A stretch of 64,000 nt of DNA, from NCBI RefSeq assembly GCF_023701485.1, contig NZ_JAMQBK010000083.1, forward strand, positions 1-64,000, written 5' to 3'. The notes under the pieces were generated by a model, which was given only the letters and a program-made list of their open reading frames with translations, had not been told where the DNA came from and did not search any database. Positions 1 to 64,000 of the stretch are shown here, one piece after another. The position numbers were made by a program, and so were the translations under genes. The stretch is from Aporhodopirellula aestuarii (lineage in GTDB: Bacteria > Planctomycetota > Planctomycetia > Pirellulales > Pirellulaceae). How positions within the stretch are numbered: position 1 is the first letter of the stretch; every line of letters begins with the position of its first letter.

Positions 1-466
1 ATTCGATAGCCCCTTGAGCATGTGTCTAAAACTGGGTGACGCTTAGCAGGTAGGCAGGAATCATCTGGCGAAACTGCCGCGAACTGTTGGCCGGACCGAG
101 GCTTTGCGAGTTCCGGCGTTCACTTGCTCAGTCGTGCCGGAACTGCGTCGCTTAGGCTCCTTGGTCCGGCCTACGCCGAACCGATCACGGTCAGCGGAAT
201 TCTCGTTCTACCGAATCACTTCTATGTACCTGCTTAGCAAACCGAGGTATCGGCGAGCGATTGCCTGATCCCTTGTTCACGATTCCGATTGTGGATGGAT
301 CGCTAAATGCTGGATCCCGCTAGACCACCCCGCCGCAGCACGCGACCGTAACATCCCGCGTACCCAAACGGCCATCTCGCGACGACCGGTACCGGAAAGG
401 CTTGCCTCACGCGTGTTAGCGATTCGCCACACGCGATGAGGATAAAACCGGGGCCAATCGACCGAC
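1..466. other. Gene-free left edge with an imperfect inverted repeat
   Basis: I see no convincing coding region here; it lies downstream of the minus-strand secDF gene. Positions 89-116 and 137-172 form an imperfect inverted repeat. The outer 9 bases (ggccggacc / ggtccggcc) and the inner 8 bases (agttccgg / ccggaact) pair perfectly, and the middle is bulged. It could act as a transcription end for secDF or be a dispersed repeat; the sequence alone does not say which. Confidence 0.5.
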
Positions 467-3400
467 TCAGCGGGATTGTGCCGCCAGAGCGTCTTTCTTT
501 TCCCGGCGATTGACGAGGAACAACAGCACAGGGCTGGCGATGAACATCGAACTGTACGTACCGACCACAACGCCGACGACCAAGGCAAAGGCGAACGCGT
601 GGATGCCTTCTCCGCCCATCGCGTACAACAACACCACCACGATCAACGTCGTGACCGACGTCAACAAGGTTCGGCTGAGCGTTTGGTTGATACTCGAGTT
701 AATCATGTCGCCTGTCAAACGAGGAGCCTTGCCCTTCGTCTCACGAATCCGGTCGAACACAACGATCGTATCGTTGAGCGAGTAACCGATGATCGTCAGC
801 AAGGCGGCGACGACCGTCAACGAGATTTTGAACGGATCGATCAAAAGGAACCCGAGTGCACCGGCGGCCCAGTAGCTGACCGCGATCGCCCCGAGGGTGA
901 TCAACACGTCGTGCACCAACGCCACCACAGCGGCGACGCCGTAGATCACGCGTTGGAATCGGAACCAGATATAACCGATGATGCACAACAGCGAGGCAAA
1001 CAACGCACCCAGAGCACGGCTGATCATGTCACCTGCGACACGAGCCCCCACGCTGCTACTGCTGATCCACACCGGATCGCTGCCGAGCTTCTTCTCGAGT
1101 TGTGCCATAACAGCAATCGCCTTGTCGCCGGTCAGTGGCAACTGGACTCGCCACTGCGAGTATGGCAAAGCAGACCCGCCGGCCCATTCGTCGGTACCTT
1201 CGCCAAGAGGCCGGAGCCGCACACCGCGTTGGTTCAACGGAACACCAGCCACCTCGGCGGCTTGCATGATTGCGTCCATCAAACCGTCTTCACTGATGAC
1301 GGCGTTTTTCTCGCTGCCTTCGATACCGAGCGAAATGTCCGAGGTGCTGTAGGCAAACCCTGGCAATTGGACATCACGCATTTCCGGCGTTTCGTCTTCA
1401 GCTTCGGCGTCCTCAGCGGCGACTTCTTCGGTTGTTTCTTCGGTGGCTTGGAATGCGGTCAGCATCACGCCGTTGCTCAATCGCTCGTACTGCGACTGAT
1501 CACTCACGTCAGGTGAGGCGGTCGCACCGGTGGATTCCGAAACGGGTTGACCAGCTTCATCGACCGTGCCAGGTCCCAAGTCGGCAGGCGTGATATCGAC
1601 TTGATAAGTCGACAATCCGACGCTTGTTTCCTTAGCGAACCCGTCTTGAATCGCTTTCTTAAGCAGATCCACTTGGTCGACCGATGAATCAACTTTGAAG
1701 ATCGTGTTTTCGGCGGCACCTTCCATGCTCACACCGTTGACGGTGAACTGAATTTTCTCGTCACCGCTATCTTCAAATGCGGCCGAAACGATCCGACGAA
1801 CTTCCTCGGTCTCGGTAGGAGCATCAAGCCGGAACTGAACCGATGAGCCACCCGCAAAATCGATATCGAAGATACCTTGGCCGCGGAAGAACAGCGCGAC
1901 CAAACCGGCAGCGACGAGAACCGACGACACGAACAACATCATCCGGCCGCGTGCCATGAAATCGAATTCACCGCCGCCCGACATTGCCGCCCGTACCGAA
2001 TTAACGGTGTCGGACATCGACAGTGACAACATTCCACGGCGTTCGGCGAGGTCGAACAGGGTTCGCGAAACATAAATCGCGGTGAACATCGAGAACATGA
2101 TACCGAGGATCAACGTGACGGCGAATCCGCGAATTTGGTCAGTACCGATCGCATAAAGCACGATCGCCGTAATCAACGTCGTGAGGTTAGCGTCAACAAT
2201 GGTCGTCGTCGCGCGGGCGAAACCGTTTCGAATCGCCATCCGATCCTTGGCACCTTTTTTCAGCTCCTCGCGGATCCGTTCGAAAATCAGCACGTTGGCG
2301 TCAACCGACATACCGACGGTCAAAACCAAACCGGCGAGCCCAGGCAGGGTCAGCGGTTGGTTGATGAAGACCATCGTGGCGAGAATCATCATCAGGTTCA
2401 TGATCAACGCGATGCACGCGATCACACCTGAGAATCGGTAGTAGTACAGAATGAACACCAAGACCAATCCGAGCGAGAGACCGATCGAGAACACACCCTT
2501 TTGGATCGTGTCTGCCCCGAGAGTCGCGTCGATTTGGTTTTCGGCGATCGGTTGCTTGGTCACCGTAGCTGGCAATTGCCCGGCTTTGAGGATCTGGACG
2601 AGTCCGTCCACTTCTTCCCGCGTGAAGTTACCGGTGATCCGGCCTTCCTTGGAAATGGCTTGCAAAATATTCGGAGCCGACAGCAACGTATCGTCGAGGA
2701 TGATTCCGAGCTGACGCTTGCGAGTCCCTTCGGGCGAGTTGTTCTGGGTGAGTGCACGGAAACGTCCCGAACCAAAATCGGTCAGGTTAAACGCGACCGC
2801 GGGACCGCCATTTTCATCGAACGTGCTGGCGGCGTACGAAAGGTCGCTTCCTTGAATATCGAGCAGCGGGTTGATCACCATCAACACTTCGATTTCGGAA
2901 AACGGCTGTGTCTTGAGCCACTTGGCGACTTTGATTTCTTCGTCACGGCCGAGCAGTTCAGACGGCAACTCGAGAATCTTGCCGTTGTTAGGGTTTCGGA
3001 TCAGGGTGCCTTGGGTGGACATCCGCAGCGGGCGAATGCCGTCCGCGTTTGGTTTCGACTCACGGCCCAACTTGACCCATCGTCCGTAAAGACCGTCTTC
3101 GATGTCGCCGACCTTGACCTGAGTCGCGATCGCCGGGTCGTCCGATTCCGCTTGATCGATCGCCGCGTTGATGATGGCTTGGTGGTCAACTTGGTTAGCC
3201 AGAATCGCGAACCGCAGCACACCGGCTTCTTCGACGAGCTTCTTGATTCGTGCGACTTCACGGTCGTCGACCGCAGGCACGATGATTTCGATTTGGGATT
3301 CACCATAGGGGCGAATCACGATTTCCTGGGTACCGGAGGGGTTGATCCGGCGGGTCAAAGGCTCGACCAAGTCTTGGCTGGTGATCGGAGAACCGGTTTC

Positions 3401-3778
3401 CTTCAGCTCTTTTTGCTTTTCCGGATCGATTTCGTAAACCAAAATCGTTCCACCGCGAAGGTCAACACCGAGGCCGGGCAATTTGTTCCACAACGTGACA
3501 CCGCTGCCGATGATCGCGACGAGAATGAAACCGATTCGGGTGCCGTAACCTGGCATCTTGATCTGCTTAGCCAACCAACCACCGAATACGAACGGCAGGA
3601 TCAAGATCGCGGCTGCAACGAGAAGCGTGAGCCATTGCTGTGCCGAGATGCCTCGCACTTCGCCCGCGACAGCGGAATCGGTCTGGGCGAGGATGGTGGT
3701 AAGAAGAGAGATCGAATCCGACGCGAAATAAGTGGCGGAGGAAAAGACCGAGTCGAGGCGAGAGGAAGGGAGATCCAT
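467..3778 (-). CDS. secDF: SecD-SecF fusion, preprotein translocase accessory subunit
   Basis: This 1103-residue protein joins SecD and SecF in one chain. SecDF uses the proton-motive force to help proteins finish crossing the SecYEG channel in the cytoplasmic membrane. The SecD half has the G-D-L-R-G-G start of the periplasmic domain and the family motif GMSVDANVLIFERIREE in its membrane part. The SecF half begins with FDIDFAGG and has the matching motif SLNDTIVVFDRIRE. About 12 membrane segments are expected and are visible as hydrophobic blocks. I chose the Met at 3778 rather than an upstream in-frame one at 3838, because the extra 20 residues are polar and unlike the family. The stretch between the halves (about residues 740-840) is acidic and low in complexity. 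It follows yajC by 105 bases on the same strand, the usual partnership. Confidence 0.95.
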   Translation of the reverse strand: MDLPSSRLDSVFSSATYFASDSISLLTTILAQTDSAVAGEVRGISAQQWLTLLVAAAILILPFVFGGWLAKQIKMPGYGTRIGFILVAIIGSGVTLWNKLPGLGVDLRGGTILVYEIDPEKQKELKETGSPITSQDLVEPLTRRINPSGTQEIVIRPYGESQIEIIVPAVDDREVARIKKLVEEAGVLRFAILANQVDHQAIINAAIDQAESDDPAIATQVKVGDIEDGLYGRWVKLGRESKPNADGIRPLRMSTQGTLIRNPNNGKILELPSELLGRDEEIKVAKWLKTQPFSEIEVLMVINPLLDIQGSDLSYAASTFDENGGPAVAFNLTDFGSGRFRALTQNNSPEGTRKRQLGIILDDTLLSAPNILQAISKEGRITGNFTREEVDGLVQILKAGQLPATVTKQPIAENQIDATLGADTIQKGVFSIGLSLGLVLVFILYYYRFSGVIACIALIMNLMMILATMVFINQPLTLPGLAGLVLTVGMSVDANVLIFERIREELKKGAKDRMAIRNGFARATTTIVDANLTTLITAIVLYAIGTDQIRGFAVTLILGIMFSMFTAIYVSRTLFDLAERRGMLSLSMSDTVNSVRAAMSGGGEFDFMARGRMMLFVSSVLVAAGLVALFFRGQGIFDIDFAGGSSVQFRLDAPTETEEVRRIVSAAFEDSGDEKIQFTVNGVSMEGAAENTIFKVDSSVDQVDLLKKAIQDGFAKETSVGLSTYQVDITPADLGPGTVDEAGQPVSESTGATASPDVSDQSQYERLSNGVMLTAFQATEETTEEVAAEDAEAEDETPEMRDVQLPGFAYSTSDISLGIEGSEKNAVISEDGLMDAIMQAAEVAGVPLNQRGVRLRPLGEGTDEWAGGSALPYSQWRVQLPLTGDKAIAVMAQLEKKLGSDPVWISSSSVGARVAGDMISRALGALFASLLCIIGYIWFRFQRVIYGVAAVVALVHDVLITLGAIAVSYWAAGALGFLLIDPFKISLTVVAALLTIIGYSLNDTIVVFDRIRETKGKAPRLTGDMINSSINQTLSRTLLTSVTTLIVVVLLYAMGGEGIHAFAFALVVGVVVGTYSSMFIASPVLLFLVNRREKKDALAAQSR

Positions 3779-3883
3779 CGTGATTTTTCGAAAGACGGTT
3801 GTGGGTTTTCGCTGGCGGCTGCGCTGAACGTCAATCATTGACGCGGCCCACAGGCCCGCTGGCGGTTTGAGAATGAGTGTCAG

Positions 3884-4360
3884 CTAGTCCGACGAATCCT
3901 CGTCGGAGGCGTTTTTGGACGGTGATTCACCACCAGGAATTTTGCTAGGACGGCCGTCTTTATCGAGCGACTTGCCCTTCGCGTGAACGGAGATCGCCGA
4001 GATGGCGGATCGATTGACTTTGACCCGGGTGGTCCCCGCTTCGTCAATTTTGAGAGTGACCACGTCGCTGTCCGCCGGTGCCGAGACCACGGTGCCGTGC
4101 AAACCTCCGATCGTGATCACACGATCGTTTTTCATGAGCGAAGCGAGCAGAGTGGCCTCGTCTTGACGCTTGCGTTTTTCAGGCAAAAACCACGTCAGAT
4201 ACCAAATCATCCCCAATCCGGCGATGAGCGGCAACGGGCTGCTGAAAAACAACTGCAACGGCGACGGCGGTCCGGCTGCGGGATCACCCGCACCCACTTC
4301 CTGCCCGATCAACAATATCCACGAAAAACCATCGACGACTCGATCGAGCGAAGGCAACAT
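3884..4360 (-). CDS. yajC: YajC, SecDF-associated preprotein translocase subunit
   Basis: This 158-residue protein has one membrane segment (around LPLIAGLGMIWYLTWFL) followed by the charged EKRKRQDE stretch. The YajC core comes next: NDRVITIGGLHGTVVS, then VTLKIDEAGTTRVKVNRSAI. YajC is a single-span partner of SecDF. The tail is polar and acidic (ending EDSSD). The N-terminal extension before the membrane segment, about 40 residues, is longer than in E. coli YajC. The Met at 4360 is the best start; an upstream in-frame start at 4576 would add Pro- and Phe-rich sequence not typical of the family. The gene order yajC then secDF supports the call. Confidence 0.9.
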   Translation of the reverse strand: MLPSLDRVVDGFSWILLIGQEVGAGDPAAGPPSPLQLFFSSPLPLIAGLGMIWYLTWFLPEKRKRQDEATLLASLMKNDRVITIGGLHGTVVSAPADSDVVTLKIDEAGTTRVKVNRSAISAISVHAKGKSLDKDGRPSKIPGGESPSKNASDEDSSD

Positions 4361-4739
4361 GGCAAAGAGATCGAGAAATGAGGGGTCCAAAAAAAACAGC
4401 AACGGAGGGTATCCAGGCACCGGTGGGGTTGTACTAAAGGGCTGCGGTGGCGCATCAAACCGCAACGATAGACAGCTAGCGCAGGGCGGCATGATATGGA
4501 AGGCCAAAAAACGCCACAAGCCCAGCCCGGTCCATGGAGCGACGAAACCCTCGAAACGGTGCCCTATACGCCCCACCGAATTCGCCTCAAACCGCCGCCT
4601 GTCGCTCAGCGACGATTCCGAGACGCGTCGGACGTGATGCGACGACGGGCCGACTGATCATCAAGACGCGATCGCCGATCCTATTGAAAAAAGAAGGTTT
4701 TCGCACGCCGATCGCCCCAGATCGCGGGCAATCGTCAAG
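4361..4739. other. Intergenic region upstream of yajC
   Basis: About 380 bases separate yajC from the end of the next minus-strand gene. No open frame here looks like a protein. The yajC-secDF promoter presumably lies here, but I cannot pick out convincing -35 and -10 boxes. Genes tgt or queA, common neighbours of yajC in other bacteria, are absent. Confidence 0.4.
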
Positions 4740-5765
4740 TCAAACGGCCTCGACACATGCATCGTCCTCTCTGTCTTCTCCCCCGCTACCCTTCAGAGAT
4801 CGGTACTGGATCGGAAGACCGATGCTGCGAAATAACCAAAACACGACCTGAGCCGACAGAACCAACGAGATCGCGACCGGCAGCCGATCCAACAGCGAGA
4901 ATTCGCCCGGCAGAACGTACCCGTCGGGAAACAGCCCCAAAATCTGCGAGTCCGTATACATCAACCCCAAGTGCACGCCACAGACCATTGCCAAGGCCGG
5001 AACCAAAACGTCAAACGAATGATGACTGATTCTCGCAACAAGACACACGATGATCGCGATCGAGAGCATTCCCCAAACCTGCGACACCAGCCATATCGCG
5101 ACCGAATCGAAGGTCAGTGTCGGCTCCGCATCTTGAAATCGACCGACTAACCAGCGTGTAGCGAACAGCACGACCGCCACGCTAATGGTCACGCCAGCGG
5201 TCCATCGGATCGTCAGATTCAGCCGTGGAGGGGACTGCCACGCACGCCCCGGTTCGATGATGCTGCGTGGCGAAACCCGATCGGCGACACGAAGGGCGAC
5301 CAACACAATCGCCGCCTGCATCACGACACGAATGAGGTCGAAATAGATTTGCGGCGGACCCCACCAACGCCACGTTTCGGCAATCGCGACTCGCCAAGTG
5401 CCCGTCGAATAGAGAATGGTGAACGTATTCAGGATGCTGCAAAACAGCGGCAACAGCACGATTCCCGCAAACAAAGCCACGAACATCAGCTCGGCCCGGG
5501 ACTCCGACGGTTCCCACTCCTTTCGCCACGCTAACCAGACCAGCATCGCGATGCTGGTGATGAGCGACGGCATCCGCTGCAGAATTTGAAAGCAGACACC
5601 AACCGGTGAACTGAACGGGATCTGATCACCCAACGGCAAAACAAACAGGGGCGTGTTGACAAAGATCGGCACCGCAAAAGCCGCGACTAGCAACACCAAC
5701 CGCCCGTGCCGACACCAGAACGCTCGCAAATACTCGGGCGTCAAAACACCACTCGGATCAGACAT
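4740..5765 (-). CDS. Integral membrane protein of unknown function
   Basis: The 341-residue product is very hydrophobic, with about eight to nine predicted membrane segments, for example near residues 20-45, 65-85, 95-115, 150-170, 190-215, 230-255, 260-285 and 300-320. I recognise no family motif, so I give no function. The C-terminus is polar and acidic (KGSGGEDREDDACVEAV). Tryptophan and arginine pairs (TWRWWG) sit in a likely loop. It is on the same strand as yajC-secDF, but 380 bases away, so co-transcription is uncertain. The start at 5765 is 94 bases from the divergent gene at 5860. Confidence 0.75.
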   Translation of the reverse strand: MSDPSGVLTPEYLRAFWCRHGRLVLLVAAFAVPIFVNTPLFVLPLGDQIPFSSPVGVCFQILQRMPSLITSIAMLVWLAWRKEWEPSESRAELMFVALFAGIVLLPLFCSILNTFTILYSTGTWRVAIAETWRWWGPPQIYFDLIRVVMQAAIVLVALRVADRVSPRSIIEPGRAWQSPPRLNLTIRWTAGVTISVAVVLFATRWLVGRFQDAEPTLTFDSVAIWLVSQVWGMLSIAIIVCLVARISHHSFDVLVPALAMVCGVHLGLMYTDSQILGLFPDGYVLPGEFSLLDRLPVAISLVLSAQVVFWLFRSIGLPIQYRSLKGSGGEDREDDACVEAV

Positions 5766-5859
5766 CAGGTTGGCCAGGCGGGAGAGGGATCAGGCGGCTT
5801 CACTCTTGTGAGGAATTATCGCACACTATTTGCCCTCTTGTTAACTCATTGCCCCCGAG

Positions 5860-6876
5860 ATGTTTTTGATGAATTCTGCACCGAACGTATTGTTGAGTGG
5901 TTTTGCCGACGAATCCGCGATGACCAAGAAGGCGAACGAACAATTCGCCGCCCTGGCGGCCATCGGACTGCAGTACTATTCGATCCGTTTTGTCGATGTC
6001 GGCAACGGTATCAAAAACGTGATGGTGCTCGAGGATTCGGAAATCAGCCTGCTGCAGCAAATGCACGCCGACTACGGCTTCAAGGTTTCGAGCATCGGAT
6101 CTCCGATCGGCAAAGTCAAACTTCGCGACGTCGACGACGGCACGGCGAACAAATTCATCCCGTTTGAAACCTATCTACGCGAAGACGTGCAAACGGCCTG
6201 CGATCGGGCCGAGGCGTTCGGATCCAAATTGCTGAGAGGTTTCTCGTTCTACCACCCCAAGGGCACCCGCCCCGAAGACCACATCGACCAAGTCGTTGAA
6301 CAACTCGGCGCGATCGCGGAAGCCTGCGATGCACGCGGCCTGACCTTTGGCCTGGAAGTGGAAGCCAATTTGGTCGGACAAACCGGCCAATTGCTTGCCG
6401 ATATCGCCGCGAAGGTGAACCATCCCGCGATGGTGACGATCTTTGACGGAGCCAATATCGTCATGCAAGGCTTCACCCCGGATCAGGTTTACGCGCAATA
6501 TCAAGCGATGAAACCGTCCCTGGGATGGCTCCACATCAAGGACTACAGCGATCCGACCCTCGGCGGCCGCGTCGATCACGTTGATGAAGAATCTGCCAGC
6601 CACTTCGTACCGGCGGACCGCGGCGACAGTGCCCACGAGGCGATCCTGCGAGACCTGAAAGGATTTTTGCCGACACTCCACGAACGCATGACATCACGTG
6701 GCGTCGACGGCGTCTTCATCGACTTGGAACCGCACGTCCGCGGAGGCGGCCAGTTTGGTGGCTTTAGCGGCCCCGATGGTTTCGGCATTGCCGCCCGAGC
6801 ATTGTGCAAATTGCTCGACTACGTCGGCGTCGGCTACGAACTCCGCTCGTTCGAATCGCTGCAAGCGGCAAAATAG
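5860..6876 (+). CDS. Sugar phosphate isomerase/epimerase-like TIM-barrel protein
   Basis: The 338-residue protein has the layout of the xylose-isomerase-like AP-endonuclease-2 superfamily. It opens with SGFADESAMTKKANEQFAALAAIGLQYYSIR. The expected metal-binding acidic and histidine residues sit on successive strands: E in FGLEVEANL, D in TIFDGANI, H in LHIKDY and E in FIDLEPHV. Such proteins isomerise or epimerise sugars or inositol derivatives using a divalent metal. The substrate cannot be read from the sequence. Two in-frame ATGs, at 5860 and 5869, are possible starts; a short GAG lies just before the first. Planctomycetes carry many paralogues of this family. It stands alone, with a divergent membrane protein upstream. 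Confidence 0.85.
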   Translation: MFLMNSAPNVLLSGFADESAMTKKANEQFAALAAIGLQYYSIRFVDVGNGIKNVMVLEDSEISLLQQMHADYGFKVSSIGSPIGKVKLRDVDDGTANKFIPFETYLREDVQTACDRAEAFGSKLLRGFSFYHPKGTRPEDHIDQVVEQLGAIAEACDARGLTFGLEVEANLVGQTGQLLADIAAKVNHPAMVTIFDGANIVMQGFTPDQVYAQYQAMKPSLGWLHIKDYSDPTLGGRVDHVDEESASHFVPADRGDSAHEAILRDLKGFLPTLHERMTSRGVDGVFIDLEPHVRGGGQFGGFSGPDGFGIAARALCKLLDYVGVGYELRSFESLQAAK

Positions 6877-7117
6877 CGTCCAACGGGACAGCTGCCGCGA
6901 TTTACCACGGCCCGGACAAACAGCATGTGGCGGATCACCGGATTTTCAGAGCAGATTCGAATCGCCCTCCTGATCGAGGGCATCGAACCATCCGGTGCAA
7001 TCCGTCGGCCTCAACACGGGCCGGCATTGGAATAGAACCGGCGCCGTCACATCAACGCCGCCGGATTTCGCGGAAACGATTCGCTCGTTGAGCGAATCTC
7101 ATGCATCCGTCGCGTGT

Positions 7118-7453
7118 TTAGGCGAGCCCGTCGAGGAAACGATCGAGAGCGGCATCCATCTTTTCTGGCGTGTCATAGTTGCCTTGGGCAATTTGACGAC
7201 GCAGATCGGCAACCCGGTCGACGCGAATTTCACCGCCACCGGCTACCGCAGAGGTGTCTTGCAATCGATTGGTTGCACTGGTCGAGGACGCTTTCGCTGC
7301 TGACGAGAGATCCAATTGATCCACGGGAGCGGCGGATGGTTTCCCCGCGGCAGGTGTGGCGAGTCGATTGGCGCCGCGGCCTGCACCCGAAGTGCTGCTC
7401 GATGGCGAGGCGGCTTGTGTAGTCGAGAGACGAAACGGTCCGTAAATTTGCAT
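7118..7453 (-). CDS. FlgM-like anti-sigma-28 factor
   Basis: The 111-residue protein has a low-complexity Ser/Ala/Pro-rich N-terminal half. Its C-terminal motif is typical of the FlgM family: IRVDRVADLRRQIAQGNYDT, then MDAALDRFLDGL. FlgM binds and silences the flagellar sigma factor (FliA) until the hook is finished. The Met at 7453 is preferred because GGGAG lies upstream on the coding strand; the in-frame start at 7504 would add 17 unlikely residues. No flagellar gene is nearby, so this is an orphan copy and its target sigma factor is inferred only from the family. Confidence 0.75.
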   Translation of the reverse strand: MQIYGPFRLSTTQAASPSSSTSGAGRGANRLATPAAGKPSAAPVDQLDLSSAAKASSTSATNRLQDTSAVAGGGEIRVDRVADLRRQIAQGNYDTPEKMDAALDRFLDGLA

Positions 7454-8046
7454 CTTCACTGGCTCCCTGGGAGGAAGGCGGAACCTGATAACCCCGATTG
7501 TCACCCTTCGTGGGTACCGGACCGAATGAACGGCGAACGGCGCGACAATAGATGCGAGATCATCAGAAACGGTTTTAGAATTGGGCTAAGCGGCAACCGA
7601 GTCGGCCTACCACCCCCACGAAACACGGATTTCCCGCGTTCGGCTAGGGTCGTCAAATCGACAACTCTCAATTCGGTTACCAGCGCCGCAATCCTTGTCC
7701 CAGGATGCATTCCGTCAGAATCAGTGGAGACTTCGCAAGCGCAGATTATTGAGAACACCCTCTGTATCGTCGTGTTCGCTGCGATTTCTGAAGTGCGTTT
7801 TGAGTCTTTCGACGAGAAACAATCCTAGGACGTGGGTCTCCGGTCAGACTAGCAACCGCGTGAAACCGGCAGCAAGAGCAAGCCGAACGGAAACTTGAGC
7901 GAATCTGGAGAATCTGTCGAAAAATCCGATGCTGAATTTCCGCCCACCACACCGCCTTGTCCGAACCGGCTCCACAGACGACGATTGGGCGGCACCGGAC
8001 GCCGCCGACCTCTCCTTCTTAAATCTGGTATCCCCCACACATCCCC
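7454..8046. other. Gene-free intergenic region
   Basis: About 590 bases between the divergent FlgM-like gene and the GlmU-like gene. Frames on either strand here give compositionally odd proteins with no recognisable motif, so I call none. Promoters for the genes on both sides must lie here. I see no strong hairpin or repeat. Confidence 0.4.
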
Positions 8047-8823
8047 ATGAATTCCGGAACTAGTCCCCACGAGAGCACCCCCGTGGCCGTGATCCTGGCC
8101 GCCGGCAAAGGCACTCGCATGAACAGCGACCTGCCCAAAGTGCTCTGCCGAGTCGTTGATCGCCCGATGATCCATTTCGTCCTGGATGCCGCCTCGCAGG
8201 CCGGGATCGGTAAAAAGATTGTGGTTATCGGCTATGAAAAACAGGCTGTCCGCGATGAACTGCAAACTCGCGGCGAATCCGACATCGTGTTCGCCGAACA
8301 AAACGAACAACTCGGCACCGGCCACGCCGTCCAAATGTGCCTCGAACATCTCGAAGGTCACCCAGGCATGACGCTCGTCATCGCCGGCGACTCACCGCTC
8401 GTTCAAGCGGAAAGCCTGCGAAACCTGATCGAGCGATTCAACGAAACCCGTCCCGCATTGCTGCTCGGCACGTTAACGAAAGAAAACCCGGAAGGGCTCG
8501 GCCGAATCGTTCGAAATGAATCCGGACAGTTCACTGGCATCGTCGAGCACAAGGATGCTACAGACGACCAGCGAGAGATCAAGGAAGTGAACATGAGCAC
8601 TTACCTATTCTCCACCCCCGACCTCCTTTGGGCGTTGTCAAACCTCAGTAACGACAACGCGCAGGGCGAATACTACCTCACCGATTGCGCTCGACTTCTG
8701 CATCAAGCAGGACGTGCCGTCGAAGCGTTACCAGTCCTGAAGGATTGCGAGTCGCTATCCATTAACAATCCAGACGAACTGAAGTTGGTCGACCAAACAA
8801 TGCGAGCGATGGGTTATGCGTGA
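8047..8823 (+). CDS. GlmU-like nucleotidyltransferase without the acetyltransferase domain
   Basis: The 258-residue protein is a sugar nucleotidyltransferase. It has the Rossmann start VAVILAAGKGTRMNSDLPKVL, the QLGTGHAVQ uridine-binding motif, a metal-binding Asp in VIAGDSPLV, and further GlmU-type motifs at GLGRIVRN, GIVEHKDA and GEYYLTD. These match the N-terminal half of GlmU, which joins UTP and GlcNAc-1-phosphate to give UDP-GlcNAc for cell envelope synthesis. Full GlmU is about 450 residues, with a left-handed beta-helix acetyltransferase; that half is missing. It overlaps prs by 8 bases, so translation is probably coupled. A glmU (gcaD)-prs pair is known in Bacillus. It could also act on a different NDP-sugar. 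Confidence 0.85.
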   Translation: MNSGTSPHESTPVAVILAAGKGTRMNSDLPKVLCRVVDRPMIHFVLDAASQAGIGKKIVVIGYEKQAVRDELQTRGESDIVFAEQNEQLGTGHAVQMCLEHLEGHPGMTLVIAGDSPLVQAESLRNLIERFNETRPALLLGTLTKENPEGLGRIVRNESGQFTGIVEHKDATDDQREIKEVNMSTYLFSTPDLLWALSNLSNDNAQGEYYLTDCARLLHQAGRAVEALPVLKDCESLSINNPDELKLVDQTMRAMGYA

Positions 8824-9766
8824 ACTCAAGATATTCAGCGGACGGGCTAACCGAGAACTCGCCGAAAAGCTGTGCCGACACCTGCATCTCAAACCTGCCC
8901 GGATCACGTTGGGACAATTCCCCGACGGTGAGAACTTCTGCAAACTCGATGAAGACGTCCGCGGCCGTGACGTGTTCTTGATGCAGCCGACCTGTCCGCC
9001 GGTCAACGATAACTTGATCGAACTGTTGACAATGATCGACTGCTGCAAACGAGCCAGCGCCGAACGGATCACCGCCGTGATTCCGTATTTTGGTTATGCC
9101 CGACAGGACCGCAAAGACGAGGGCCGTGTTCCAATCACGGCAAAATTGGTGGCGAACCTGATCACCCGCGCCGGAGCCGACCGGGTGCTGACGATGGACT
9201 TGCACGCCGCTCAGATCCAAGGCTTCTTTGACGTTCCCGTCGATCACCTTTACGCCGCTCCGGTCATCAACGACCACTTCATCAGTCGCCGCTTCGAAGG
9301 TGACGAAATCGTTGTCGTCAGTCCCGATGAAGGCAGCATCAAACGTGCCGTCGGCCACGGCAAACGTCTCGGCGGAACGCTCGCGATCGTTGACAAACGA
9401 CGCGCCAGTGCCCTCGAAGTTCGCCAAAGCACGATCATCGGCGGTCCGGTCAAAGGACGCGTGGCGCTGATGTTCGACGACATGATCAGCACCGCGGGAT
9501 CAATCTGCGGTGCGGCCCGGTTGGTTCACGAAGCCGGTGCCAAAGAAATCCACATCGCGTGTACGCACGGAGTCTTCTGCGGGCCTGCGATCGAGCGACT
9601 ACGTGAGGCGCCGATCGATTCCATCACCGTCACAGACACCATTCCGGTGGTGGGCGAGAAGCAACTTCCGAACTTGGTGCAATTGTCCGTCGCGCCGCTG
9701 CTCGCCGAAGCGATTAAACGGATCCACCACGACCAATCGATCAGCGAACTGTTCCGCGAACGATAG
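8816..9766 (+). CDS. prs: Ribose-phosphate pyrophosphokinase
   Basis: The 316-residue protein makes 5-phosphoribosyl-1-pyrophosphate from ribose-5-phosphate and ATP, the entry point to nucleotide, histidine and tryptophan synthesis. Family motifs are clear: the FPDGE segment near residue 35, RQDRKDEGRVPITAKLVA, the LTMDLHAAQIQGFF signature, the flexible catalytic KR loop (VDKRRAS), and the PRPP-binding site MFDDMISTAGSI. The length is normal for class I enzymes. The start ATG lies inside the last codons of the GlmU-like gene (ATGCGTGA), an 8-base overlap. It ends just before a hairpin at 9815. Confidence 0.95.
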   Translation: MRELKIFSGRANRELAEKLCRHLHLKPARITLGQFPDGENFCKLDEDVRGRDVFLMQPTCPPVNDNLIELLTMIDCCKRASAERITAVIPYFGYARQDRKDEGRVPITAKLVANLITRAGADRVLTMDLHAAQIQGFFDVPVDHLYAAPVINDHFISRRFEGDEIVVVSPDEGSIKRAVGHGKRLGGTLAIVDKRRASALEVRQSTIIGGPVKGRVALMFDDMISTAGSICGAARLVHEAGAKEIHIACTHGVFCGPAIERLREAPIDSITVTDTIPVVGEKQLPNLVQLSVAPLLAEAIKRIHHDQSISELFRER

Positions 9767-9814
9767 GTCAGAGGATTGGCCTCAGATTACCGCTCAAGCA
9801 CACGACTACTTGAT

Positions 9815-9843
9815 CGCTCGAACCGGTGAAGCCGGATCGAGCG
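9815..9843. terminator. Hairpin between convergent prs and acyltransferase genes
   Basis: Twelve-base arms (9815-9826 and 9832-9843) pair with one mismatch around a five-base loop. It sits exactly between two convergent genes, so it may end transcription in both directions. The T-rich run after it (ttgtgggtcttt) is weak, which lowers certainty. Confidence 0.55.
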
Positions 9844-9881
9844 TTGTGGGTCTTTGACAACGGAACAGCCATTCCACGCGA

Positions 9882-11039
9882 TCACTCGGTCGCGCACACA
9901 CCCGGTGCGGGTGTTTGAATGCGTTGATACAACGCCTGCAACCGGCGTGTGATCGGTTGCTCGATTCGGCGAGTAACCAACAGTCCGACCGAAAACGAGA
10001 ACGCGATCACGATCAACAAACACATCACCGGCGAAACGCCCGCCTTGTCGAATGTGTTCATCAGCACACAACCCAAATTGTTGTGGCATAGGTAAATCGC
10101 GTACGAGATGCCGCTGACAAACACGAGCGGGCGGAACCGCAACACCGGGATATTTCCCCAGGCCGCCGCGGTAACCACCACCGTAATCAGCATCGTCGCA
10201 GCGGGGTTGTGCTTGCCATGATCGATGCAGTGAAAAACGGTTCCTGCGACCAAGATACCGATCAAGTTGTGAGACAACCGTCCGGTTTTCGTTTTGATCT
10301 GATACAGCAAAAAACCGATCGCAAAGAGCGGGGCAAAGTCGAGCGCCAACAAATGACGCACCGCCGTCCCGGCCGCGAACCAGGTCGCGTCCGAGTATTC
10401 GGTCTTCAACAGATCCAGCGTAGGACAAAGCGTCAGCGAACCGAGCAACAGCACGCCCCAACCGACGAAGTAGTTTCGCAATCCACCCAACCGCATCAGC
10501 ACGACCAGCAAGACGTAAAACATCATCTCAACTTGCAACGTCCACATCACCGGGTCCACGCACTGATAGCCGAACACTCGAGGCATCAACGTCAGGTTTG
10601 CAAGAAATTGCCCCATCGTAATCGGGTCGCCACTGAGCGGTGCCATCCGGCAGATCACCAAATTGGCAACGATCGCGATGTAGAACAACGGCACGATCCG
10701 AATCAGTCGCGCGACGAGGAAATCGGTCGGTCTGCCGCGACGCATCAACGACATGCTGTTGACGAATCCCGAAAGGATAAAAAACATCATCACGCCATAG
10801 GCGCCATACGGCCACTCGCCACCGAGTGGCGTGGAGAAACCAAACTTCACCGCGTACACGTGCGTGAAGTGAAACAGGACGAGATTGATGGCCGCAAGGG
10901 AACGCAGAGCATCGAGTTCCGTAATTCGGCGACGCTGCGGTTCAGGTGCGGTCACAGGCATCGAGGAGGCTGGCACGGACGACAGGGACAGGGACGATGT
11001 AGGCACTGACATAGGCGGCGGGGCTTTGCGGAAAGTCAC
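9882..11039 (-). CDS. Acyltransferase family 3 membrane protein
   Basis: The 385-residue protein belongs to the acyltransferase-3 (OafA/NodX) family, which moves acetyl or other acyl groups onto sugars of the cell surface. It starts the conserved domain with RRRITELDALRSLAAINLVLFHFTHVYAV, including the family's Arg and His region, and has about ten membrane segments. Further family features are FFILSGFVNSMSLMRRGRPTDFLVARLIRIVPLFYIA and the late SGISYAIYLCHNN. The start is uncertain: Mets at 11039, 11012 and 10961 all precede the domain, and the first 40 residues are Ser/Pro-rich. The acceptor is unknown; it need not act with its neighbours. Confidence 0.85.
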   Translation of the reverse strand: MTFRKAPPPMSVPTSSLSLSSVPASSMPVTAPEPQRRRITELDALRSLAAINLVLFHFTHVYAVKFGFSTPLGGEWPYGAYGVMMFFILSGFVNSMSLMRRGRPTDFLVARLIRIVPLFYIAIVANLVICRMAPLSGDPITMGQFLANLTLMPRVFGYQCVDPVMWTLQVEMMFYVLLVVLMRLGGLRNYFVGWGVLLLGSLTLCPTLDLLKTEYSDATWFAAGTAVRHLLALDFAPLFAIGFLLYQIKTKTGRLSHNLIGILVAGTVFHCIDHGKHNPAATMLITVVVTAAAWGNIPVLRFRPLVFVSGISYAIYLCHNNLGCVLMNTFDKAGVSPVMCLLIVIAFSFSVGLLVTRRIEQPITRRLQALYQRIQTPAPGVCATE

Positions 11040-11281
11040 GTGACGAAAACCGCTAGTCTGTTTGAAAGCGGCAATTTAGCTATCAAACGAATCCCCTCTC
11101 CTGCGGTTTTTCGCCACAGCGTTCCGGATCAGCACAACCTTTCGGGTCCGGCCGGTTGAGAGGCCGGCGCCGATTACCGCGATGGTTTGGAAAACGCTTG
11201 ATTTGCCTGCCCTTTCGCATTTTCGTCGCTTGCACGACACTCTACGGTTTGCCTTTTGGACTTTTTTCAGAACAATCCGGC

Positions 11282-11286
11282 GGAGG
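11282..11286 (+). promoter_or_regulatory. Shine-Dalgarno sequence that fixes the apgM start
   Basis: GGAGG lies seven bases before the ATG at 11294. This decides between that start and the in-frame start at 11156. Confidence 0.7.
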
Positions 11287-11293
11287 AATCGCC

Positions 11294-12538
11294 ATGAAAT
11301 ACGTAATCATCATCCCTGACGGCTGCGCCGACGAACCACTCGAGTCGCTCGGCGACAAAACACCGCTGCAAGCCGCCAAGCTGCCGACCATGGATGCGAT
11401 CGCCGCTGCCGGTTGCGTCGGCGTGACCGACAACACACCGGTCGACTTTCCGGCGGGCAGTGAAGTCGCCAACATGTGCCTGCTCGGATACGACCCGAAC
11501 GAATTCTTCACCGGCCGCGCGCCGATCGAAGCGGCCGCGACCGGCATCCAATTGGGTCCCCACGACTGCGCCATCCGATGCAATTTGGTCACCATCGAAG
11601 ACCAAATCATGATCGACTTCACCGCCAGCCACATCAGCACCGAAGATGCGACTGCGATGCTGACCGACCTCAACGCCAAACTGCTCGGCGGAGACCATCC
11701 GGCGATCGACGCGGACGTGGCCTCACGTTTGGAATTCGTTCCCGGGGTCAGCTATCGCAATTTGTTGATTTATCGCGGAGACGCCGATCACCCCTCGCCG
11801 TTTACTCCGTCAACACGCACGTCGGCGCCGCACGATTTGACCGACCTCTCCGTCGCAGACGATTTCCCACGCGGGCCGGGCAGTGACATTTTGACCGCAC
11901 TGATGAGTGCCTCGGTCGAAATCTTGGCCGAACACCCGATCAACGTCGCGCGTGCCGCAGCGGGCAAGAAGACTGCGACCAACGTGTGGCTTTGGGGCAG
12001 CGGTGGCGCCCCCGGTCTTCCGACATTTAATGAACGTTATGGTCTCCAAGGCGTGATGATCACCGCCGTCGACCTGCTACGTGGACTCGCCGCATTAGCG
12101 GGTTGGGATCGACTCGAGGTTGAAGGGGCAACCGGATACCTGGACACCAACTACGCCGGCAAAGGCAAAGCGGCTGTCGAAGCGATTGAGAAGTACGACA
12201 TCGTATGCGTGCACATCGAGGCGCCAGACGAAGCGTCCCACGAAGGCCGTGCCGACGCCAAAGTCGAAGCGCTCGAACAGATCGATCAACACATTGTTGC
12301 TCCCCTTTGGGACGTCATCCGCGAGCGATCCGATGCAAAGATCCTGATTTTGCCCGATCACCCGACGTTCTGCCGAACCAAAAAACACACCCACGGACCT
12401 GTACCTTTGGTCATGGCGGGTAGTGGCGTGAAAGCAGATGCCGCGACCACCTACGACGAATCAGCGGCCGTCGCATCGGGTCTGATCTTCGATCCGGGTT
12501 GGACGATGATGGAACAATTCCTCAAAGGCAACGGCTGA
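11294..12538 (+). CDS. apgM: 2,3-bisphosphoglycerate-independent phosphoglycerate mutase, archaeal-type
   Basis: The 414-residue protein interconverts 3- and 2-phosphoglycerate in glycolysis and gluconeogenesis without the bisphospho cofactor. It belongs to the alkaline-phosphatase superfamily. The metal-binding start is YVIIIPDGCADEP, and the catalytic serine lies in FPAGSEVANMCLLGYDP. Later metal ligands are in CVHIEAPDEASHEG, LILPDHPTFC and HTHGPVPLV. The length fits the archaeal-type (ApgM) branch rather than the 510-residue GpmI. The start is set by GGAGG; a longer frame upstream adds 46 residues unlike the family. It is a single gene, followed by a small hairpin. Confidence 0.92.
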   Translation: MKYVIIIPDGCADEPLESLGDKTPLQAAKLPTMDAIAAAGCVGVTDNTPVDFPAGSEVANMCLLGYDPNEFFTGRAPIEAAATGIQLGPHDCAIRCNLVTIEDQIMIDFTASHISTEDATAMLTDLNAKLLGGDHPAIDADVASRLEFVPGVSYRNLLIYRGDADHPSPFTPSTRTSAPHDLTDLSVADDFPRGPGSDILTALMSASVEILAEHPINVARAAAGKKTATNVWLWGSGGAPGLPTFNERYGLQGVMITAVDLLRGLAALAGWDRLEVEGATGYLDTNYAGKGKAAVEAIEKYDIVCVHIEAPDEASHEGRADAKVEALEQIDQHIVAPLWDVIRERSDAKILILPDHPTFCRTKKHTHGPVPLVMAGSGVKADAATTYDESAAVASGLIFDPGWTMMEQFLKGNG

Positions 12539-12544
12539 GCAATC

Positions 12545-12563
12545 ACGCCAGATCACTTGGCGT
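12545..12563 (+). terminator. Short hairpin after apgM
   Basis: A six-base stem (acgcca / tggcgt) with a seven-base loop starts six bases after the apgM stop, followed by ttgcc. The stem is short and the T-run poor, so this is a weak candidate. Confidence 0.35.
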
Positions 12564-12765
12564 TTGCCAACCGACTCTCCAAGTGAACTCTTCACGGTAC
12601 AATCAAACACCACCAGATGGCACGAATCGTGCAGCGGTGGTATTGCCGTGAATGGTCGCGGAAAATCGGCGGTATCAATGCATCGATGCACATTACTATT
12701 GTGTATGATTCGTTGATTCGGCCGACGCCGACTCCGATTTTAACTTGCCTTTGGACTCGTTTCAG

Positions 12766-13191
12766 ATGATCAAAAAAGCGTTCCTCCCGATTGCGCTACC
12801 CGCCTTGTTATTGTGCCTGTTCTTCGTGGCGAGCACCGGTTGCAAACCGCCAGCTCCCACCGAACCGGCTGAAGCCGTTACTCAAACCCGATTCGATCAA
12901 ACCATCAATCAAGACAAACTGATTCTCGTCAAATTCGGCGCGACTTGGTGTCCCCCTTGTCGCGATGTCGACCAGGAACTCAAGATGCTCTCCGGGCAGC
13001 TTCCTGAAGATGTGGAAGTGCTAAAGATCGATGTCGATGAAAACCCTGAACTCGCTCAGCGATACGGCATCAGCAGCATCCCGAAACTGATGCTGGTCCG
13101 AAATGGAGAAATTCTTTCGGAAGAAATCGGCTACATGAGCGGCGATCGGATCCAGAGTTGGATCGCTGAATACCGCGGGAACACCCCATAA
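12766..13191 (+). CDS. Thioredoxin-like lipoprotein
   Basis: The 141-residue protein begins with a lipoprotein signal: a hydrophobic stretch and the lipobox ASTGC, with Cys26 the likely lipidated residue. A thioredoxin fold follows, with the redox motif ATWCPPC (Cys62 and Cys65), then DVDENPELAQRYGISSIPKLML, including the cis-Pro typical of thioredoxins. The WCPPC form differs from the usual WCGPC, so its redox potential may differ. It probably acts as a membrane-anchored thiol oxidoreductase outside the cytoplasmic membrane. The Met at 12766 gives a proper signal peptide; one seven codons upstream is also in frame. Its partner is not visible in the window. Confidence 0.88.
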   Translation: MIKKAFLPIALPALLLCLFFVASTGCKPPAPTEPAEAVTQTRFDQTINQDKLILVKFGATWCPPCRDVDQELKMLSGQLPEDVEVLKIDVDENPELAQRYGISSIPKLMLVRNGEILSEEIGYMSGDRIQSWIAEYRGNTP

Positions 13192-13223
13192 CGCAAACGC
13201 CGCCCAACGTTTTGCCAGGTAAC

Positions 13224-13799
13224 TTACCCGCGGTTCATTTTCTCGCGGGCCCGATGCAATAGCGGGCCGATCGTGTTTTCGCTCACGCCGACCGCTTGGC
13301 TGATCTCTTGATAGGTTTTCCCTTCCAGGTGATACATCCGCACGACATTCGCTTCGCGAGGATCGAGGCGAGTCATCAAATGCTTGACCTCTTCGGCGTC
13401 GTCGATGCGTTGAATATCCGGATCGGACGGACTCAGGTGCTTTCCGTTAACGACCTGCTGAGCCTGCGAATGCTCGGCGACCGCGTTCGATTCGCGGTGC
13501 GATTGCTGTAAACGTCGCACCACAACGCGACGGGCGATCACTGTCAGATAGGTCGCCAAAGAACACTGCCGGCGAAAACGACGAAGCACCGCAAAATCAT
13601 GGCGAATCAAGACCATGAAAACCTCTGCGACGTAATCATCTCGTGTCGATTCGTCGATCGAGATTCCACGTCCGGCCGTTGTCCGGTGGACGACGTGCAC
13701 AACCAATCCTACGAAGCGATCGACAAAGTTCTGCCACGCCCGCGGTTCACGGTCGAGGCAGCGTTGTAGGAGAAGTCGATCGACGTCGGAAAGGCTCAC
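13224..13799 (-). CDS. ECF-like RNA polymerase sigma factor
   Basis: The 191-residue protein has the two domains of an extracytoplasmic-function sigma factor. Region 2 spans about residues 15-95 (AWQNFVDRFVGLV, DDYVAEVFMVLI, FRRQCSLATYLTVIARRVV) and region 4 about residues 135-190 (VKHLMTRLDPREANVVRMYHLEGKTYQEISQAVGVSENTIGPLLHRAREKM). Region 2 binds the -10 element and region 4 the -35 element. It starts with GTG at 13799. No anti-sigma gene is adjacent; planctomycetes have many such orphan ECF factors, often tied to protein kinases. It ends 32 bases from the convergent thioredoxin gene. Confidence 0.88.
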   Translation of the reverse strand: MSLSDVDRLLLQRCLDREPRAWQNFVDRFVGLVVHVVHRTTAGRGISIDESTRDDYVAEVFMVLIRHDFAVLRRFRRQCSLATYLTVIARRVVVRRLQQSHRESNAVAEHSQAQQVVNGKHLSPSDPDIQRIDDAEEVKHLMTRLDPREANVVRMYHLEGKTYQEISQAVGVSENTIGPLLHRAREKMNRG

Positions 13800-14152
13800 G
13801 TTAGTGGCTCTCGAAAATAAAAAGAGTCGAAGCGGGATGTGATCACGAGATCGTATTGATTGGGAAACCGCGTCACCGTCGTTTTTAACACGTTGGGCCC
13901 CCGCCGCTAACGTTGCATAGTAAGTCGAGCTGGCCTCTAGAGCAAGTTTTGGTTTGGTGGTTCGGATAATCCGAGCAAGTCAGATTGCGCTTTTTATCCC
14001 AATCGCAGTGGAAATGAACATTGCGACGCCGTTCGGGGGGCAACGCCACCAGGTTAGTAAGCGTCGCAAATGATTCTTTCCCCCCTCGGCATCAGGCATG
14101 ACCTAGGTTTGAGCGAGGTTCCGATTATCCGCTTGCTCCGCACCTTAATCTC
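13800..14152. other. Divergent intergenic region with a repeated palindromic 11-mer
   Basis: This 353-base region separates the sigma-factor gene (minus) from the GGDEF gene (plus). The palindromic 11-mer cggataatccg at 13963-13973 has a near copy, ccgattatccg, at 14121-14131, 22 bases before the GGDEF start. The pair could be operator sites for either gene. No gene is seen. Confidence 0.35.
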
Positions 14153-16618
14153 ATGAACGACCACGTCACCGACGCCCTGACGCATTCCCCCTCGCCCGTC
14201 TTCCCGCTGGTCGCACCGACTGATGAGGACTGCAATGCGGGACAATCGGCGTCGCGTCTGAGCGACCTACTCGTGGGGCTAGGCGACGCCGCAACGGGTG
14301 ACCTAGCGGCGCTGCACACGACGCCCTCCACCACTGCCCCGACGCCCTCGATTGATCCAGAAGAGACCGACGACGGAAATGCGTCGTGTGACGAGACTTC
14401 CGCTGCGTCAATCGAATCGTCGATGGCCCGCCAATACGAGAACCGCTTGGCGATGGTCCGGCTGGGCATGGCCACATCGCTCTTCTATGCCCTACGTACC
14501 AAACACGCACCGACGGCGGCGCACAGCCTCCGCGTCGCGATATCCTGCTCCGCCTGGTGCGAACGTCTCGGCCTCGATGAAGACGAACGAGATCGAATCG
14601 AAGTCGCTGCGTTGCTGCACGACATCGGAAAGATTGGCATTCCAGATCGGATTTTGCGCAAACCTGGAAAACTGACCGTCGAAGAACAGATGACGATGGA
14701 CTGCTGTGCGGAACTCGGTTGCGAGATCCTCCGAGGCTGCACCGATGATCAAAACCTGCTCGACACCGTCCGCTACAGCGGAACGTGGTTTGAATCGCGA
14801 CGGCAAGACGACGCCGTCCGCGGTGAGGCATTGCCGTTGGGCGCTCGCATGCTGTCGGTCGCGGGTGCGTTTGACGCCATGACCACGGATCAGGTTTATC
14901 GTGGTGCGATGAGTCGCGAGCGTGCTTTGCAAGAACTGTTTCGCGGCAGCAACACTCAGTTCGATCCCGAACTGACTCGCGACTTTGCGACGATGCTGGA
15001 GAAACGTCCCGAAATGCTCCACGAGTGTGTCGTCGATCGATGGCTGCAACAACTCCAGACGAGCCCCGCTAACCTACTCGGAAAATCGATCGGCAATAGT
15101 ACCGGCATCCACCAACCGGCTGTCGCTCTGCCAAGCGAAGCAGCGATCGACAACCAGATGACGTCCATGTTCGTGGCGGTTGGATCACCACAAACGCACA
15201 ACGATTCCGGTACCGGTTCCAAGATGCCGTTACCGTACTACGAAACCCTCGGCAATAACCTTCGCGATGGTGTCGCGTTCACCGATCGTGAAGGCGAGAT
15301 CCTTTACTGGAACGACTCCATGGCCCAAATGACCAAGGTCGCGGCCGTGGCCTCGATCGGAACTCATTGGGACTCCGACGTGCTGAAGTTCGCCAGGGTC
15401 GGTAAAACAGAGTTTGCAGATTGCCCCGTCACCGAATGTCTCCAACGTGAGATCACCGTGACCCGCACGATGAAGTTGGTCTCGGGGATTCAACAAGACA
15501 CACCATCGGATCGCGACCGCCTAGCGCCGCTTAAACCAGCATCCGATTTGCCCGGACGGGACGTGCTCGTCCATGTTGCACCTGTCGGCCACGAATTCGG
15601 TGGCGGTGCGGTGATCATCGTTCGCGACATTTCCGATCGCGCTCAAATGCAGAGCCAAATCCAGACGCTGCACAAGAAAGCGACCAGTGACCCCCTTACC
15701 GGCGTCGCCAACCGAGCGGAGTTCGACCAACGCCTGTTGCACTCGACCGCTAAAGCGAAACAGCAAGGCGTCACGTTCAGCTTGATCATGTGTGATATCG
15801 ACCACTTCAAAAAGGTCAACGACGTCCACGGACACCAAGCCGGCGACGAAGCATTGATCCAGTTTGCCAACGTTCTCGAGCGGCACACCCGCGGCTCCGA
15901 TTTGGTTGCCCGATACGGTGGCGAAGAGTTCGTATTTTTGGCGATCGATAGCGATAACGCGACCGCGACGCGACGCGCCGAAGAGATTCGCGAAGCCGTT
16001 GCCGCAACGCCGCTGAAGGGACTCAACGGTGAATCCGTCACGGTCAGCATCGGTGTAACCGAGTTCCAAACCGGTGACGCCCCCGAAACAATCGTCGCAC
16101 GTGCCGATCGGGCGTTGATGCAAGCGAAAGAAAACGGTCGCAACCGAGTCGTTCAGCTCGGCAGCGGTCTGTTTGATTCAGGCGAGAAAGTGGACTCGTC
16201 GAGTTGGTTGAGCTGGCTCACGTCGAAGGACTCCGCAAAACAGCAAGAGTTCGAATTGGCGACTCCGGTCCCAACCGATCTCGCCGTCGAAAAACTGCGT
16301 GGTTTCATTGCCGACCATCGCGCCGAAATCATCAATGTCAGCGGCAGCGAATTGTCACTCCGACTGAACGTGCGGGGCGGTAACGGTCGTCGCGCAGCGG
16401 ATCATCAGATGACACTCAACACCCTCATCCGACTGAGTGAATCACGTGGCAAACGAGGCATTCGCGGCGCGTCGTTGACGCAAACTCAAATCAGCGTCAC
16501 GGTAACACCGGTACGCGGCCGAGACCGTCGCAGCGCCAGCTTCGCGCCGTGTGTTCGCCAAGTCATCAACAGCCTGAAGAGCTATCTGATGGCCGAAGTC
16601 GTGAAATCGGAGCAATAG
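14153..16618 (+). CDS. Degenerate HD-GYP / PAS / GGDEF diguanylate cyclase
   Basis: The 821-residue protein is probably cytoplasmic, with no clear membrane segment. An HD domain spans about residues 95-290 and keeps the HDIGKIGIPDRIL motif (His-Asp near residue 157). The later HH and GYP signature of c-di-GMP phosphodiesterases is replaced (VRYSGTWFE), and the usual VADAYDA is VAGAFDA, so phosphodiesterase activity is doubtful. A PAS-like region lies about 355-480. The GGDEF domain (about 510-665) is intact: DPLTGVANRAEFD, the active site YGGEEF near residue 588, and an RGSD inhibitory site five residues before it. It should make c-di-GMP from GTP with feedback control. The last 150 residues form a domain I do not recognise. 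Confidence 0.9.
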   Translation: MNDHVTDALTHSPSPVFPLVAPTDEDCNAGQSASRLSDLLVGLGDAATGDLAALHTTPSTTAPTPSIDPEETDDGNASCDETSAASIESSMARQYENRLAMVRLGMATSLFYALRTKHAPTAAHSLRVAISCSAWCERLGLDEDERDRIEVAALLHDIGKIGIPDRILRKPGKLTVEEQMTMDCCAELGCEILRGCTDDQNLLDTVRYSGTWFESRRQDDAVRGEALPLGARMLSVAGAFDAMTTDQVYRGAMSRERALQELFRGSNTQFDPELTRDFATMLEKRPEMLHECVVDRWLQQLQTSPANLLGKSIGNSTGIHQPAVALPSEAAIDNQMTSMFVAVGSPQTHNDSGTGSKMPLPYYETLGNNLRDGVAFTDREGEILYWNDSMAQMTKVAAVASIGTHWDSDVLKFARVGKTEFADCPVTECLQREITVTRTMKLVSGIQQDTPSDRDRLAPLKPASDLPGRDVLVHVAPVGHEFGGGAVIIVRDISDRAQMQSQIQTLHKKATSDPLTGVANRAEFDQRLLHSTAKAKQQGVTFSLIMCDIDHFKKVNDVHGHQAGDEALIQFANVLERHTRGSDLVARYGGEEFVFLAIDSDNATATRRAEEIREAVAATPLKGLNGESVTVSIGVTEFQTGDAPETIVARADRALMQAKENGRNRVVQLGSGLFDSGEKVDSSSWLSWLTSKDSAKQQEFELATPVPTDLAVEKLRGFIADHRAEIINVSGSELSLRLNVRGGNGRRAADHQMTLNTLIRLSESRGKRGIRGASLTQTQISVTVTPVRGRDRRSASFAPCVRQVINSLKSYLMAEVVKSEQ

Positions 16619-16653
16619 AATCGCGGCACTGACGCCACGATCCTGCAATTGAC

Positions 16654-16675
16654 GCTGGTCGCTTCGATGACCAGC
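16654..16675. terminator. Hairpin between convergent GGDEF and desaturase genes
   Basis: A perfect seven-base stem (gctggtc / gaccagc) closes an eight-base loop between two convergent genes. There is no good T-run on either side, so a role in termination is only suggested by position. Confidence 0.35.
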
Positions 16676-16697
16676 ATCGGCATCGTCGAGACGGCCG

Positions 16698-17801
16698 TTA
16701 CGAGATCGTCTTTCCAGCCACACTGACCGCTTTCGGACGCTGGACGTTCTTGGCCAAGCCGACCATTTCCAGCAACCGAATCACGCCCCACGACATATCG
16801 AACTCGTACCACTTGTGTCCGTGTCTCGCCGCTCGCGGGGCAGCGTGGTGGTTGTTGTGCCAACCTTCACCGTGGCTGATCAATGCGACCAACCAATTGT
16901 TCGTGCTGTGGTCCCGGGTCTCGTAGTTGCGATAACCGAAAACGTGACCGAGCGAGTTGACCGACCAAGTGCCGTGAAGCACGAAGACCGTTCGCATGGC
17001 CACGGCCCAGACGGCCCAACTCAGATAGTACCGCAGCGCAACTGACCAATCACCGCCACTGATGGCGAGTCCGATCAAACCGCCAACGACCGACAACACG
17101 ATTGCGTGGGCGAGAAAAACGAAAAACCATCCGTCTTTCCGCTCGAGTTTGAGATAGAACGGATCGCGAAGCAGGTCACGGACATAGCGTTCATAGCGAC
17201 TCGTGCGATCGAGATCGCGGTGCCGACAAACGACCCATCCCACGTGCCCCCACAGAAAACTGGCCAGCGGCGAGTGCGGGTCGGGCTGGTGATCGGAATG
17301 CTGGTGGTGCATACGGTGAATCGCAACCCATCGCGCCGGGCTGTCCTGCAGATTGCACATGCCCAAAATCGCAAACGTGTGCTCAAGCCATTTTGGACAC
17401 GTAAACCCACGGTGGGTCAGCAAACGGTGATACCCGATCGTGATCCCCAACATCCCAAAAACAAAGTGACCGGCGATGGCGGCAATGAATCCGGACCAAG
17501 TGAACAAATAATTGAAGAACGGGGGCACGATCGCGAGCACGGCAACGATGTGCACGAGCGTCAATACCGCGACGTATTCCCACATGACCTGCAGCGGCTC
17601 AGTCGCCTCTGGACGAGGCAATCGCTGCGGGTCGTGACCGGCCAGCTCCTCGTCCTTGTAGAGCAGTTCGTCGCCCATCGGATCATATTCCGACGCAGCG
17701 CGATCGCCCGGGGAAACCGGCTTTCCGGCAGGGCTGGTCGATTGGGGCATAACTTCAGAGGTCGACATCGGTACCGTCTCAAACGAGCGTTGGGTGGACA
17801 T
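16698..17801 (-). CDS. Acyl-CoA / acyl-lipid desaturase
   Basis: The 367-residue protein is a membrane fatty acid desaturase of the delta-9 type, which puts a double bond into acyl chains with a di-iron centre and oxygen. All three histidine boxes are present: GYHRLLTHRGF, HRMHHQHSDHQPDPHSP and GWHNNHHAAPRAARHGHKW. Four or more hydrophobic segments lie between them, including LTLVHIVAVLAIVPPFFNYLF. The first 70 residues are polar and longer than usual. It likely tunes membrane fluidity. It runs opposite to the GGDEF gene and stands 81 bases from the end of the DUF1015 gene on the same strand, so read-through from the serine operon is possible. Confidence 0.93.
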   Translation of the reverse strand: MSTQRSFETVPMSTSEVMPQSTSPAGKPVSPGDRAASEYDPMGDELLYKDEELAGHDPQRLPRPEATEPLQVMWEYVAVLTLVHIVAVLAIVPPFFNYLFTWSGFIAAIAGHFVFGMLGITIGYHRLLTHRGFTCPKWLEHTFAILGMCNLQDSPARWVAIHRMHHQHSDHQPDPHSPLASFLWGHVGWVVCRHRDLDRTSRYERYVRDLLRDPFYLKLERKDGWFFVFLAHAIVLSVVGGLIGLAISGGDWSVALRYYLSWAVWAVAMRTVFVLHGTWSVNSLGHVFGYRNYETRDHSTNNWLVALISHGEGWHNNHHAAPRAARHGHKWYEFDMSWGVIRLLEMVGLAKNVQRPKAVSVAGKTIS

Positions 17802-17882
17802 TGGGAAGGTCGGCAGTGGGGTAGGGTCGGTATTCTCAGCCGATCTTGCAATCCCAATTTACCTAGATGCGACTTTTGCGCC

Positions 17883-18755
17883 TCACCGGAAAGATGCGGC
17901 AATTGGATAAAATACCAACCCCGCAAACCGCATCGGCAGGCTCCCGCCGCTCCCTGACGAGAAAACCGGGCCTCCCCCGGCCTGATCACGACCGGCGACC
18001 GACGCCGCATCAACAACCATCGTCAGTACGAAGTTGGCAGGGTGATCGTCCAGCAAATTGCCTTCGGATTTGGCGAGTTCGCCCCGAAATTCGCGAGCCG
18101 CTTCGTACTGAATTCGCCCCGAAACGAGCGTGAGGGTTTGTTCATCGATTGCGTCGCACACCGATTTCACGACCTTCAGATCTGTGACCGCGACTTGGGA
18201 ATGCGTCGTTCCTCGATAATCCACGGTCCGAACTGGGGCATTCTCAAACGCATCCGAAAGCGGTTCAAAAACGCGGCCGCTCGGATCGCTGCACGTCGTC
18301 ACGACCGGTGTGCTAGCCAAACCCGTCGCACGCATCCATTGCAGCGGGAATTGGGCCGACGAGATCGCATCGCCCCCTACTTCGCTGGGCAACTCGAGGG
18401 ACTCTCGAATTCGTGTGCATACGATCCATCCACGACAACACGGACCGCTCGCGTTTGCTGTGCTCCCAACCGCCTGCCGAAACGCGAAGATCGCTGGCGT
18501 CGCATCGGGACGCAAAACGCCCTCCGAAATCCATTGCACAACGAACTCGCCGGCTCGTTCAAAGCGTTCTTGTTCCTCGTCGCCGGGTTCATGCCGGTTG
18601 GCGATGACACGCACCACATTCGCCGGATGGGACTTGTACAACCGATCAACCGAATCCGCGTCCAGATCGCATTCGGGCGGCGCGACCACATCAGCGAGCG
18701 AGCTAACGTGGTCGAGGTTGTATCGCAGAGCGGCAAAAGGAATCGTGTCGGGCAT
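17883..18755 (-). CDS. DUF1015-family protein, third gene of the serine operon
   Basis: The 290-residue protein looks like a DUF1015 family member. Its N-terminus shows FAALRYNLDHVSSLADVVAPPECDLD, then LYKSHPANVVRVIAN, the form of the family's APPYD and NxxRL motifs. It is shorter than the usual 400 residues or so, with later regions thin. Members are often found next to serA and serC in other bacteria, as here, 43 bases after serA. The function is not established; a role in serine or phosphoserine metabolism is an inference from context. No serB-type phosphatase gene is in the window. Confidence 0.7.
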   Translation of the reverse strand: MPDTIPFAALRYNLDHVSSLADVVAPPECDLDADSVDRLYKSHPANVVRVIANRHEPGDEEQERFERAGEFVVQWISEGVLRPDATPAIFAFRQAVGSTANASGPCCRGWIVCTRIRESLELPSEVGGDAISSAQFPLQWMRATGLASTPVVTTCSDPSGRVFEPLSDAFENAPVRTVDYRGTTHSQVAVTDLKVVKSVCDAIDEQTLTLVSGRIQYEAAREFRGELAKSEGNLLDDHPANFVLTMVVDAASVAGRDQAGGGPVFSSGSGGSLPMRFAGLVFYPIAASFR

Positions 18756-18798
18756 CAGCTCAACGAATCAAGGTTTAGGGCCGTGGGGTACCAGGGCC

Positions 18799-20421
18799 TT
18801 AGCTCATCCAGCTAGGCAGTTCACCGGCGGCGGGCAGCTCGATCAGCTTCGCCTGCGTGATCGCATCGATGCTCATCAATTCCTTCATCACCGCTTCAGG
18901 AACATCGCTATCCAAGCTGAGCACACCGATGGCGTCACCACCGGCCGCATTGCCTTCGCGACCGACCGCCATTTGAGCGATGTTGATGCCGTTGTTACCG
19001 AAGATCGTTCCGACGCTACCGATGATGCCAGGCACGTCTTTGTGAGCGAACACGAACAAGCGTCCGTCGAGGAACGATTCCAAACGATAGCCGTCCAAGA
19101 GGATCAAACGTGGCATTTCATGGCCGAGAACAGCGGCACCGGCACTGACAGTCTTTCCGCCACCGGAAACCTCAACCGTGATGCTGCTCGTGAATGCACC
19201 TTGTTCGGTGTTGTGTTCCACCGTCAATTCAATGCCACGTTCGCGAAGCAACATCTCCGAGTTGATGACGTTGGCATCTTCGACGACTCGCTCAAGCAAT
19301 CCGGCACAGAACGCGTTGCTGAGCACACGGGTGTCTTTGCCAGCCACGACGCCACGGCACAGCAATCGAACGTGATCGATGCCGCCACCGTGCCATTGAT
19401 GCACGAGCAAACCGAGACGGTGTGCGATGTTCAGGTAGCTACGCAACTCGTCGAGCGTCTTCGGGTCGAGCGACGCGACGTTGACGCTGTGCCGAATCTC
19501 ACCGGTCTTGAGATAGTTGATGAGCAGGTGAATTCCTTCGACCGCGACTTGCGTTTGGGCCTCTTCAGTGCTGGCACCGAGGTGGGGCGTGCAGCAGGTT
19601 CCGGGCATCTTGAACAGCGGACTGTCGGTGCAAGGTTCGTTCTCGTAGACGTCCAACGCGACGCCGCCGAGTTTGCCGGACTCGAGTCCTTTGACCAACG
19701 CATCGTGGTCGTAGATGCCACCGCGGGCGACGTTGATGACACGCAATCCCGGCTTGACCTTGTCCAACTGCGCCATGCCGATCAAGCCCTTCGTTTCAGG
19801 CGTCAACGGCGTGTGGACGGTGAGGTAGTCGATCAATGGCAGCATTTCGTCGACCGTGTCGACGCGTTCCACCTTCAGCGATTCGGCTTGATCGTCCGTC
19901 AGGAACGGATCGAATGCGATGACTTTCATGTCAAACGCGCGGGCACGAGAGGCGACCTCGCGGCCGATCCGCCCCATGCCCACGATACCGATGGTTTTAC
20001 CAGCGACTTGGGTGCCCATGTAGGCTTTGCGGTCCCAGCGACCTTCGACCAGACTTTGGTGTGCCGGGGCAATGTTGCGACTCAGAGCCAGCAGCATCGC
20101 AAACGTATGCTCGGCGGTCGAAACGGTGTTGCCGCCCGGCGTGTTCATGACGACGATCCCGCGACGGGTTGCCGCCGGTTTGTCGATGTTATCAGTTCCC
20201 ACCCCAGCACGCACGAGAGCACGCAACCGCGTGTTGCCCTGGAGAGACTCGGGGGTGATGGTCACGCCACTGCGAAGGATGGCACCGTCGAATTCGTTGA
20301 GTGATTTACGAAGTTCTTCGCCTTTGAGCTTGGTGCGAACTTCGTACTCGATGCCTTTAGTGGCTTCGAGCAGGTCAATCCCTTCTTGGGCGATATCGTC
20401 GAGAACAAGAATGCGAAACAT
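18799..20421 (-). CDS. serA: D-3-phosphoglycerate dehydrogenase, long form
   Basis: The 540-residue enzyme oxidises 3-phosphoglycerate to 3-phosphohydroxypyruvate with NAD, the first step of serine synthesis. Order of parts: a substrate domain (RILVLDDIAQEGIDLLE); a Rossmann NAD domain with GIVGMGRIGREVASRARAF; catalytic residues in ALVRAGVGTDNID (Arg), the conserved Glu region and PHLGASTEEAQ (His); an intervening allosteric substrate-binding domain; and a C-terminal ACT domain (LFVFAHKDVPGIIGSVGTIF) that probably binds serine for feedback. The length matches type 1 (long) enzymes. The Met at 20421 starts the conserved domain; an in-frame start at 20481 adds 20 unlikely residues. The upstream bases give no Shine-Dalgarno match. 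Confidence 0.95.
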   Translation of the reverse strand: MFRILVLDDIAQEGIDLLEATKGIEYEVRTKLKGEELRKSLNEFDGAILRSGVTITPESLQGNTRLRALVRAGVGTDNIDKPAATRRGIVVMNTPGGNTVSTAEHTFAMLLALSRNIAPAHQSLVEGRWDRKAYMGTQVAGKTIGIVGMGRIGREVASRARAFDMKVIAFDPFLTDDQAESLKVERVDTVDEMLPLIDYLTVHTPLTPETKGLIGMAQLDKVKPGLRVINVARGGIYDHDALVKGLESGKLGGVALDVYENEPCTDSPLFKMPGTCCTPHLGASTEEAQTQVAVEGIHLLINYLKTGEIRHSVNVASLDPKTLDELRSYLNIAHRLGLLVHQWHGGGIDHVRLLCRGVVAGKDTRVLSNAFCAGLLERVVEDANVINSEMLLRERGIELTVEHNTEQGAFTSSITVEVSGGGKTVSAGAAVLGHEMPRLILLDGYRLESFLDGRLFVFAHKDVPGIIGSVGTIFGNNGINIAQMAVGREGNAAGGDAIGVLSLDSDVPEAVMKELMSIDAITQAKLIELPAAGELPSWMS

Positions 20422-20552
20422 GGGAGGAGTGTGTTGAATGGGAGAATGGATGATCAGATAAAGAAGGAGGGAACGGACCAACGTCCGCTCCCTAAGTAAC
20501 CAGCAGCCGGTCGTCGGCTTTCGGCAAAAGCCAACTCATGACGGACCGCGGC

Positions 20553-21674
20553 TTAGCCGTTTCGGCTGAGGAAATCGGCCATGAATTGACCGAGGGCATC
20601 GACACCTTCACGCGGCATCGCGTTGTAGATGCTGGCACGGATACCACCGACGCTGCGGTGTCCCTTGAGGGCGGCCAATCGATTGGCACCGGCTTCGGAA
20701 ATGAACTTCGCCGTCAATTCGTCCGACGGCAAGTTGAACGTCACGTTCATCAGCGACCGGCATTCCACGTTGGCGTGCCCGCGATAGAACCCGCCGCTTT
20801 CGTCGATGATCTTGTACAGCGAGCTCGATTTCTCGCGGTTGATCTTTTCCATCTCGGCCAAACCGCCGATGTCGTCACGCAACCAACGGGCCACTTTGCC
20901 GAGAACATAGATCGCAAACGTCGGTGGAGTGTTCCATTCCGAATCGTTGTCCAAGTGGTTCTTGTAGTACAGGTAACCAGGAATCGACGGATCGGCCTTT
21001 TCGATGAGGTCCTTCCGCATCACGACGACGGTCACACCAGCCGGCCCGGCATTCTTTTGGGCACAGGCGTAGAGCAATCCATACTTGTCGACCGGCAGCG
21101 GTCGGCACAGAAAATCGCTCGACGCGTCACTGACCAACGGCACCGAGGCTGGGCATTCGGGCTCATTCTGGAACTGAACGCCTTGGATCGTCTCGTTGCT
21201 GCAGTAATACAGGTAGGCGGCGTCATCCGACACGGTGTAATCGGACGCCCCCGGCAAGCGGTCGTAGTTGGTTTCTTTGGCGTCGTAGATGGCAACGGCT
21301 TCGCCTTCTTTTTTCGCTTCGGAAATCGCCTTTTTGCCCCACGATCCGGTGAGCAAGTATTCGGCCCGTTTTCCGGTCCCACGCAGCAAATTGGCGGCGA
21401 TCGCAGAAAATTGCAGCGTCGCACCACCCTGCATGAACAACACGCCGTAGTCGTCACTGACGCCCAATAGACTTCGCAGCGTGTTTTCGGCGTCGTGCAA
21501 GATCTCGACAAACAGCTTATCGCGGTGACTGATTTCCAGCAGCGAGGCACCCGCACCAGGCAGGCACAACATTTCGTCCTGGACCTCGCGGAGCACCGAT
21601 TCCGGCAGAACGGCCGGTCCAGCGGAGAAGTTGAAAACGCGGTCGGTGGCAGCAAGGGGAGCCGAAGCGGTCAT
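20553..21674 (-). CDS. serC: Phosphoserine aminotransferase
   Basis: The 373-residue PLP enzyme transfers an amino group from glutamate to 3-phosphohydroxypyruvate, the second step of serine synthesis; it can also serve vitamin B6 synthesis. It opens with VFNFSAGPAVLPESVL, typical of SerC, followed by SLLEISHRDK and FMQGGATLQFSAI. The PLP-binding lysine is in YACAQKNAGPAG. The C-terminal part has MNVTFNLPSDELTAKFI and GHRSVGGIRASIYNA. Gene order serC, serA, DUF1015 on one strand with gaps of 131 and 43 bases points to a serine operon. Confidence 0.95.
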   Translation of the reverse strand: MTASAPLAATDRVFNFSAGPAVLPESVLREVQDEMLCLPGAGASLLEISHRDKLFVEILHDAENTLRSLLGVSDDYGVLFMQGGATLQFSAIAANLLRGTGKRAEYLLTGSWGKKAISEAKKEGEAVAIYDAKETNYDRLPGASDYTVSDDAAYLYYCSNETIQGVQFQNEPECPASVPLVSDASSDFLCRPLPVDKYGLLYACAQKNAGPAGVTVVVMRKDLIEKADPSIPGYLYYKNHLDNDSEWNTPPTFAIYVLGKVARWLRDDIGGLAEMEKINREKSSSLYKIIDESGGFYRGHANVECRSLMNVTFNLPSDELTAKFISEAGANRLAALKGHRSVGGIRASIYNAMPREGVDALGQFMADFLSRNG

Positions 21675-22224
21675 TCGAAAAACTCTTCTGATGAAAGAGT
21701 GAAGTGGAGGGGAAACCGACTAGGGGAATACGAGAAACGGTCCAGTGAGGGTCCGTTTCGCCGGATTCTATGCTTCGCAAGCGATCTGCGAAAGGCAACG
21801 CAGAAGCCTACGCATCGCGGCAGCACGACGCAAATGGAGGTCGGCCCCCGGCGAACGGCATTCTAAAACACAGCCGAATCCTCACAACGAACGTGTGAAG
21901 CGGATTCGGCGTGCCGTGGCGTCTTAACGGCGTGGCGTCTTAACGGATACGACCCTCAAAATCGGCCCTGCAGCGTCCCGTCGTCCGCCGGGGAGACAGA
22001 CGATCCGGTCTGGCCCCACAACCGGAAAATACCGCTCACCGAGATTGCTCCTCATGCACAATCGGGAGCGCAGATTAGAATGAAACCGGTACGGCCTCGC
22101 GACGCGGTAGGCACCACCGCTGCGTCGCAAAATCACAATCGTCATTCGACAAAGAAATTCTCAGCCTGATGAAAATTTCACGGGCGTTCTCCCGCTCCGG
22201 CTCCGACGCACCTTCGCTGCAAAC
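21675..22224. other. Divergent intergenic region upstream of serC, with a tandem 16-mer
   Basis: About 550 bases lie between serC (minus) and the O-antigen-ligase gene (plus). I find no protein-like frame. An exact tandem 16-base repeat (cgtggcgtcttaacgg twice) fills 21915-21946. It may be a chance duplication or a pair of binding sites. Promoters for both flanking genes should be here. Confidence 0.45.
21915..21946. repeat. Exact tandem repeat, 2 x 16 bases
   Basis: The unit cgtggcgtcttaacgg occurs twice with no spacer in the divergent region between serC and the O-antigen-ligase gene. Each 16-base period keeps a helix-face offset of about one and a half turns. Confidence 0.8.
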
Positions 22225-23523
22225 TTGATTCCTGAACCGACCACGACTTCGGAGGCCCCGCCCCAATCGAAATCCCCATTGGTGATTTCGATGTGGCTGC
22301 TGATCGTCCTGGCCGTTTTCACGGGTCCGTTGGACATCTCGTCCGGCGCCCCCAAGATGTCAGTCGGCCTCGACGCGAAAGTCGCCTGCAAACTGCTGGT
22401 CGTGGGACTGGCGAGTTTGGTGGGTGCTTACGGCGTGCTGACCTCCGCCGCCGTTCGCCAAACACTCCTAACGCTGCCTGCGCTCGCGATCGGGCTGATC
22501 TTGCTGCTCGCGGCCCTTGCCACCCCGACCGCGATCAGCAGCACCTCCTTGCCGACGACGCTCGTCAATCTTGGCAGCCTGATGTTTATCGTCACCGCCT
22601 TACTGACGCTGAAGCTCCGTGGCATCGGACTCGCTATTTTGGCCGGGATCACACTCACCGCACTGCTGGCGCTCACGCTCTGGTTCTTTGTGCCCAGTTA
22701 CGGCATGTTTCCCGAACTCCTCGAAGGCGGACTCGTCGTGGTGCGACTCAGTGGCACCGCACACCCCAATGCCGTCGGCCGGGCAATGGTCATCGGGCTC
22801 ATCCTGTCTCTTTATTTCTTCCGAACCGATGTCTTGCCGCTTTTGCCCGTCGGATTGTTGGTCGCAATGTTCACTCTCGGGGCATACCTGACCTGGAGTC
22901 GCACGGCGATCTTAGCGGGCGTTGTGGGCATCGCGGTTCTGTATCTCGATCGCATCCTCAGCCGCGCCGGCGTACTCGCGATTGCCTTGGCGGTCGTCTG
23001 CGGGATCGCGGGTGTCACGGCGATCTACATGCAAGGACACGAAGATCGAGTCGTCGGCAAAGTTCTGTCCAAGATAGCCAAGAGCGGGAAAGCGGAAGAG
23101 ATCACCACCGGCACGGGGCGATCGGAGATTTGGACCAAAGCGATCAGTTTGATTGCCAATCGCCCGATCATCGGACACGGATTCAACGCCGCGCCCACGT
23201 TGATGATCGATCACTCGCAAGCGACCCACAACGCCGTTTTGCATGCCACGCTGACCTCGGGAATCGTGGGCGGGTGCATGATGCTCGGTCTGATGCTGTG
23301 GTGTTTGTATCTCGTCACGAGTTCTGATGCGTTGATGGTCCGCAGCCTCGCCGCCTTCGTCGTGATTTCGTCGCTCGCTGAGGACGCTGTGCTTGAGACC
23401 TTTCCCGGGCCGGTCACGATCGCGTTTTTGATGTGCTGCCTCTATCCGGTCCGAGTGACGCAAACAGCAACAACACAACAAGAACCGCGACGTGACGATG
23501 CCTTCGTGGGAGAGATCGCGTGA
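22225..23523 (+). CDS. O-antigen ligase / polymerase-like membrane protein
   Basis: The 432-residue protein has about ten membrane segments and the long loop and motifs of the Wzy_C / O-antigen ligase family. The loop contains TGTGRSEIWTKAISLIANRPIIGHGFNA, then SQATHNAVLHATLTSGIVG, with the conserved Arg and His of the family. Such proteins polymerise or attach surface polysaccharide on the outer face of the cytoplasmic membrane. The frame begins with TTG at 22225; the first ATG is at 22291, which would trim 22 polar residues before the first membrane segment. Both are possible. It overlaps the next gene by four bases (GTGA), so a polysaccharide function shared with that glycosyltransferase is likely. 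Confidence 0.85.
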   Translation: MIPEPTTTSEAPPQSKSPLVISMWLLIVLAVFTGPLDISSGAPKMSVGLDAKVACKLLVVGLASLVGAYGVLTSAAVRQTLLTLPALAIGLILLLAALATPTAISSTSLPTTLVNLGSLMFIVTALLTLKLRGIGLAILAGITLTALLALTLWFFVPSYGMFPELLEGGLVVVRLSGTAHPNAVGRAMVIGLILSLYFFRTDVLPLLPVGLLVAMFTLGAYLTWSRTAILAGVVGIAVLYLDRILSRAGVLAIALAVVCGIAGVTAIYMQGHEDRVVGKVLSKIAKSGKAEEITTGTGRSEIWTKAISLIANRPIIGHGFNAAPTLMIDHSQATHNAVLHATLTSGIVGGCMMLGLMLWCLYLVTSSDALMVRSLAAFVVISSLAEDAVLETFPGPVTIAFLMCCLYPVRVTQTATTQQEPRRDDAFVGEIA

Positions 23524-24740
23524 GCGAGGCATTCGTCGACACCCTTCCTGTGCCCGACAAAGTCGTCTCTGTTCCCGATCAAACCGTCGATGCCACCGTG
23601 GTGTGTTTGCTGAACTTCTTGGCCCCCAACATGATCGCTGTGTGCCAGTCATGGTCGACCAAAGTCCGACATCTCATCGTGCTCGTTAGCGTGGCGATGG
23701 AGGGCAATCGTGCGTGGCAGGCCGAGAACGGTGGGTTGGACCTTCGCGTCCAACGGACCTGGACACGCACACGAATGGACCACCACCCCGGTGGCTACAG
23801 CGACGTCAACTACGTGCACCTGCCTTTCGATACGATCGGGCAGCTGCGTCGTGCCAAGCCCGATGTGGTCGTGTCCTCGGAACTCGGTCTCCGTTCGATC
23901 CTCTCGTACTTTTACTGCGCCGCATCGGGTTGGTTCGGGATTCGACGCAGGCGTTGCCAGCTAGTCCTCGCTGTCAGCACATCGCCTTGGATCGAGGCAA
24001 GCCGTTCGGGACGACTGCGTCGCCTGCTGCTTCGCTGCGCCGACGCGGTCACTTATCACGGGCCGCAATGTCGCGATTGGCTCGTCGAACTCGGCGTGCC
24101 AGATAAAATGCTTTATCCGTTTTACTATGCCGCCGATCCGACCAAAATTTACACCGGCCCGATCGAATCGATTGGCTCAGACAATTCTCCATCGCTCCGG
24201 ATCGTTACCGTCGGCCAATTGATTACCCGCAAGGGTGTTCGCGAAGGACTCGGTAAGCTCATCGAAGTGGCGCGGCAGATGCCAGGCCTCAAGATCCACT
24301 GGTCACTTTTGGGTGACGGTCCATTGATGGCCCCCCTTCGTGAAACAGCACTCCCTGATAATTTGCACGTCGATTTTCGCGGCAACGTCAACTCGAGTGA
24401 GATCCGCGAAGCCTACCGCGAGCACGAAATGATGTTTTTTCCAACAAGAGGCGATGAGTGGGGACTGGTCGTTGACGAGGCCATGCATTCAGGGCTCGTC
24501 GTGGTGGGTAACGACCGAGCCCAAGCGGTCGTCACATTGATCCGCGACAACGTCAACGGTTTCCGCTATCACACCGGCGATCCCGAATCGCTGCATTCGG
24601 CGATCGAGCGTTACACTTCGCGTTCGAGTGCCGAACGGCTAAGCATGCGAATCGCGGTGCGGGAATCCGTATCTGACCGCACGCCGGAGCTCGCCGCACA
24701 GCAAATCAACAATTTGGTTGCAAAATTGAAATTGAATTGA
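23520..24740 (+). CDS. Glycosyltransferase family 4
   Basis: The 406-residue protein has two Rossmann-like halves of a GT-B glycosyltransferase. The C-terminal half has IVTVGQLITRKGVREGLGKLIEVARQMPGLKIHWSLLGDGPLM and the EX7E-type donor site EWGLVVDEAMHSGLVVVGND. These fit a retaining group-1 (GT4) enzyme that adds a sugar from an NDP donor. It starts with GTG at 23520, overlapping the stop of the O-antigen-ligase gene by four bases, so the two are translated together. Donor and acceptor cannot be read from the sequence. There is no membrane segment; it should be cytoplasmic. Confidence 0.88.
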   Translation: MSEAFVDTLPVPDKVVSVPDQTVDATVVCLLNFLAPNMIAVCQSWSTKVRHLIVLVSVAMEGNRAWQAENGGLDLRVQRTWTRTRMDHHPGGYSDVNYVHLPFDTIGQLRRAKPDVVVSSELGLRSILSYFYCAASGWFGIRRRRCQLVLAVSTSPWIEASRSGRLRRLLLRCADAVTYHGPQCRDWLVELGVPDKMLYPFYYAADPTKIYTGPIESIGSDNSPSLRIVTVGQLITRKGVREGLGKLIEVARQMPGLKIHWSLLGDGPLMAPLRETALPDNLHVDFRGNVNSSEIREAYREHEMMFFPTRGDEWGLVVDEAMHSGLVVVGNDRAQAVVTLIRDNVNGFRYHTGDPESLHSAIERYTSRSSAERLSMRIAVRESVSDRTPELAAQQINNLVAKLKLN

Positions 24741-24779
24741 TCTTGTCGTGGTTTCACGGTGGACGGCACAATCGCGGCC

Positions 24780-26168
24780 ATGTCCCCCAGCTTCGAATCC
24801 AACGGTCAGCCCGAATCCGCCTCTCGCGTCTCGCGACAGCGTGCCGAAGCTGCGTGGAGTGACGACGGCCCCAATCCGTTTGCCCTGGTGCTCGAATCAA
24901 GCGAACCGTCAATCAAGTCACGCTTCTTCCGTGCCTTCAAGACAATGATCGCCACCTTGGCGCTGACGTCGGTGCTGCTCGCGGGCGTGTTTTTTGGAAA
25001 ACAATTCTTGCTTTCGCGATTGGTCGCCGGTTTTGACGATCTCGATTCCACCGGCAAACAAAGTCGCTTGGTGCAGATCGCAAGCTTCGGCGTCGATGCG
25101 GTCGAACCGTTGGTCGACAAGCTAATTTCGGACGACGACGCGGTATCGGAATCTGCATTCACGTTGCTCCAACAAATGCAGAACGACTGGATCACGTTAA
25201 AGCCAGATGCCGCTAAGGCGGTCCATGGCCGATTGATGTCAGCGATCGCGGCGACCTACCACTCACATATTGGCGAATCCACGACACTGTCGCCCCGGCA
25301 ACTGGCGCGTGCCCGCGAACTCGTGCGTCAAACGATTCTCGAATTTTCGGGTTCGGCCGGAGGAGAGAGACAGACGTCGGACGAGGTGCAATCCCTGCTC
25401 GCAGGTGCCAACCGCTTGATGGTCGCCTTGAATGTGCAACCGCCCGCCAACGCAACGCTGGCAAAGAGTGGCGTGAAACTCATGCAAAACGACCAGGCGT
25501 TGGAGGTCTCGCCCACCGGGCGTCGTTCCGGTTGGACGGATTGGCCGCCACCAAGTAATTCGACCAACGCATCCATCGTCCGATCCGGTTCCAAACTCAA
25601 CGCCGCCGCTCCAAGTTCCGACGTCCCGCGTGAAAAACTGCAAGCCGTGCCGGAAGGGGTGACCGTGCCGCTCACTCAAGTCGAACCGCGGGTCATTCGG
25701 TCTCCATCGCAAGTCGTCTCTGCCCGTCCGCCGGTTGGTCAAACGATTACGATGACGACGCACCTAGTCGATTCACCGTTATCAGCCCTCTCCGATGAAA
25801 CCGTCATACGGCATCTCGCGAATCCCGACGCCATGCTCGCCGGTCAAGCAAAAGCCGAGCTGATTCAACGAGGTTTCTCTGACGCCCAACTCGAAATGGC
25901 GGGAGCGATCGCCCTCGCCGGACCGCTCGACCGCATGCGATTGGTCGATTCGTTGGTCCATTCGAGTCGACTAAACTCAGGCCCCTGGTTGTCGATGCTA
26001 TTGGACGATCCTGATCGGAGAGTCCGTTTGCACGTCGCCTCGACCCTCGCGACGACACTGGCCACGGGCAAGGACGAGGCCGTCCTGGAGCGACTTCGTC
26101 AACGTCTCACACGCGAGGAAGACGACTACGTCGCCGCAAAGTTGAGACGAATTTTGGATCTCCTTTGA
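24780..26168 (+). CDS. Membrane-anchored protein with HEAT-like C-terminus, unknown function
   Basis: The 462-residue protein has a polar N-terminus, one membrane segment (about residues 52-75, TMIATLALTSVLLAGVFFGKQFLL) and then a large domain. The C-terminal 90 residues (DETVIRHLANPDAMLAGQAKAELIQ to LRRILDLL) look like HEAT or armadillo-type helices: LLDDPDRRVRLHVASTLATTLATG. The middle is low in complexity, rich in Ser, Pro and Thr. I recognise no family. A GTG start at 24759 would add seven residues. It follows the glycosyltransferase by about 40 bases, so it may belong to the same transcript, but a shared job is not shown. Confidence 0.7.
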   Translation: MSPSFESNGQPESASRVSRQRAEAAWSDDGPNPFALVLESSEPSIKSRFFRAFKTMIATLALTSVLLAGVFFGKQFLLSRLVAGFDDLDSTGKQSRLVQIASFGVDAVEPLVDKLISDDDAVSESAFTLLQQMQNDWITLKPDAAKAVHGRLMSAIAATYHSHIGESTTLSPRQLARARELVRQTILEFSGSAGGERQTSDEVQSLLAGANRLMVALNVQPPANATLAKSGVKLMQNDQALEVSPTGRRSGWTDWPPPSNSTNASIVRSGSKLNAAAPSSDVPREKLQAVPEGVTVPLTQVEPRVIRSPSQVVSARPPVGQTITMTTHLVDSPLSALSDETVIRHLANPDAMLAGQAKAELIQRGFSDAQLEMAGAIALAGPLDRMRLVDSLVHSSRLNSGPWLSMLLDDPDRRVRLHVASTLATTLATGKDEAVLERLRQRLTREEDDYVAAKLRRILDLL

Positions 26169-26262
26169 AATGGTCCCTGGAGAATCCCCAACGCCAATCT
26201 ATAATGGGGGGGTAGTTTCAATTCCACAGATCCTCTCATAAACGTTGCGGGCACAAACCTAC

Positions 26263-26715
26263 ATGAGTCACGAAGACGAAGTCGAATTTGCTGGCGCTTT
26301 TGGGCAATTAACACCGACTGGTGGTGGAGATCCGATCCCACTGATCAAAGATAAATTGCTGATCGGCCGCCGTCGGCATTGCGACATCTGCCTCGACTTC
26401 CCCAACGTGTCCAGCCAACACTGCCGAATGACGTTGGAGCACGGGTACTGGTTTATTCGTGACCTCAACAGCCGAAACGGGACCAAGGTCGACGGGCGAC
26501 CGATCATGCGGAAACGGGCCGACCCCAACTGCAAAGTCGCGATCGCACGCCATCAATACGTCTTAGAATATGACCCGCAGCTGTTGGGTGCCTACGGCCC
26601 ACCCCCTGCCGACGATGATTACATCGATGAGGTCATGAAGAGCTCGCTGATGGACCGCGCCGGCGTGGCCAGACGCGACCCCAAGAAGGGCTTCTTCAAC
26701 AAAAAATCGGAGTGA
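26263..26715 (+). CDS. FHA-domain protein
   Basis: The 150-residue protein is almost wholly one forkhead-associated domain, which binds phosphothreonine peptides. Hallmarks appear in order: LLIGRRRHCDICLDFPNVSSQHCRM (the GR, S and H residues) and WFIRDLNSRNGTKVDGRPI (the NG and N residues). The last 35 residues are polar and basic. Partners are usually Ser/Thr kinases, common in planctomycetes, but none lies nearby. The ATG at 26263 is preferred to an upstream TTG. It is separated by about 155 bases from the Mla genes downstream. Confidence 0.88.
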   Translation: MSHEDEVEFAGAFGQLTPTGGGDPIPLIKDKLLIGRRRHCDICLDFPNVSSQHCRMTLEHGYWFIRDLNSRNGTKVDGRPIMRKRADPNCKVAIARHQYVLEYDPQLLGAYGPPPADDDYIDEVMKSSLMDRAGVARRDPKKGFFNKKSE

Positions 26716-26870
26716 GTTCGCTCCGATCGTCAAATTTTGACTAACCGGCATCTCTTATCTCGCCGATAAAATCCTTTACACGCACTACCGCTGCGCCTCG
26801 CTAGAAAAATAGCGAATCGCGATCGCGTTGGTGAAACGTTCACGGGATTTTTCACGGCGAGGTTTTTTTG

Positions 26871-27758
26871 ATGTCGGGCGATTCGAGTTCTATCGATCGA
26901 CTTTCTTCGTTCGGCTCGCGCCTCCAATCGCGTCTCCCCCACCCCTTGCACGCGTGGATCATGCAGTGGGGCACCGCGGTTGTCGATGGAATTTCATCCG
27001 TCGGTGATCTCGCCTACTTCACTTGGCAGATGCTCAGTTGGATGTTCACGCGGTTGCCGCGACGCGGCACCATGATGATCAACTTCTACCAAGTCGGTGT
27101 GCTGAGTCTGCCCGTGGTCGCGTTGACCGGAACATTCATCGGCATGGTGCTTGCCGTCCAGAGCTATTACCAATTCCAAGCCATTGGACTCGAAAGCCGA
27201 CTCGGCGTGGTGATCAACACGTCGCTCGTTCGCGAGCTCGGACCGGTATTGGCAGCCACGATGCTCGCCGGACGGGTCGGTGGCGCGATGGCCGCCGTAC
27301 TCGGCACGATGCGGGTTACCGAACAAATCGATGCGCTGACCACGATGGGCGCCGATCCGATTCACTACCTTGTCGTACCACGGTTTCTCGCATGCCTTCT
27401 GTTGATCCCGGCATTGACCGTGATGGCGGACTTCATGGGAATCGTCGGTGGATACTTTTACAGCGTGATCATCTTAGGAATCGATCGCGCCGCATACCTG
27501 CACCACTCGCGTGAAGGAGTCGTCGGGTTTGATTTATTCAGCGGCATCTTCAAGAGTTTTTTCTTCGGCGGCATCATCGCGATCATCAGCTGTTATCGGG
27601 GATTCAACTGCCAACCCGGTGCGGAAGGCGTCGGCAAAGCGGCGACGGCGGCGTTCGTCTATTCCTTTGTTTTGATCCTCGCGATTGACCTGTTCTTAAA
27701 CATCGTCTTGGATTCGATCTACTTCATGATCTATCCGGAAGGAACGATGCTGTTTTGA
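26871..27758 (+). CDS. MlaE-family ABC permease
   Basis: The 295-residue protein is the permease of an Mla-type phospholipid ABC transporter. It has about five to six membrane segments and the family signature around LVRELGPVLAATMLAGRVGGAMAAVLGTMRVTEQIDALTTMGADPIHYLVVPR, plus GVGKAATAAFVYSFVLILAID at the C-terminus. It sits in the cytoplasmic membrane and works with the ATPase and MCE protein downstream to move lipids between the cell membranes. A weak GAGG lies 12 bases before the ATG. It overlaps the ATPase gene by four bases (TTGA). Confidence 0.92.
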   Translation: MSGDSSSIDRLSSFGSRLQSRLPHPLHAWIMQWGTAVVDGISSVGDLAYFTWQMLSWMFTRLPRRGTMMINFYQVGVLSLPVVALTGTFIGMVLAVQSYYQFQAIGLESRLGVVINTSLVRELGPVLAATMLAGRVGGAMAAVLGTMRVTEQIDALTTMGADPIHYLVVPRFLACLLLIPALTVMADFMGIVGGYFYSVIILGIDRAAYLHHSREGVVGFDLFSGIFKSFFFGGIIAIISCYRGFNCQPGAEGVGKAATAAFVYSFVLILAIDLFLNIVLDSIYFMIYPEGTMLF

Positions 27759-28630
27759 ATACTGAAGAACAACCCATCAGCGAAGAACCATCGCAAGTCG
27801 ACGAAGCGCCGTCCCCGGATGGCCCCAACGCCGCTCCGTTGATCGAGGTCAACAACCTCTCGATCGATTTCGACGGGAATTGCATCCTGTCTGGAATCAC
27901 TCGCTCGATCACTCGCGGCCAAACGGTTGCAGTGATCGGTGAAAGCGGATGCGGCAAAACGGTGTTCATGAAAACGCTTGTCGCATTACTCACCCCGACC
28001 ACGGGCACCGTGCTCTTTGACGGAGTTAACCTCAACCGACTCACGCCCGCTCAACTCGCACATACACGTCGACGGTTCGGATTCGTGTTTCAAAACGCGG
28101 CGCTGTTCGACAGCATGAACATCTTTGACAACGTGGCGTTTCCCATTCGACAAAACGAGCCCACGACCGGCGAAGACGAAGTCCGCCAACGCGTGCGAAA
28201 ACATTTGGTCGAAGTCGGACTCCCAGAAGATGTCGCAGGGAAGTTCCCCGCCGAGATTTCTGGTGGGATGCAGAAACGCGTCGGGCTCGCCCGGGCCCTC
28301 GTACTCCAGCCTGAACTGATCGTTTACGACGAACCCACGACCGGGCTCGACCCGATCATGAGCGACGTAATCAACGAACTGATCCTCCACACCCGCCGAC
28401 TGTATCCGGTCACCAGCGTGGTGGTTACTCACGACATGCACACGGCTCGCAAAGTTGCTGATCGTGTGATGATGTTTTACCCGCGTCGAATGCTCGACAA
28501 GGGCCAATCTCAAATTTTATTCGATGGACCGCCCAGCCAACTCGAACACGCCGAAGACCGGCGAGTTCGCCAGTTTGTGCGTGGGGAAGCGGGCGATCGA
28601 CTTCGCGAAATGTCACGAGCAATGGCGTAA
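27755..28630 (+). CDS. MlaF-family ABC ATPase
   Basis: The 291-residue protein is the nucleotide-binding subunit of the Mla transporter. It has a Walker A motif (VIGESGCGKTVFMKTL), the signature ISGGMQKRVGLARAL, and a Walker B (LIVYDEPTTGLDP), with ATP-loop family spacing. The N-terminal 30 residues are an acidic extension (EEQPISEEPSQVDEAPSPDG) not part of the fold. The start is TTG at 27755, inside the stop of the permease gene, so translation is likely coupled; no ATG exists before the domain. It is one base-pair short turn from the MCE gene (5 bases downstream). Confidence 0.93.
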   Translation: MNTEEQPISEEPSQVDEAPSPDGPNAAPLIEVNNLSIDFDGNCILSGITRSITRGQTVAVIGESGCGKTVFMKTLVALLTPTTGTVLFDGVNLNRLTPAQLAHTRRRFGFVFQNAALFDSMNIFDNVAFPIRQNEPTTGEDEVRQRVRKHLVEVGLPEDVAGKFPAEISGGMQKRVGLARALVLQPELIVYDEPTTGLDPIMSDVINELILHTRRLYPVTSVVVTHDMHTARKVADRVMMFYPRRMLDKGQSQILFDGPPSQLEHAEDRRVRQFVRGEAGDRLREMSRAMA

Positions 28631-28635
28631 TTTTC

Positions 28636-30204
28636 ATGGATGAAAATAGACTACGATTTGGCGTGGGCGTGCTGGTCATCGCAGCGATCGGGATCGGTGT
28701 GATCCTCACGTTCCTGTTCGGAGCCTTTCCGGCGATCCTCAATCGTGAATACACGTTGACGGTTTACTTCGAGTCCGCTGAAGGCATTAACACGAACTCA
28801 CCGGTACTCCGTGATGGAGTCAAGATCGGGCGTGTGTCGGATATTCAATTGCGCGACGAAGGGGGTGTCGTGTTGACACTCGCGATGGACGCTGAGTACG
28901 TCATGACGCACCAATACGTGCCACGAATCGGCATCGGCTCACTCATTACCGGTGACTCCAAACTCGAGTTTCGCAAAGCGGACCCGAAGGAACTCAACGA
29001 AATCTTTCAGGGTGACACCGCAATCATCAGCCGCACGTATAGCAATGACGAGTACGTCGCCTACGGTCAAAAGCTCGGCGATCCGTTCTCGCTGTTGTTC
29101 GGAATGGAAGACGAAATGCGTTCGACGTTCCGCAGCATTCGAGGGGCCGGCGACGCCGTCCAAGATACCGGACAGAGCATCCAATCCTTCATGACCGACG
29201 TCCGCAGCGTGATCGGGATCGATGGTAACGCGACTCCCGTATCGCCGACTTACCCGTCCCGTTTGCCGAATCAGTCTTCGTTCGAATCGGTACATGGCTT
29301 GCCACAATTCGCAGCAACGGGTCGGGGCCAAATGATGCCCGGGCCCGCCTGGGCACGCCCGGTGCGTCTGGTCTCGCGTGCCTCGGCCGATTCAAGGGAC
29401 GCAAACGCCATCCAAATGGTCGCTTACGCGGATCCCAATCCGAACCAGAATCAATTTCCCCCTCCTGGAGCCCAGTACCCGCCACCGGGAACACTGCCGC
29501 CGAACTCGCTGCAACAAGGTCTCACACCGCCCGTCACGCAGCGTCCAAACACAGGGCAACCCACCCTGGTCGATCTCCAAAGAGAAGCAATCGAAACACT
29601 GGAAGAACTGCAAGGCGCTATTCGCGACGCGCGATCGATCCTCAGCAACGAACAAATTCGTCGCGGCCTGACTGATTCGATCGGTCGTTTCCCAACGGTG
29701 CTTGACCAAGCAACCGAGACGCTCAAGACGACTCAAAAGACGTTTGATAGTTTTGCTGACGTCGGCAAACAGTTTGAACAAGTCGGCTCGGTCGCCGAAC
29801 AAGCACTTAATGAACTGAAGACGACTGCCGGTGACACGCTCGAGAGTTTCCAAGCGACTGCTAAAAACGTCGAGGCCATCACGGAACCGATCGGACGGCG
29901 GAGCGAAGATCTCGTTGAACAAGTCTTGCGAAGTCTCGCGAACGTGGACAACGCGTTGATTCAAATTGACACGTTCGGCCAAACACTCAACACTTCCGAC
30001 GGCACGATCAAACGTCTGCTCGAAGACGATGAACTCTACTACGAGATCCGTCGAACCGTCGAGAATATCGAAGCAGCCACCGCTCGCGTCCGTCCGATTC
30101 TAGACGACGTTCGTGTCTTCACGGACAAGATCGCTCGCGACCCACGCCAACTCGGCGTACGAGGAGCATTGGGTGGCCGCCCCACCGGAGCCGGACTGAA
30201 GTAA
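28636..30204 (+). CDS. MCE-domain lipid-transport protein (MlaD-like), long C-terminal tail
   Basis: The 522-residue protein has one N-terminal membrane segment (FGVGVLVIAAIGIGVILTFLFGAFP) followed by an MCE domain (YTLTVYFESAEGINTNSPVLRDGVKIGRV, SKLEFRK). MlaD-type MCE proteins form rings that carry lipids across the periplasm. The normal MCE protein is about 160-200 residues; here a long tail follows. It includes a Pro/Gln/Asn-rich stretch (about 260-300) and a helical part (about 310-500) that may form a coiled coil, as in the longer MCE proteins that build tubes. It begins five bases after the ATPase gene, and the operon ends at a hairpin. Confidence 0.9.
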   Translation: MDENRLRFGVGVLVIAAIGIGVILTFLFGAFPAILNREYTLTVYFESAEGINTNSPVLRDGVKIGRVSDIQLRDEGGVVLTLAMDAEYVMTHQYVPRIGIGSLITGDSKLEFRKADPKELNEIFQGDTAIISRTYSNDEYVAYGQKLGDPFSLLFGMEDEMRSTFRSIRGAGDAVQDTGQSIQSFMTDVRSVIGIDGNATPVSPTYPSRLPNQSSFESVHGLPQFAATGRGQMMPGPAWARPVRLVSRASADSRDANAIQMVAYADPNPNQNQFPPPGAQYPPPGTLPPNSLQQGLTPPVTQRPNTGQPTLVDLQREAIETLEELQGAIRDARSILSNEQIRRGLTDSIGRFPTVLDQATETLKTTQKTFDSFADVGKQFEQVGSVAEQALNELKTTAGDTLESFQATAKNVEAITEPIGRRSEDLVEQVLRSLANVDNALIQIDTFGQTLNTSDGTIKRLLEDDELYYEIRRTVENIEAATARVRPILDDVRVFTDKIARDPRQLGVRGALGGRPTGAGLK

Positions 30205-30886
30205 GACGAATCAATACGCTGTCGGCTAACGGGACAGCGTTACTTTTCACGTGGCTCGGTCGCTGCAAGACCGAGAATTGTGGGCATTGCCTACGTTCGG
30301 AACCTCGCGATGACTCAGCTACCTGAGAGGTAAAAACTCGCAAACGAATGGTGCCAAGCGAGTTGACGTGATGGGGGCGGCGTGATTGGCGAACACGCGC
30401 TTTAGTATCCTCTCCCAATCTTAACCGCGTGCGAGCGGGCCTTGCGGAAGTGATCCGTCACTTACCTTGGGCTCCTATCAACGGGTCACATAACCGACCG
30501 CTCGACTACGACCAACGAGCGCATCTCTCCACCGCTCGAAGTCTCGGCACCGCCACGACCTTCGGCCCGCCCTCCAGGACCACTGGCGCGGCGTAGTCCG
30601 CATGTCGCTAGGCACCCCCGTATGGCACTAGCCCGTGACAGCAATGTCGTGGTCGTCGCCAAATGACATGGGTGGCCCCAAACTCTATCCCAAGACCCCA
30701 CCGTGATCCGGGGTGTCGGCACCGCCGTCGGGCCTTTGTTTGGCACAACAGTTGCGAACAGCAGATGCAAACTGCACAGCCACTGTGATTGTATGAAATA
30801 CACAATCGCATGAGGCGGTACCGCCTTGCGCCGTCCACCGCTGGACTCATTCACATCACGCTTTCGCAACTGGAGAAAATACAGTC
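30205..30886. other. Gene-free region downstream of the Mla operon
   Basis: Nearly 700 bases without a convincing gene. A terminator-like hairpin lies near its left end. The rest holds frames with odd composition, including a 127-residue one on the minus strand with Cys and Arg clusters but no recognisable motif. I see no tRNA-like cloverleaf. Confidence 0.45.
30216..30240 (+). terminator. Terminator-like hairpin after the Mla operon
   Basis: A perfect eight-base stem (acgctgtc / gacagcgt) with a nine-base loop is followed by tactttt. It starts 12 bases after the MCE gene. The loop sequence ggctaacgg recurs in the window at 34806-34814 as part of a different context, so it may belong to a dispersed repeat. 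Confidence 0.55.
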
Positions 30887-31171
30887 ATGCTACGCCCCAT
30901 TCTATTCATCACTGCACTCAGCCTCGTCCTCGTGGCAGCTAACGACGCCAAAGCGTCCTCCCCCACCGGTTGGAGCCCAATCATCATTCCGACGGGCGTC
31001 TACCGTGAACGGATCAAATCCACACCGATTCATCAGCGACCGGGGCGTCCCCTGCACGTATACGGCAACACGGTTCGTCTGATCAGAAATTCTCGCGTTT
31101 CGAATGAGCCGATTCGGCCGTTACGCCAGATTTTCCTCGGATCGTCGACCCGCGTCCGTTCAGGCCGCTAG
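30887..31171 (+). CDS. Small secreted protein, unknown function
   Basis: The 94-residue product has a clear signal peptide (hydrophobic ILFITALSLVLVAANDAKA, likely cleaved near residue 24), then a basic, proline-rich mature part of about 70 residues (final residues SSTRVRSGR). GGAG lies 11 bases before the ATG. I do not recognise the family. It may be a small envelope or periplasmic protein. A second short secreted protein follows 105 bases downstream, so the two may be related in use. Confidence 0.65.
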   Translation: MLRPILFITALSLVLVAANDAKASSPTGWSPIIIPTGVYRERIKSTPIHQRPGRPLHVYGNTVRLIRNSRVSNEPIRPLRQIFLGSSTRVRSGR

Positions 31172-31275
31172 GCCCAATTCATCACGATGCCCGCATTCCG
31201 GGCACACGGCTTGCTACTAAAAGCTCAACAATGCACTACGACTCCCAAACTCCCCCCAACCCAAGGAACAATAAC

Positions 31276-31782
31276 ATGTCCAAAATCAAAGCTACGCTCC
31301 TCATCGCCGTCGCAGCAGCCTTATGGTTCGCACATTCGGCGGATCAAGCCGCCCACGCCCAAGTAACCGTGCAGTTTGGTACGCCTAGCTACTATGGCAC
31401 TCAATCTGTCTACGGCGGCAACGTCTACACCACGCCACGCGTGTATCCACAGTCAAGCTATCGGTATTCACAACCCACGTACCGGTACGGATATTCCCAA
31501 TCCTACAGGCAACCCTATCGTTCCTACTCGACACCCCAGCGTTACAGTAGCGGATATCGAGGTTACAGCTCGCAACCGATCTACGGCCAGACATATCAAA
31601 GCTATCGCCCCGGATATTCGAGCCAATCCTATTACGGCGGAACGTACAACAACGGGTACAACTACGTCAGTCCATCCCAACAACGTGGTGCCGTGATCGG
31701 TGGAGCGATCGGAAATGCCGTCGGTGGAAATCGAGGAGCAGACATCGGGGCCGCTATTGGAGCGGCAATTGAAAGCCAATAG
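31276..31782 (+). CDS. Secreted Tyr-rich protein with C-terminal glycine zipper
   Basis: The 168-residue protein has a signal peptide (ATLLIAVAAALWFAHSADQAAHA). A central part of about 95 residues is rich in Tyr, Ser, Arg and Gly in short repeated patterns such as YGQ, YRSY and GYSSQ. The end is a glycine-zipper-like stretch (GAVIGGAIGNAVGG, then GADIGAAIGAAIES) of the kind that inserts in or packs against membranes. Tyr-rich repeats suggest a structural surface or matrix protein, perhaps cross-linkable, but no function is known. The Met at 31276 puts the signal peptide at the start; an in-frame start 15 codons earlier adds polar residues. Confidence 0.75.
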   Translation: MSKIKATLLIAVAAALWFAHSADQAAHAQVTVQFGTPSYYGTQSVYGGNVYTTPRVYPQSSYRYSQPTYRYGYSQSYRQPYRSYSTPQRYSSGYRGYSSQPIYGQTYQSYRPGYSSQSYYGGTYNNGYNYVSPSQQRGAVIGGAIGNAVGGNRGADIGAAIGAAIESQ

Positions 31783-32399
31783 TGCCTTCGATGATCCGAC
31801 TTTCAGGGCTTGCTATGCACGCGGCGATCTGACTCGCCGCGATGCCATTCTTTTTCGGTAACGTTTCTATCCTGTATCAACACGATCGAAAATCAGTGGT
31901 TTGCGGACGACCAACTCACGTTGCCATCGGAGCGGTCAATTCCTTCTTGGAATTTGACAACCACCACGAAGTGGGAACAACCGACCACATATTGCAGATC
32001 TACGCTCATGGTGATGTGGAAGTCATGCCAAATATGACCGTTTTTGAATCCGCCACCTATTCAGAACAAGACGATATCGCGTTGACGCAACGACAAAAAA
32101 GACTCGGCATCCATGGCAAAGGTTCGCTTTCCTTCCACCCAAACGAATAGACGATCTTCTTTGCAACCTAAGGTGAACTCAGCGACGAGTACGGAGACTC
32201 GATCGGCGAAGGAGTCGACCATGAAATTGCCTGTGAACTGGGACATCGATGCCCGGTTTCGCCCGCGACCTATAGGCCGGCGAAGCAATACAGCGTCCAC
32301 CCTGGCGGCACTGCCGACATCCCAAACTGCAGGGTGTTGGGTGCTTGGATAGGGGCGACGTCTTGAAACCGCCGAAAGGCGGACGAACGCAGCTATCTT
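31783..32399. other. Region with only weak open frames
   Basis: About 600 bases with overlapping short frames on both strands and no recognisable protein. One plus-strand frame (31842-32150, 102 residues) reads somewhat protein-like (HVAIGAVNSFLEFDNHHEVG) but lacks a family motif. It could be a decayed gene or a chance frame. A hairpin near the right end is listed separately. Confidence 0.3.
32369..32382 (-). terminator. Terminator-like hairpin after the DUF2200 gene
   Basis: On the minus strand, 17 bases after the DUF2200 stop, a five-base stem (ccgcc / ggcgg) closes a four-base tttc loop and is followed by ttt. The stem is short but GC-rich. Confidence 0.5.
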
Positions 32400-32765
32400 C
32401 TATCCCGCACGCAAGATCTTTTCCATCTTCTTGCCTCTCGCCAATTCATCCACCAACTTGTCGAGGTAGCGAACCTTCTGCGTCAACGGGTTTTCGATGT
32501 CTTCCACCCGGTAGCCGCAGATCACACCGGTGATTAGATGCGCGTTGGGGTTCAACTTGGCTTCCGCGAAAAACTCCTCATAAGACATCTTGCCTTTGAT
32601 GTGCTTCTGTAGCGTTCTTTCGTTGAAACCGGTCAGCCACTTGATCACCTGATGCAGCTCGTCTTTGGTGCGGCCTTTTCTTTCAACCTTCGCAAGCAGA
32701 TGCGGATACACGCCTGCGAACGTCAATTTTGCAACTCTTTCATCGTGGTCGTTGGTGCGGTTCAT
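32400..32765 (-). CDS. DUF2200-family protein
   Basis: The 121-residue protein matches the DUF2200 family, known only as a small cytoplasmic domain. It has the opening VAKLTFAGVYPHLLAKVERKGRTKDELHQVI, then WLTGFNERTLQKHI, SYEEFFAEA, NPNAHLITGVICGYRVEDIENPLTQKVRYLDKLVDELARGK. Full length is as expected. No function is established. It stands alone between a poor region and the sulfur module, on the minus strand, and is followed by a small hairpin. Confidence 0.85.
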   Translation of the reverse strand: MNRTNDHDERVAKLTFAGVYPHLLAKVERKGRTKDELHQVIKWLTGFNERTLQKHIKGKMSYEEFFAEAKLNPNAHLITGVICGYRVEDIENPLTQKVRYLDKLVDELARGKKMEKILRAG

Positions 32766-33016
32766 CTCACGCGACTCATAGTGATCGTTGTCGATTAGCC
32801 CCTAGTTATCAGGACAATTTAGCATTGTCCCAGACAGCGGAGTCGCGATCAACAGACATCACGTCGAGGCATCATCAAGATTTCCGCCCCCATCCAGTTG
32901 CAGTACGTGCGTTCCCTCTCGATCGGCTGGCGGAGCCCCTGCTCGCTTGCGGTTGTCCACCGCGAGCGAGTTTCAAAGGGGACTTCGTGATGGTGCTCAA
33001 TGAGTCGGGCTACATG

Positions 33017-33628
33017 CTAAACGTTTGCGGGATGACGTGGCATTTTACCGTCACCAAGCCCGCTGCTGGCGGGGCTCGTTTCTCGCGGGGAACGGATGCC
33101 CGAGCGTGTTAGTAGATAGGCCACGACCGCAACCGTGGCTAAAGCGACAATCCACAGCCAGGGTGATGTCCCGGTAACCTCTGGCAAAGTGACTTTGCCG
33201 CCGTTCCCAAGACTCTCGGTGAATCGATGGATTGTGGGGTAAAAGCCGACATACGCACCCGCACCAAAGATCATCCCCAACACACCGACCATTGCATCGC
33301 GACGACCTTCACCACATGCGGCCACCGATGTACCGGGGCAATAACCGAAAACCGCCATGCCGATCCCGAACAGGATTCCGCCGGCGACGATACCCGCCCA
33401 TGCCAGAGGCTTGATGTGCAGCGACACCAAATCCAAAGCAAGCAAGCCGTAGATGCCGATCGCACCGACGACCACCGCGGATCCCATGATCTTAACAACC
33501 GTCCAGTCTTTCAGGATGAACTGACCGACGATAATCCTGAACTTCGCCACGCCCCCTTTCTGCAACAGGACTCCAAAGACCAAACCGGTCACTAACCCCA
33601 ACGCGAGTTTCCAAGTTGGATCAAACAT
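33017..33628 (-). CDS. YeeE/YedE-family sulfur transporter, C-half, copy 1
   Basis: The 203-residue membrane protein forms the second half of a split YeeE/YedE transporter (PmpB-like). It shows GLVFGVLLQKGGVAKFRIIVGQFILKDWTVVKI and the Cys motif YCPGTSVAACGEGRRDA, where YeeE-type thiosulfate carriers have conserved Cys. About five to six membrane segments are present. Thiosulfate or polysulfide sulfur is the likely cargo, based on family knowledge of TsuA. AAGGAG stands seven bases before the ATG at 33628, which fixes the start and rules out an upstream in-frame start at 33649. It overlaps its partner by eight bases, so the two halves are probably made in equal amounts. The final 25 residues are polar. 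Confidence 0.88.
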   Translation of the reverse strand: MFDPTWKLALGLVTGLVFGVLLQKGGVAKFRIIVGQFILKDWTVVKIMGSAVVVGAIGIYGLLALDLVSLHIKPLAWAGIVAGGILFGIGMAVFGYCPGTSVAACGEGRRDAMVGVLGMIFGAGAYVGFYPTIHRFTESLGNGGKVTLPEVTGTSPWLWIVALATVAVVAYLLTRSGIRSPRETSPASSGLGDGKMPRHPANV

Positions 33629-34154
33629 GTGTGACTCCTTTTCTGCCATACATCAAAAGTGCCGTGATAATTCCCGTCCCGAAGAACAGGATTGAAAACA
33701 CCCAACTTGATGCAGCGAGCTGCAACGTACCGCTGATGCCATGCCCGCTGGTACAACCCTGAGCCAGCCGCGCGCCAAACATCATCAAACCAGCGCCGAA
33801 AAAGGCTGCCGTCAATCGTCCTGCGACGCTCGGTCCGAAACGCTGCTCCCAGATGGCGGGAACGACAGTCTTCTCGCGATCACCGGACCATGCGGAACTC
33901 ATCAGAGCACCAAAAAACACGCCAACAACCAGCATCGTTTCCCAACTAATCTTGGGCGTCTCCTCGCTGAAATATTCATTGTTTTCTGCCAGGGTGGGTG
34001 CAATCGCCTGTCCGATCATTGCCGCACCGTGCTCGAAGGCAGTGGTGATGCCAAGTGGGTGATCAGCGGTTGCGAACGCGAACCAACTCAGGACCCCGAT
34101 CCCCAACCCAACCAAATACGGAGACCATTGTTTTTTCAGAAACGGATTTCCCAT
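33621..34154 (-). CDS. YeeE/YedE-family sulfur transporter, N-half, copy 1
   Basis: The 177-residue membrane protein is the first half of the split YeeE/YedE transporter (PmpA-like). It has WSPYLVGLGIGVLSW at the start and the Cys motif FGARLAQGCTSGHGISGTLQLA. GAGG lies about ten bases before its ATG. It follows the dsrE-like gene by 14 bases. The same motif recurs exactly (GCTSGHGISGTLQLA) in copy 2 at 35904-36464. It should sit in the cytoplasmic membrane with the C-half and move a reduced sulfur compound. Confidence 0.88.
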   Translation of the reverse strand: MGNPFLKKQWSPYLVGLGIGVLSWFAFATADHPLGITTAFEHGAAMIGQAIAPTLAENNEYFSEETPKISWETMLVVGVFFGALMSSAWSGDREKTVVPAIWEQRFGPSVAGRLTAAFFGAGLMMFGARLAQGCTSGHGISGTLQLAASSWVFSILFFGTGIITALLMYGRKGVTHV

Positions 34155-34168
34155 CGATATCGCCTCAG

Positions 34169-34744
34169 TTAGTGAAAGGGAATGTATGCGTAGTTGTTCA
34201 TTTGCAGGTTGATGTTGACGGTGGCCGCAGAGACCGCAACCTTCACTTCGCGAGCTACTTCATTGGTGCCAAAACCGTGATGCGCCAACGCTTGACCGCA
34301 CACGAAGATTTCGACACCTGCTTCTCTCAACTCCTTTAGCAGCTCGAGGTTGGGGTTCTTCGTCTGCCCCTTGTCCTTCATATAGGGTTTGACGTGTTTG
34401 CCGTATGCCTCATCCGAGAGCGCCGCCGTTGTTGCAGGTCCATGCAAAATGAGGGCCATCTTGAAACCGTTTTCGATTCCCGCACCGGCTTGCGTGTACT
34501 GGTTTAGGATCAAGGCGGCACGATCAAAGCCCTTTATCACATTGCCAGATTTAGCATCAGAAGTGATATCAAGAAGAACTTTTGAGTTCGGCTTTGGCTG
34601 CTGATCCGCATCCGGCAAAACGACAATGCCGCCGTGATCTTTGATCAGTGGATGCTCAAACGACGGCTCACCTGTCGGATCGGCGGCCAACACGGCGGAA
34701 TGAGACAGTAAGATGGACACCACTAGATAGATTGCAGTCTTCAT
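34169..34744 (-). CDS. DsrE-family protein, periplasmic
   Basis: The 191-residue protein has a signal peptide (AIYLVVSILLSHSAVLAADP, likely cut near residue 21) and a DsrE/DsrF-like fold with KVLLDITSDAK, AALILNQYTQAG, KMALILHGPATTAALSD and the Cys-bearing VEIFVCGQALAHHGF. DsrE-type proteins carry sulfur on a cysteine. This one would act outside the cytoplasm, close to the transporter that follows 14 bases later. GGGGAA precedes the start. Whether it delivers or receives sulfur is an inference from its neighbours. Confidence 0.85.
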   Translation of the reverse strand: MKTAIYLVVSILLSHSAVLAADPTGEPSFEHPLIKDHGGIVVLPDADQQPKPNSKVLLDITSDAKSGNVIKGFDRAALILNQYTQAGAGIENGFKMALILHGPATTAALSDEAYGKHVKPYMKDKGQTKNPNLELLKELREAGVEIFVCGQALAHHGFGTNEVAREVKVAVSAATVNINLQMNNYAYIPFH

Positions 34745-35230
34745 TTCGATTCCCCGATTGAGTTGTAAGAACTGGTCAAATGGCGACCACAGCCACGACG
34801 TTTTTGGCTAACGGGTCAGTGGTCGACAAGATTACGGAAGTGTGAACGACCGCGTCGCGACACTTCGATCGTTCAATAGGCATCTAAAGTGTTGTGGGTG
34901 CGTTGTTTGCGAACAATGCATTGGTAACCCGAAGCGTGAGCGAGCGATTCTTCGTAACTCCTTCCCTCGCTCACGCTTCGGTTTACCTTTTGCTCGAAAG
35001 TGCGCTGTCCAGCTAAGGTCCAATGCAAAGGACGAAGAATCCTCACGCTTCGTGTGATCACCGTCGACGGACGACTCGATGCGTGGGTAGCGGCCGAGCC
35101 AATCATGACGAACTCCGGTTCCTTCGTGGAATACCCTACGGTGCTTATTGAAAGAGTCGCGGGTGTCGTCGATTTGCAAAATCGTGAGTGTGTTTCGTTC
35201 ATACACATCGACCCGAGGCTTCTAGTCGAT
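34745..35230. other. Gene-free region with a large inverted repeat
   Basis: About 490 bases separate the dsrE-like gene from copy 2 of the transporter. No frame is protein-like. A strong inverted repeat lies at 34923-34987 (listed apart), and a further loose copy of its cacgcttcg core lies near 35043. It may hold a promoter for the copy 1 genes. Confidence 0.45.
34923..34987. repeat. Inverted repeat with 22-base arms, dispersed-repeat type
   Basis: The arms at 34923-34944 and 34966-34987 pair with one mismatch in 22 around a 21-base loop. Their core reads cccgaagcgtgagcgag. I believe related palindromes occur across Rhodopirellula genomes, but I cannot check that here. It may fold in RNA or mark a mobile palindromic repeat. 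Confidence 0.75.
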
Positions 35231-35842
35231 TCAGCGTCCTCCAAGCGTCTCGATAGCCACGAGGACAATGACTAATACCGCCGCAAACGCAACCACGAGC
35301 CCGGTTCGATTCACCGGGATCACATCATGCAACGTCAGCTTTCCTCGGTCGCCGATTGGGTCGATATGGCGGCCGATCCAGCCGGATGCTTCGGCAAAGA
35401 GGTACGACCCACCGATCATCCCGATCATCATGGCAATCGCGTCGTAGTTGCCTTGCCCCAGTGCCGCGGCGCCGGTGCCTGGACAATAGGCGGACAGTGC
35501 AAAACCAACTCCAAAGAGCAGCCCTCCGATAATGTTCGAAGCGTAACGCGTCGGCTTAATATGCAATTCAACGAGCCCGGCACGGTGCATAAAGTGAATC
35601 CCCAACGCACCCACCACGACTGCCGACAACATGACCTTGAGGACGGTAAAGTCGACCAACATGAGCTGCCCAATCAGGACATGGAACTTCGCCACGCCGC
35701 CCTTCTGCAACAGGAACCCAAAGATGAGCCCAAACACCGCACCCAGCACCAAGGTTTTCCCAGGGGCAGCCTCGGGCTGAGAGTTCACAGGCGGAGAGGC
35801 CTTGGCCTTCGTCTCGGGAGGTTGTTCAGTGATTGTTGCCAT
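35231..35842 (-). CDS. YeeE/YedE-family sulfur transporter, C-half, copy 2
   Basis: The 203-residue membrane protein is the paralogue of the gene at 33017. It shares LIFGFLLQKGGVAKFHVLIGQLMLVDFTVLKV and YCPGTGAAALGQGNYDA. The second Cys of copy 1 (AACGEG) is an Ala-Leu-Gly here, so the sulfur site differs. Its N-terminal 30 residues are polar. AGGAG lies eight bases before the start. The N-half gene is 61 bases upstream, so the two are probably one transporter. The partition of roles between the two copies is unknown. Confidence 0.88.
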   Translation of the reverse strand: MATITEQPPETKAKASPPVNSQPEAAPGKTLVLGAVFGLIFGFLLQKGGVAKFHVLIGQLMLVDFTVLKVMLSAVVVGALGIHFMHRAGLVELHIKPTRYASNIIGGLLFGVGFALSAYCPGTGAAALGQGNYDAIAMMIGMIGGSYLFAEASGWIGRHIDPIGDRGKLTLHDVIPVNRTGLVVAFAAVLVIVLVAIETLGGR

Positions 35843-35903
35843 CTCGCTATCTCCTACGGTTCCAAATGGTTCACCGTCAATTGACTGTTTCGGATTGATA
35901 TAA

Positions 35904-36464
35904 TTAGGTCGCGTACATCAGCATCGCGGCGACGATCCCACCGATGAAAAAACAGATCGCGGAGACCCACGATCCGATCGCTAACTGCAACGTGCCGCTG
36001 ATCCCATGTCCGCTCGTGCAACCTCCGGCCATTCTGGCGCCAAATGCCATCAAGACACCGCCCGCTAAAGTGACGAGAGTGCGAAGTAGATAACTGTCGC
36101 TACCAAATCGGTCTTGCCACATTGCGGGCAGAAACTTTCCGGTCAGCTCGCCACCCGTCCAGGCGGCAAGAAACGCCCCAGCGACGACAGCGAGCACCAG
36201 CATCAACTCCCACCCAACCTTAGGCGGCTTGCCCTCAAAATACTTGAGCGACCGCGTGTGCTTGGGAGCCACCGCCAAGCCGATCATTCCGGCAATCCGT
36301 GCATAAGCAGTTGATGCCCCGATCGGCTTGTTCGAAAAATAGAAGGTCAGCATGGACAGGACACCGATCAGAGCGCCCACTAGGTAGGGTGACCATGCGG
36401 GTCCGGAGTATTGAAGCGGATCGACATCACCGAGCCCGCCTAATCTGTGCATGAACTCATGCAT
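35904..36464 (-). CDS. YeeE/YedE-family sulfur transporter, N-half, copy 2
   Basis: The 186-residue membrane protein is the paralogue of the gene at 33621. It shows WSPYLVGALIGVLSMLTFYF and the identical GCTSGHGISGTLQLA. It overlaps the end of the MBL/rhodanese gene by eight bases, which supports coupled expression. AAGGAG stands eight bases before the start at 36464. With the C-half just downstream it forms the second split transporter. The N-terminus (MHEFMHRLGGLGDVDPLQYSG) is soluble and contains two His. Confidence 0.88.
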   Translation of the reverse strand: MHEFMHRLGGLGDVDPLQYSGPAWSPYLVGALIGVLSMLTFYFSNKPIGASTAYARIAGMIGLAVAPKHTRSLKYFEGKPPKVGWELMLVLAVVAGAFLAAWTGGELTGKFLPAMWQDRFGSDSYLLRTLVTLAGGVLMAFGARMAGGCTSGHGISGTLQLAIGSWVSAICFFIGGIVAAMLMYAT

Positions 36465-37872
36465 GACTGAGCTCCTTCACTTTCTCAACCGGATAGCCCG
36501 CAGCGGTCCACGCCCCCCAGCTACCAGGAACATTCGACACGTGCTTGAAACCGCGTGACTGCATCAAGCTCGACGCGATGCTGGCTCGATAACCGCTCGC
36601 ACAATACGTCGCGTAATGCTGATCCTTGTCCAATCCGTTGATGCGATCTCGCATATCAGCGACGAAGCAATGCTCCGCACCGGGGACATGTCCTCCTTCC
36701 CATTCATCCGGGCCTCGCACGTCGAGAATCGTTGGGCCGGTACCGTTGGATTGATGATCGCGCAGTTCGTGGACCGGCATCTGCTCCAATCGCTCCAGCG
36801 GGAAGCCCGAGCTTTGCCAGGCTTTCATCCCTCCCGCCAAATAGCCTGCAAATTGACTGTGGCCGCTGCGTACGATCAATCGCTGAACCCGCTCGGCATC
36901 TTCGTCATCGTCCAAAACGAGCAACAGACGTTGGTCCAGGTCAAACATTTGTCCGACCCACGCGGACATCTCAGGTCTCGATCCGATGTTGATACTTCCA
37001 GGAACATGCCCGCCGCCGAACGCGGTCATGCTTCGCGTGTCGATGAGTGCGACGCCGGGCTCGCGAGAAACCTTCCGGAATTCGCTCGGTGGCAACGCCG
37101 GAATCGTTGGCAACCGGTCCATGATGTCCGGCCCTTTCGCGTTGACTTTCTTGAGTTCCGGATAGTGCCACGGGACCGGCGGTGCATCTCCGACAACGAA
37201 CTCGCGGAACGCTTCGTAATCTGGGAACGACAGGAATTTGTTCGTTCGCCGCTCGTAACCGACGGTACTGTTGAGCCGGTCACCAATGTCGGCACCGCAT
37301 GCCGAACCCGCACCGTGCCCCGGATAAATCGTGACGTAGTCTTCGAGCTTGAGATAGAAGTTATAGAGCGTGTCGTAGAGAGACCGTGCCAGTTGCTCGG
37401 TTTCGCCCGAACCGAGCAAGTCAGGCCTTCCCGCCGAGCCCACGAACAGCGAATCGCCCGTAAAGACAGCCCAAGGTGTGTCAGCGTGCTTCGCCTCACT
37501 TAGCAAAAACGACATATGCTCCGGCGTGTGCCCAGGCGTATGACGAGCGGTCAACATGAACGATCCGAAATCAAACGACTGGCCGTCGGCTACCGGTTCA
37601 GCATCAAACTGGTAGTTGGCTTGCACGTCGCTCACGAAAACTTTCGCCGTTCCAACACGCTGGGCAAGTGAACGAGCGCCCGAGACAAAGTCGGCGTGGA
37701 TATGTGTTTCGAAAACGTGGGTGATGGACACACCATGCTTTCTTGCGAGTTCTTCGTAGATTTCGACGTCCGTCCGGGGGTCGATCACTGCCGCTTTGCC
37801 TGTACCGGTATCGCCGACGAGGTAGGAAAGCTGAGCGATGCCATCCGTCAAAACTGTTTCAAGTACAAACAT
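36457..37872 (-). CDS. Persulfide-dioxygenase-like MBL protein with two rhodanese domains
   Basis: The 471-residue protein joins a metallo-beta-lactamase fold (about 1-240) to two rhodanese domains (about 260-350 and 370-465). The MBL part has the metal motif THIHADF, then GHTPEHMSF, FTGDSLFVGSAGRPDLLG and YPGHGAGSACG, as in ETHE1-type persulfide dioxygenases. The first rhodanese lacks the active Cys (VLDDDEDAE near residue 322), and the second keeps it (CASGYRA, near residue 424). The protein likely oxidises persulfide and passes on thiosulfate sulfur. AAGGAG lies eight bases before the ATG at 37872. An in-frame start 29 codons upstream lacks that support. Confidence 0.9.
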   Translation of the reverse strand: MFVLETVLTDGIAQLSYLVGDTGTGKAAVIDPRTDVEIYEELARKHGVSITHVFETHIHADFVSGARSLAQRVGTAKVFVSDVQANYQFDAEPVADGQSFDFGSFMLTARHTPGHTPEHMSFLLSEAKHADTPWAVFTGDSLFVGSAGRPDLLGSGETEQLARSLYDTLYNFYLKLEDYVTIYPGHGAGSACGADIGDRLNSTVGYERRTNKFLSFPDYEAFREFVVGDAPPVPWHYPELKKVNAKGPDIMDRLPTIPALPPSEFRKVSREPGVALIDTRSMTAFGGGHVPGSINIGSRPEMSAWVGQMFDLDQRLLLVLDDDEDAERVQRLIVRSGHSQFAGYLAGGMKAWQSSGFPLERLEQMPVHELRDHQSNGTGPTILDVRGPDEWEGGHVPGAEHCFVADMRDRINGLDKDQHYATYCASGYRASIASSLMQSRGFKHVSNVPGSWGAWTAAGYPVEKVKELSHA

Positions 37873-38323
37873 CTGATTACTCCTTTTGGTGGTATCGGTA
37901 TTTCCAACACCACCAGGAGCGAATCGCATGCCATTGTCGACGTGCGGCGGGGCTACCAAGTCATTACCAAGACGATCGACGGTACCGGGGGCAACGCGAC
38001 ACTCGCAACGACGGACACGACTGATCTACCGCATCAACTCCGAAATTTACAGGCGAGGGAAATCGCTAAGACTTTCGCGGCCTACACCTGCGGATGCGGT
38101 GCGGAGAGAGGGGGCGGCGTGATGAGAATCCGGCACGGCAGTTGCAACTCGATGTACCCACGGGACGTCGATTGCTTTAGTGCTCTTTTTAGCGGAACGG
38201 CGTGAGCCGTCCGGACCCGCGTTACCGGACGGCTCGCGCCGTTCCGCTACTTTTGGAATCCCGCAGTAATGAAATCGACGTCCCCTGGGTACTGTGCCCT
38301 GCCATGTTATCTCCTTCACTTCG
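37873..38323. other. Upstream region of the sulfur operon, with a strong hairpin
   Basis: About 450 bases with no convincing gene. A short inverted repeat (tggtggt 37887-37893 / accacca 37909-37915) lies 15 bases before the sulfur operon start, possibly an operator or a 5'-leader hairpin. A much larger hairpin sits at 38191-38248. Confidence 0.45.
38191..38248. repeat. Near-perfect palindrome with 24-base arms
   Basis: Arms at 38191-38214 and 38225-38248 pair with one mismatch in 24 around a ten-base loop. The arm begins agcggaacggc and ends gccgtccgg. It sits between genes on opposite strands and could end transcription from either side or be a dispersed palindromic repeat. Confidence 0.8.
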
Positions 38324-38434
38324 ATGCTATTCGATATGTTCGCATTCTTTTCCAGTCGATTGGGTTGCCTCGGCTCGCTGGTCGTTTCGTTGCTCGGGAC
38401 GGCACTCCTGTTCTTGTTTTTGGGGCTGCTGTAA
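38324..38434 (+). CDS. Small one-span membrane protein (36 residues)
   Basis: A short frame gives a 36-residue product. It begins MLFDMFAFFSSRLGCLGS and then has a single hydrophobic stretch (LVVSLLGTALLFLFLGLL), enough for one membrane segment. The first part holds a Cys and an Arg. I think related small proteins with the FFSSRLGCLGS pattern occur in planctomycete genomes, but cannot check. No Shine-Dalgarno is visible, and the neighbours on both sides are on the other strand. Codon use is not random in the sense that the reading gives a clean membrane helix; still, chance is possible. Confidence 0.5.
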   Translation: MLFDMFAFFSSRLGCLGSLVVSLLGTALLFLFLGLL

Positions 38435-38522
38435 ACGGGAAAACGTGATGACGACATGCGATCAAATCGCGTAATCACGAGATCGATGGATCCCGCACCA
38501 GACAATCTGCTCCAACGCCGTA

Positions 38523-41500
38523 TTATTCGGCGAGCCTTGCAATCATCTCGACCAACTTACGTTGATCTAGCGGTTTGGTGGTGTAGTCGCTGCATCCGGC
38601 GGCCAGACACTCGTCACGATCACTCTTCATCGCGTTGGCGGTTAAGGCGAGGATGGGCAACACGCAACCGCGACTGCGAAGCTGCCTTGATGCTTCGTAA
38701 CCGTCCATCACTGGCATTTGCATATCCATCACGATCACGTCGATCCGCGGTGATTGTTCTGCCATGACAAAATTGACCGCTTCTTTCCCGTTGGTCGCCG
38801 TGAAAACTTTACCGCCGGCTTTCTCAATAAAATGTTGAGCGAGGTAACGGATGTCACGCCGATCGTCCACGACAAGAACGTTTGCCGTTAACGTGATTTC
38901 GTCGTGGGAGAGATCCGACGCCTCGACAACCGAGATATTGGGTTCGATCAATTGACCAGGCTTCATGACGTCCAGTGAGAGTGTAAAACGACTCCCCTTG
39001 CCGAGTTCGCTCTCGACGGTAATCAAGCCACCGAGAGCTTGTGCGAGACGGCGGCAAATCGCCAGCCCCAAACCGGTACCACCGAACGATCGCGTTGACG
39101 TGTTGTCGACTTGCACAAACGGTTCGAACAAGGAATCGAGCTTTTCCGATGGGATCCCGATTCCCGTGTCGACGACATCGAACTGAAGCCGATTTGCCGA
39201 CGCGTCGAAGTCGACGTTCAATCGAACTTCACCTTCATCGGTAAACTTGATTGCGTTTCCGACGAGGTTCAACAACACCTGGCGCAAACGCACCGCGTCA
39301 GTATCGATTGTTTCGGGAACCGGACCGGTGAACGCAATTCGCAACGGAATATCTTTCTCGGCTGCGCGAACATCCATCAGTGAACGAATCTCTCCGACGA
39401 TCGCGTCAGGACGAACCGGTTGGGTATCAATCTCCATTTTTCCGGCGTCGATCTTGGAGAGATCCAAGATATCGTTGACGATATTCAACAAGAAATGTCC
39501 GTTACGTCGAATCGTATCAACGACCTGCAAATTGTCAGGATCAACGAGATGATCCTTCAAAATATCTGCGTGTCCCAAAATCGCTGCCATCGGCGTGCGA
39601 ATTTCATGCGACATGTTCGCCAAAAACTCACCACGCGAGCGATTCGCCGCCTCAGCGGACGTCATGGCTTGCTGTAACGAACGCTCGAAATTCTTTCGAT
39701 CCGTGATGTCCTGAACCGTGCCAACGATGCGTTGGAGGTGTCGGGCATCGCCCTTCTCTTCGCGAATGACTCGCCCCGTATCGACAACCCATCGGATCGC
39801 CCCATCGCTTCGCACGATGCGGTATTCCTTTTCATAGCGTTCGGAACCATCCGTTCGAAAAGCATCCGCCATGATCGTTTCGAATGCTTTCAGATCATCC
39901 GGGAAGATGAGCTGGCGGACCATCTGGAGCGTCGGCGTTATTTCGGGAGAGATGCCATAGATCGCATACAGTTCGGGAGACCACACCAATCGGTTTCTGA
40001 TAGCGTCGTAGTCGTGAGTCCCAAAACCGGTTGCCTCGGCAGCGAGTCGCAACCGACTCTCGCTGGCACGCATCGTATTTTCGGCGAGGCGTCGCTCATG
40101 ATCATCAATTACCGAACCGATGTAGCCTTCAAATTCGCCAGCCTTGTTGAATCGGGGACGGCCCAAGTCGACGGCATGCCGATACTCACCACTCGCCGTT
40201 CGCAAACGGTATTCCGTCACGAAATTCACATGAGCCTCCGCGGCCGACAAAAACTCTTTACCGGCACGTTGTCTGTCGTCGGGGTGAGTCGCGTCGGTCC
40301 ACCCCAACCCCAAACCTTCCTCTTCGGTTTGACCGGTGAACTCGTACCATGAACGCGACAGGTAAGTGCACATGTGATCGCGATCCGTAATCCACAACAT
40401 TGCCGGTGATGCATCGGCCATCGTGCGAAAGTACTTCTCGCTCTCGCGGATTCTCATCTCGACATTCTTGCGTTCCGTCACGTCTGCAACGACCCCCAAG
40501 AAGGAATCGAGATTGGCCGACTCGTCGCGGACGATGCGTCCCAACATGTGCAACCAATGTGTCGCCCCGTCAGGACGCACCACGCGGAATTCTTCGTTGT
40601 AGACGTCACCAGTTTGAATGGCCGTTTTCATCGCCTCATCGACGCGGTCGCGGTCTTGCGGATCGACGCGTTTCACGAATTCGCGGGCTACCATGGGTGC
40701 CTCGGCGTTCATCCCGAACAGCGAACGGATATCCTGGGGCGAATGGACTTGGCCAGTCTTTAAATCCCACGACCAGACCGCGAGTCCGGTTGCTGACAAT
40801 GCCGCCTGGAGGAATTGCTGTGACTCGATCAATTCACGCTTTGCCGCGTTTTGCTCGGTAACATCACTTACTTCGATGATTGTCGAGTGTGGTTTGCCGT
40901 CGCGATAGATCGGTCGCGCCGAGCAAAGCACATCGAACGGCGTGCCGTCTTTACGAAAGAACACGTCTTCGTGGAAGCGGATCAGGCTGTCCTGAGGAAG
41001 CGCTCGGTCGATCGGGCACTCGGTGATCGGAAACGGTCGACCATCGGGGTAGTGGTGATGCACCAACTCATGCAACGGCGCAGACTCCAACTCTTCGCGA
41101 CTGAAACCAGTCATGTCGAGCCAAGTTTGATTGCAGTAGATCAAGTATCCCGATGCATCCATCATGATCAATGCTTCGGTTGAGTTCTCCGCAATCGTGT
41201 GGACGAGTTCATTGCTATCCCGAAGCGATTGCTCCCACTTCTGACGCTCGGTGACGTCGTAGTAGTAGCAAACAACGCCATATTTGTTGTCGGGTAGGGA
41301 AATCCGCTTGATCTTCCAATCGTACGATTCAATCGTTTTGCGATCGGCGCGTTCCTCGATCAGCAACGGTGCGGTGTATGGTTCACCGGTTTCCAACGTA
41401 TGGCGAAAACGCTCAATCGCCTCGGTCGCAAACGGCTCCGGCCAAATCGCACGCATCACATCCGGGAAACCGCGACCGACGACAGGCATTTGCGACGAGA

Positions 41501-41642
41501 ACGTTTCCCGAGCACCGTCACTGATATAGCGAATTTTGAATTCGTGATCGACGATATAAACGCCAAACGGATTCCCCTCAACGACTTGTCGAAAGATTTC
41601 GTGTGATTGCTGAATCTGATCATCAATGGAAATCTGATTCAT
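38523..41642 (-). CDS. Hybrid histidine kinase with five PAS domains and a receiver
   Basis: The 1039-residue cytoplasmic protein has five PAS domains (about 10-140, 145-270, 272-400, 400-525 and 530-660). A HisKA domain follows with the phospho-His in ANMSHEIRTPM (near residue 678), then a HATPase domain (NLVGNAIKFT, DTGIGIP, GGTGLGLAI), then a receiver domain (VLVVDDRRDIRYLAQ, VIVMDMQMPVMDGYE). It should autophosphorylate and pass the phosphate to its own receiver, then probably to a separate Hpt. It starts with ATG four bases inside the previous gene (ATGA overlap), and GGAGG lies five bases before it. It is the last gene of the block, so its levels follow the KaiC-like gene. Ligands of the PAS domains are unknown. 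Confidence 0.92.
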   Translation of the reverse strand: MNQISIDDQIQQSHEIFRQVVEGNPFGVYIVDHEFKIRYISDGARETFSSQMPVVGRGFPDVMRAIWPEPFATEAIERFRHTLETGEPYTAPLLIEERADRKTIESYDWKIKRISLPDNKYGVVCYYYDVTERQKWEQSLRDSNELVHTIAENSTEALIMMDASGYLIYCNQTWLDMTGFSREELESAPLHELVHHHYPDGRPFPITECPIDRALPQDSLIRFHEDVFFRKDGTPFDVLCSARPIYRDGKPHSTIIEVSDVTEQNAAKRELIESQQFLQAALSATGLAVWSWDLKTGQVHSPQDIRSLFGMNAEAPMVAREFVKRVDPQDRDRVDEAMKTAIQTGDVYNEEFRVVRPDGATHWLHMLGRIVRDESANLDSFLGVVADVTERKNVEMRIRESEKYFRTMADASPAMLWITDRDHMCTYLSRSWYEFTGQTEEEGLGLGWTDATHPDDRQRAGKEFLSAAEAHVNFVTEYRLRTASGEYRHAVDLGRPRFNKAGEFEGYIGSVIDDHERRLAENTMRASESRLRLAAEATGFGTHDYDAIRNRLVWSPELYAIYGISPEITPTLQMVRQLIFPDDLKAFETIMADAFRTDGSERYEKEYRIVRSDGAIRWVVDTGRVIREEKGDARHLQRIVGTVQDITDRKNFERSLQQAMTSAEAANRSRGEFLANMSHEIRTPMAAILGHADILKDHLVDPDNLQVVDTIRRNGHFLLNIVNDILDLSKIDAGKMEIDTQPVRPDAIVGEIRSLMDVRAAEKDIPLRIAFTGPVPETIDTDAVRLRQVLLNLVGNAIKFTDEGEVRLNVDFDASANRLQFDVVDTGIGIPSEKLDSLFEPFVQVDNTSTRSFGGTGLGLAICRRLAQALGGLITVESELGKGSRFTLSLDVMKPGQLIEPNISVVEASDLSHDEITLTANVLVVDDRRDIRYLAQHFIEKAGGKVFTATNGKEAVNFVMAEQSPRIDVIVMDMQMPVMDGYEASRQLRSRGCVLPILALTANAMKSDRDECLAAGCSDYTTKPLDQRKLVEMIARLAE

Positions 41643-43288
41643 CGTTCCTCCGATGTCTTGACTAGCGCCGCCACCTTTTCCAACATTCGCAACTTGTCGA
41701 TGGGTTTCGAAAGATAGTCGTTACATCCTGCTTCGAGGCACTTGTTCATATCGCCCTGCATCGCATCGGCGGTAAGAGCAATAATCGGACCAGCGTAGCC
41801 GAGTTGGCGTAGATGTCGTGCGGTTTCATAGCCGTCCATGTTTGGCATTTGCATGTCTAACAAAATCAGGTCAAAGAAGATTCCATTCGCGGTCGCCTGT
41901 TTGACCGTTTCGATAGCGAGCACGCCGTCTTCCGCTTCGGTGACCCGTCCGCCAGCGTTGGTCACAATGTGTTTGCTGAGAAAGCGGATGTCGCGGCGAT
42001 CGTCAACAATCAATACGTGAACATCGAGCTCAATCGACTCCGCAGGTTCATTTACCTTCTCCGACTCTTGCCGCCCCCTCGGTTCGATCAACGAAGTGTC
42101 ACTCAACTTGCCCGTCGCGATCGTGAGAGTAAACGTGCTACCTTTGTTGATCTTACTGTCGACTCTGATTTCACCACCCAGCATCGCGGCGAGTCGTTGA
42201 CTGATCGCAAGTCCCAATCCGGTACCACCGAATTGCTGCGTGATGAGGGAGTCGCCTTGGGAGAAAGGTTTGAATAATCGTTCCCGTTGCACCGGCGTCA
42301 TCCCGATGCCGGAATCGCTGATGCCGATTCGCAGTTGGTCTGTGACTGGGTTTGCTGAATCGTCGCCTGTGACAGCGTTTCTCTCGAACTCGACGGTGAT
42401 TTTGACGCTGCCCGATTTTGTGAACTTGATCGCGTTGCCCACAAGGTTGATCAGAATCTGCTTTAAACGTTTGGCATCGCTTTCAATGAACTGCGGGATC
42501 GCACCGGCAAATTTGACATCCAGCTTCAAACCTTTCTCGCTCGCACGCACCTCCATGATCCTGCGCACATCTTCGATCACTCGGGCCGGATCAAACCGCT
42601 CGATATCGATATCGAACTTTCCCGCCTCGATCTTGGACAAATCAAGGATATCATTGATGATGCCTAGCAAAAAATCGCCATTGCGACGGATAGTGGCAAG
42701 ATACCCGAGAGCTTCTTCGTTTTCGATCAGCCCAGTCATCAATTCCGCATAACCAAGAATCGAGGTCATCGGCGTGCGAATTTCGTGTGACATGTTGGCC
42801 AGGAATTCACTCTTGGATGCATTTGCCAGCTGAGCTTTGAGCAAGAGGTCTCGAACCTCATACTGCCTGGCGCGGTCACGCAGCTTCGCCTGGAGCGTAC
42901 TTACCAAGAGGGCGATCCTTAGCGGCCGTTCGATCAACGTCACGTGGCCAATGGTTAACAATTCGGTAATGACGCGAGGCGGTGTTTCACGCTGAGCAAG
43001 CAGGACCAGGATCGGCACATCCGACCAGGACGGTTGTTCATTAACCGCTTGGCGAAGACGCGCGGTCGCTTCGGAAGTGAGAAATTCTTGTGCGATCAGC
43101 ACAACACCCGCACCCTCACGAATTCGAGAGGTGACCTCGTAGACCGACGTCACAATCTCGACCGGCACCCCGTGTTCACGCAGAACCTGATCGCAGTACT
43201 TCGCGTCTTGAGGTGTGGGCGCCAGCACGGTGACCGTCTGGCTATCGCCGTGTTTTGGCTGCAGTTTGATCTTGGGTAGCTCGCTCAT
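41639..43288 (-). CDS. Hybrid histidine kinase with N-terminal pseudo-receiver
   Basis: The 549-residue protein begins with a receiver-like domain (about 15-135) without the usual phospho-Asp signature (ending GHVTLIERPLRIALLVSTLQAKLRDR). A helix leads to HisKA with ANMSHEIRTPM (His near residue 168), HATPase (LINLVGNAIKFT, ISDSGIGM, GGTGLGLAI) and a C-terminal receiver (VLIVDDRRDIRFLSKHI, phospho-Asp in ILLDMQMPNMDGYE near residue 476, then SKPIDKLRML). It overlaps the KaiC-like gene by four bases (ATGA) and the PAS kinase by four, so all three are probably translated together. No membrane segment is visible. The pseudo-receiver may bind the KaiC-like protein, which is an inference only. Confidence 0.92.
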   Translation of the reverse strand: MSELPKIKLQPKHGDSQTVTVLAPTPQDAKYCDQVLREHGVPVEIVTSVYEVTSRIREGAGVVLIAQEFLTSEATARLRQAVNEQPSWSDVPILVLLAQRETPPRVITELLTIGHVTLIERPLRIALLVSTLQAKLRDRARQYEVRDLLLKAQLANASKSEFLANMSHEIRTPMTSILGYAELMTGLIENEEALGYLATIRRNGDFLLGIINDILDLSKIEAGKFDIDIERFDPARVIEDVRRIMEVRASEKGLKLDVKFAGAIPQFIESDAKRLKQILINLVGNAIKFTKSGSVKITVEFERNAVTGDDSANPVTDQLRIGISDSGIGMTPVQRERLFKPFSQGDSLITQQFGGTGLGLAISQRLAAMLGGEIRVDSKINKGSTFTLTIATGKLSDTSLIEPRGRQESEKVNEPAESIELDVHVLIVDDRRDIRFLSKHIVTNAGGRVTEAEDGVLAIETVKQATANGIFFDLILLDMQMPNMDGYETARHLRQLGYAGPIIALTADAMQGDMNKCLEAGCNDYLSKPIDKLRMLEKVAALVKTSEER

Positions 43289-44808
43289 GCATTCGTTCCG
43301 TCGCGACCGAGCAGGTCTTCACGCTTCCCTTGGAATGCCGGTGTGCCGCTCAGCACACCGTGAAATTCCGTTAGTGGACGCCCAATCTGCAAGCCATTAT
43401 GCGTCAAGGCAAATTCGCGGATGGTGCGTTCGTGTCTGCCCGTCCGTTTCTTCACCATCGATATTGCTTGACGGATTTCACCCGACGTTTCGAAGTACCG
43501 AAACAACAGGACATTGTCTGCCATATAGCTGGCATCCACTGGCGTCTTCATCCCTGTTCCCAGCATTCCGTGTTGGGCTGTGATGAGGAACGACACAATC
43601 CCCTGACGGCCGAGCATTTGCAGAATGTCGTTGAGTTGGATCAACAGAAATTGTTCATGCGGCATTGAATTGAGAAAACCGTTGAGGCTGTCGATCGTGA
43701 CGACGGTCACCTTTCGCCCTTGCTCGTCAGTTTTGATCGCCTCACGGACTTGCGACGCGAATTCGGAAGGCGCAGTCTCGCCCGACGCAAAATGCCGTAA
43801 TTCAATCAGTCCTTCGTCGATATACCGATCGATATCAAAACCCAGTCCGCGGCTGCGTTGTAAGAACGAATGCTTGCTTTCCTCGAACTCGAAAAAGACA
43901 GCTCGTTCGCCTCGCTCAGCCGCCGCAACTGCAAACTGAGTCGCTGTCGATGACTTACCGACACCGGCCGGACCGAGCAACAACGTGCTGGTGCCTTCCA
44001 TCAGCCCACCACCGATAAGGGTATCTAATTCCGCGTTGCCACTGCTGATGTCTTCCCCGCTAGACTGCCATTGAGCGTTCTCGATTGTTTTGCGAGGAAA
44101 CACTTGCATCCCACCACGTTTGAGCAAGACATCGTGTGTTCCACCGATGAAATCTCGACCACGATGTTTGATCACTCGCAGGTAGCGACGTTCAGCGCCG
44201 TAGTGGTTCAAGGATTGCTCCAACCGAATCACACCATGAGCGATGCTTTGGAGTTGTTGGTCATTGAGGTCGGTTGCCAAGTCCCCGCCCGATTTATCGT
44301 CGAGCATGAGCGTGGTGCATCCGCGACCGACGAAGAATTGTTTGAGGGCGAGGATTTGACGGCGGTAACGGAGTGGACCTTGGGCGAGAAGCCTCATCTC
44401 CGACAGCGAATCAAACGCGATTCGTCTTGGTTGAATCGCTTGAATTTTCTTGAGTACGCCTTCGATCGTTGCACCAAGTTCGATTTCCGACGGCTCGAAC
44501 ATCGTGTATTGAGCTTGCTCCTGGGTCAGTTTCTCTTGATCGACAAGTTCATGGATGTCGATCCCATCGAGTGACCAGCCATGAGACGCCGCAACTCCCT
44601 CAAGTTCCTCGCGGGTTTCCGACAGACTGACGTAAAGTCCCCGCTCGCCTTTTGCGACGCCATCGAGCAAGAACTGGATGGCCAGAGTTGTCTTACCCGT
44701 GCCGGGGTAACCTTCGATCAGGTATAGACGATCGGCCGTGAAGCCGCCGTGCATGATATCGTCGAGTGTGCGGATGCCAGTGCTGATTTGTTGTTCGGGT
44801 TGGGTCAT
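43285..44808 (-). CDS. KaiC-like double RecA-fold ATPase
   Basis: The 507-residue protein has two RecA-type ATPase domains as in KaiC. CI spans about 10-240 with the P-loop GYPGTGKTTLAIQFLL (near residue 36) and CII about 250-480 with GPAGVGKSSTATQFAV (near residue 283). CII keeps the KaiC-type acidic pair (VFFEFEESKHSF), while CI has LYVSLSETREE. The tail (MVKKRTGRHERTIREFAL) is KaiC-like, but the KaiC autophosphorylation pair is not evident. It is not necessarily a clock: no KaiA or KaiB gene is near. It likely hexamerises and couples ATP use to the two kinases fused by ATGA overlaps downstream. I chose the start at 44808; 23 upstream residues in frame are unlike the family. Confidence 0.9.
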   Translation of the reverse strand: MTQPEQQISTGIRTLDDIMHGGFTADRLYLIEGYPGTGKTTLAIQFLLDGVAKGERGLYVSLSETREELEGVAASHGWSLDGIDIHELVDQEKLTQEQAQYTMFEPSEIELGATIEGVLKKIQAIQPRRIAFDSLSEMRLLAQGPLRYRRQILALKQFFVGRGCTTLMLDDKSGGDLATDLNDQQLQSIAHGVIRLEQSLNHYGAERRYLRVIKHRGRDFIGGTHDVLLKRGGMQVFPRKTIENAQWQSSGEDISSGNAELDTLIGGGLMEGTSTLLLGPAGVGKSSTATQFAVAAAERGERAVFFEFEESKHSFLQRSRGLGFDIDRYIDEGLIELRHFASGETAPSEFASQVREAIKTDEQGRKVTVVTIDSLNGFLNSMPHEQFLLIQLNDILQMLGRQGIVSFLITAQHGMLGTGMKTPVDASYMADNVLLFRYFETSGEIRQAISMVKKRTGRHERTIREFALTHNGLQIGRPLTEFHGVLSGTPAFQGKREDLLGRDGTNA

Positions 44809-44901
44809 ATTCTGAATTCCATCATTTTGCGTACCGCCAACGGCCAGCCTAGTAAACCTTCTCCTCGAGCGAAGCAAGAGCGATAAGTCGACCGCCTGTG
44901 A

Positions 44902-47900
44902 TCATGTTAGCATTTCCGAAACCTTCTGAAGCATCGCCGCTTTGTCGATCGGTTTGGACAGGTAGTCGTTGCAACCCGCTTCCAAACACTTATTCATGTC
45001 GCCCTGCATGGCGTCCGCGGTGAGGGCGATAATCGGACTGGTGTAGCCGAGCGTTCGCAGTTTTGCCGCGGTCGAGTAGCCGTCCAAATTCGGCATTTGC
45101 ATGTCCAACAAAATCAGATCGGGGCAGTCGCCCGTGCCGAGGCACTCGGTGATGTAATCCACCGCCAGCAGCCCGTCCTCGCATTCGTCCACTCTCGCTC
45201 CGGCGGTCGTCAGAATGCGTTTGCTCAAAAACCGGATATCGCGCCGATCATCCACGATCAATACGTGACATGATAACTGCGTGGATCCACCGCCGCTCGC
45301 CACGGTTTCCGTGGTGTTGCTGGCTTCGATACCGCCATACTCGACCAACTCAGACTCGGCAACTTCCCCGGTCGAGATTCTGACGGTGAAAGTGCTACCG
45401 ACGCCTTCAGTACTGCTCGCCGTGATTGCTCCTCCCAGCATTTCTGCGAGTCGCTGACTGATCGCCAGCCCCAAGCCGGTGCCGCCAAAGCTACGGGTGA
45501 CACTCGCGTCGCCCTGTGAAAACGGTTTGAACAATTTGTCCATCTGTTCATCCGCGATGCCGATCCCCGTGTCAACGACATCAAATTGCAATTGCTGCAA
45601 CGCAGATTCGAACCGGACGCGAATCTGGACGCGGCCCTGCTTCGTGAACTTGATCGCATTGCCAACAAGATTGATCAAAATCTGCTTCAGCCGTTTCGAG
45701 TCGGAGTTGATCAACTTGGGAAGTTTGCCGTGATACTCAACGCTCAAGGCTAGGTTTCTCTCGCTGGCGCGCACATCCATAAAGCTTCGCACATCTTCGA
45801 TCAATCGATACGGGTCGAAGCGTTCATGCTCCACATCCAGTTTGCCGGCTTCGATTTTGGACAGGTCGAGAATGTCGTTGATGATATCGAGCAAGTATCC
45901 GCCGTTGCGACGGATCGTTTGCAAATGTTGCTTCGCTTCTTCTTTCTCAACCAAATCGCCCAGAAGATCGGCATAGCCCAAGATTGCCGTCATGGGCGTA
46001 CGAATTTCATGCGACATATTGGCGAGAAATGCGCTCTTGGATTCGTTAGCCGCAACGGCAACGGCACGAGCTTCTTGCAACGCCGCTTGAGCTTCGTGTC
46101 GGTCGTGAGCATCGATCACGGATCCGACGTAGCCGGCAAACTCACCCGATTCATCGAACCGCGGTTGCCCGGCGTCAATGGCCCAACGGTAGCCGCCATC
46201 GGCTGTTCGCAATCGAAAGTCCAACTCGAATGGCTCGTGTCGCTCCGCAGCAGCCAGAAAAGCTGCCCGTGTGGCCGCTTGGTCGTCCGGATGGACCGCT
46301 TCGATCCATCCCAGCTGCAACCCTTCCAATTCGGGTTGTCCCGTGAAGTCGCACCAACGCTGTGACAAAAACGTGCATTGATGGTTATGGTCGCTCACCC
46401 AAATCATTGCGGGAGCCGCGTTTGCCATGATGCGGAACCGTTGTTCGCTGTCACGAATCCGTTGCTGGGTCTCCTTTTGTTCGGTGATATCCCAGTTCAA
46501 TCCGTGCATCGCGGCCACGCTACCGTCGGGGTTTCGGATGACGGTGCACACCGCGGCGAGCCAACGGATACTTCCGTTGGGCAACTTAACTCGAAACTCC
46601 GCATCGTAGTCGTCTTGGCCCGCGATGGCAGTTTCCCACATCTCTTGCAGCATCGGCAAATCGTCAGGGTGGATCCGTTCTAAAAAGAACTCCGGTGACG
46701 GATCCGCGACCTGCGGTGTTCCCAGCAATTCGAACAACTTGGTATCCCAATGGCTCTTTTCAGGGGTCCACTCCCAAGCTGCCATTCGCCCGGCTCGCAG
46801 TGCCATCGAGACGCGACGTTCGTTCTCCATCAACTGTTGCTGCGCCCGGTAACGGTCTCGAATATCAACGCCCGATGGGATCAGGAACTCAATCTCACCA
46901 TTGTCGTCCTTCACGGGCGCGATCATGAAATCAATCATCACGCCTTCATCGCCGTGGGCGAACAGCGAAACGTCGTAACGAACGACTTCGCCCGCCATCG
47001 CCCGCCGCATGGCGTCACGCATCTTGGCGGCAACAGCCGGGTCGTAACTCCACCAAGGCGCCTCGGCAAAGTGTTTACCGATCACGTCTTCACGCCGCGT
47101 TCGTGCGATCTTCAACGAACGGTCGTCAACCTCCAACAGGATACCGTTGCGATCGATAACGCCGACGAGCCCGAGCTGGTTGTTGATCACGCGACGCAAG
47201 TGTGCTTCTCGATTTGCCAGTTCCTCCTCCGACCGCGCCCGTTCGATCCGAATACCGACGCGATCGGCGACTTCCTGCAACAGCCTGCGTTCGTCGGCTT
47301 GCCACGGGTGCGGTTCGGCGTGAAGGGCAGAGACAACAAACTTGGTGCCTCGATCGGTCACATACGCAGAATTGCAAAACGCGCCGATATCGAACGCCCG
47401 AAAATTCGCGGTGAGTCGCTCGTCACGCTGCCGCCCCTGGGCGTCGCCAGAAAAAACTTGTTGTCCGGCGATCAAATCCGCCCGCTCGGCGTCGTCATGG
47501 AAATCCCGTACCGAGTGCGTCCCCACCATGCTCGGCCCGTCGCCTTGATGATAGTCGCAGAGAATATCCGCAACTTCGCCCTGTTTGTCGAACTCAACAA
47601 ACAAACAGCGAGCCAATCCGAGGTGTTCTGCGGTCAGCTTAGTTGCCACAGCCATCAAATCATCAACGGAAGACAACGGCACGAGCCGCGTTTGCAGATC
47701 GGAAAGAAACGCGAGATTCAGTTCGTCGACCTTACGCTCCGAAATATCTTGCACCAATCCGGTCACCTGCAACGGTTCACCGCCGGCATCCCGGTGAATG
47801 ACCCCACGCTCCTCGACCCAAATCACGCGACCGTCACTCGCTCGTACCAAGCGAAATTCCACAAAATGGTCGTCAGTGTCACTGGCAAGTTCCTCCTCGA

Positions 47901-50900
47901 CCCACTCCCTGACGTTCGTCCGATCGTCAGGATGAACGAGTTGCCAAAAACTGGTCACCGTGCCATCAAATTGTTCTTGGCGACAGCCGTACATGGCGTA
48001 CACCATTTCCGACCATTCCACCTTCCCGGAACCAACGTCCCATTTGAACGAACCCATTTTCCCAGCGTCGAGTGCGAGGGTCAGGAACTGCTCTCGATCG
48101 ATGACCGCGGCTTCCGCCGCACGCCTTTCACTGATATCGACTCCCGATGGAATCAGGTGGGTAATCGAACCGTCACTGGACCGGACGGGACTCAGCATGA
48201 AATCGATCGTCATGCGTGTATCACCCGCCATGCGAACATCTACGTCGTAGCGAACCACCTCACCCGCGGCCGCCCGTTGCACAGCGACCTGCAGATTGGC
48301 GACCGGCTCTTCGTCGAAGTTCCACCAGTAACAGTCCCAGAATTTTTTGCCGATGACGTCGCTCCGATCGATTCCCGCCGCCTTGATCGCCACCGCATTG
48401 GCTTCCAAGAGCGTGCCATCGACATCCAACACTCCGATAAAGAAGAGTGTGTTGTCGATCACGCTACGGAGATGAGATTCTCGGTCAGTGAGTTCCAACT
48501 CCCAGTGCTTACGATCCGTGATATCGCTCGCAACGGCGGTAATACTCAACGGCCGATCGAACTCATCGCGATCGATCACGCCACGTCCCGACGTCCAAAT
48601 GATCCGGTGGTCATTCCCGCGAATGATCCGAAAGTCCATTTCGTACGTTTTGCAGGTCCCCGCAAATGCAGCCTCGAGCCGCTCGGCAACGTACCCTCGA
48701 TCGTCGGGATGGATGACATCGAGAAAACCGGCTTTCGTCGCGGTAAACTGATCCTTTGAATACCCGAAAATCTCGAAAAGCTGATCGGACCAGGTCACGC
48801 GGTCAACGCTAATGTCCCAATGCCAAGTCCCCAGTCGTCCGGCCTCAAGTGCCAAGTTTAAGCGTTGCTCGCGATCGACCAGCCGTTGCTCGGATTCCTT
48901 TCTCGCAATGCACTGGGCGATGGCATCCGCCATCGGGATCAATTGTTCAAAGACTTCCGGTGCCAACGGATGTTTGGCAAAGAGTGCGACAACACCGACG
49001 ACTCGATGCTCAACCACTAAAGGAATTCCGGCAAACGCGACCATACCTTCCCGCGCAGCCCACTGAGGATCACTAATGTTGGGATCGTGAGACACGTCGT
49101 TGGTCAATAGCGGCTGCTGCGAGGCAGCAATTCGCCCGATTTTCCACTCACCCAACGGAACTCGGCTGTGTGGACCGTCGAGGTGAGTATACATCCCGGC
49201 GCTGGCGGTCAGTTCGAGCACTTGATCTTGCTCGTTTAGCAACCAAACCCGGGCGAAGGCGGCATCGAGCCCCTCGACAATCCTGCGACAACACTTGTCG
49301 AGAATTTCATCCAACGGTGCCTCGCCCGCCAGCGACACCGCGAGCGACGCGTGAAGCGCTGCCAAGCCGGCCCGTTCCAGGAGAATCGCATCCGCTCGTT
49401 TGCGTTCGGTAATGTCACGTAAATAGCCGGTAAAGAAGGGCGTGCCATCACGACCGTGCGAAACGCTAATTGCCAATTCGACAGGAATCAAACGGCCGTC
49501 GGCTCGTTGGGCCGTCAATTCCACTCGCTGGCCCAACAAATCGGAATTTCCGGAGCGAAGATACCGAGACAATCCCTGGCGATGAGCGTCGCGGAATTCT
49601 TCGGGGATGATCACGTCGGCTAACGGTCGACCGACCACGTCGGCGGCCACGTATCCGAACGTCCGCTCTGCTGCCGGATTGAAATCAACGATCCGACCGG
49701 CGGTATCCATCGTGATGACGCAATCAAGCGCCGATCGAAGAATCGCTGACTTGCGAGCCTCTTCGTCACGAATCGTGTCGGTCAGTCGACGTTGTCGAAT
49801 GAATTGCCCGATTTCGTTTCCAACCGCCCCCAGCAGTTGAAGCAATTCGGGCTCTCGCGTCAGCATTCGAGTGGTGAAGATCTCAATGACACCCTTAAAC
49901 TTGCGACCGACGACGATCGGAGTCCCAACGCCGCTGGCTATCCCACTTAGCTTGGCGGCCTCTGCTCGGACGAATCCTTTCTTATTGGGAACATCTTCAA
50001 ACCAAACCGGCTCACGATCCTTCCAAGCCTGCCCAGGTAATCCCTGCCCCATCTTGAGCCGTGTGTTGCGACTGACGTCGACGAATGGCTGCAACGTGCT
50101 GTCAATCGCGTCGGCCTCAACGCACTTCAAGAACTCGCCACGCTCATCCACCCGCCACAGCAAGCAAACTTCCGCAGAAAGCGAGACCCGAAGCGCATTG
50201 AGAACCTTGCGAATCACCGTCTCAAAGGAATCAGCATCGGCTAATAGTTTCGTGACCGCATGCGCGGCGGCCAATCGCATGCGGAGCCGATGTTGCTCGG
50301 TGATTTCATAAAACGTTACGACGAGCCCATCGCGATTCGTTTCATCCCCGTAAGGTTGAATACGACGAAGGAACCAGCGGTCGTCTTGCGTTTCCACCTC
50401 ATCTTCAACTGGCCCGTTTTTGACGAGCGAAACGGCATTCGGAATCGGTGGCATCGCAGTCGCGGTGTGCGATACGGTCTGCAGCGGGCGACCAACATCG
50501 TTCGATGTCACATGATAAATCGACGTCACACCTGGAGTAAAACTTCGAATGCACAAGCTTTCATCGAGGAATAGCGTGGCAATATTTGTGCTATCCAACA
50601 GATACGATTGATCGGATTCCGAAGGCGCGGCACGAACCGGCGAAACGTGACCCTTTGCCGGCGGCATTACCAGACCGTTGTCGTTTGACTGTTGCTCCAC
50701 CGGTTGCGTCAATTGTTCCAGACGCATGCTGGCGGCCGACAACTTTCGCTGGAGTTGTTCGATTTTTTTCCACTGGGCGAATTGTTTGCGAATTGTCGCA
50801 GCGATTTTGGCCGCAGGCATGACGAAATCGGCCACGGTGGTTATCGCACCCATCGCTCCCATGGCAGATTCGGCATTGTGAGCGAATGTCATCCCACCAG

Positions 50901-51339
50901 CATCGCTAATCGAATTCAATCCGAACGTGCCGTCACTCTCGGAAGCGGACAGGATGACTCCCACGGCGTACTCACCGCGCTGCCTAGCAATGGAATAAAA
51001 GAGATGGTCGATCGAGTTGGCTTCGAGATTCGAACTTTCGGGATGTGCGATGATCGCGTTGTCGCCGTCCAATTCCAACAGCGATTGGGACGGAGAGATA
51101 TAGACGCACCCCGCCGCGATCTCTTCACGATCACTGACCTCCACAATCGACAGCGACGTTTGATTGCAGAGAAAGTTGTGCAGTTGCGATCGGGTTTCGG
51201 GATCGACATGCGGAGCCAACACGATCGCCATATCGGCTGCATCATCAAACGCGGCTACCAGCTTTTGGAACGCCTCCACTCCATCCGCAGAGACTCCAAC
51301 ACCAACGACACATGGCGTGAAATGTGATTGATCACTCAT
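44902..51339 (-). CDS. Giant hybrid histidine kinase with CheB-like domain, eight PAS and three GAF domains
   Basis: This 2145-residue protein has, in order: a CheB methylesterase-like domain (about 6-187), with the Ser in VGVSADG, His in APHVDPETR and Asp in ASESDGTFGL kept; a PAS of the CheB/CheR-associated kind (about 240-350, NIATLFLDESLCIRSF, RWFLRRIQPYGDE); GAF (355-515); PAS (520-645); GAF (650-813); three PAS (815-1201); GAF (1202-1371); three PAS (1372-1753); HisKA with SHEIRTPM (His near 1777); HATPase (LINLVGNAIKFT near 1893); and a receiver (phospho-Asp in ILLDMQMPNLDGYS, near 2080). The CheR methyltransferase that normally follows CheB in such fusions is missing. The Met at 51339 precedes the domain; 31 hydrophobic upstream residues in frame (from 51432) could instead form a membrane segment. 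It is the second gene after Hpt. Confidence 0.9.
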   Translation of the reverse strand: MSDQSHFTPCVVGVGVSADGVEAFQKLVAAFDDAADMAIVLAPHVDPETRSQLHNFLCNQTSLSIVEVSDREEIAAGCVYISPSQSLLELDGDNAIIAHPESSNLEANSIDHLFYSIARQRGEYAVGVILSASESDGTFGLNSISDAGGMTFAHNAESAMGAMGAITTVADFVMPAAKIAATIRKQFAQWKKIEQLQRKLSAASMRLEQLTQPVEQQSNDNGLVMPPAKGHVSPVRAAPSESDQSYLLDSTNIATLFLDESLCIRSFTPGVTSIYHVTSNDVGRPLQTVSHTATAMPPIPNAVSLVKNGPVEDEVETQDDRWFLRRIQPYGDETNRDGLVVTFYEITEQHRLRMRLAAAHAVTKLLADADSFETVIRKVLNALRVSLSAEVCLLWRVDERGEFLKCVEADAIDSTLQPFVDVSRNTRLKMGQGLPGQAWKDREPVWFEDVPNKKGFVRAEAAKLSGIASGVGTPIVVGRKFKGVIEIFTTRMLTREPELLQLLGAVGNEIGQFIRQRRLTDTIRDEEARKSAILRSALDCVITMDTAGRIVDFNPAAERTFGYVAADVVGRPLADVIIPEEFRDAHRQGLSRYLRSGNSDLLGQRVELTAQRADGRLIPVELAISVSHGRDGTPFFTGYLRDITERKRADAILLERAGLAALHASLAVSLAGEAPLDEILDKCCRRIVEGLDAAFARVWLLNEQDQVLELTASAGMYTHLDGPHSRVPLGEWKIGRIAASQQPLLTNDVSHDPNISDPQWAAREGMVAFAGIPLVVEHRVVGVVALFAKHPLAPEVFEQLIPMADAIAQCIARKESEQRLVDREQRLNLALEAGRLGTWHWDISVDRVTWSDQLFEIFGYSKDQFTATKAGFLDVIHPDDRGYVAERLEAAFAGTCKTYEMDFRIIRGNDHRIIWTSGRGVIDRDEFDRPLSITAVASDITDRKHWELELTDRESHLRSVIDNTLFFIGVLDVDGTLLEANAVAIKAAGIDRSDVIGKKFWDCYWWNFDEEPVANLQVAVQRAAAGEVVRYDVDVRMAGDTRMTIDFMLSPVRSSDGSITHLIPSGVDISERRAAEAAVIDREQFLTLALDAGKMGSFKWDVGSGKVEWSEMVYAMYGCRQEQFDGTVTSFWQLVHPDDRTNVREWVEEELASDTDDHFVEFRLVRASDGRVIWVEERGVIHRDAGGEPLQVTGLVQDISERKVDELNLAFLSDLQTRLVPLSSVDDLMAVATKLTAEHLGLARCLFVEFDKQGEVADILCDYHQGDGPSMVGTHSVRDFHDDAERADLIAGQQVFSGDAQGRQRDERLTANFRAFDIGAFCNSAYVTDRGTKFVVSALHAEPHPWQADERRLLQEVADRVGIRIERARSEEELANREAHLRRVINNQLGLVGVIDRNGILLEVDDRSLKIARTRREDVIGKHFAEAPWWSYDPAVAAKMRDAMRRAMAGEVVRYDVSLFAHGDEGVMIDFMIAPVKDDNGEIEFLIPSGVDIRDRYRAQQQLMENERRVSMALRAGRMAAWEWTPEKSHWDTKLFELLGTPQVADPSPEFFLERIHPDDLPMLQEMWETAIAGQDDYDAEFRVKLPNGSIRWLAAVCTVIRNPDGSVAAMHGLNWDITEQKETQQRIRDSEQRFRIMANAAPAMIWVSDHNHQCTFLSQRWCDFTGQPELEGLQLGWIEAVHPDDQAATRAAFLAAAERHEPFELDFRLRTADGGYRWAIDAGQPRFDESGEFAGYVGSVIDAHDRHEAQAALQEARAVAVAANESKSAFLANMSHEIRTPMTAILGYADLLGDLVEKEEAKQHLQTIRRNGGYLLDIINDILDLSKIEAGKLDVEHERFDPYRLIEDVRSFMDVRASERNLALSVEYHGKLPKLINSDSKRLKQILINLVGNAIKFTKQGRVQIRVRFESALQQLQFDVVDTGIGIADEQMDKLFKPFSQGDASVTRSFGGTGLGLAISQRLAEMLGGAITASSTEGVGSTFTVRISTGEVAESELVEYGGIEASNTTETVASGGGSTQLSCHVLIVDDRRDIRFLSKRILTTAGARVDECEDGLLAVDYITECLGTGDCPDLILLDMQMPNLDGYSTAAKLRTLGYTSPIIALTADAMQGDMNKCLEAGCNDYLSKPIDKAAMLQKVSEMLT

Positions 51340-51531
51340 TACAACGCCCATCAGAAAAGAAACGCAGCACAGGGCCCCAAAAAGAACGACCGTATCGAAA
51401 ACAGCAAAGATGACTGACCAGAGAAAGGGCAATAGCGATAGTCGTCAATACCTTTGACGCACAAGTTGAATTCTCGTCAGTCCGCAAAGCTCCCACGACG
51501 GCCTCAACCCGAAAGTGAAATGGAAACAGAG

Positions 51532-51867
51532 TCAAGTGCCGACTGCCCGAATTCGTTCCGTAAGTGAAAGGATATCAGCACGGATGCCATCCAGACTGGT
51601 TTGGGCAACAGCAAGGTCACCGCCAAACGCCGCTGATTCAACATTCCGCAGCCCGTTCACCGCAGCCCCCTCCTCAAACGTCGCCAACATCCCCTTCAGT
51701 GCATGAGCACTCGCTCCGGCTTGATGTGCATCTCCATTTTGGATCGCTTTGGTGAGTCGCTTTAACTCGATCGGAACGTCTTCCCCGATCATCACCGCCG
51801 TAGAAGCCAACAATTCGAGATCACCGCCACAGCGTTTGAGGGCTTCAGGAAACTCGCGCTCATTCAT
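51532..51867 (-). CDS. Stand-alone Hpt phosphotransfer protein
   Basis: The 111-residue all-helical protein is an Hpt domain: MNEREFPEALKRCGGDLELL, then QAGASAHALKGML with the phospho-His at residue 55. It should take phosphate from receiver domains of the hybrid kinases and pass it on or return it. It lies 192 bases upstream of the giant kinase on the same strand. All three hybrid kinases in the block end in a receiver, and this is the only Hpt nearby, which makes it the likely shared hub. No final response regulator with an output domain is in the block. Confidence 0.9.
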   Translation of the reverse strand: MNEREFPEALKRCGGDLELLASTAVMIGEDVPIELKRLTKAIQNGDAHQAGASAHALKGMLATFEEGAAVNGLRNVESAAFGGDLAVAQTSLDGIRADILSLTERIRAVGT

Positions 51868-52238
51868 GTCTATTTCCTTTTGGTGCCCCGTGTTTTCGGC
51901 TCATCCGGCGGGCGGGCGTTTCAACCCCAGGTCGCCGGCGACTGTCCCGCGAGGTTCCAAGGGGTCGAACATGCCACATTCTGGTGAATTTTTAATTTCG
52001 CACTCTAAAATGATGCCCATTTCGTTGTTGTATCACGTCTCGAACGCTCGTGACTACCAGCAGCGCGAAATGCATCCGCAATTACGGACAACGCCGAAAA
52101 GCGAGGGCTTACCCCAACACCCCGGCACACATTTTGCGTCGCCGCTCGACATCGCTGACCCTGCGATCTTGCCGCTCGCAGAGTCAGTGACATCCCCAGT
52201 AATTCGATCGTGAAAGGTGCAGACGTCCGGAATGGCAG
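51868..52238. other. Divergent region between the Hpt and VKOR genes
   Basis: About 370 bases with no gene. It should hold promoters for the signalling block (minus) and the VKOR/SPW gene (plus). I see no strong repeat; the regions immediately before both starts have no clear Shine-Dalgarno for Hpt and a weak ggaa for VKOR. Confidence 0.4.
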
Positions 52239-53879
52239 ATGAACGAGCAACCAGGTCAAAAATCGAACAGCGATAACCACCTCCCAATGGGCTCGCGTGG
52301 CGTGTCCCGCCCGATGGCTGAAATGGAAGTGCAATCCGGCGGAGATGACAATAACCATCGAGATCACGAGCATCGGGATCACGAGAAACACGAGCATGAA
52401 CAGCGGCAGCACAATGAACACGATCATGCGATGAGTCGCGAGGAGCGACTGTCGATGCTAAAGATGCACTACCAGCAGACGTTGTGGGTCTATTGGACGT
52501 TGCCGCTCCTGGGAATTTGGCTGGTGCTCGCCCCGTTGAATTTCGGTTATCTCAACGAGTCCTTATGGGTCGATCCGAGCGGCGGACGAGGGCCCTGGTT
52601 TGCCGAAGACTCCACCGCCGAACTGCGAGCACTACGAGCCTGGTTGATGACCGGCAGCGATGTGCTCAGCGGGATTCTGCTGACGATTTTTGGTTGGCGA
52701 TCGCTCAAACCTAACCGCCCGTATAGTCTCTGGATCTGCTGCGGCGTGGGCGTCTGGCTGACGTTTGCGCCGGTCTTGTTTTGGGCACCCACGGCGGCGT
52801 CGTACGCGAACGATTCTCTCGTCGGGATCCTCGTCATGGCACTGACGATTTTGATTCCGGGCATGCCCAACATGATCATGTACATGCAGCATGGTCCGGC
52901 CCAACCTCCCGGCTGGAGCTACAATCCTTCGAGCTGGCCGCAGCGTTGGGTGATGATCGTGACCGGTTTTCTAGGATTCATCGTTTCGCGTTACCTGGCG
53001 ATGTTTCAACTGGGCTACATCGACTATGTCTGGGACCCGTTCTTCGGATTTGAAAGCGGCACCAAAAAGGTATTGAACTCACAGATGTCGCATCTGTGGC
53101 CGATCTCCGACGGCGGTCTTGGTGTGATTTCCTACACCTTCGAGTTTTTGATGGGCTACATGGGCAGTCCTGCACGGTGGCGAACGATGCCGTGGATGGT
53201 TGCCTTCTTTGGCGTCCTTGTCATTCCGCTGGGGTTAACGCATATCGTGTTGGTGATTTCCCAACCGGTGATTGTTCATGCTTGGTGCTCACTCTGTCTG
53301 CTAGCAGCCCTCGTGATGCTTCCGATGATTCCATTGGAGGTCGATGAAGTGGTTGCGATGTTCCAGCACGTGCGTCAAGCCAAAAAACGTGGTGACCGGG
53401 ACGGATCGCTGTGGGCCATCTTTTGGAAAGGCGGCAAAGCTGATGGTTGCACCGCGGACTCGCGATCGCCGTCCATGATCGGTTTTGCTGACCGACCGGT
53501 TTCCCTTTTTAAAGCGTCGATTTGGGGCATGAGCTTCCCCTGGACGTTGGTGGCATGTACCGGATTGGGAGTCTTCGTGATGTGCATGCCGACACTATTC
53601 GGAATCGACATCACAACCACGGCAGCGGACATTGGCCACCTCGGTGGCGCCCTAATCGTGACCGTTTCCGTCATCAGCATGGGCGAGGTGGTACGTTTGG
53701 GACGCTACCTGAACCTAGTGCTCGCCCTCGCTCTCGCGGTCGGACCATGGCTGGTTGACCAAGCCTCGATCAACTATGCCGTAACGAGCATGATCATGGG
53801 AATCACGGTCGCCGCCCTGTCGATCCCGCGAGGTAAGGTCACCGAATCCTACGGCAGTTGGGATCGCTACGTTCGATGA
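52239..53879 (+). CDS. VKOR-like membrane protein flanked by SPW repeats
   Basis: The 546-residue membrane protein has a His/Asp/Glu-rich soluble N-terminus (DNNHRDHEHRDHEKHEHEQ), then about 12 membrane segments. SPW-type repeats lie before (YWTLPLLGIWLVLAPLNFGY and GVGVWLTFAPVLF) and after (LALALAVGPWLVDQASINYAV) a vitamin K epoxide reductase-like core. That core has the CXXC redox pair in VHAWCSLCLLAAL (near residue 349), but I see no loop Cys pair, which most VKORs need to take oxidising power. It may oxidise quinone or a thiol partner, or be only structural. The His-rich end could bind a metal. The gene order next to the signalling block gives no clear role. Confidence 0.8.
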   Translation: MNEQPGQKSNSDNHLPMGSRGVSRPMAEMEVQSGGDDNNHRDHEHRDHEKHEHEQRQHNEHDHAMSREERLSMLKMHYQQTLWVYWTLPLLGIWLVLAPLNFGYLNESLWVDPSGGRGPWFAEDSTAELRALRAWLMTGSDVLSGILLTIFGWRSLKPNRPYSLWICCGVGVWLTFAPVLFWAPTAASYANDSLVGILVMALTILIPGMPNMIMYMQHGPAQPPGWSYNPSSWPQRWVMIVTGFLGFIVSRYLAMFQLGYIDYVWDPFFGFESGTKKVLNSQMSHLWPISDGGLGVISYTFEFLMGYMGSPARWRTMPWMVAFFGVLVIPLGLTHIVLVISQPVIVHAWCSLCLLAALVMLPMIPLEVDEVVAMFQHVRQAKKRGDRDGSLWAIFWKGGKADGCTADSRSPSMIGFADRPVSLFKASIWGMSFPWTLVACTGLGVFVMCMPTLFGIDITTTAADIGHLGGALIVTVSVISMGEVVRLGRYLNLVLALALAVGPWLVDQASINYAVTSMIMGITVAALSIPRGKVTESYGSWDRYVR

Positions 53880-53951
53880 GCCTTTTTAAGTTGCGGTTTT
53901 GCAGGATGAGCCTTCACACTGCGGAAGGCCCATCGTTGCTCTTGGTGCTGG

Positions 53952-55316
53952 CTAGACCAGCTTCGTTTTGCCCGGGATGGCATATCCTGGACTGGTGATT
54001 TCCGAAGTCGATGTCAGATTCTTCGGAAACAGATCCAGTTTGGATCGTTCGGTAACAAAGTTCCAATCGACTTGCTTGCCCGTGTACGCCGCCATACGTC
54101 CCATAACAGCGGTGAGCGAGCTTTCCGCCGTCTGCTTCAATTCGACGATTGGATTTCCTGATCGAATCGAATCGACCAAATCCTTGTGCTCTTGCTTATA
54201 AGCGTCGGCGATGCTGCCTTTGCACGACCACAATTCTTTACCCGAGCGATCGACGATACGTGAACCGGTGCTTCCCGCCCCGATATGCATGATGGCCTCG
54301 GTTCCATAAACGACATTGCCATTGTCGCCGGTCGCACCGGGAATTTGGCGGCAGGTGAATGAAAGGATGCGGTTGCCGGGATACTGGTAGTCGATCGACA
54401 TACTATCCCACATTTCGCTGTCATCGGGTCGGGTAAACCTTCCTCCGCAACCAAACGCAGACTCAGGCGGCGCGCCCATCACCCAGTTCATCGCGTCAAT
54501 ATTGTGAACCGCCTGTTCGGTGATTTGATCGCCCGAGAGCCAGATGAAGTGCATCCAGTTGTCGAGCTGGAAGTCGAGATCACTCATGCCGTCTTTGCGG
54601 ACTTTATGCCAAATCCCGTTGGAACAATATCGGCTTGTCGCGCTGACGATCTCGCCGATCGCACCTTCGCGAATCTTGTTGACCGCTTCGATGTAATTCG
54701 TTTGCCGACGGTACTGCGTTCCCGTCACGATTGCGGTCTTGTTGGCGACCGCTTTTTCATGAGCCGCCAGACACACGCGGTATCCCGCTGGATCCACACA
54801 CGTCGGCTTTTCGGCAAACACATGCTTGCCCGCCTCGACCGCCTCGGCGATATGATAGGGGCGGAATCCAGGCGAAGTCGTTAACAGAACGAGGTCAATT
54901 TCGGGGTCGTCCAACACTCGCTTGTAGGCGTCCAAACCGGCGTACATTTTGTCATCACGGATGGCAACCTTCTCTCGGTGCCGTTTTGAGATCAAGGTTC
55001 GCTTTTGCTCACACTTACTCATGTCGAGATCCGCGACCGCGACCAACTGAATGTTTTCGTTGATGGTCAACGTATCGTTTGCGGCACCGGTGCCTCTGCC
55101 CCCGCATCCCACCAACGCAATCCGCAATGGCTGATCATCCGAAGAACCAGCAGATGGCTCCGCTTGGCTGGCCGAAGCGTTGGTCGCCATCGCCCAACCG
55201 CCCACGACGGTCGCACTTGCAGCGAGTTGATCACGAAGAAAATCGCGTCGTGAGCTACCGGTTGCTACCGCTGGATCACCTGAAGGTTTCAGGCCATTGG
55301 TGTTGATATCGGTCAT
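53952..55316 (-). CDS. Gfo/Idh/MocA oxidoreductase with Tat signal
   Basis: The 454-residue protein has a Tat signal (SRRDFLRDQLAASATVVGGWAM) and so is probably folded with its cofactor and exported. The NAD(P)-binding Rossmann motif is IALVGCGGRGTGAAN, and the catalytic region has FAEKPTCVDPAGY (Lys in EKP). A further glycine-rich domain and ASP/Trp-rich motifs follow. Members oxidise sugars or sugar derivatives; the substrate is not readable. It lies after the AraC gene on the same strand (gap 212 bases), which may control it. Planctomycetes have many paralogues. Confidence 0.9.
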   Translation of the reverse strand: MTDINTNGLKPSGDPAVATGSSRRDFLRDQLAASATVVGGWAMATNASASQAEPSAGSSDDQPLRIALVGCGGRGTGAANDTLTINENIQLVAVADLDMSKCEQKRTLISKRHREKVAIRDDKMYAGLDAYKRVLDDPEIDLVLLTTSPGFRPYHIAEAVEAGKHVFAEKPTCVDPAGYRVCLAAHEKAVANKTAIVTGTQYRRQTNYIEAVNKIREGAIGEIVSATSRYCSNGIWHKVRKDGMSDLDFQLDNWMHFIWLSGDQITEQAVHNIDAMNWVMGAPPESAFGCGGRFTRPDDSEMWDSMSIDYQYPGNRILSFTCRQIPGATGDNGNVVYGTEAIMHIGAGSTGSRIVDRSGKELWSCKGSIADAYKQEHKDLVDSIRSGNPIVELKQTAESSLTAVMGRMAAYTGKQVDWNFVTERSKLDLFPKNLTSTSEITSPGYAIPGKTKLV

Positions 55317-55528
55317 TGTCGGTTCCTGTCAGTTGGGGTGGGTTCGACTGGTGGGGTGAAATGCGGTAGTCCGATCGCAACACTTGGTTGGCCGTGACGG
55401 CCGAATCGTTTGTGTTCGACGCACAGCTTCCGCATCGGGGACTTCAAGTCTAGCTTCGTCAACGTCGAGAAATCTCACTCGGTGATTGCAAAAGGTAGCA
55501 CTCCTTGTGCGCCAACCGGGTTCTCACG

Positions 55529-56407
55529 CTAGGCCGGCTCTCCGAACTTGGCATATTCGGCACGATACTCCCGTGGCGTGAGATCCCGCAGGGCACGGAA
55601 AGTTCGGTTGAAGTAAGAGGTGCTCGAGAATCCGGAATCGAAGCCGATTTGCAGAATACCCCGGTCCGTTTCGATCAATTGACGACAGGCGTAGCCGATG
55701 CGAAGTTCATTGATATAACTCGAGGGAGTGCGTCCGGTTGCCTGTTTGAAGAAGCGGCTGAAAGCAGACGCGTTCATGTAGAGCAAGTCAGCAAGTTCGC
55801 TGGCGGAAAATTCGGGGTCCGAAAAATTTTGTTGAATATGGTCACAAACGATACGAATTCTCGATTCGGCTTCCTGCGTCGCCGGCCCCGTGTATCCGCT
55901 CGACGCGAGTGGTTTTGACGCCGCTGATTGTGACAAGTCATGGAGGCAACTGAGCAAACTCAACAGACGCTCGCCGCCAGTCAACGAGATCATCGCATTC
56001 ATCCGCTTGCCGATGATGTGAGCTTCAGTGGCGGGAAACCACAGGCCACTCGACGCGTCGTCGAGCATCTGACGAACCTGTTTCATTTCGGCAACTTCAA
56101 AGAATTCAGTCCCCAAAAAATCAGGACGAAACTGCACCACCGTCGCCGCGTGCAAGTCATACTTCTTGTCACGAAACGCATCCGATGACCAGGTATGTGG
56201 AAGATTCGATCCCACCAACACAAGGTCATGATCCGAGTACTCGCCGATATGGTCGCCCACCAATCGAGAGCCCGACCCAGACTCGACGTAGGTCAATTCG
56301 ACCTCGGGATGACGGTGCCATTTCAACGGCGCCGTCAGCGTCGCGCGGTCGAAGCAACGGAACGATTGATCGGCGTCGGGAACCAGTTTTTCGAAAGAAG
56401 GTTTCAT
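55529..56407 (-). CDS. AraC-family transcriptional regulator
   Basis: The 292-residue protein has an N-terminal cupin sensor (HRHPEVELTYVESGSGSRLVGDHIGEY) and a C-terminal AraC-type double helix-turn-helix: FSASELADLLYMNASAFSRFFKQATGRTPSSYINELRIGYACRQLIETDRGILQIGFDSGFSSTSYFNRTFRALRDLTPREYR. It probably senses a sugar-like ligand and switches genes nearby, such as the oxidoreductase just downstream on the same strand. The ligand is unknown. The start is the ATG at 56407, with no Shine-Dalgarno. Confidence 0.92.
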   Translation of the reverse strand: MKPSFEKLVPDADQSFRCFDRATLTAPLKWHRHPEVELTYVESGSGSRLVGDHIGEYSDHDLVLVGSNLPHTWSSDAFRDKKYDLHAATVVQFRPDFLGTEFFEVAEMKQVRQMLDDASSGLWFPATEAHIIGKRMNAMISLTGGERLLSLLSCLHDLSQSAASKPLASSGYTGPATQEAESRIRIVCDHIQQNFSDPEFSASELADLLYMNASAFSRFFKQATGRTPSSYINELRIGYACRQLIETDRGILQIGFDSGFSSTSYFNRTFRALRDLTPREYRAEYAKFGEPA

Positions 56408-57044
56408 ACGTCAATTATGGCAACTCGCGAATGCGAAGTTTTCCGAATCGAATCGACGCCCTCTCACTTTCCAGAAAAAAACCTCCTCTTGGTGCCTAGC
56501 GTCCGTGTCCCCTGACAGTTCTTTGCCATTGAAGCACAGACGCTGCTCTCATCGGTCACACGAATGCGACACAGATTCCAATGTCCGCGCGTTCGCCGTG
56601 CGACTTCTGCGAGACAGTGCACGATCGATCGAGCCCCCGAATCGCCGGCCGGTTTCTCGTGTACCCCATCGAGCCGCGTCAAGAGAAATCAGCTGGCTCT
56701 TCCAAGACCGACAAGGAGTGGCACACTCTCTGCGCCGTACCTACCCCCCACCTTCGTGCATCGGCTCACACATCCCGTGACTTACGAAGTCTCAAACAGC
56801 TCCCAATTCAACAAACACTCGCTGCAAATCGAAACACCGGAAGTGCCCGCTCCCGTTGTGACGCACCGAAGGGATCGCAATCGGCCTCACCCCTGTCGCG
56901 CACAGAACGTGCCACGTTTTGCTGTTCTAGTGTTAGAGTTGGAACCGCCTTGCGTTCTAAACTCTTACCCATCCAGAACAACGCTTACGCAACCGTCACG
57001 CGTTCAAATTCGCAATCCATCCCCCACCTAGGAACCTTGGCCCC
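56408..57044. other. Divergent gene-free region between araC-type and nagB genes
   Basis: About 640 bases with only unconvincing frames on the plus strand (Ser/Arg/Pro-rich, no motif). It must carry promoters for the AraC gene (minus) and nagB (plus), and likely AraC binding sites, but I cannot name the boxes. Confidence 0.4.
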
Positions 57045-57833
57045 ATGCCAGTTGACCCGCTCTGCCCTGCCAAACGAGGTATCCCGTCCCAAGTTTTGAC
57101 GTCAGGATTGGAGGCTAGCCAAGCTGTCGCACGAGAGATCGCCGACCTGATTCGTCTGCGTGAGTCCGACGGGCAAACATGCGTTCTCGGATTGGCCACC
57201 GGGTCAACACCGCTGGACGTCTACGCCGAACTGATTCGCATGCACCGCGAAGAAGGCTTGTCCTTTAGGAACGTCGTCACGTTCAATCTCGACGAATACT
57301 ATCCGATGCAACCGACGGCGGCCCAAAGTTACGTTCGCTTTATGAACGAGCAACTATTCGATCACATCGACATCCCTGCCGAAAACGTTCACATCCCCGA
57401 TGGCACGATTTCGCTCGATGATGTCGCTGCTTACTGTGATGGTTACGAACAAAAAATCGCGGCCAGAGGAGGACTCGACCTTCAATTGCTCGGCATCGGT
57501 CGAGCCGGTCATATCGGATTCAATGAACCGGGTTCGACGCTCGACTCCCGCACTCGCTTGGTCACGCTCAATGACGTCACACGCGAGGATGCCGCAAGTG
57601 CGTATTCGGGAATTGAGAATGTGCCGCGGCAAGCGATCACGATGGGCGTTGGCACGATCATGCAAGCTCGACGAATCATCTTGCTGGCCTTCGGAAGCAG
57701 CAAAGCCAGCATCGTCGCTCGGGCAACCGAGGGCACAGTCAGCGAGTCCGTGCCGGCGACCTTCCTACATCACCACAGCAACGTGGAATTCTGGTTAGAC
57801 GAAACCTCCGCCGCACAATTAAGCCTCAGCTAG
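57045..57833 (+). CDS. nagB: Glucosamine-6-phosphate deaminase-like protein
   Basis: The 262-residue protein is NagB-like: LGLATGSTPLDVYAELI, FNLDEYYPM (catalytic Asp), and GIGRAGHIGFNEPGS. In E. coli NagB the last motif is VGVDGHIAFNEP; here the Asp just before GH is Ala, so one catalytic residue is replaced, while the His and Glu stay. Related proteins of Bacteroidetes with a GIGR-type motif are fused to a PIG-L deacetylase domain, which here is the next gene, 65 bases downstream. The reaction would be deamination of glucosamine-6-phosphate to fructose-6-phosphate, or on another amino sugar. It starts with ATG at 57045; AGGA is weak and distant. Confidence 0.8.
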   Translation: MPVDPLCPAKRGIPSQVLTSGLEASQAVAREIADLIRLRESDGQTCVLGLATGSTPLDVYAELIRMHREEGLSFRNVVTFNLDEYYPMQPTAAQSYVRFMNEQLFDHIDIPAENVHIPDGTISLDDVAAYCDGYEQKIAARGGLDLQLLGIGRAGHIGFNEPGSTLDSRTRLVTLNDVTREDAASAYSGIENVPRQAITMGVGTIMQARRIILLAFGSSKASIVARATEGTVSESVPATFLHHHSNVEFWLDETSAAQLSLS

Positions 57834-57898
57834 GGCATCGCAGACACGAGCGATCCCACGCATATCAATCACATACATTGCAGACAGGACACCGCAGC

Positions 57899-58702
57899 AT
57901 GGCAGACACCGCGCCCGACCCAATTCGCAAAGTCGTCTTGGCTTTCATGGCACATCCCGATGACGCCGAGATCGCTTGCGGCGGGACGCTGGCTCGACTC
58001 AGTCAGCTCGGCTGGGAAATTCACATCGCGACCGCAACCGCAGGGGACTGTGGGACGGCAACGCTCTCCCCTGAAGAGATCTCAGCAATCCGCATACGAG
58101 AATCCGTCAAAGCCGCGGAACTCATTGGCGCCACCTACCACTGTCTTCATGAGCCCGATGGACGTCTTGTTTGCGACCGTACGGCGCTGCAGAAAAGCAT
58201 CGATTTGTTTCGTGAGGTCGCGCCCTCCGTCGTGATTACGATGCCGATGTCTGACTACCATTCGGACCATGAAGTCACCGGCCAGCTCGGTCGCGCCGCG
58301 AGCTTCGTCTATGCCACGCCCAACGCATCTGACCGCCCACTCCTGCCAGGATCGATGGTTCCCTATCTCTACTACTGCGACGGCCACGGCGGCGTCGACC
58401 GATTGGGCGATCCGATCGAGCCAACGACGCGGATTGACATCTCGAAACAGTTCGAACTCAAGTCGCGAATGCTGGCATGCCATGAGAGCCAACGAAGCTG
58501 GCTAAGACAACACAACGGAATCGACGAGTACCTGATCGCCATGCGGGAATATTCATCGCGACGTGGTCAAGAAAGCGGGTTTGATTTTGGAGAAGTCTTT
58601 GTTCAGCACCGAGGACACGCCCACCCCGCATACGACATCCTTACCGAGCTATTACCACGATCGAATCCGAGACTCCAAAGCCGCAAATCGGCGACCGCCT
58701 AA
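57899..58702 (+). CDS. PIG-L family deacetylase
   Basis: The 267-residue protein belongs to the LmbE/PIG-L family, zinc-dependent de-N-acetylases of GlcNAc-type substrates. The metal motif is LAFMAHPDDAEIACGGTLARL, and the third ligand region is DYHSDHEVTGQLG. It should remove an acetyl group from a sugar amine; with the NagB-like gene before it, the two steps would be deacetylation and deamination. The Met at 57899 is chosen over a TTG at 57878. No signal peptide, so it is cytoplasmic. Confidence 0.88.
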   Translation: MADTAPDPIRKVVLAFMAHPDDAEIACGGTLARLSQLGWEIHIATATAGDCGTATLSPEEISAIRIRESVKAAELIGATYHCLHEPDGRLVCDRTALQKSIDLFREVAPSVVITMPMSDYHSDHEVTGQLGRAASFVYATPNASDRPLLPGSMVPYLYYCDGHGGVDRLGDPIEPTTRIDISKQFELKSRMLACHESQRSWLRQHNGIDEYLIAMREYSSRRGQESGFDFGEVFVQHRGHAHPAYDILTELLPRSNPRLQSRKSATA

Positions 58703-59117
58703 GATCACACATCCCAAAAGCACGCTTTCACCTGTGAAATAAAAGGAACAAACGCCAAAGAACTTTTGAACCAGTACACAGAGACGGAAAAACATCTAGA
58801 GCAATTTTGTAAACGACGTAGGTTCACTTCCCAACGGGCGGCCTCGTTTTCTGACCGGCTGGAACTGACCCTACGTGCGATCTCAATTTTGGAGATGCTC
58901 TAGCTGCTTTCTACCGTTGGCGTTTGACTCCGTTCGCGCGTTCCACACTCGGCTCTGAGAAGCGTCGCAAAACCCCCCGTCGCACGTGGCTGGGGCGTGA
59001 CGAATCGATGCCCCGATCAACGCGAGTTGATCAAGGCCTGCTCTGACACATGCTGTTTTTGACGACAGGAAAATCGTCCGCGCCGTTGCTCGCCCAGACC
59101 GCTGACCGGCGTTATCT
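58703..59117. other. Gene-free convergent region with a palindromic element
   Basis: About 415 bases between the convergent PIG-L gene and the second Gfo/Idh/MocA gene. No protein-like frame. A palindromic element fills 58796-58903 and is listed apart. The rest looks featureless. Confidence 0.45.
58796..58903. repeat. 108-base nested palindromic element, MITE-like
   Basis: The outer ends are perfect inverses (ctagagca at 58796-58803, tgctctag at 58896-58903). Inside them acgtagg (58816-58822) pairs with cctacgt (58870-58876), with further partial matches such as caattttg near both ends. This layout resembles a small non-autonomous mobile element or a dispersed repeat. No target duplication is visible. 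Confidence 0.6.
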
Positions 59118-60419
59118 TCAGCCGATCTCCCAACCTTTACGATACACGCTTTGGATCAGGTTTTGAGCGGCGGTGTTGCCGACGGTTTGCAGCGACTCGG
59201 CATCCCAATCGAAGCCGCCCGCCCGGTAGGCGACATTTCCCAGCAACACGGTTTCCGCCATCGGTCCGGAATAGCCGAAGTGACACGTTGCCGCTTCGCC
59301 GCCTTTGCAAGCGGAGATCCATTCGTTGTAGAAACCGGGTGAATCGGGAATGAACGGTTCAGGTGCCTTAAAGTCGGCAAATTTCTCTTCGGGATACAGT
59401 TTGCGATTACTAAAACCGCAAATCAAAACACCCTGATCCCCCACAAAGATTGTGTTTGCCCCCTTCAAATCAACGCCGTGTTTTTTAATCACGTCTTGCG
59501 GCGAACCGTGGTACCAATGCAGATCGACCGGTGAACCTTGATTGGTCTCGGCAAAGCGGTAGGTGACGTGCATCGATTTGGGCGTCCGCTCAGCATCCAC
59601 GTCTGGTCCCACCGCGTCGACTCGCACGGGGGTCTTCAATCCGAGAGCCCAGTAGGGGATGTCGAGAATATGGCATCCCCAATTCCCTGTTTCGCCCGTT
59701 CCATACTCCCACCAGAAACGCCATCCGTACGGACAAATGGTCGGATGATAGGGACGATACTTCGCCGGACCGACCCATAAGTCGTAATCGAGCGTGGCCG
59801 GAACATCGGGCGTGCCAGTGGGGATCGGTGGCATCCCACGTTCGCCACCAACCCAGCTGTGAACCTCAGTCACTTTGCCAATCGCGCCCGATTGAATTAG
59901 CTCAACGACACGATGCATGTTCGGGATCGCGTGACGTTGTGCACCGAGTTGCGTTGCTAATTTCTTCTCGCGTGCGAGATCACACAACGTGCGTGTTTCG
60001 TAAACCGTGTGCGCGAGTGGTTTTTCGAGATAGACGTGCAATCCCAACTGCATCGCCGTGTAGGCGGGATGAAAGTGCGTATGATCCGGCGTGCTGATCA
60101 CCACGGCATCGAGGCTGCTACCGATCTCGTCGAACATTTTGCGAAAGTCGGTGAACCGGCGTGCGTTCGGAAATCTCTGGAGCGATCCACTCGCTCTCTG
60201 TTCGTCCACGTCCACCATCGCGACCAAGTTCTGGCTTCGGACACCGCTCACGTTTGCCGCCCCGCGCCCCCCCACTCCGATGCAGGCGATATTTAGTTTT
60301 TCGTTGGGGCTGTCGGCGGCCGACGCGCGTCGGGGGGAGGTGCCATGGTAGAAAGCGACACTTGCCGACGCGGCGGCTGCGCCGCGAAGAATGTTACGAC
60401 GGGAAATCAGATGCGACAT
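59118..60419 (-). CDS. Gfo/Idh/MocA oxidoreductase with Tat signal, second copy
   Basis: The 433-residue protein has a Tat signal (LISRRNILRGAAAASASVAF), then the Rossmann motif NIACIGVGGRGAANV, the lysine motif in YLEKPLAHTVYE, and a substrate-domain part with WRFWWEYGTGETGNWGCHI (typical of Gfo/Idh/MocA exported proteins). It would oxidise a sugar or derivative outside the cytoplasm. The Met at 60419 begins the Tat signal; 15 upstream residues in frame do not. It is less than 50% similar by eye to the copy at 53952, so it is not a recent duplicate. No operon partner is evident. Confidence 0.9.
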   Translation of the reverse strand: MSHLISRRNILRGAAAASASVAFYHGTSPRRASAADSPNEKLNIACIGVGGRGAANVSGVRSQNLVAMVDVDEQRASGSLQRFPNARRFTDFRKMFDEIGSSLDAVVISTPDHTHFHPAYTAMQLGLHVYLEKPLAHTVYETRTLCDLAREKKLATQLGAQRHAIPNMHRVVELIQSGAIGKVTEVHSWVGGERGMPPIPTGTPDVPATLDYDLWVGPAKYRPYHPTICPYGWRFWWEYGTGETGNWGCHILDIPYWALGLKTPVRVDAVGPDVDAERTPKSMHVTYRFAETNQGSPVDLHWYHGSPQDVIKKHGVDLKGANTIFVGDQGVLICGFSNRKLYPEEKFADFKAPEPFIPDSPGFYNEWISACKGGEAATCHFGYSGPMAETVLLGNVAYRAGGFDWDAESLQTVGNTAAQNLIQSVYRKGWEIG

Positions 60420-60699
60420 GGTGGGCCTCGCTGAGGAATCGGTGGGAAATGGGCGGTCCCACATTGTAAGTGCTCACGTAGCGTCTCGTAATAGACGGAC
60501 CGCATTTGAGCTTCGACGACGGCGAAAAAACACCCCGACGCGGCTCGCAACTTTATTCTTCATTACCACTCACTGACAAAAAACTTTTTCACGACAGCCA
60601 TTCGTTCACGTTCGTTTCAGGTTCGGATGGCAGAATGCATTCGGAATCGCAGAAAACGCTGCGACACTGAACGCACAACCAAGTATCTGGGACGAAAAC

Positions 60700-61668
60700 A
60701 TGAAACTACAAGGAATCGGAACCGCAATTGTCCTTTTTCTCTTCTGCTCGATCAGCGCCCTCGCATGGAGTCAAATGGCGGAGACGCATCCTATTGGAGA
60801 TGAGAACGGTCGCGATCTAAACCGATACGAATGCAGCGATGGCGGGAGGCGTCCCGGTCCGCCGCCGGCCAACCATCCGTACACCAACGCTGACGATCAC
60901 GAACGCCCACCTCATCCGTTGCTCGAACTTTTCGACAACGATCACGACGGCGAACTATCGCGTGATGAAATCGAGGCAGCCACCCCGATGCTGCACGAGA
61001 TGGATAACAACCGCGATGGAAAGCTGACCCACGAGGAACTGCCGCGTCCCAAACACCCCGGCCCCAACGCCCCACCAAACGACCGTCCCCAAGGCAACCT
61101 CGCTCCTCCCCGCGAGAATAATAACAACACGGCTGACGCATCCCACAAGGAGATTGACATGAGCAAGCAACCAGTTGGCAAGGTCGTGATTGACCGAGGT
61201 TACAAAACGGACCCGCGAGATGGCGGCCGACCCGTTAAACTGATCGCGGCCGCCCTCGGCGTGGAAGACGATGTTTTTCGCCAAGCCTTCTCGAAGGTGC
61301 AACCTGCCCGCGGCGGTCACCCCACCCCGCAACGCGCACGTGCGAATAAGGAAGTGTTGATGAATGCACTCAAACCCCACGGCGTCACGAATGATCGGTT
61401 GGACGAAGTATCGAATTGGTATCGATATCGCCCCGAAAGCGGAGAACTTTGGCAACATCGCGAAGCGAGCGTCACTCCGGTAATTGAAAACGGAAAACTC
61501 TTGAGTGTCCGGGTCGACAATGGTGGAGCGGGATACATCTCCACACCACGCATCCGTGTCGCGGGATTCGAAGACGTGCAACTGAAGTGTGAACTTGAAT
61601 TCGGCGAAGACCTTGAAAGCAATGGACGCATCGCTTCGATTACGATTGAACAAGCAACGAACACCTAA
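60700..61668 (+). CDS. Secreted EF-hand protein
   Basis: The 322-residue protein has a signal peptide (GIGTAIVLFLFCSISALAWSQ). Two EF-hand loops follow near residues 87-120: DNDHDGELSRDE and DNNRDGKLTHEE, each with the expected acidic positions 1, 3, 5 and 12 (position 3 of the second is Asn). A Pro/Asn-rich linker leads to a C-terminal domain (about 155-320) that I do not recognise. It should bind calcium outside the cytoplasm. It is the first of three genes with a response regulator 14 bases downstream, so its expression is tied to that two-component system. Confidence 0.85.
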   Translation: MKLQGIGTAIVLFLFCSISALAWSQMAETHPIGDENGRDLNRYECSDGGRRPGPPPANHPYTNADDHERPPHPLLELFDNDHDGELSRDEIEAATPMLHEMDNNRDGKLTHEELPRPKHPGPNAPPNDRPQGNLAPPRENNNNTADASHKEIDMSKQPVGKVVIDRGYKTDPRDGGRPVKLIAAALGVEDDVFRQAFSKVQPARGGHPTPQRARANKEVLMNALKPHGVTNDRLDEVSNWYRYRPESGELWQHREASVTPVIENGKLLSVRVDNGGAGYISTPRIRVAGFEDVQLKCELEFGEDLESNGRIASITIEQATNT

Positions 61669-61682
61669 AAGGCAATCCGTCG

Positions 61683-62336
61683 ATGCGAGTATTGGTAGTC
61701 GAAGACGATCCCGATTTGCTCTTAGGCTTGACTCAGGCGTTGCGTGAGGAAGGCTATGCGGTCGACCACGCGAGTGAAGGCAACGAAGCACTCGCTCGAG
61801 CGATGGCATGGCCGTATGACGCGATCGTCTTGGACATCATGTTGCCCAATCTCAGCGGCAGGGAAATCCTACGGCAGTTGAGAACCAAACAATCGACACC
61901 CGTCTTGTTTTTGACAGCCCTCGACACGGTGGATGATCGTGTCTCGGGGCTCGACCTCGGAGCAGATGACTATCTCGTCAAACCGTTTGATCTTTCCGAG
62001 CTACTCGCGCGGTTGCGAGCAATCATCCGACGCAGTCACGAGGTGGCCGATCCCATCATTCGATTCGGTGACCTCGCCATTAACACAACCGCTAGGTTAG
62101 TGACGAAGGATAACGAGCCGATTGAGTTGACCGCTCGCGAGTACGCTTTGGTTGAGTTGTTAGCGATGAAACGCGGACGACTCGTTACACGCACGTTCAT
62201 CTACGACCATCTGTTCGACGAAAACCATGACTCGATGTCCAATCTGGTCGACGTGTATATCTCACGGATTCGTTCCAAACTCGGCAAAGATTTTGTAAAA
62301 ACGCGCCGAGGCGAAGGGTATCTCGTTGGCAATTAA
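61683..62336 (+). CDS. OmpR-family response regulator
   Basis: The 217-residue protein has a receiver domain (VLVVEDDPDLLLG, phospho-Asp at residue 51 in IVLDIMLP, conserved Lys in LVKPFDLSELLAR) and a winged-helix DNA-binding domain (IELTAREYALVELLAMKRGRLVTRTFIYDHL, VDVYISRIRSKLG, TRRGEGYLV). On phosphorylation by the sensor kinase, it should switch target genes. It lies 14 bases after the EF-hand gene and overlaps the kinase gene by 11 bases. Confidence 0.95.
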   Translation: MRVLVVEDDPDLLLGLTQALREEGYAVDHASEGNEALARAMAWPYDAIVLDIMLPNLSGREILRQLRTKQSTPVLFLTALDTVDDRVSGLDLGADDYLVKPFDLSELLARLRAIIRRSHEVADPIIRFGDLAINTTARLVTKDNEPIELTAREYALVELLAMKRGRLVTRTFIYDHLFDENHDSMSNLVDVYISRIRSKLGKDFVKTRRGEGYLVGN

Positions 62337-63822
62337 ATCACTTCGCCTCCGGATCCAGATCTGGCACGCGGCGATCCTGACGCTCGTTATCGTCGGGTTC
62401 GCCTCAGCCGCCTACTGGCAACAAAGCCGATGGCGGATGAGAGAGATTGATCGCGAGTTATCATCCGCCGTCGAGGTGCTCTCTTCGCAACTCGCCGCAA
62501 TGCCAGTCGATATTCTCGCGAACATCGGTTCTGGCGAGCAGCCTGATCCTACAAACAAAACGATTGCGAGCGAGATCTGGGAATCGCTGCGTGTCCCCGA
62601 TACGTTCACGCCTCGACGGATCCGTCACCGATTCGAAGCACCCTACTTTGCAATCATTGCAACCGACGGCCGCGTACTGAAATCATCAACTCATGCGTTC
62701 GAACGAATCCCACCGGCAGTCGATTACCCGCCACAAGATGCATCCTCCGATATCACGTATCGCTTTCAAGGCGAATGGAGAGAAGCGTTCGTGCAAGGCC
62801 CGGCCGATTCGATCGTGCTTGCAGGCCGATATCTCGGGACCGATTTCCGCGATCTGCAGGAACTCGCGTGGATACTATCAGGAATCGGACTGTTGTTACT
62901 CGGCGTCGGGTTGCTCGGCGGATGGCTCGCGTCGGGGCGTGCGGTCGCGCCAATTGGACAAATCGCGATCGTCGCCGAGCGAATTTCGGCTAGCCAACTT
63001 TCCGATCGCGTGAACGCGGAATCAATGGATCGCGAGTTCGCCGGCCTCGCCAACACTCTCAACCAAACATTTGAACGACTCGAAGCCGCCTTCCAACGCC
63101 AGTCACAGTTCACGTCCGACGCGTCCCACGAATTGCGAACGCCGCTTTCGGTAATGAACATGCATCAACAACTCGCACTCTCGAAACCTCGCAGTGAAAG
63201 CGACTACCGCGAAACGATTGAGGTTTGCCAACGGGCGACTCGGCGGATGACCGATCTCGTTGAATCGCTGCTAACGCTCGCGAGACTTGATGCAAACATG
63301 CAGCCGAATTTCACAACGATCGAGATTACGGAAACCGTACTCGGGGTTATCGAAGAACTGAAGCCGCTTGCGACGAAACGAGCACTTTTACTTGAGCACG
63401 CGCTCGAGCAATCGATTCACGTTCACGGCGACGCCACTCAACTCGCCCAGGTTATCCGCAACGTCTTGGGCAACGCGATTTCCCACAGCCCCATCGGGGA
63501 AACGATTCAGATCACGCTGACCGCGGATGGCGATTTCGCTCATATCCATATCGTCGACCACGGCCCTGGCATTGCGTCCGAACACCTCGGCAAGATTTTC
63601 GACCGTTTCTACCGAATCGAACAGGATCGTAGCCGCAGCGATTCCGGCGGCAGCGGATTGGGGCTTTCGATTAGCCACAGCATCGTGCGGCTCCACCAAG
63701 GAACCATCACCGTGCGGAGCGAACCGGGGCAAGGCAGCGACTTTGAAATCCGTTTACCGCTGACGAAACCGGAGACACCCGCACCCACCATCCCCCCATT
63801 TCCACGTGAAAACGGGGGTTAG
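62326..63822 (+). CDS. Sensor histidine kinase
   Basis: The 498-residue kinase has membrane segments at about 12-30 and 183-205, bounding a periplasmic sensor of about 150 residues. A HAMP-like region follows, then HisKA (FTSDASHELRTPLSVM, His near residue 266) and HATPase (VIRNVLGNAISHSP, VDHGPGIASEHLGKIFDRFYR, GLGLSISHSI). It pairs with the regulator just upstream, which it overlaps by 11 bases. The start is TTG at 62326. A calcium-linked signal is an inference from the EF-hand neighbour. The tail is Pro-rich. Confidence 0.93.
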   Translation: MAIKSLRLRIQIWHAAILTLVIVGFASAAYWQQSRWRMREIDRELSSAVEVLSSQLAAMPVDILANIGSGEQPDPTNKTIASEIWESLRVPDTFTPRRIRHRFEAPYFAIIATDGRVLKSSTHAFERIPPAVDYPPQDASSDITYRFQGEWREAFVQGPADSIVLAGRYLGTDFRDLQELAWILSGIGLLLLGVGLLGGWLASGRAVAPIGQIAIVAERISASQLSDRVNAESMDREFAGLANTLNQTFERLEAAFQRQSQFTSDASHELRTPLSVMNMHQQLALSKPRSESDYRETIEVCQRATRRMTDLVESLLTLARLDANMQPNFTTIEITETVLGVIEELKPLATKRALLLEHALEQSIHVHGDATQLAQVIRNVLGNAISHSPIGETIQITLTADGDFAHIHIVDHGPGIASEHLGKIFDRFYRIEQDRSRSDSGGSGLGLSISHSIVRLHQGTITVRSEPGQGSDFEIRLPLTKPETPAPTIPPFPRENGG

Positions 63823-63893
63823 CAGCCGACGGTACTCGCCGGCGGTCACCCTCGACGAATTTGGGGTGTCCGACTACAACATGGGGGCAGATT

Positions 63894-63918
63894 GGCGGGA
63901 ATCTCTTGATTTCCCGCC
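63894..63918 (+). terminator. Hairpin after the EF-hand two-component operon
   Basis: Arms ggcgggaat (63894-63902) and atttcccgcc (63909-63918) pair around a six-base loop, about 70 bases after the kinase stop. The T-run that follows is weak (cgttttc). Confidence 0.4.
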
Positions 63919-63964
63919 GCCTTCGTTTTCACACGTTTCCCAACTCCGCCGCCCCCATCCGCTC

Positions 63965-64000
63965 ATGTCGACCGCGCCTGCCGAATCCCAAACCGAAGCC
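63965..64000 (+). CDS. Possible start of a gene cut by the window edge
   Basis: An ATG at 63965 opens a frame (MSTAPAESQTEA) that runs off the right end. Only twelve residues are seen, with no Shine-Dalgarno, so it may not be a gene. Confidence 0.25.
   Translation, partial: MSTAPAESQTEA

Follow-up and report, generated by a model that had tools for sequence, protein, structure and literature searches.

What is conserved at this locus is a pair of genes, encoding a KaiC-like ATPase and a hybrid histidine kinase with an N-terminal pseudo-receiver (psR), and not the triplet of one ATPase and two kinases in which the pair appears here. In the reading we favor, to which we give roughly an even chance, the locus is the planctomycete copy of a widespread two-gene device: a KaiC ATPase that works without KaiA and KaiB would dock on the psR and thereby gate the kinase.

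The window, a stretch of 64,000 nucleotides from Aporhodopirellula aestuarii, carries on its minus strand a KaiC-like gene followed by the genes of two hybrid kinases, H1 and H2. In the direction of transcription the relevant features are:

51532..51867, minus strand: Hpt protein, 111 aa, motif HALKG; marginal Pfam match (24.7 bits, cut-off 24.6)
44902..51432, minus strand: open reading frame of a giant CheB-PAS-GAF hybrid kinase, 2176 aa (Pfam); likely start near 51339
43285..44808, minus strand: KaiC-like two-domain ATPase, 507 aa (Pfam PF06745); Walker A, Walker B and catalytic Glu in both halves
43285..43288, minus strand: ATGA shared by the KaiC stop and the H1 start, read in the sequence; the two genes overlap by 4 bases or 1 base at 22 of 38 loci
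41639..43288, minus strand: H1, psR-HisKA-HATPase-REC hybrid kinase, 549 aa (Pfam); N-terminus without a Pfam family
42851..43240, minus strand: psR domain of H1, about residues 17-146, recognized by profile A2 and its likeness to receivers; constant partner of this KaiC type
41639..41642, minus strand: ATGA shared by the H1 stop and the H2 start, an overlap seen in the window only
38523..41642, minus strand: H2, multi-PAS-HisKA-HATPase-REC hybrid kinase, 1039 aa (Pfam; five PAS stretches by NCBIfam); accessory

The 507 residues of the KaiC-like protein are counted from an ATG, the listed reading frame having an earlier TTG start, and PF06745 matches both halves in two separate stretches. The giant kinase frame ends 93 bases 5' of the KaiC start. 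The triplet and its two junctions, as described in the initial annotation, are real; both sites read ATGA. Such overlaps are common in bacteria and do not prove translational coupling or stoichiometry. Scans of the locus for promoters (10 promoter-like sites, 7.8 expected) and terminators (13 terminator-like, 15.7 expected) were negative.

When the proposed order KaiC-kinase-kinase was searched for in other genomes, its first part recurred and its last part did not, with H2 behind H1 at 1 of 29 loci. Of 60 genomes, our own included, 14 contain a KaiC orthologue, and these 14 are also the ones with a strong psR match, the two being neighbors at 15 loci, a count that omits two weak psR matches of 28-29 bits (G054, G042). 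A scan of contigs with a single protein query returned only 3 loci, so the survey of named genomes is thin. Searching from the psR instead, KaiC adjoins it at 35 of 39 loci and four are orphans; L154 and L155, which have no KaiC within the DNA seen, keep a complete kinase. At all 38 loci examined, 8 of which (L065-L072) were chosen by their psR, the psR kinase lies beside KaiC on the same strand, with a 4-base overlap at 15 and a 1-base overlap at 7, counts that are favored by a script which takes whichever start codon lies closest to the KaiC stop.

Larger samples point the same way. Among 324 genomes of the phylum, KaiC orthologues above 600 bits have an adjacent psR in 9 of 9 cases and the loci of seven remoter KaiC proteins (205-247 bits) contain no psR match, while in 300 genomes from the order to which G383 belongs KaiC stands directly upstream at 12 of 14 psR loci; absences in both searches are soft, because few candidates were scored per genome (4 for KaiC or 11 for psR in the phylum, 12 in the order). 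On plasmids, KaiC lies directly upstream of psR at 11 of the 11 loci looked at, from 291 matching records. In one genome (G231) the KaiC has a single domain and the kinase behind it lacks psR. Judged by sequence matches, the pair ranges over Planctomycetota and distant bacteria, including Pseudomonadota such as Burkholderiales.

The domain that marks these kinases had been proposed to be a pseudo-receiver, and the profile comparisons bear this out. The psR profile scores 28.1 against receivers, the maximum in 50 column shuffles being 15.0, and 13.7 against KaiB, where shuffles reach 19.1; by this measure it appears receiver-like and not KaiB-like. The phospho-Asp is absent in 38 of 38 members (the aligned column reads A18 T14 G3 V2 S1, the next one E24 Q12 D2), the DD of receivers is replaced by A/P, and 33 of 38 have R instead of the Lys. 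Homology to receivers thus coincides with loss of the phosphorylation residues, and in the helix behind the domain R139 and Q142 are invariant. Pfam, tabulated for one member, gave weak receiver matches only and no family above cut-off. Two AlphaFold models were too poor for use (mean pLDDT 56 and 64), and Foldseek searches with these poor models returned nothing at E up to 0.001, one KaiB chain ranking 19th (E 1.1) and a receiver 40th (E 1.9). A KaiB-like nature of this domain was considered and rejected on sequence grounds only, the KaiB score lying within the column shuffles; likewise, by sequence profile, H1 appears to have no KaiB-like thioredoxin-fold N-terminal domain of the SasA type.

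The kinase bodies joined to psR vary. They belong to three classes, HisKA (the window and others), HWE (L119) and HisKA_3 (L049), and within the genus alone two kinase lineages carry psR: the bodies of H1, L054 and L055 are giant-like, those of L038-L044 are H2-like. The number of PAS sensor domains differs among loci, and no kinase domain other than psR is constant. Whether psR or the kinase core tracks KaiC more closely does not separate them: the distance correlations are 0.79 and 0.755, with a bootstrap of the difference of -0.05 to 0.11, not significant, and in a 12-row subset the core tracks KaiC better (0.83 vs 0.78).

Could the psR act only on the kinase that carries it, comparable to the ShkA pseudo-receiver binding a small ligand, with KaiC a co-expressed partner that has another target? 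Its direct fusion to the kinase and the four psR loci without KaiC nearby speak for this, as does the inhibition of their own kinases by the ShkA and CikA pseudo-receivers, described in the available part of PMC12632262. We nevertheless find it unlikely, as the near-strict one-to-one neighborhood of psR with this KaiC type, in kinases that share no other constant domain, stands against it.

The ATPase itself appears intact: the Walker Lys, the Walker Asp and both catalytic Glu are kept in 38 of 38 KaiC proteins, and with two tandem RecA-type domains and intact Walker motifs the window protein has the architecture of KaiABC clock proteins. The likeness ends at the phosphosites. In what we take to be the T426/S431/T432 numbering, the window KaiC reads T-S-Y, so that the Ser is present and the Thr is replaced by Tyr, and its NCBIfam circ_KaiC score of 178.6 lies below the cut-off of 546.25. 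The absence of KaiA and KaiB, claimed for the window, extends to the whole genome (G000): neither has a match there, in searches that do find KaiA in S. elongatus and KaiB in S. elongatus, G025 and G031. In our sample KaiB accompanies other KaiC types (G025, G031) and never occurs in the 14 psR genomes.

These sites bear on the hourglass timer of De Luca et al. (2011), according to which KaiC would autophosphorylate at the S431/Y432 equivalents and the paired kinase would read a slow phospho-cycle. A Ser (30 of 38) or Thr (8 of 38) with a Tyr after it in all 38 proteins, a T426 equivalent that is T in 21, S in 10 and otherwise something else, and the co-transcription of the Ramlibacter pair, as given in the available part of PMC3164672, would suit such a timer. 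Against it stand the lack of both KaiA and KaiB in the genome, the Tyr in place of T432 throughout, and two pairs (L152, L153) in which the genes are arranged as elsewhere and Gly-Phe occupies both phosphosites, which makes it, in our view, quite unlikely. Because of the Tyr in 38 of 38 and the two Gly-Phe pairs, the suggestion in the initial annotation of an ATP-driven switch fits better than a clock.

How might a switch built on KaiC and psR operate? KaiC would form a hexamer and dock on the psR. Its nucleotide state, be it ATP/ADP or redox and energy status, would alter the psR and the helix behind it (R139, Q142), and H1 autophosphorylation would go up or down as a result. The phosphate would then pass to the kinase's own REC and perhaps on to Hpt and downstream regulators. 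In such a scheme the psR would do without KaiB the job for which cyanobacteria have the KaiB-like domain in SasA or the pseudo-receiver in CikA, and H2 and the giant kinase would be lineage-specific extra inputs to the same relay. Signal flow in the reverse direction, with kinase and pseudo-receiver as the input that sets the ATPase state and KaiC as the output, would agree with a PAS number that varies as in input devices; we consider it very unlikely, as most psR kinases carry or adjoin a receiver and so have a phosphorelay output of their own (at L119 a separate REC is encoded next door).

The surroundings of the pair are another matter. Of the 29 loci whose downstream DNA extends for 1 kb or more, one, that of the window, has a third kinase in the position of H2, as counted by a HisKA-type model that an HWE or HisKA_3 kinase would escape and with the 9 of 38 loci having less than 1 kb downstream set aside. 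The loci of L054 and L055, the two nearest relatives, have no H2, and the closest kin of H2 are free-standing kinases without KaiC, one of them elsewhere in the same genome (63%). The Hpt gene occurs at 1 of 23 loci, and its product is only a candidate partner of the KaiC-H1 pair. A giant-type kinase lies directly upstream of the pair at 6 of 17 planctomycete loci, and among kinases of the giant's clade a clear CheB head is confined to the window and L054. H2 is accessory and no conserved part of the unit; the three-protein unit of the initial annotation is not supported, nor is its supposed feed by a CheB-headed kinase and a lone Hpt conserved. An obligatory complex of KaiC, H1 and H2 at fixed stoichiometry, fed by these two proteins, has in its favor the two ATGA overlaps between same-strand neighbors and is, given the rarity of H2 and Hpt and the KaiC-free kin of H2, most improbable.

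The origin of H2 was considered separately. Its alignment with the psR-fused kinases found elsewhere in the genus is collinear, beginning at residue 151-159 of the latter and covering 804-818 residues at 46-48%, and a first tree grouped H2 with them (93/100). The idea that it is the split-off remainder of a psR-PAS-kinase was rejected, since KaiC-free free-standing kinases are closer (55-64%, up to 65%) and a wider tree leaves H2 among those.

Since distant bacteria have the pair too and a 2011 paper already noted it, the locus is best seen as the planctomycete member of a known putative switch, with an extra kinase gene attached. Outside cyanobacteria, to our knowledge, no function has been assigned to most KaiC homologues, and KaiA and KaiB do not accompany them. 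A KaiC type that nearly always stands beside one small non-catalytic domain, while the kinase class changes, offers a specific handle on clock-free KaiC action. We tentatively extend this, at clearly less than even odds, to a more general picture: the psR may be a plug-in KaiC adaptor that replaces KaiB and the SasA-type and CikA-type readers, by which KaiA/KaiB-free KaiC is wired through gene fusion to HisKA, HWE and HisKA_3 kinases and becomes the module through which phosphorelays across Planctomycetota and Pseudomonadota receive the energy state as input; in the lineage of the window the kinase body behind psR would have been exchanged and a second kinase added.

Among known systems, the closest is the 'dark-blue' kaiC context of De Luca et al. 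(2011), in which, in the available part of the paper (PMC3164672), a KaiC with SY or TY directly precedes one particular kinase whose N-terminal domain is conserved. Its example is the KaiC-Nt_HK pair Rta_04330/Rta_04340 of Ramlibacter tataouinensis, whose genome lacks kaiB and whose N-terminal domain is 19% identical to a receiver, 16% to SasA and 10% to KaiB. The arrangement that the initial annotation did not recognize had thus been described as far as the KaiC-kinase pair is concerned. As in that pair (phosphosites SY, TY or SF), the KaiC gene directly precedes a histidine kinase gene, SY is present, and the genome has no kaiB elsewhere; different are the planctomycete host, the second coupled kinase and the giant kinase upstream. 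The psR kinases are likely of the same family as the RtaNt kinase, as suggested by Burkholderiales pairs (L056, L113, L142-L150) that match the same profiles, rather than by the Rta sequences themselves. Primer sites of De Luca et al. (PMC3164672) were not found in the loci collected here, and no planctomycete KaiC-psR pair was found in the open-access text searched.

The KaiC-SasA and KaiB-KaiC-CikA output arms of the cyanobacterial clock share with our pair a small non-catalytic domain on a histidine kinase, which in CikA, according to the available part of PMC12632262, is a pseudo-receiver that reads the KaiC state, as we propose for psR. Unlike in those arms, KaiA and KaiB are missing here, the psR is N-terminal, T432 is a Tyr and the circ_KaiC score is far too low. 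Hybrid kinases of the ShkA type are likewise controlled by a dead receiver, an internal one (PMC12632262), and control of the kinase by psR would be a further likeness. We know of no KaiC partner for them, and position and sequence differ from those of psR. The kaiB-kaiC-histidine kinase operons of purple bacteria such as Rhodobacter sphaeroides (available part of PMC5520375) also combine KaiC with a histidine kinase and lack KaiA, but carry KaiB. As the pair was already known, the value of the present analysis lies in a sharper hypothesis and a wider range and not in a new kind of system: compared with De Luca et al. (2011), what is new is an N-terminal domain that, by its sequence profile, appears receiver-like rather than KaiB-like, lacks the phospho-Asp throughout and is fused to kinases of all three classes.

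Three consecutive genes on the minus strand form the arrangement reported in the initial annotation, and both its coordinates and its two ATGA overlaps, at the KaiC/H1 and the H1/H2 junction, were confirmed:

43285-44808, minus strand: KaiC-like ATPase (KaiC), both halves matching Pfam KaiC
41639-43288, minus strand: hybrid kinase H1, about 150 N-terminal residues ahead of HisKA, HATPase and REC (Pfam)
38523-41642, minus strand: hybrid kinase H2, third gene in order

The solved KaiC 8zn5 aligns to residues 6-492 of the window protein (E 3.7e-52), and the N-terminal ~150 residues of H1, containing the domain called psR here, received no Pfam assignment in a full-length scan. The assembly comprises 9.07 Mb. 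Planctomycetes bacterium TBK1r (L054) and Rhodopirellula sp. SM50 (L055) are the nearest named relatives by locus, with KaiC identities of 86% and 85%; next in that scan comes a MAG labelled Herminiimonas (L056, 51%). On the minus strand, H2 is followed downstream by a sulphur gene group (33017-37959) of three Sulf_transp ORFs, a DsrE-like protein and a metallo-beta-lactamase-rhodanese fusion.

Which of these genes belong together? Of 60 genomes, our own among them, 14 carry a KaiC orthologue scoring at least 400 bits, at 15 loci in all. These 14 are also the ones in which the psR profile A2 has strong matches, of at least 175 bits, again at 15 loci, and KaiC and psR adjoin at 15/15. As A2 was built from 14 sequences, with psR loci of this set among them, its finding these 15 is expected; the informative point is that nothing comparable exists elsewhere in those genomes, where two further matches reach just 28-29 bits. 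In a sample of 324 genomes from the phylum, psR adjoins all nine KaiC above 600 bits (own included), while the loci of seven distant KaiC (205-247 bits), with 1.5-kb flanks, gave no psR match. Searching that sample for psR first yielded 10 further loci, eight with KaiC and two (in G207 and G235) without it. A search of 300 genomes of the order to which G383 belongs found psR at 14 loci, spread over 12 genomes; KaiC (>600 bits) is directly upstream at 12 and was not found within 16-17 kb at two. Pooled, psR-first loci have KaiC at 35/39. The two proteobacterial orphans are complete kinases, and the two planctomycete ones lack a HATPase match. The latter (L110 1875-3356, G207; L111 7400-9601, G235) retain a HisKA remnant and REC, with no KaiC nearby. 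Among PLSDB plasmid records KaiC was matched in 291 and the window psR in 217, and the pair is present at 11/11 plasmid loci drawn from the best 60 of the listed matches. Two contigs of the IMG/VR viral collection carry the pair (L098) or a psR fragment beside phage-like ORFs (L138), which could be plain misbinning or a chimeric contig.

The unit is thus the pair of KaiC and psR kinase, not the triplet. A HisKA-type kinase follows the psR kinase at 1/29 loci with at least 1 kb of downstream DNA, namely the window, and the proposed three-gene unit is not supported. H2 is a lineage-specific added kinase, closest to free-standing kinases in G011 (65%), which has neither KaiC of the psR-paired type nor psR, and elsewhere in its own genome (63%). 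Nor is the suggested feed by a CheB-headed giant kinase general: giant-type kinases lie directly upstream at 6/17 planctomycete loci (window, L039, L042, L044, L054 and L055), and among these six the window and L054 (44%) have the CheB head, the other four lacking it. The lone Hpt, also counted as part of the system, was seen in the window only among 23 loci searched and is the weakest of 17 Hpt matches in its genome. L047 (G007:C147), that genome's second KaiC-psR pair, has CheB matches near another kinase; a giant hybrid kinase lies ~4 kb downstream together with genes resembling CheB. At 38 loci, of which 25 are planctomycete, 12 proteobacterial and one an IMG/VR contig, the KaiC stop and the kinase start lie near each other; taking the start codon nearest that stop, a script counted a 4-base overlap at 15, a 1-base overlap at seven, and otherwise junctions from a 16-base gap through a 59-base overlap.

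What kind of domain is psR? Its profile matched 29 distinct PDB sequences (hmmsearch, E up to 1; best 0.0037), by name response regulators or receivers in 27 and 'sensor protein' in two, with neither KaiB nor SasA among them; Pfam receiver matches were all sub-threshold. A profile of 38 psR, compared with one of 24 receiver domains taken from these kinases, gave a profile-profile score of 28.1 (34.9 the reverse way) over 117 columns, against a maximum of 15.0 in 50 column shuffles and 11.8 for the reversed profile, whereas comparison with four KaiB scored 13.7, inside the shuffle range (up to 19.1). The aligned phospho-Asp position holds Asp in 0/38 (A18, T14, G3, V2, S1), the two columns right after it are Glu-rich, the DD pair is replaced by A/P, and the receiver Lys is Arg in 33/38; D28, P86, W88, S89, P92, P122, R139 and Q142 are invariant. 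Because it resembles receivers and has lost the phosphorylation residues, psR is by sequence a pseudo-receiver. In two AlphaFold models of it, with mean pLDDT of 56.4 and 63.8, strands alternate with helices, and Foldseek gave no match for them at E up to 0.001; predicted structure did not settle the fold.

Behind psR, and separated from it by none to several PAS domains, stand HisKA kinases, a HisKA_3 kinase (L049) or, in Loktanella (L119), an HWE kinase without REC next to a separate REC gene. In a 33-row kinase-core tree, the H1 core clusters with those of L054 and L055 (100/98) in a set of 13 that also holds giant-kinase cores (96/89), and seven other members of the genus have psR kinases that group together (99/95) within the H2-type clade (100/100). 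Two kinase lineages thus carry psR even in a single genus.

In all 38 KaiC, both halves retain the Walker Lys and Asp and a single catalytic Glu; in CI, the usual Glu pair begins with S instead in 32. At the presumed equivalents of S431 and T432 they carry S (30) or T (8) and Y (38/38), respectively. In two further pairs, L152 and L153, KaiC has Gly-Phe at both phosphosites. That KaiA and KaiB are missing from the window extends to the whole genome, and KaiB is absent from 14/14 psR genomes of the 60-genome set. KaiB-bearing Planctomycetota do exist: G025 (L053) and G031 (L052) each have two KaiB genes and a KaiC of another type (26-29% identical) with a hybrid kinase close by. Tandem KaiC-like genes (8660-10087 and 10135-11796) precede a kinase at L051 (G041).

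Conserved as neighbours, KaiC of this type and psR belong together; an analysis of co-evolution gave no extra support. We infer that KaiC binds psR and that the signal runs from there to the kinase, which an invariant helix motif after psR would allow; since the ATPase residues are intact, the signal is probably a nucleotide or conformational state. In G231, from the 324-genome sample (L112, G231:C83), a half-length KaiC, CI alone (342 bits, 45% identical to window CI), has immediately behind it a HAMP-GAF hybrid kinase that lacks psR; as CII and psR are lost together in this single case, docking of psR on CII would fit.

A pseudo-receiver review (PMC12632262) names CikA, KaiA and ShkA, and the parts consulted do not mention KaiC-paired psR kinases. 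In the sections of De Luca et al. 2011 (PMC3164672) used here, a kaiC group with SY, TY or SF sites is systematically followed by one type of histidine kinase, whose N-terminal domain was compared with receiver, SasA and KaiB; co-transcription was shown in Ramlibacter, and a KaiC-interacting kinase and an hourglass were proposed. The window pair shares the testable features of that group as these sections present it and differs in its lineage-specific added kinase. It is thus another case of an already described kaiC-kinase group, to which this lineage has added a kinase.
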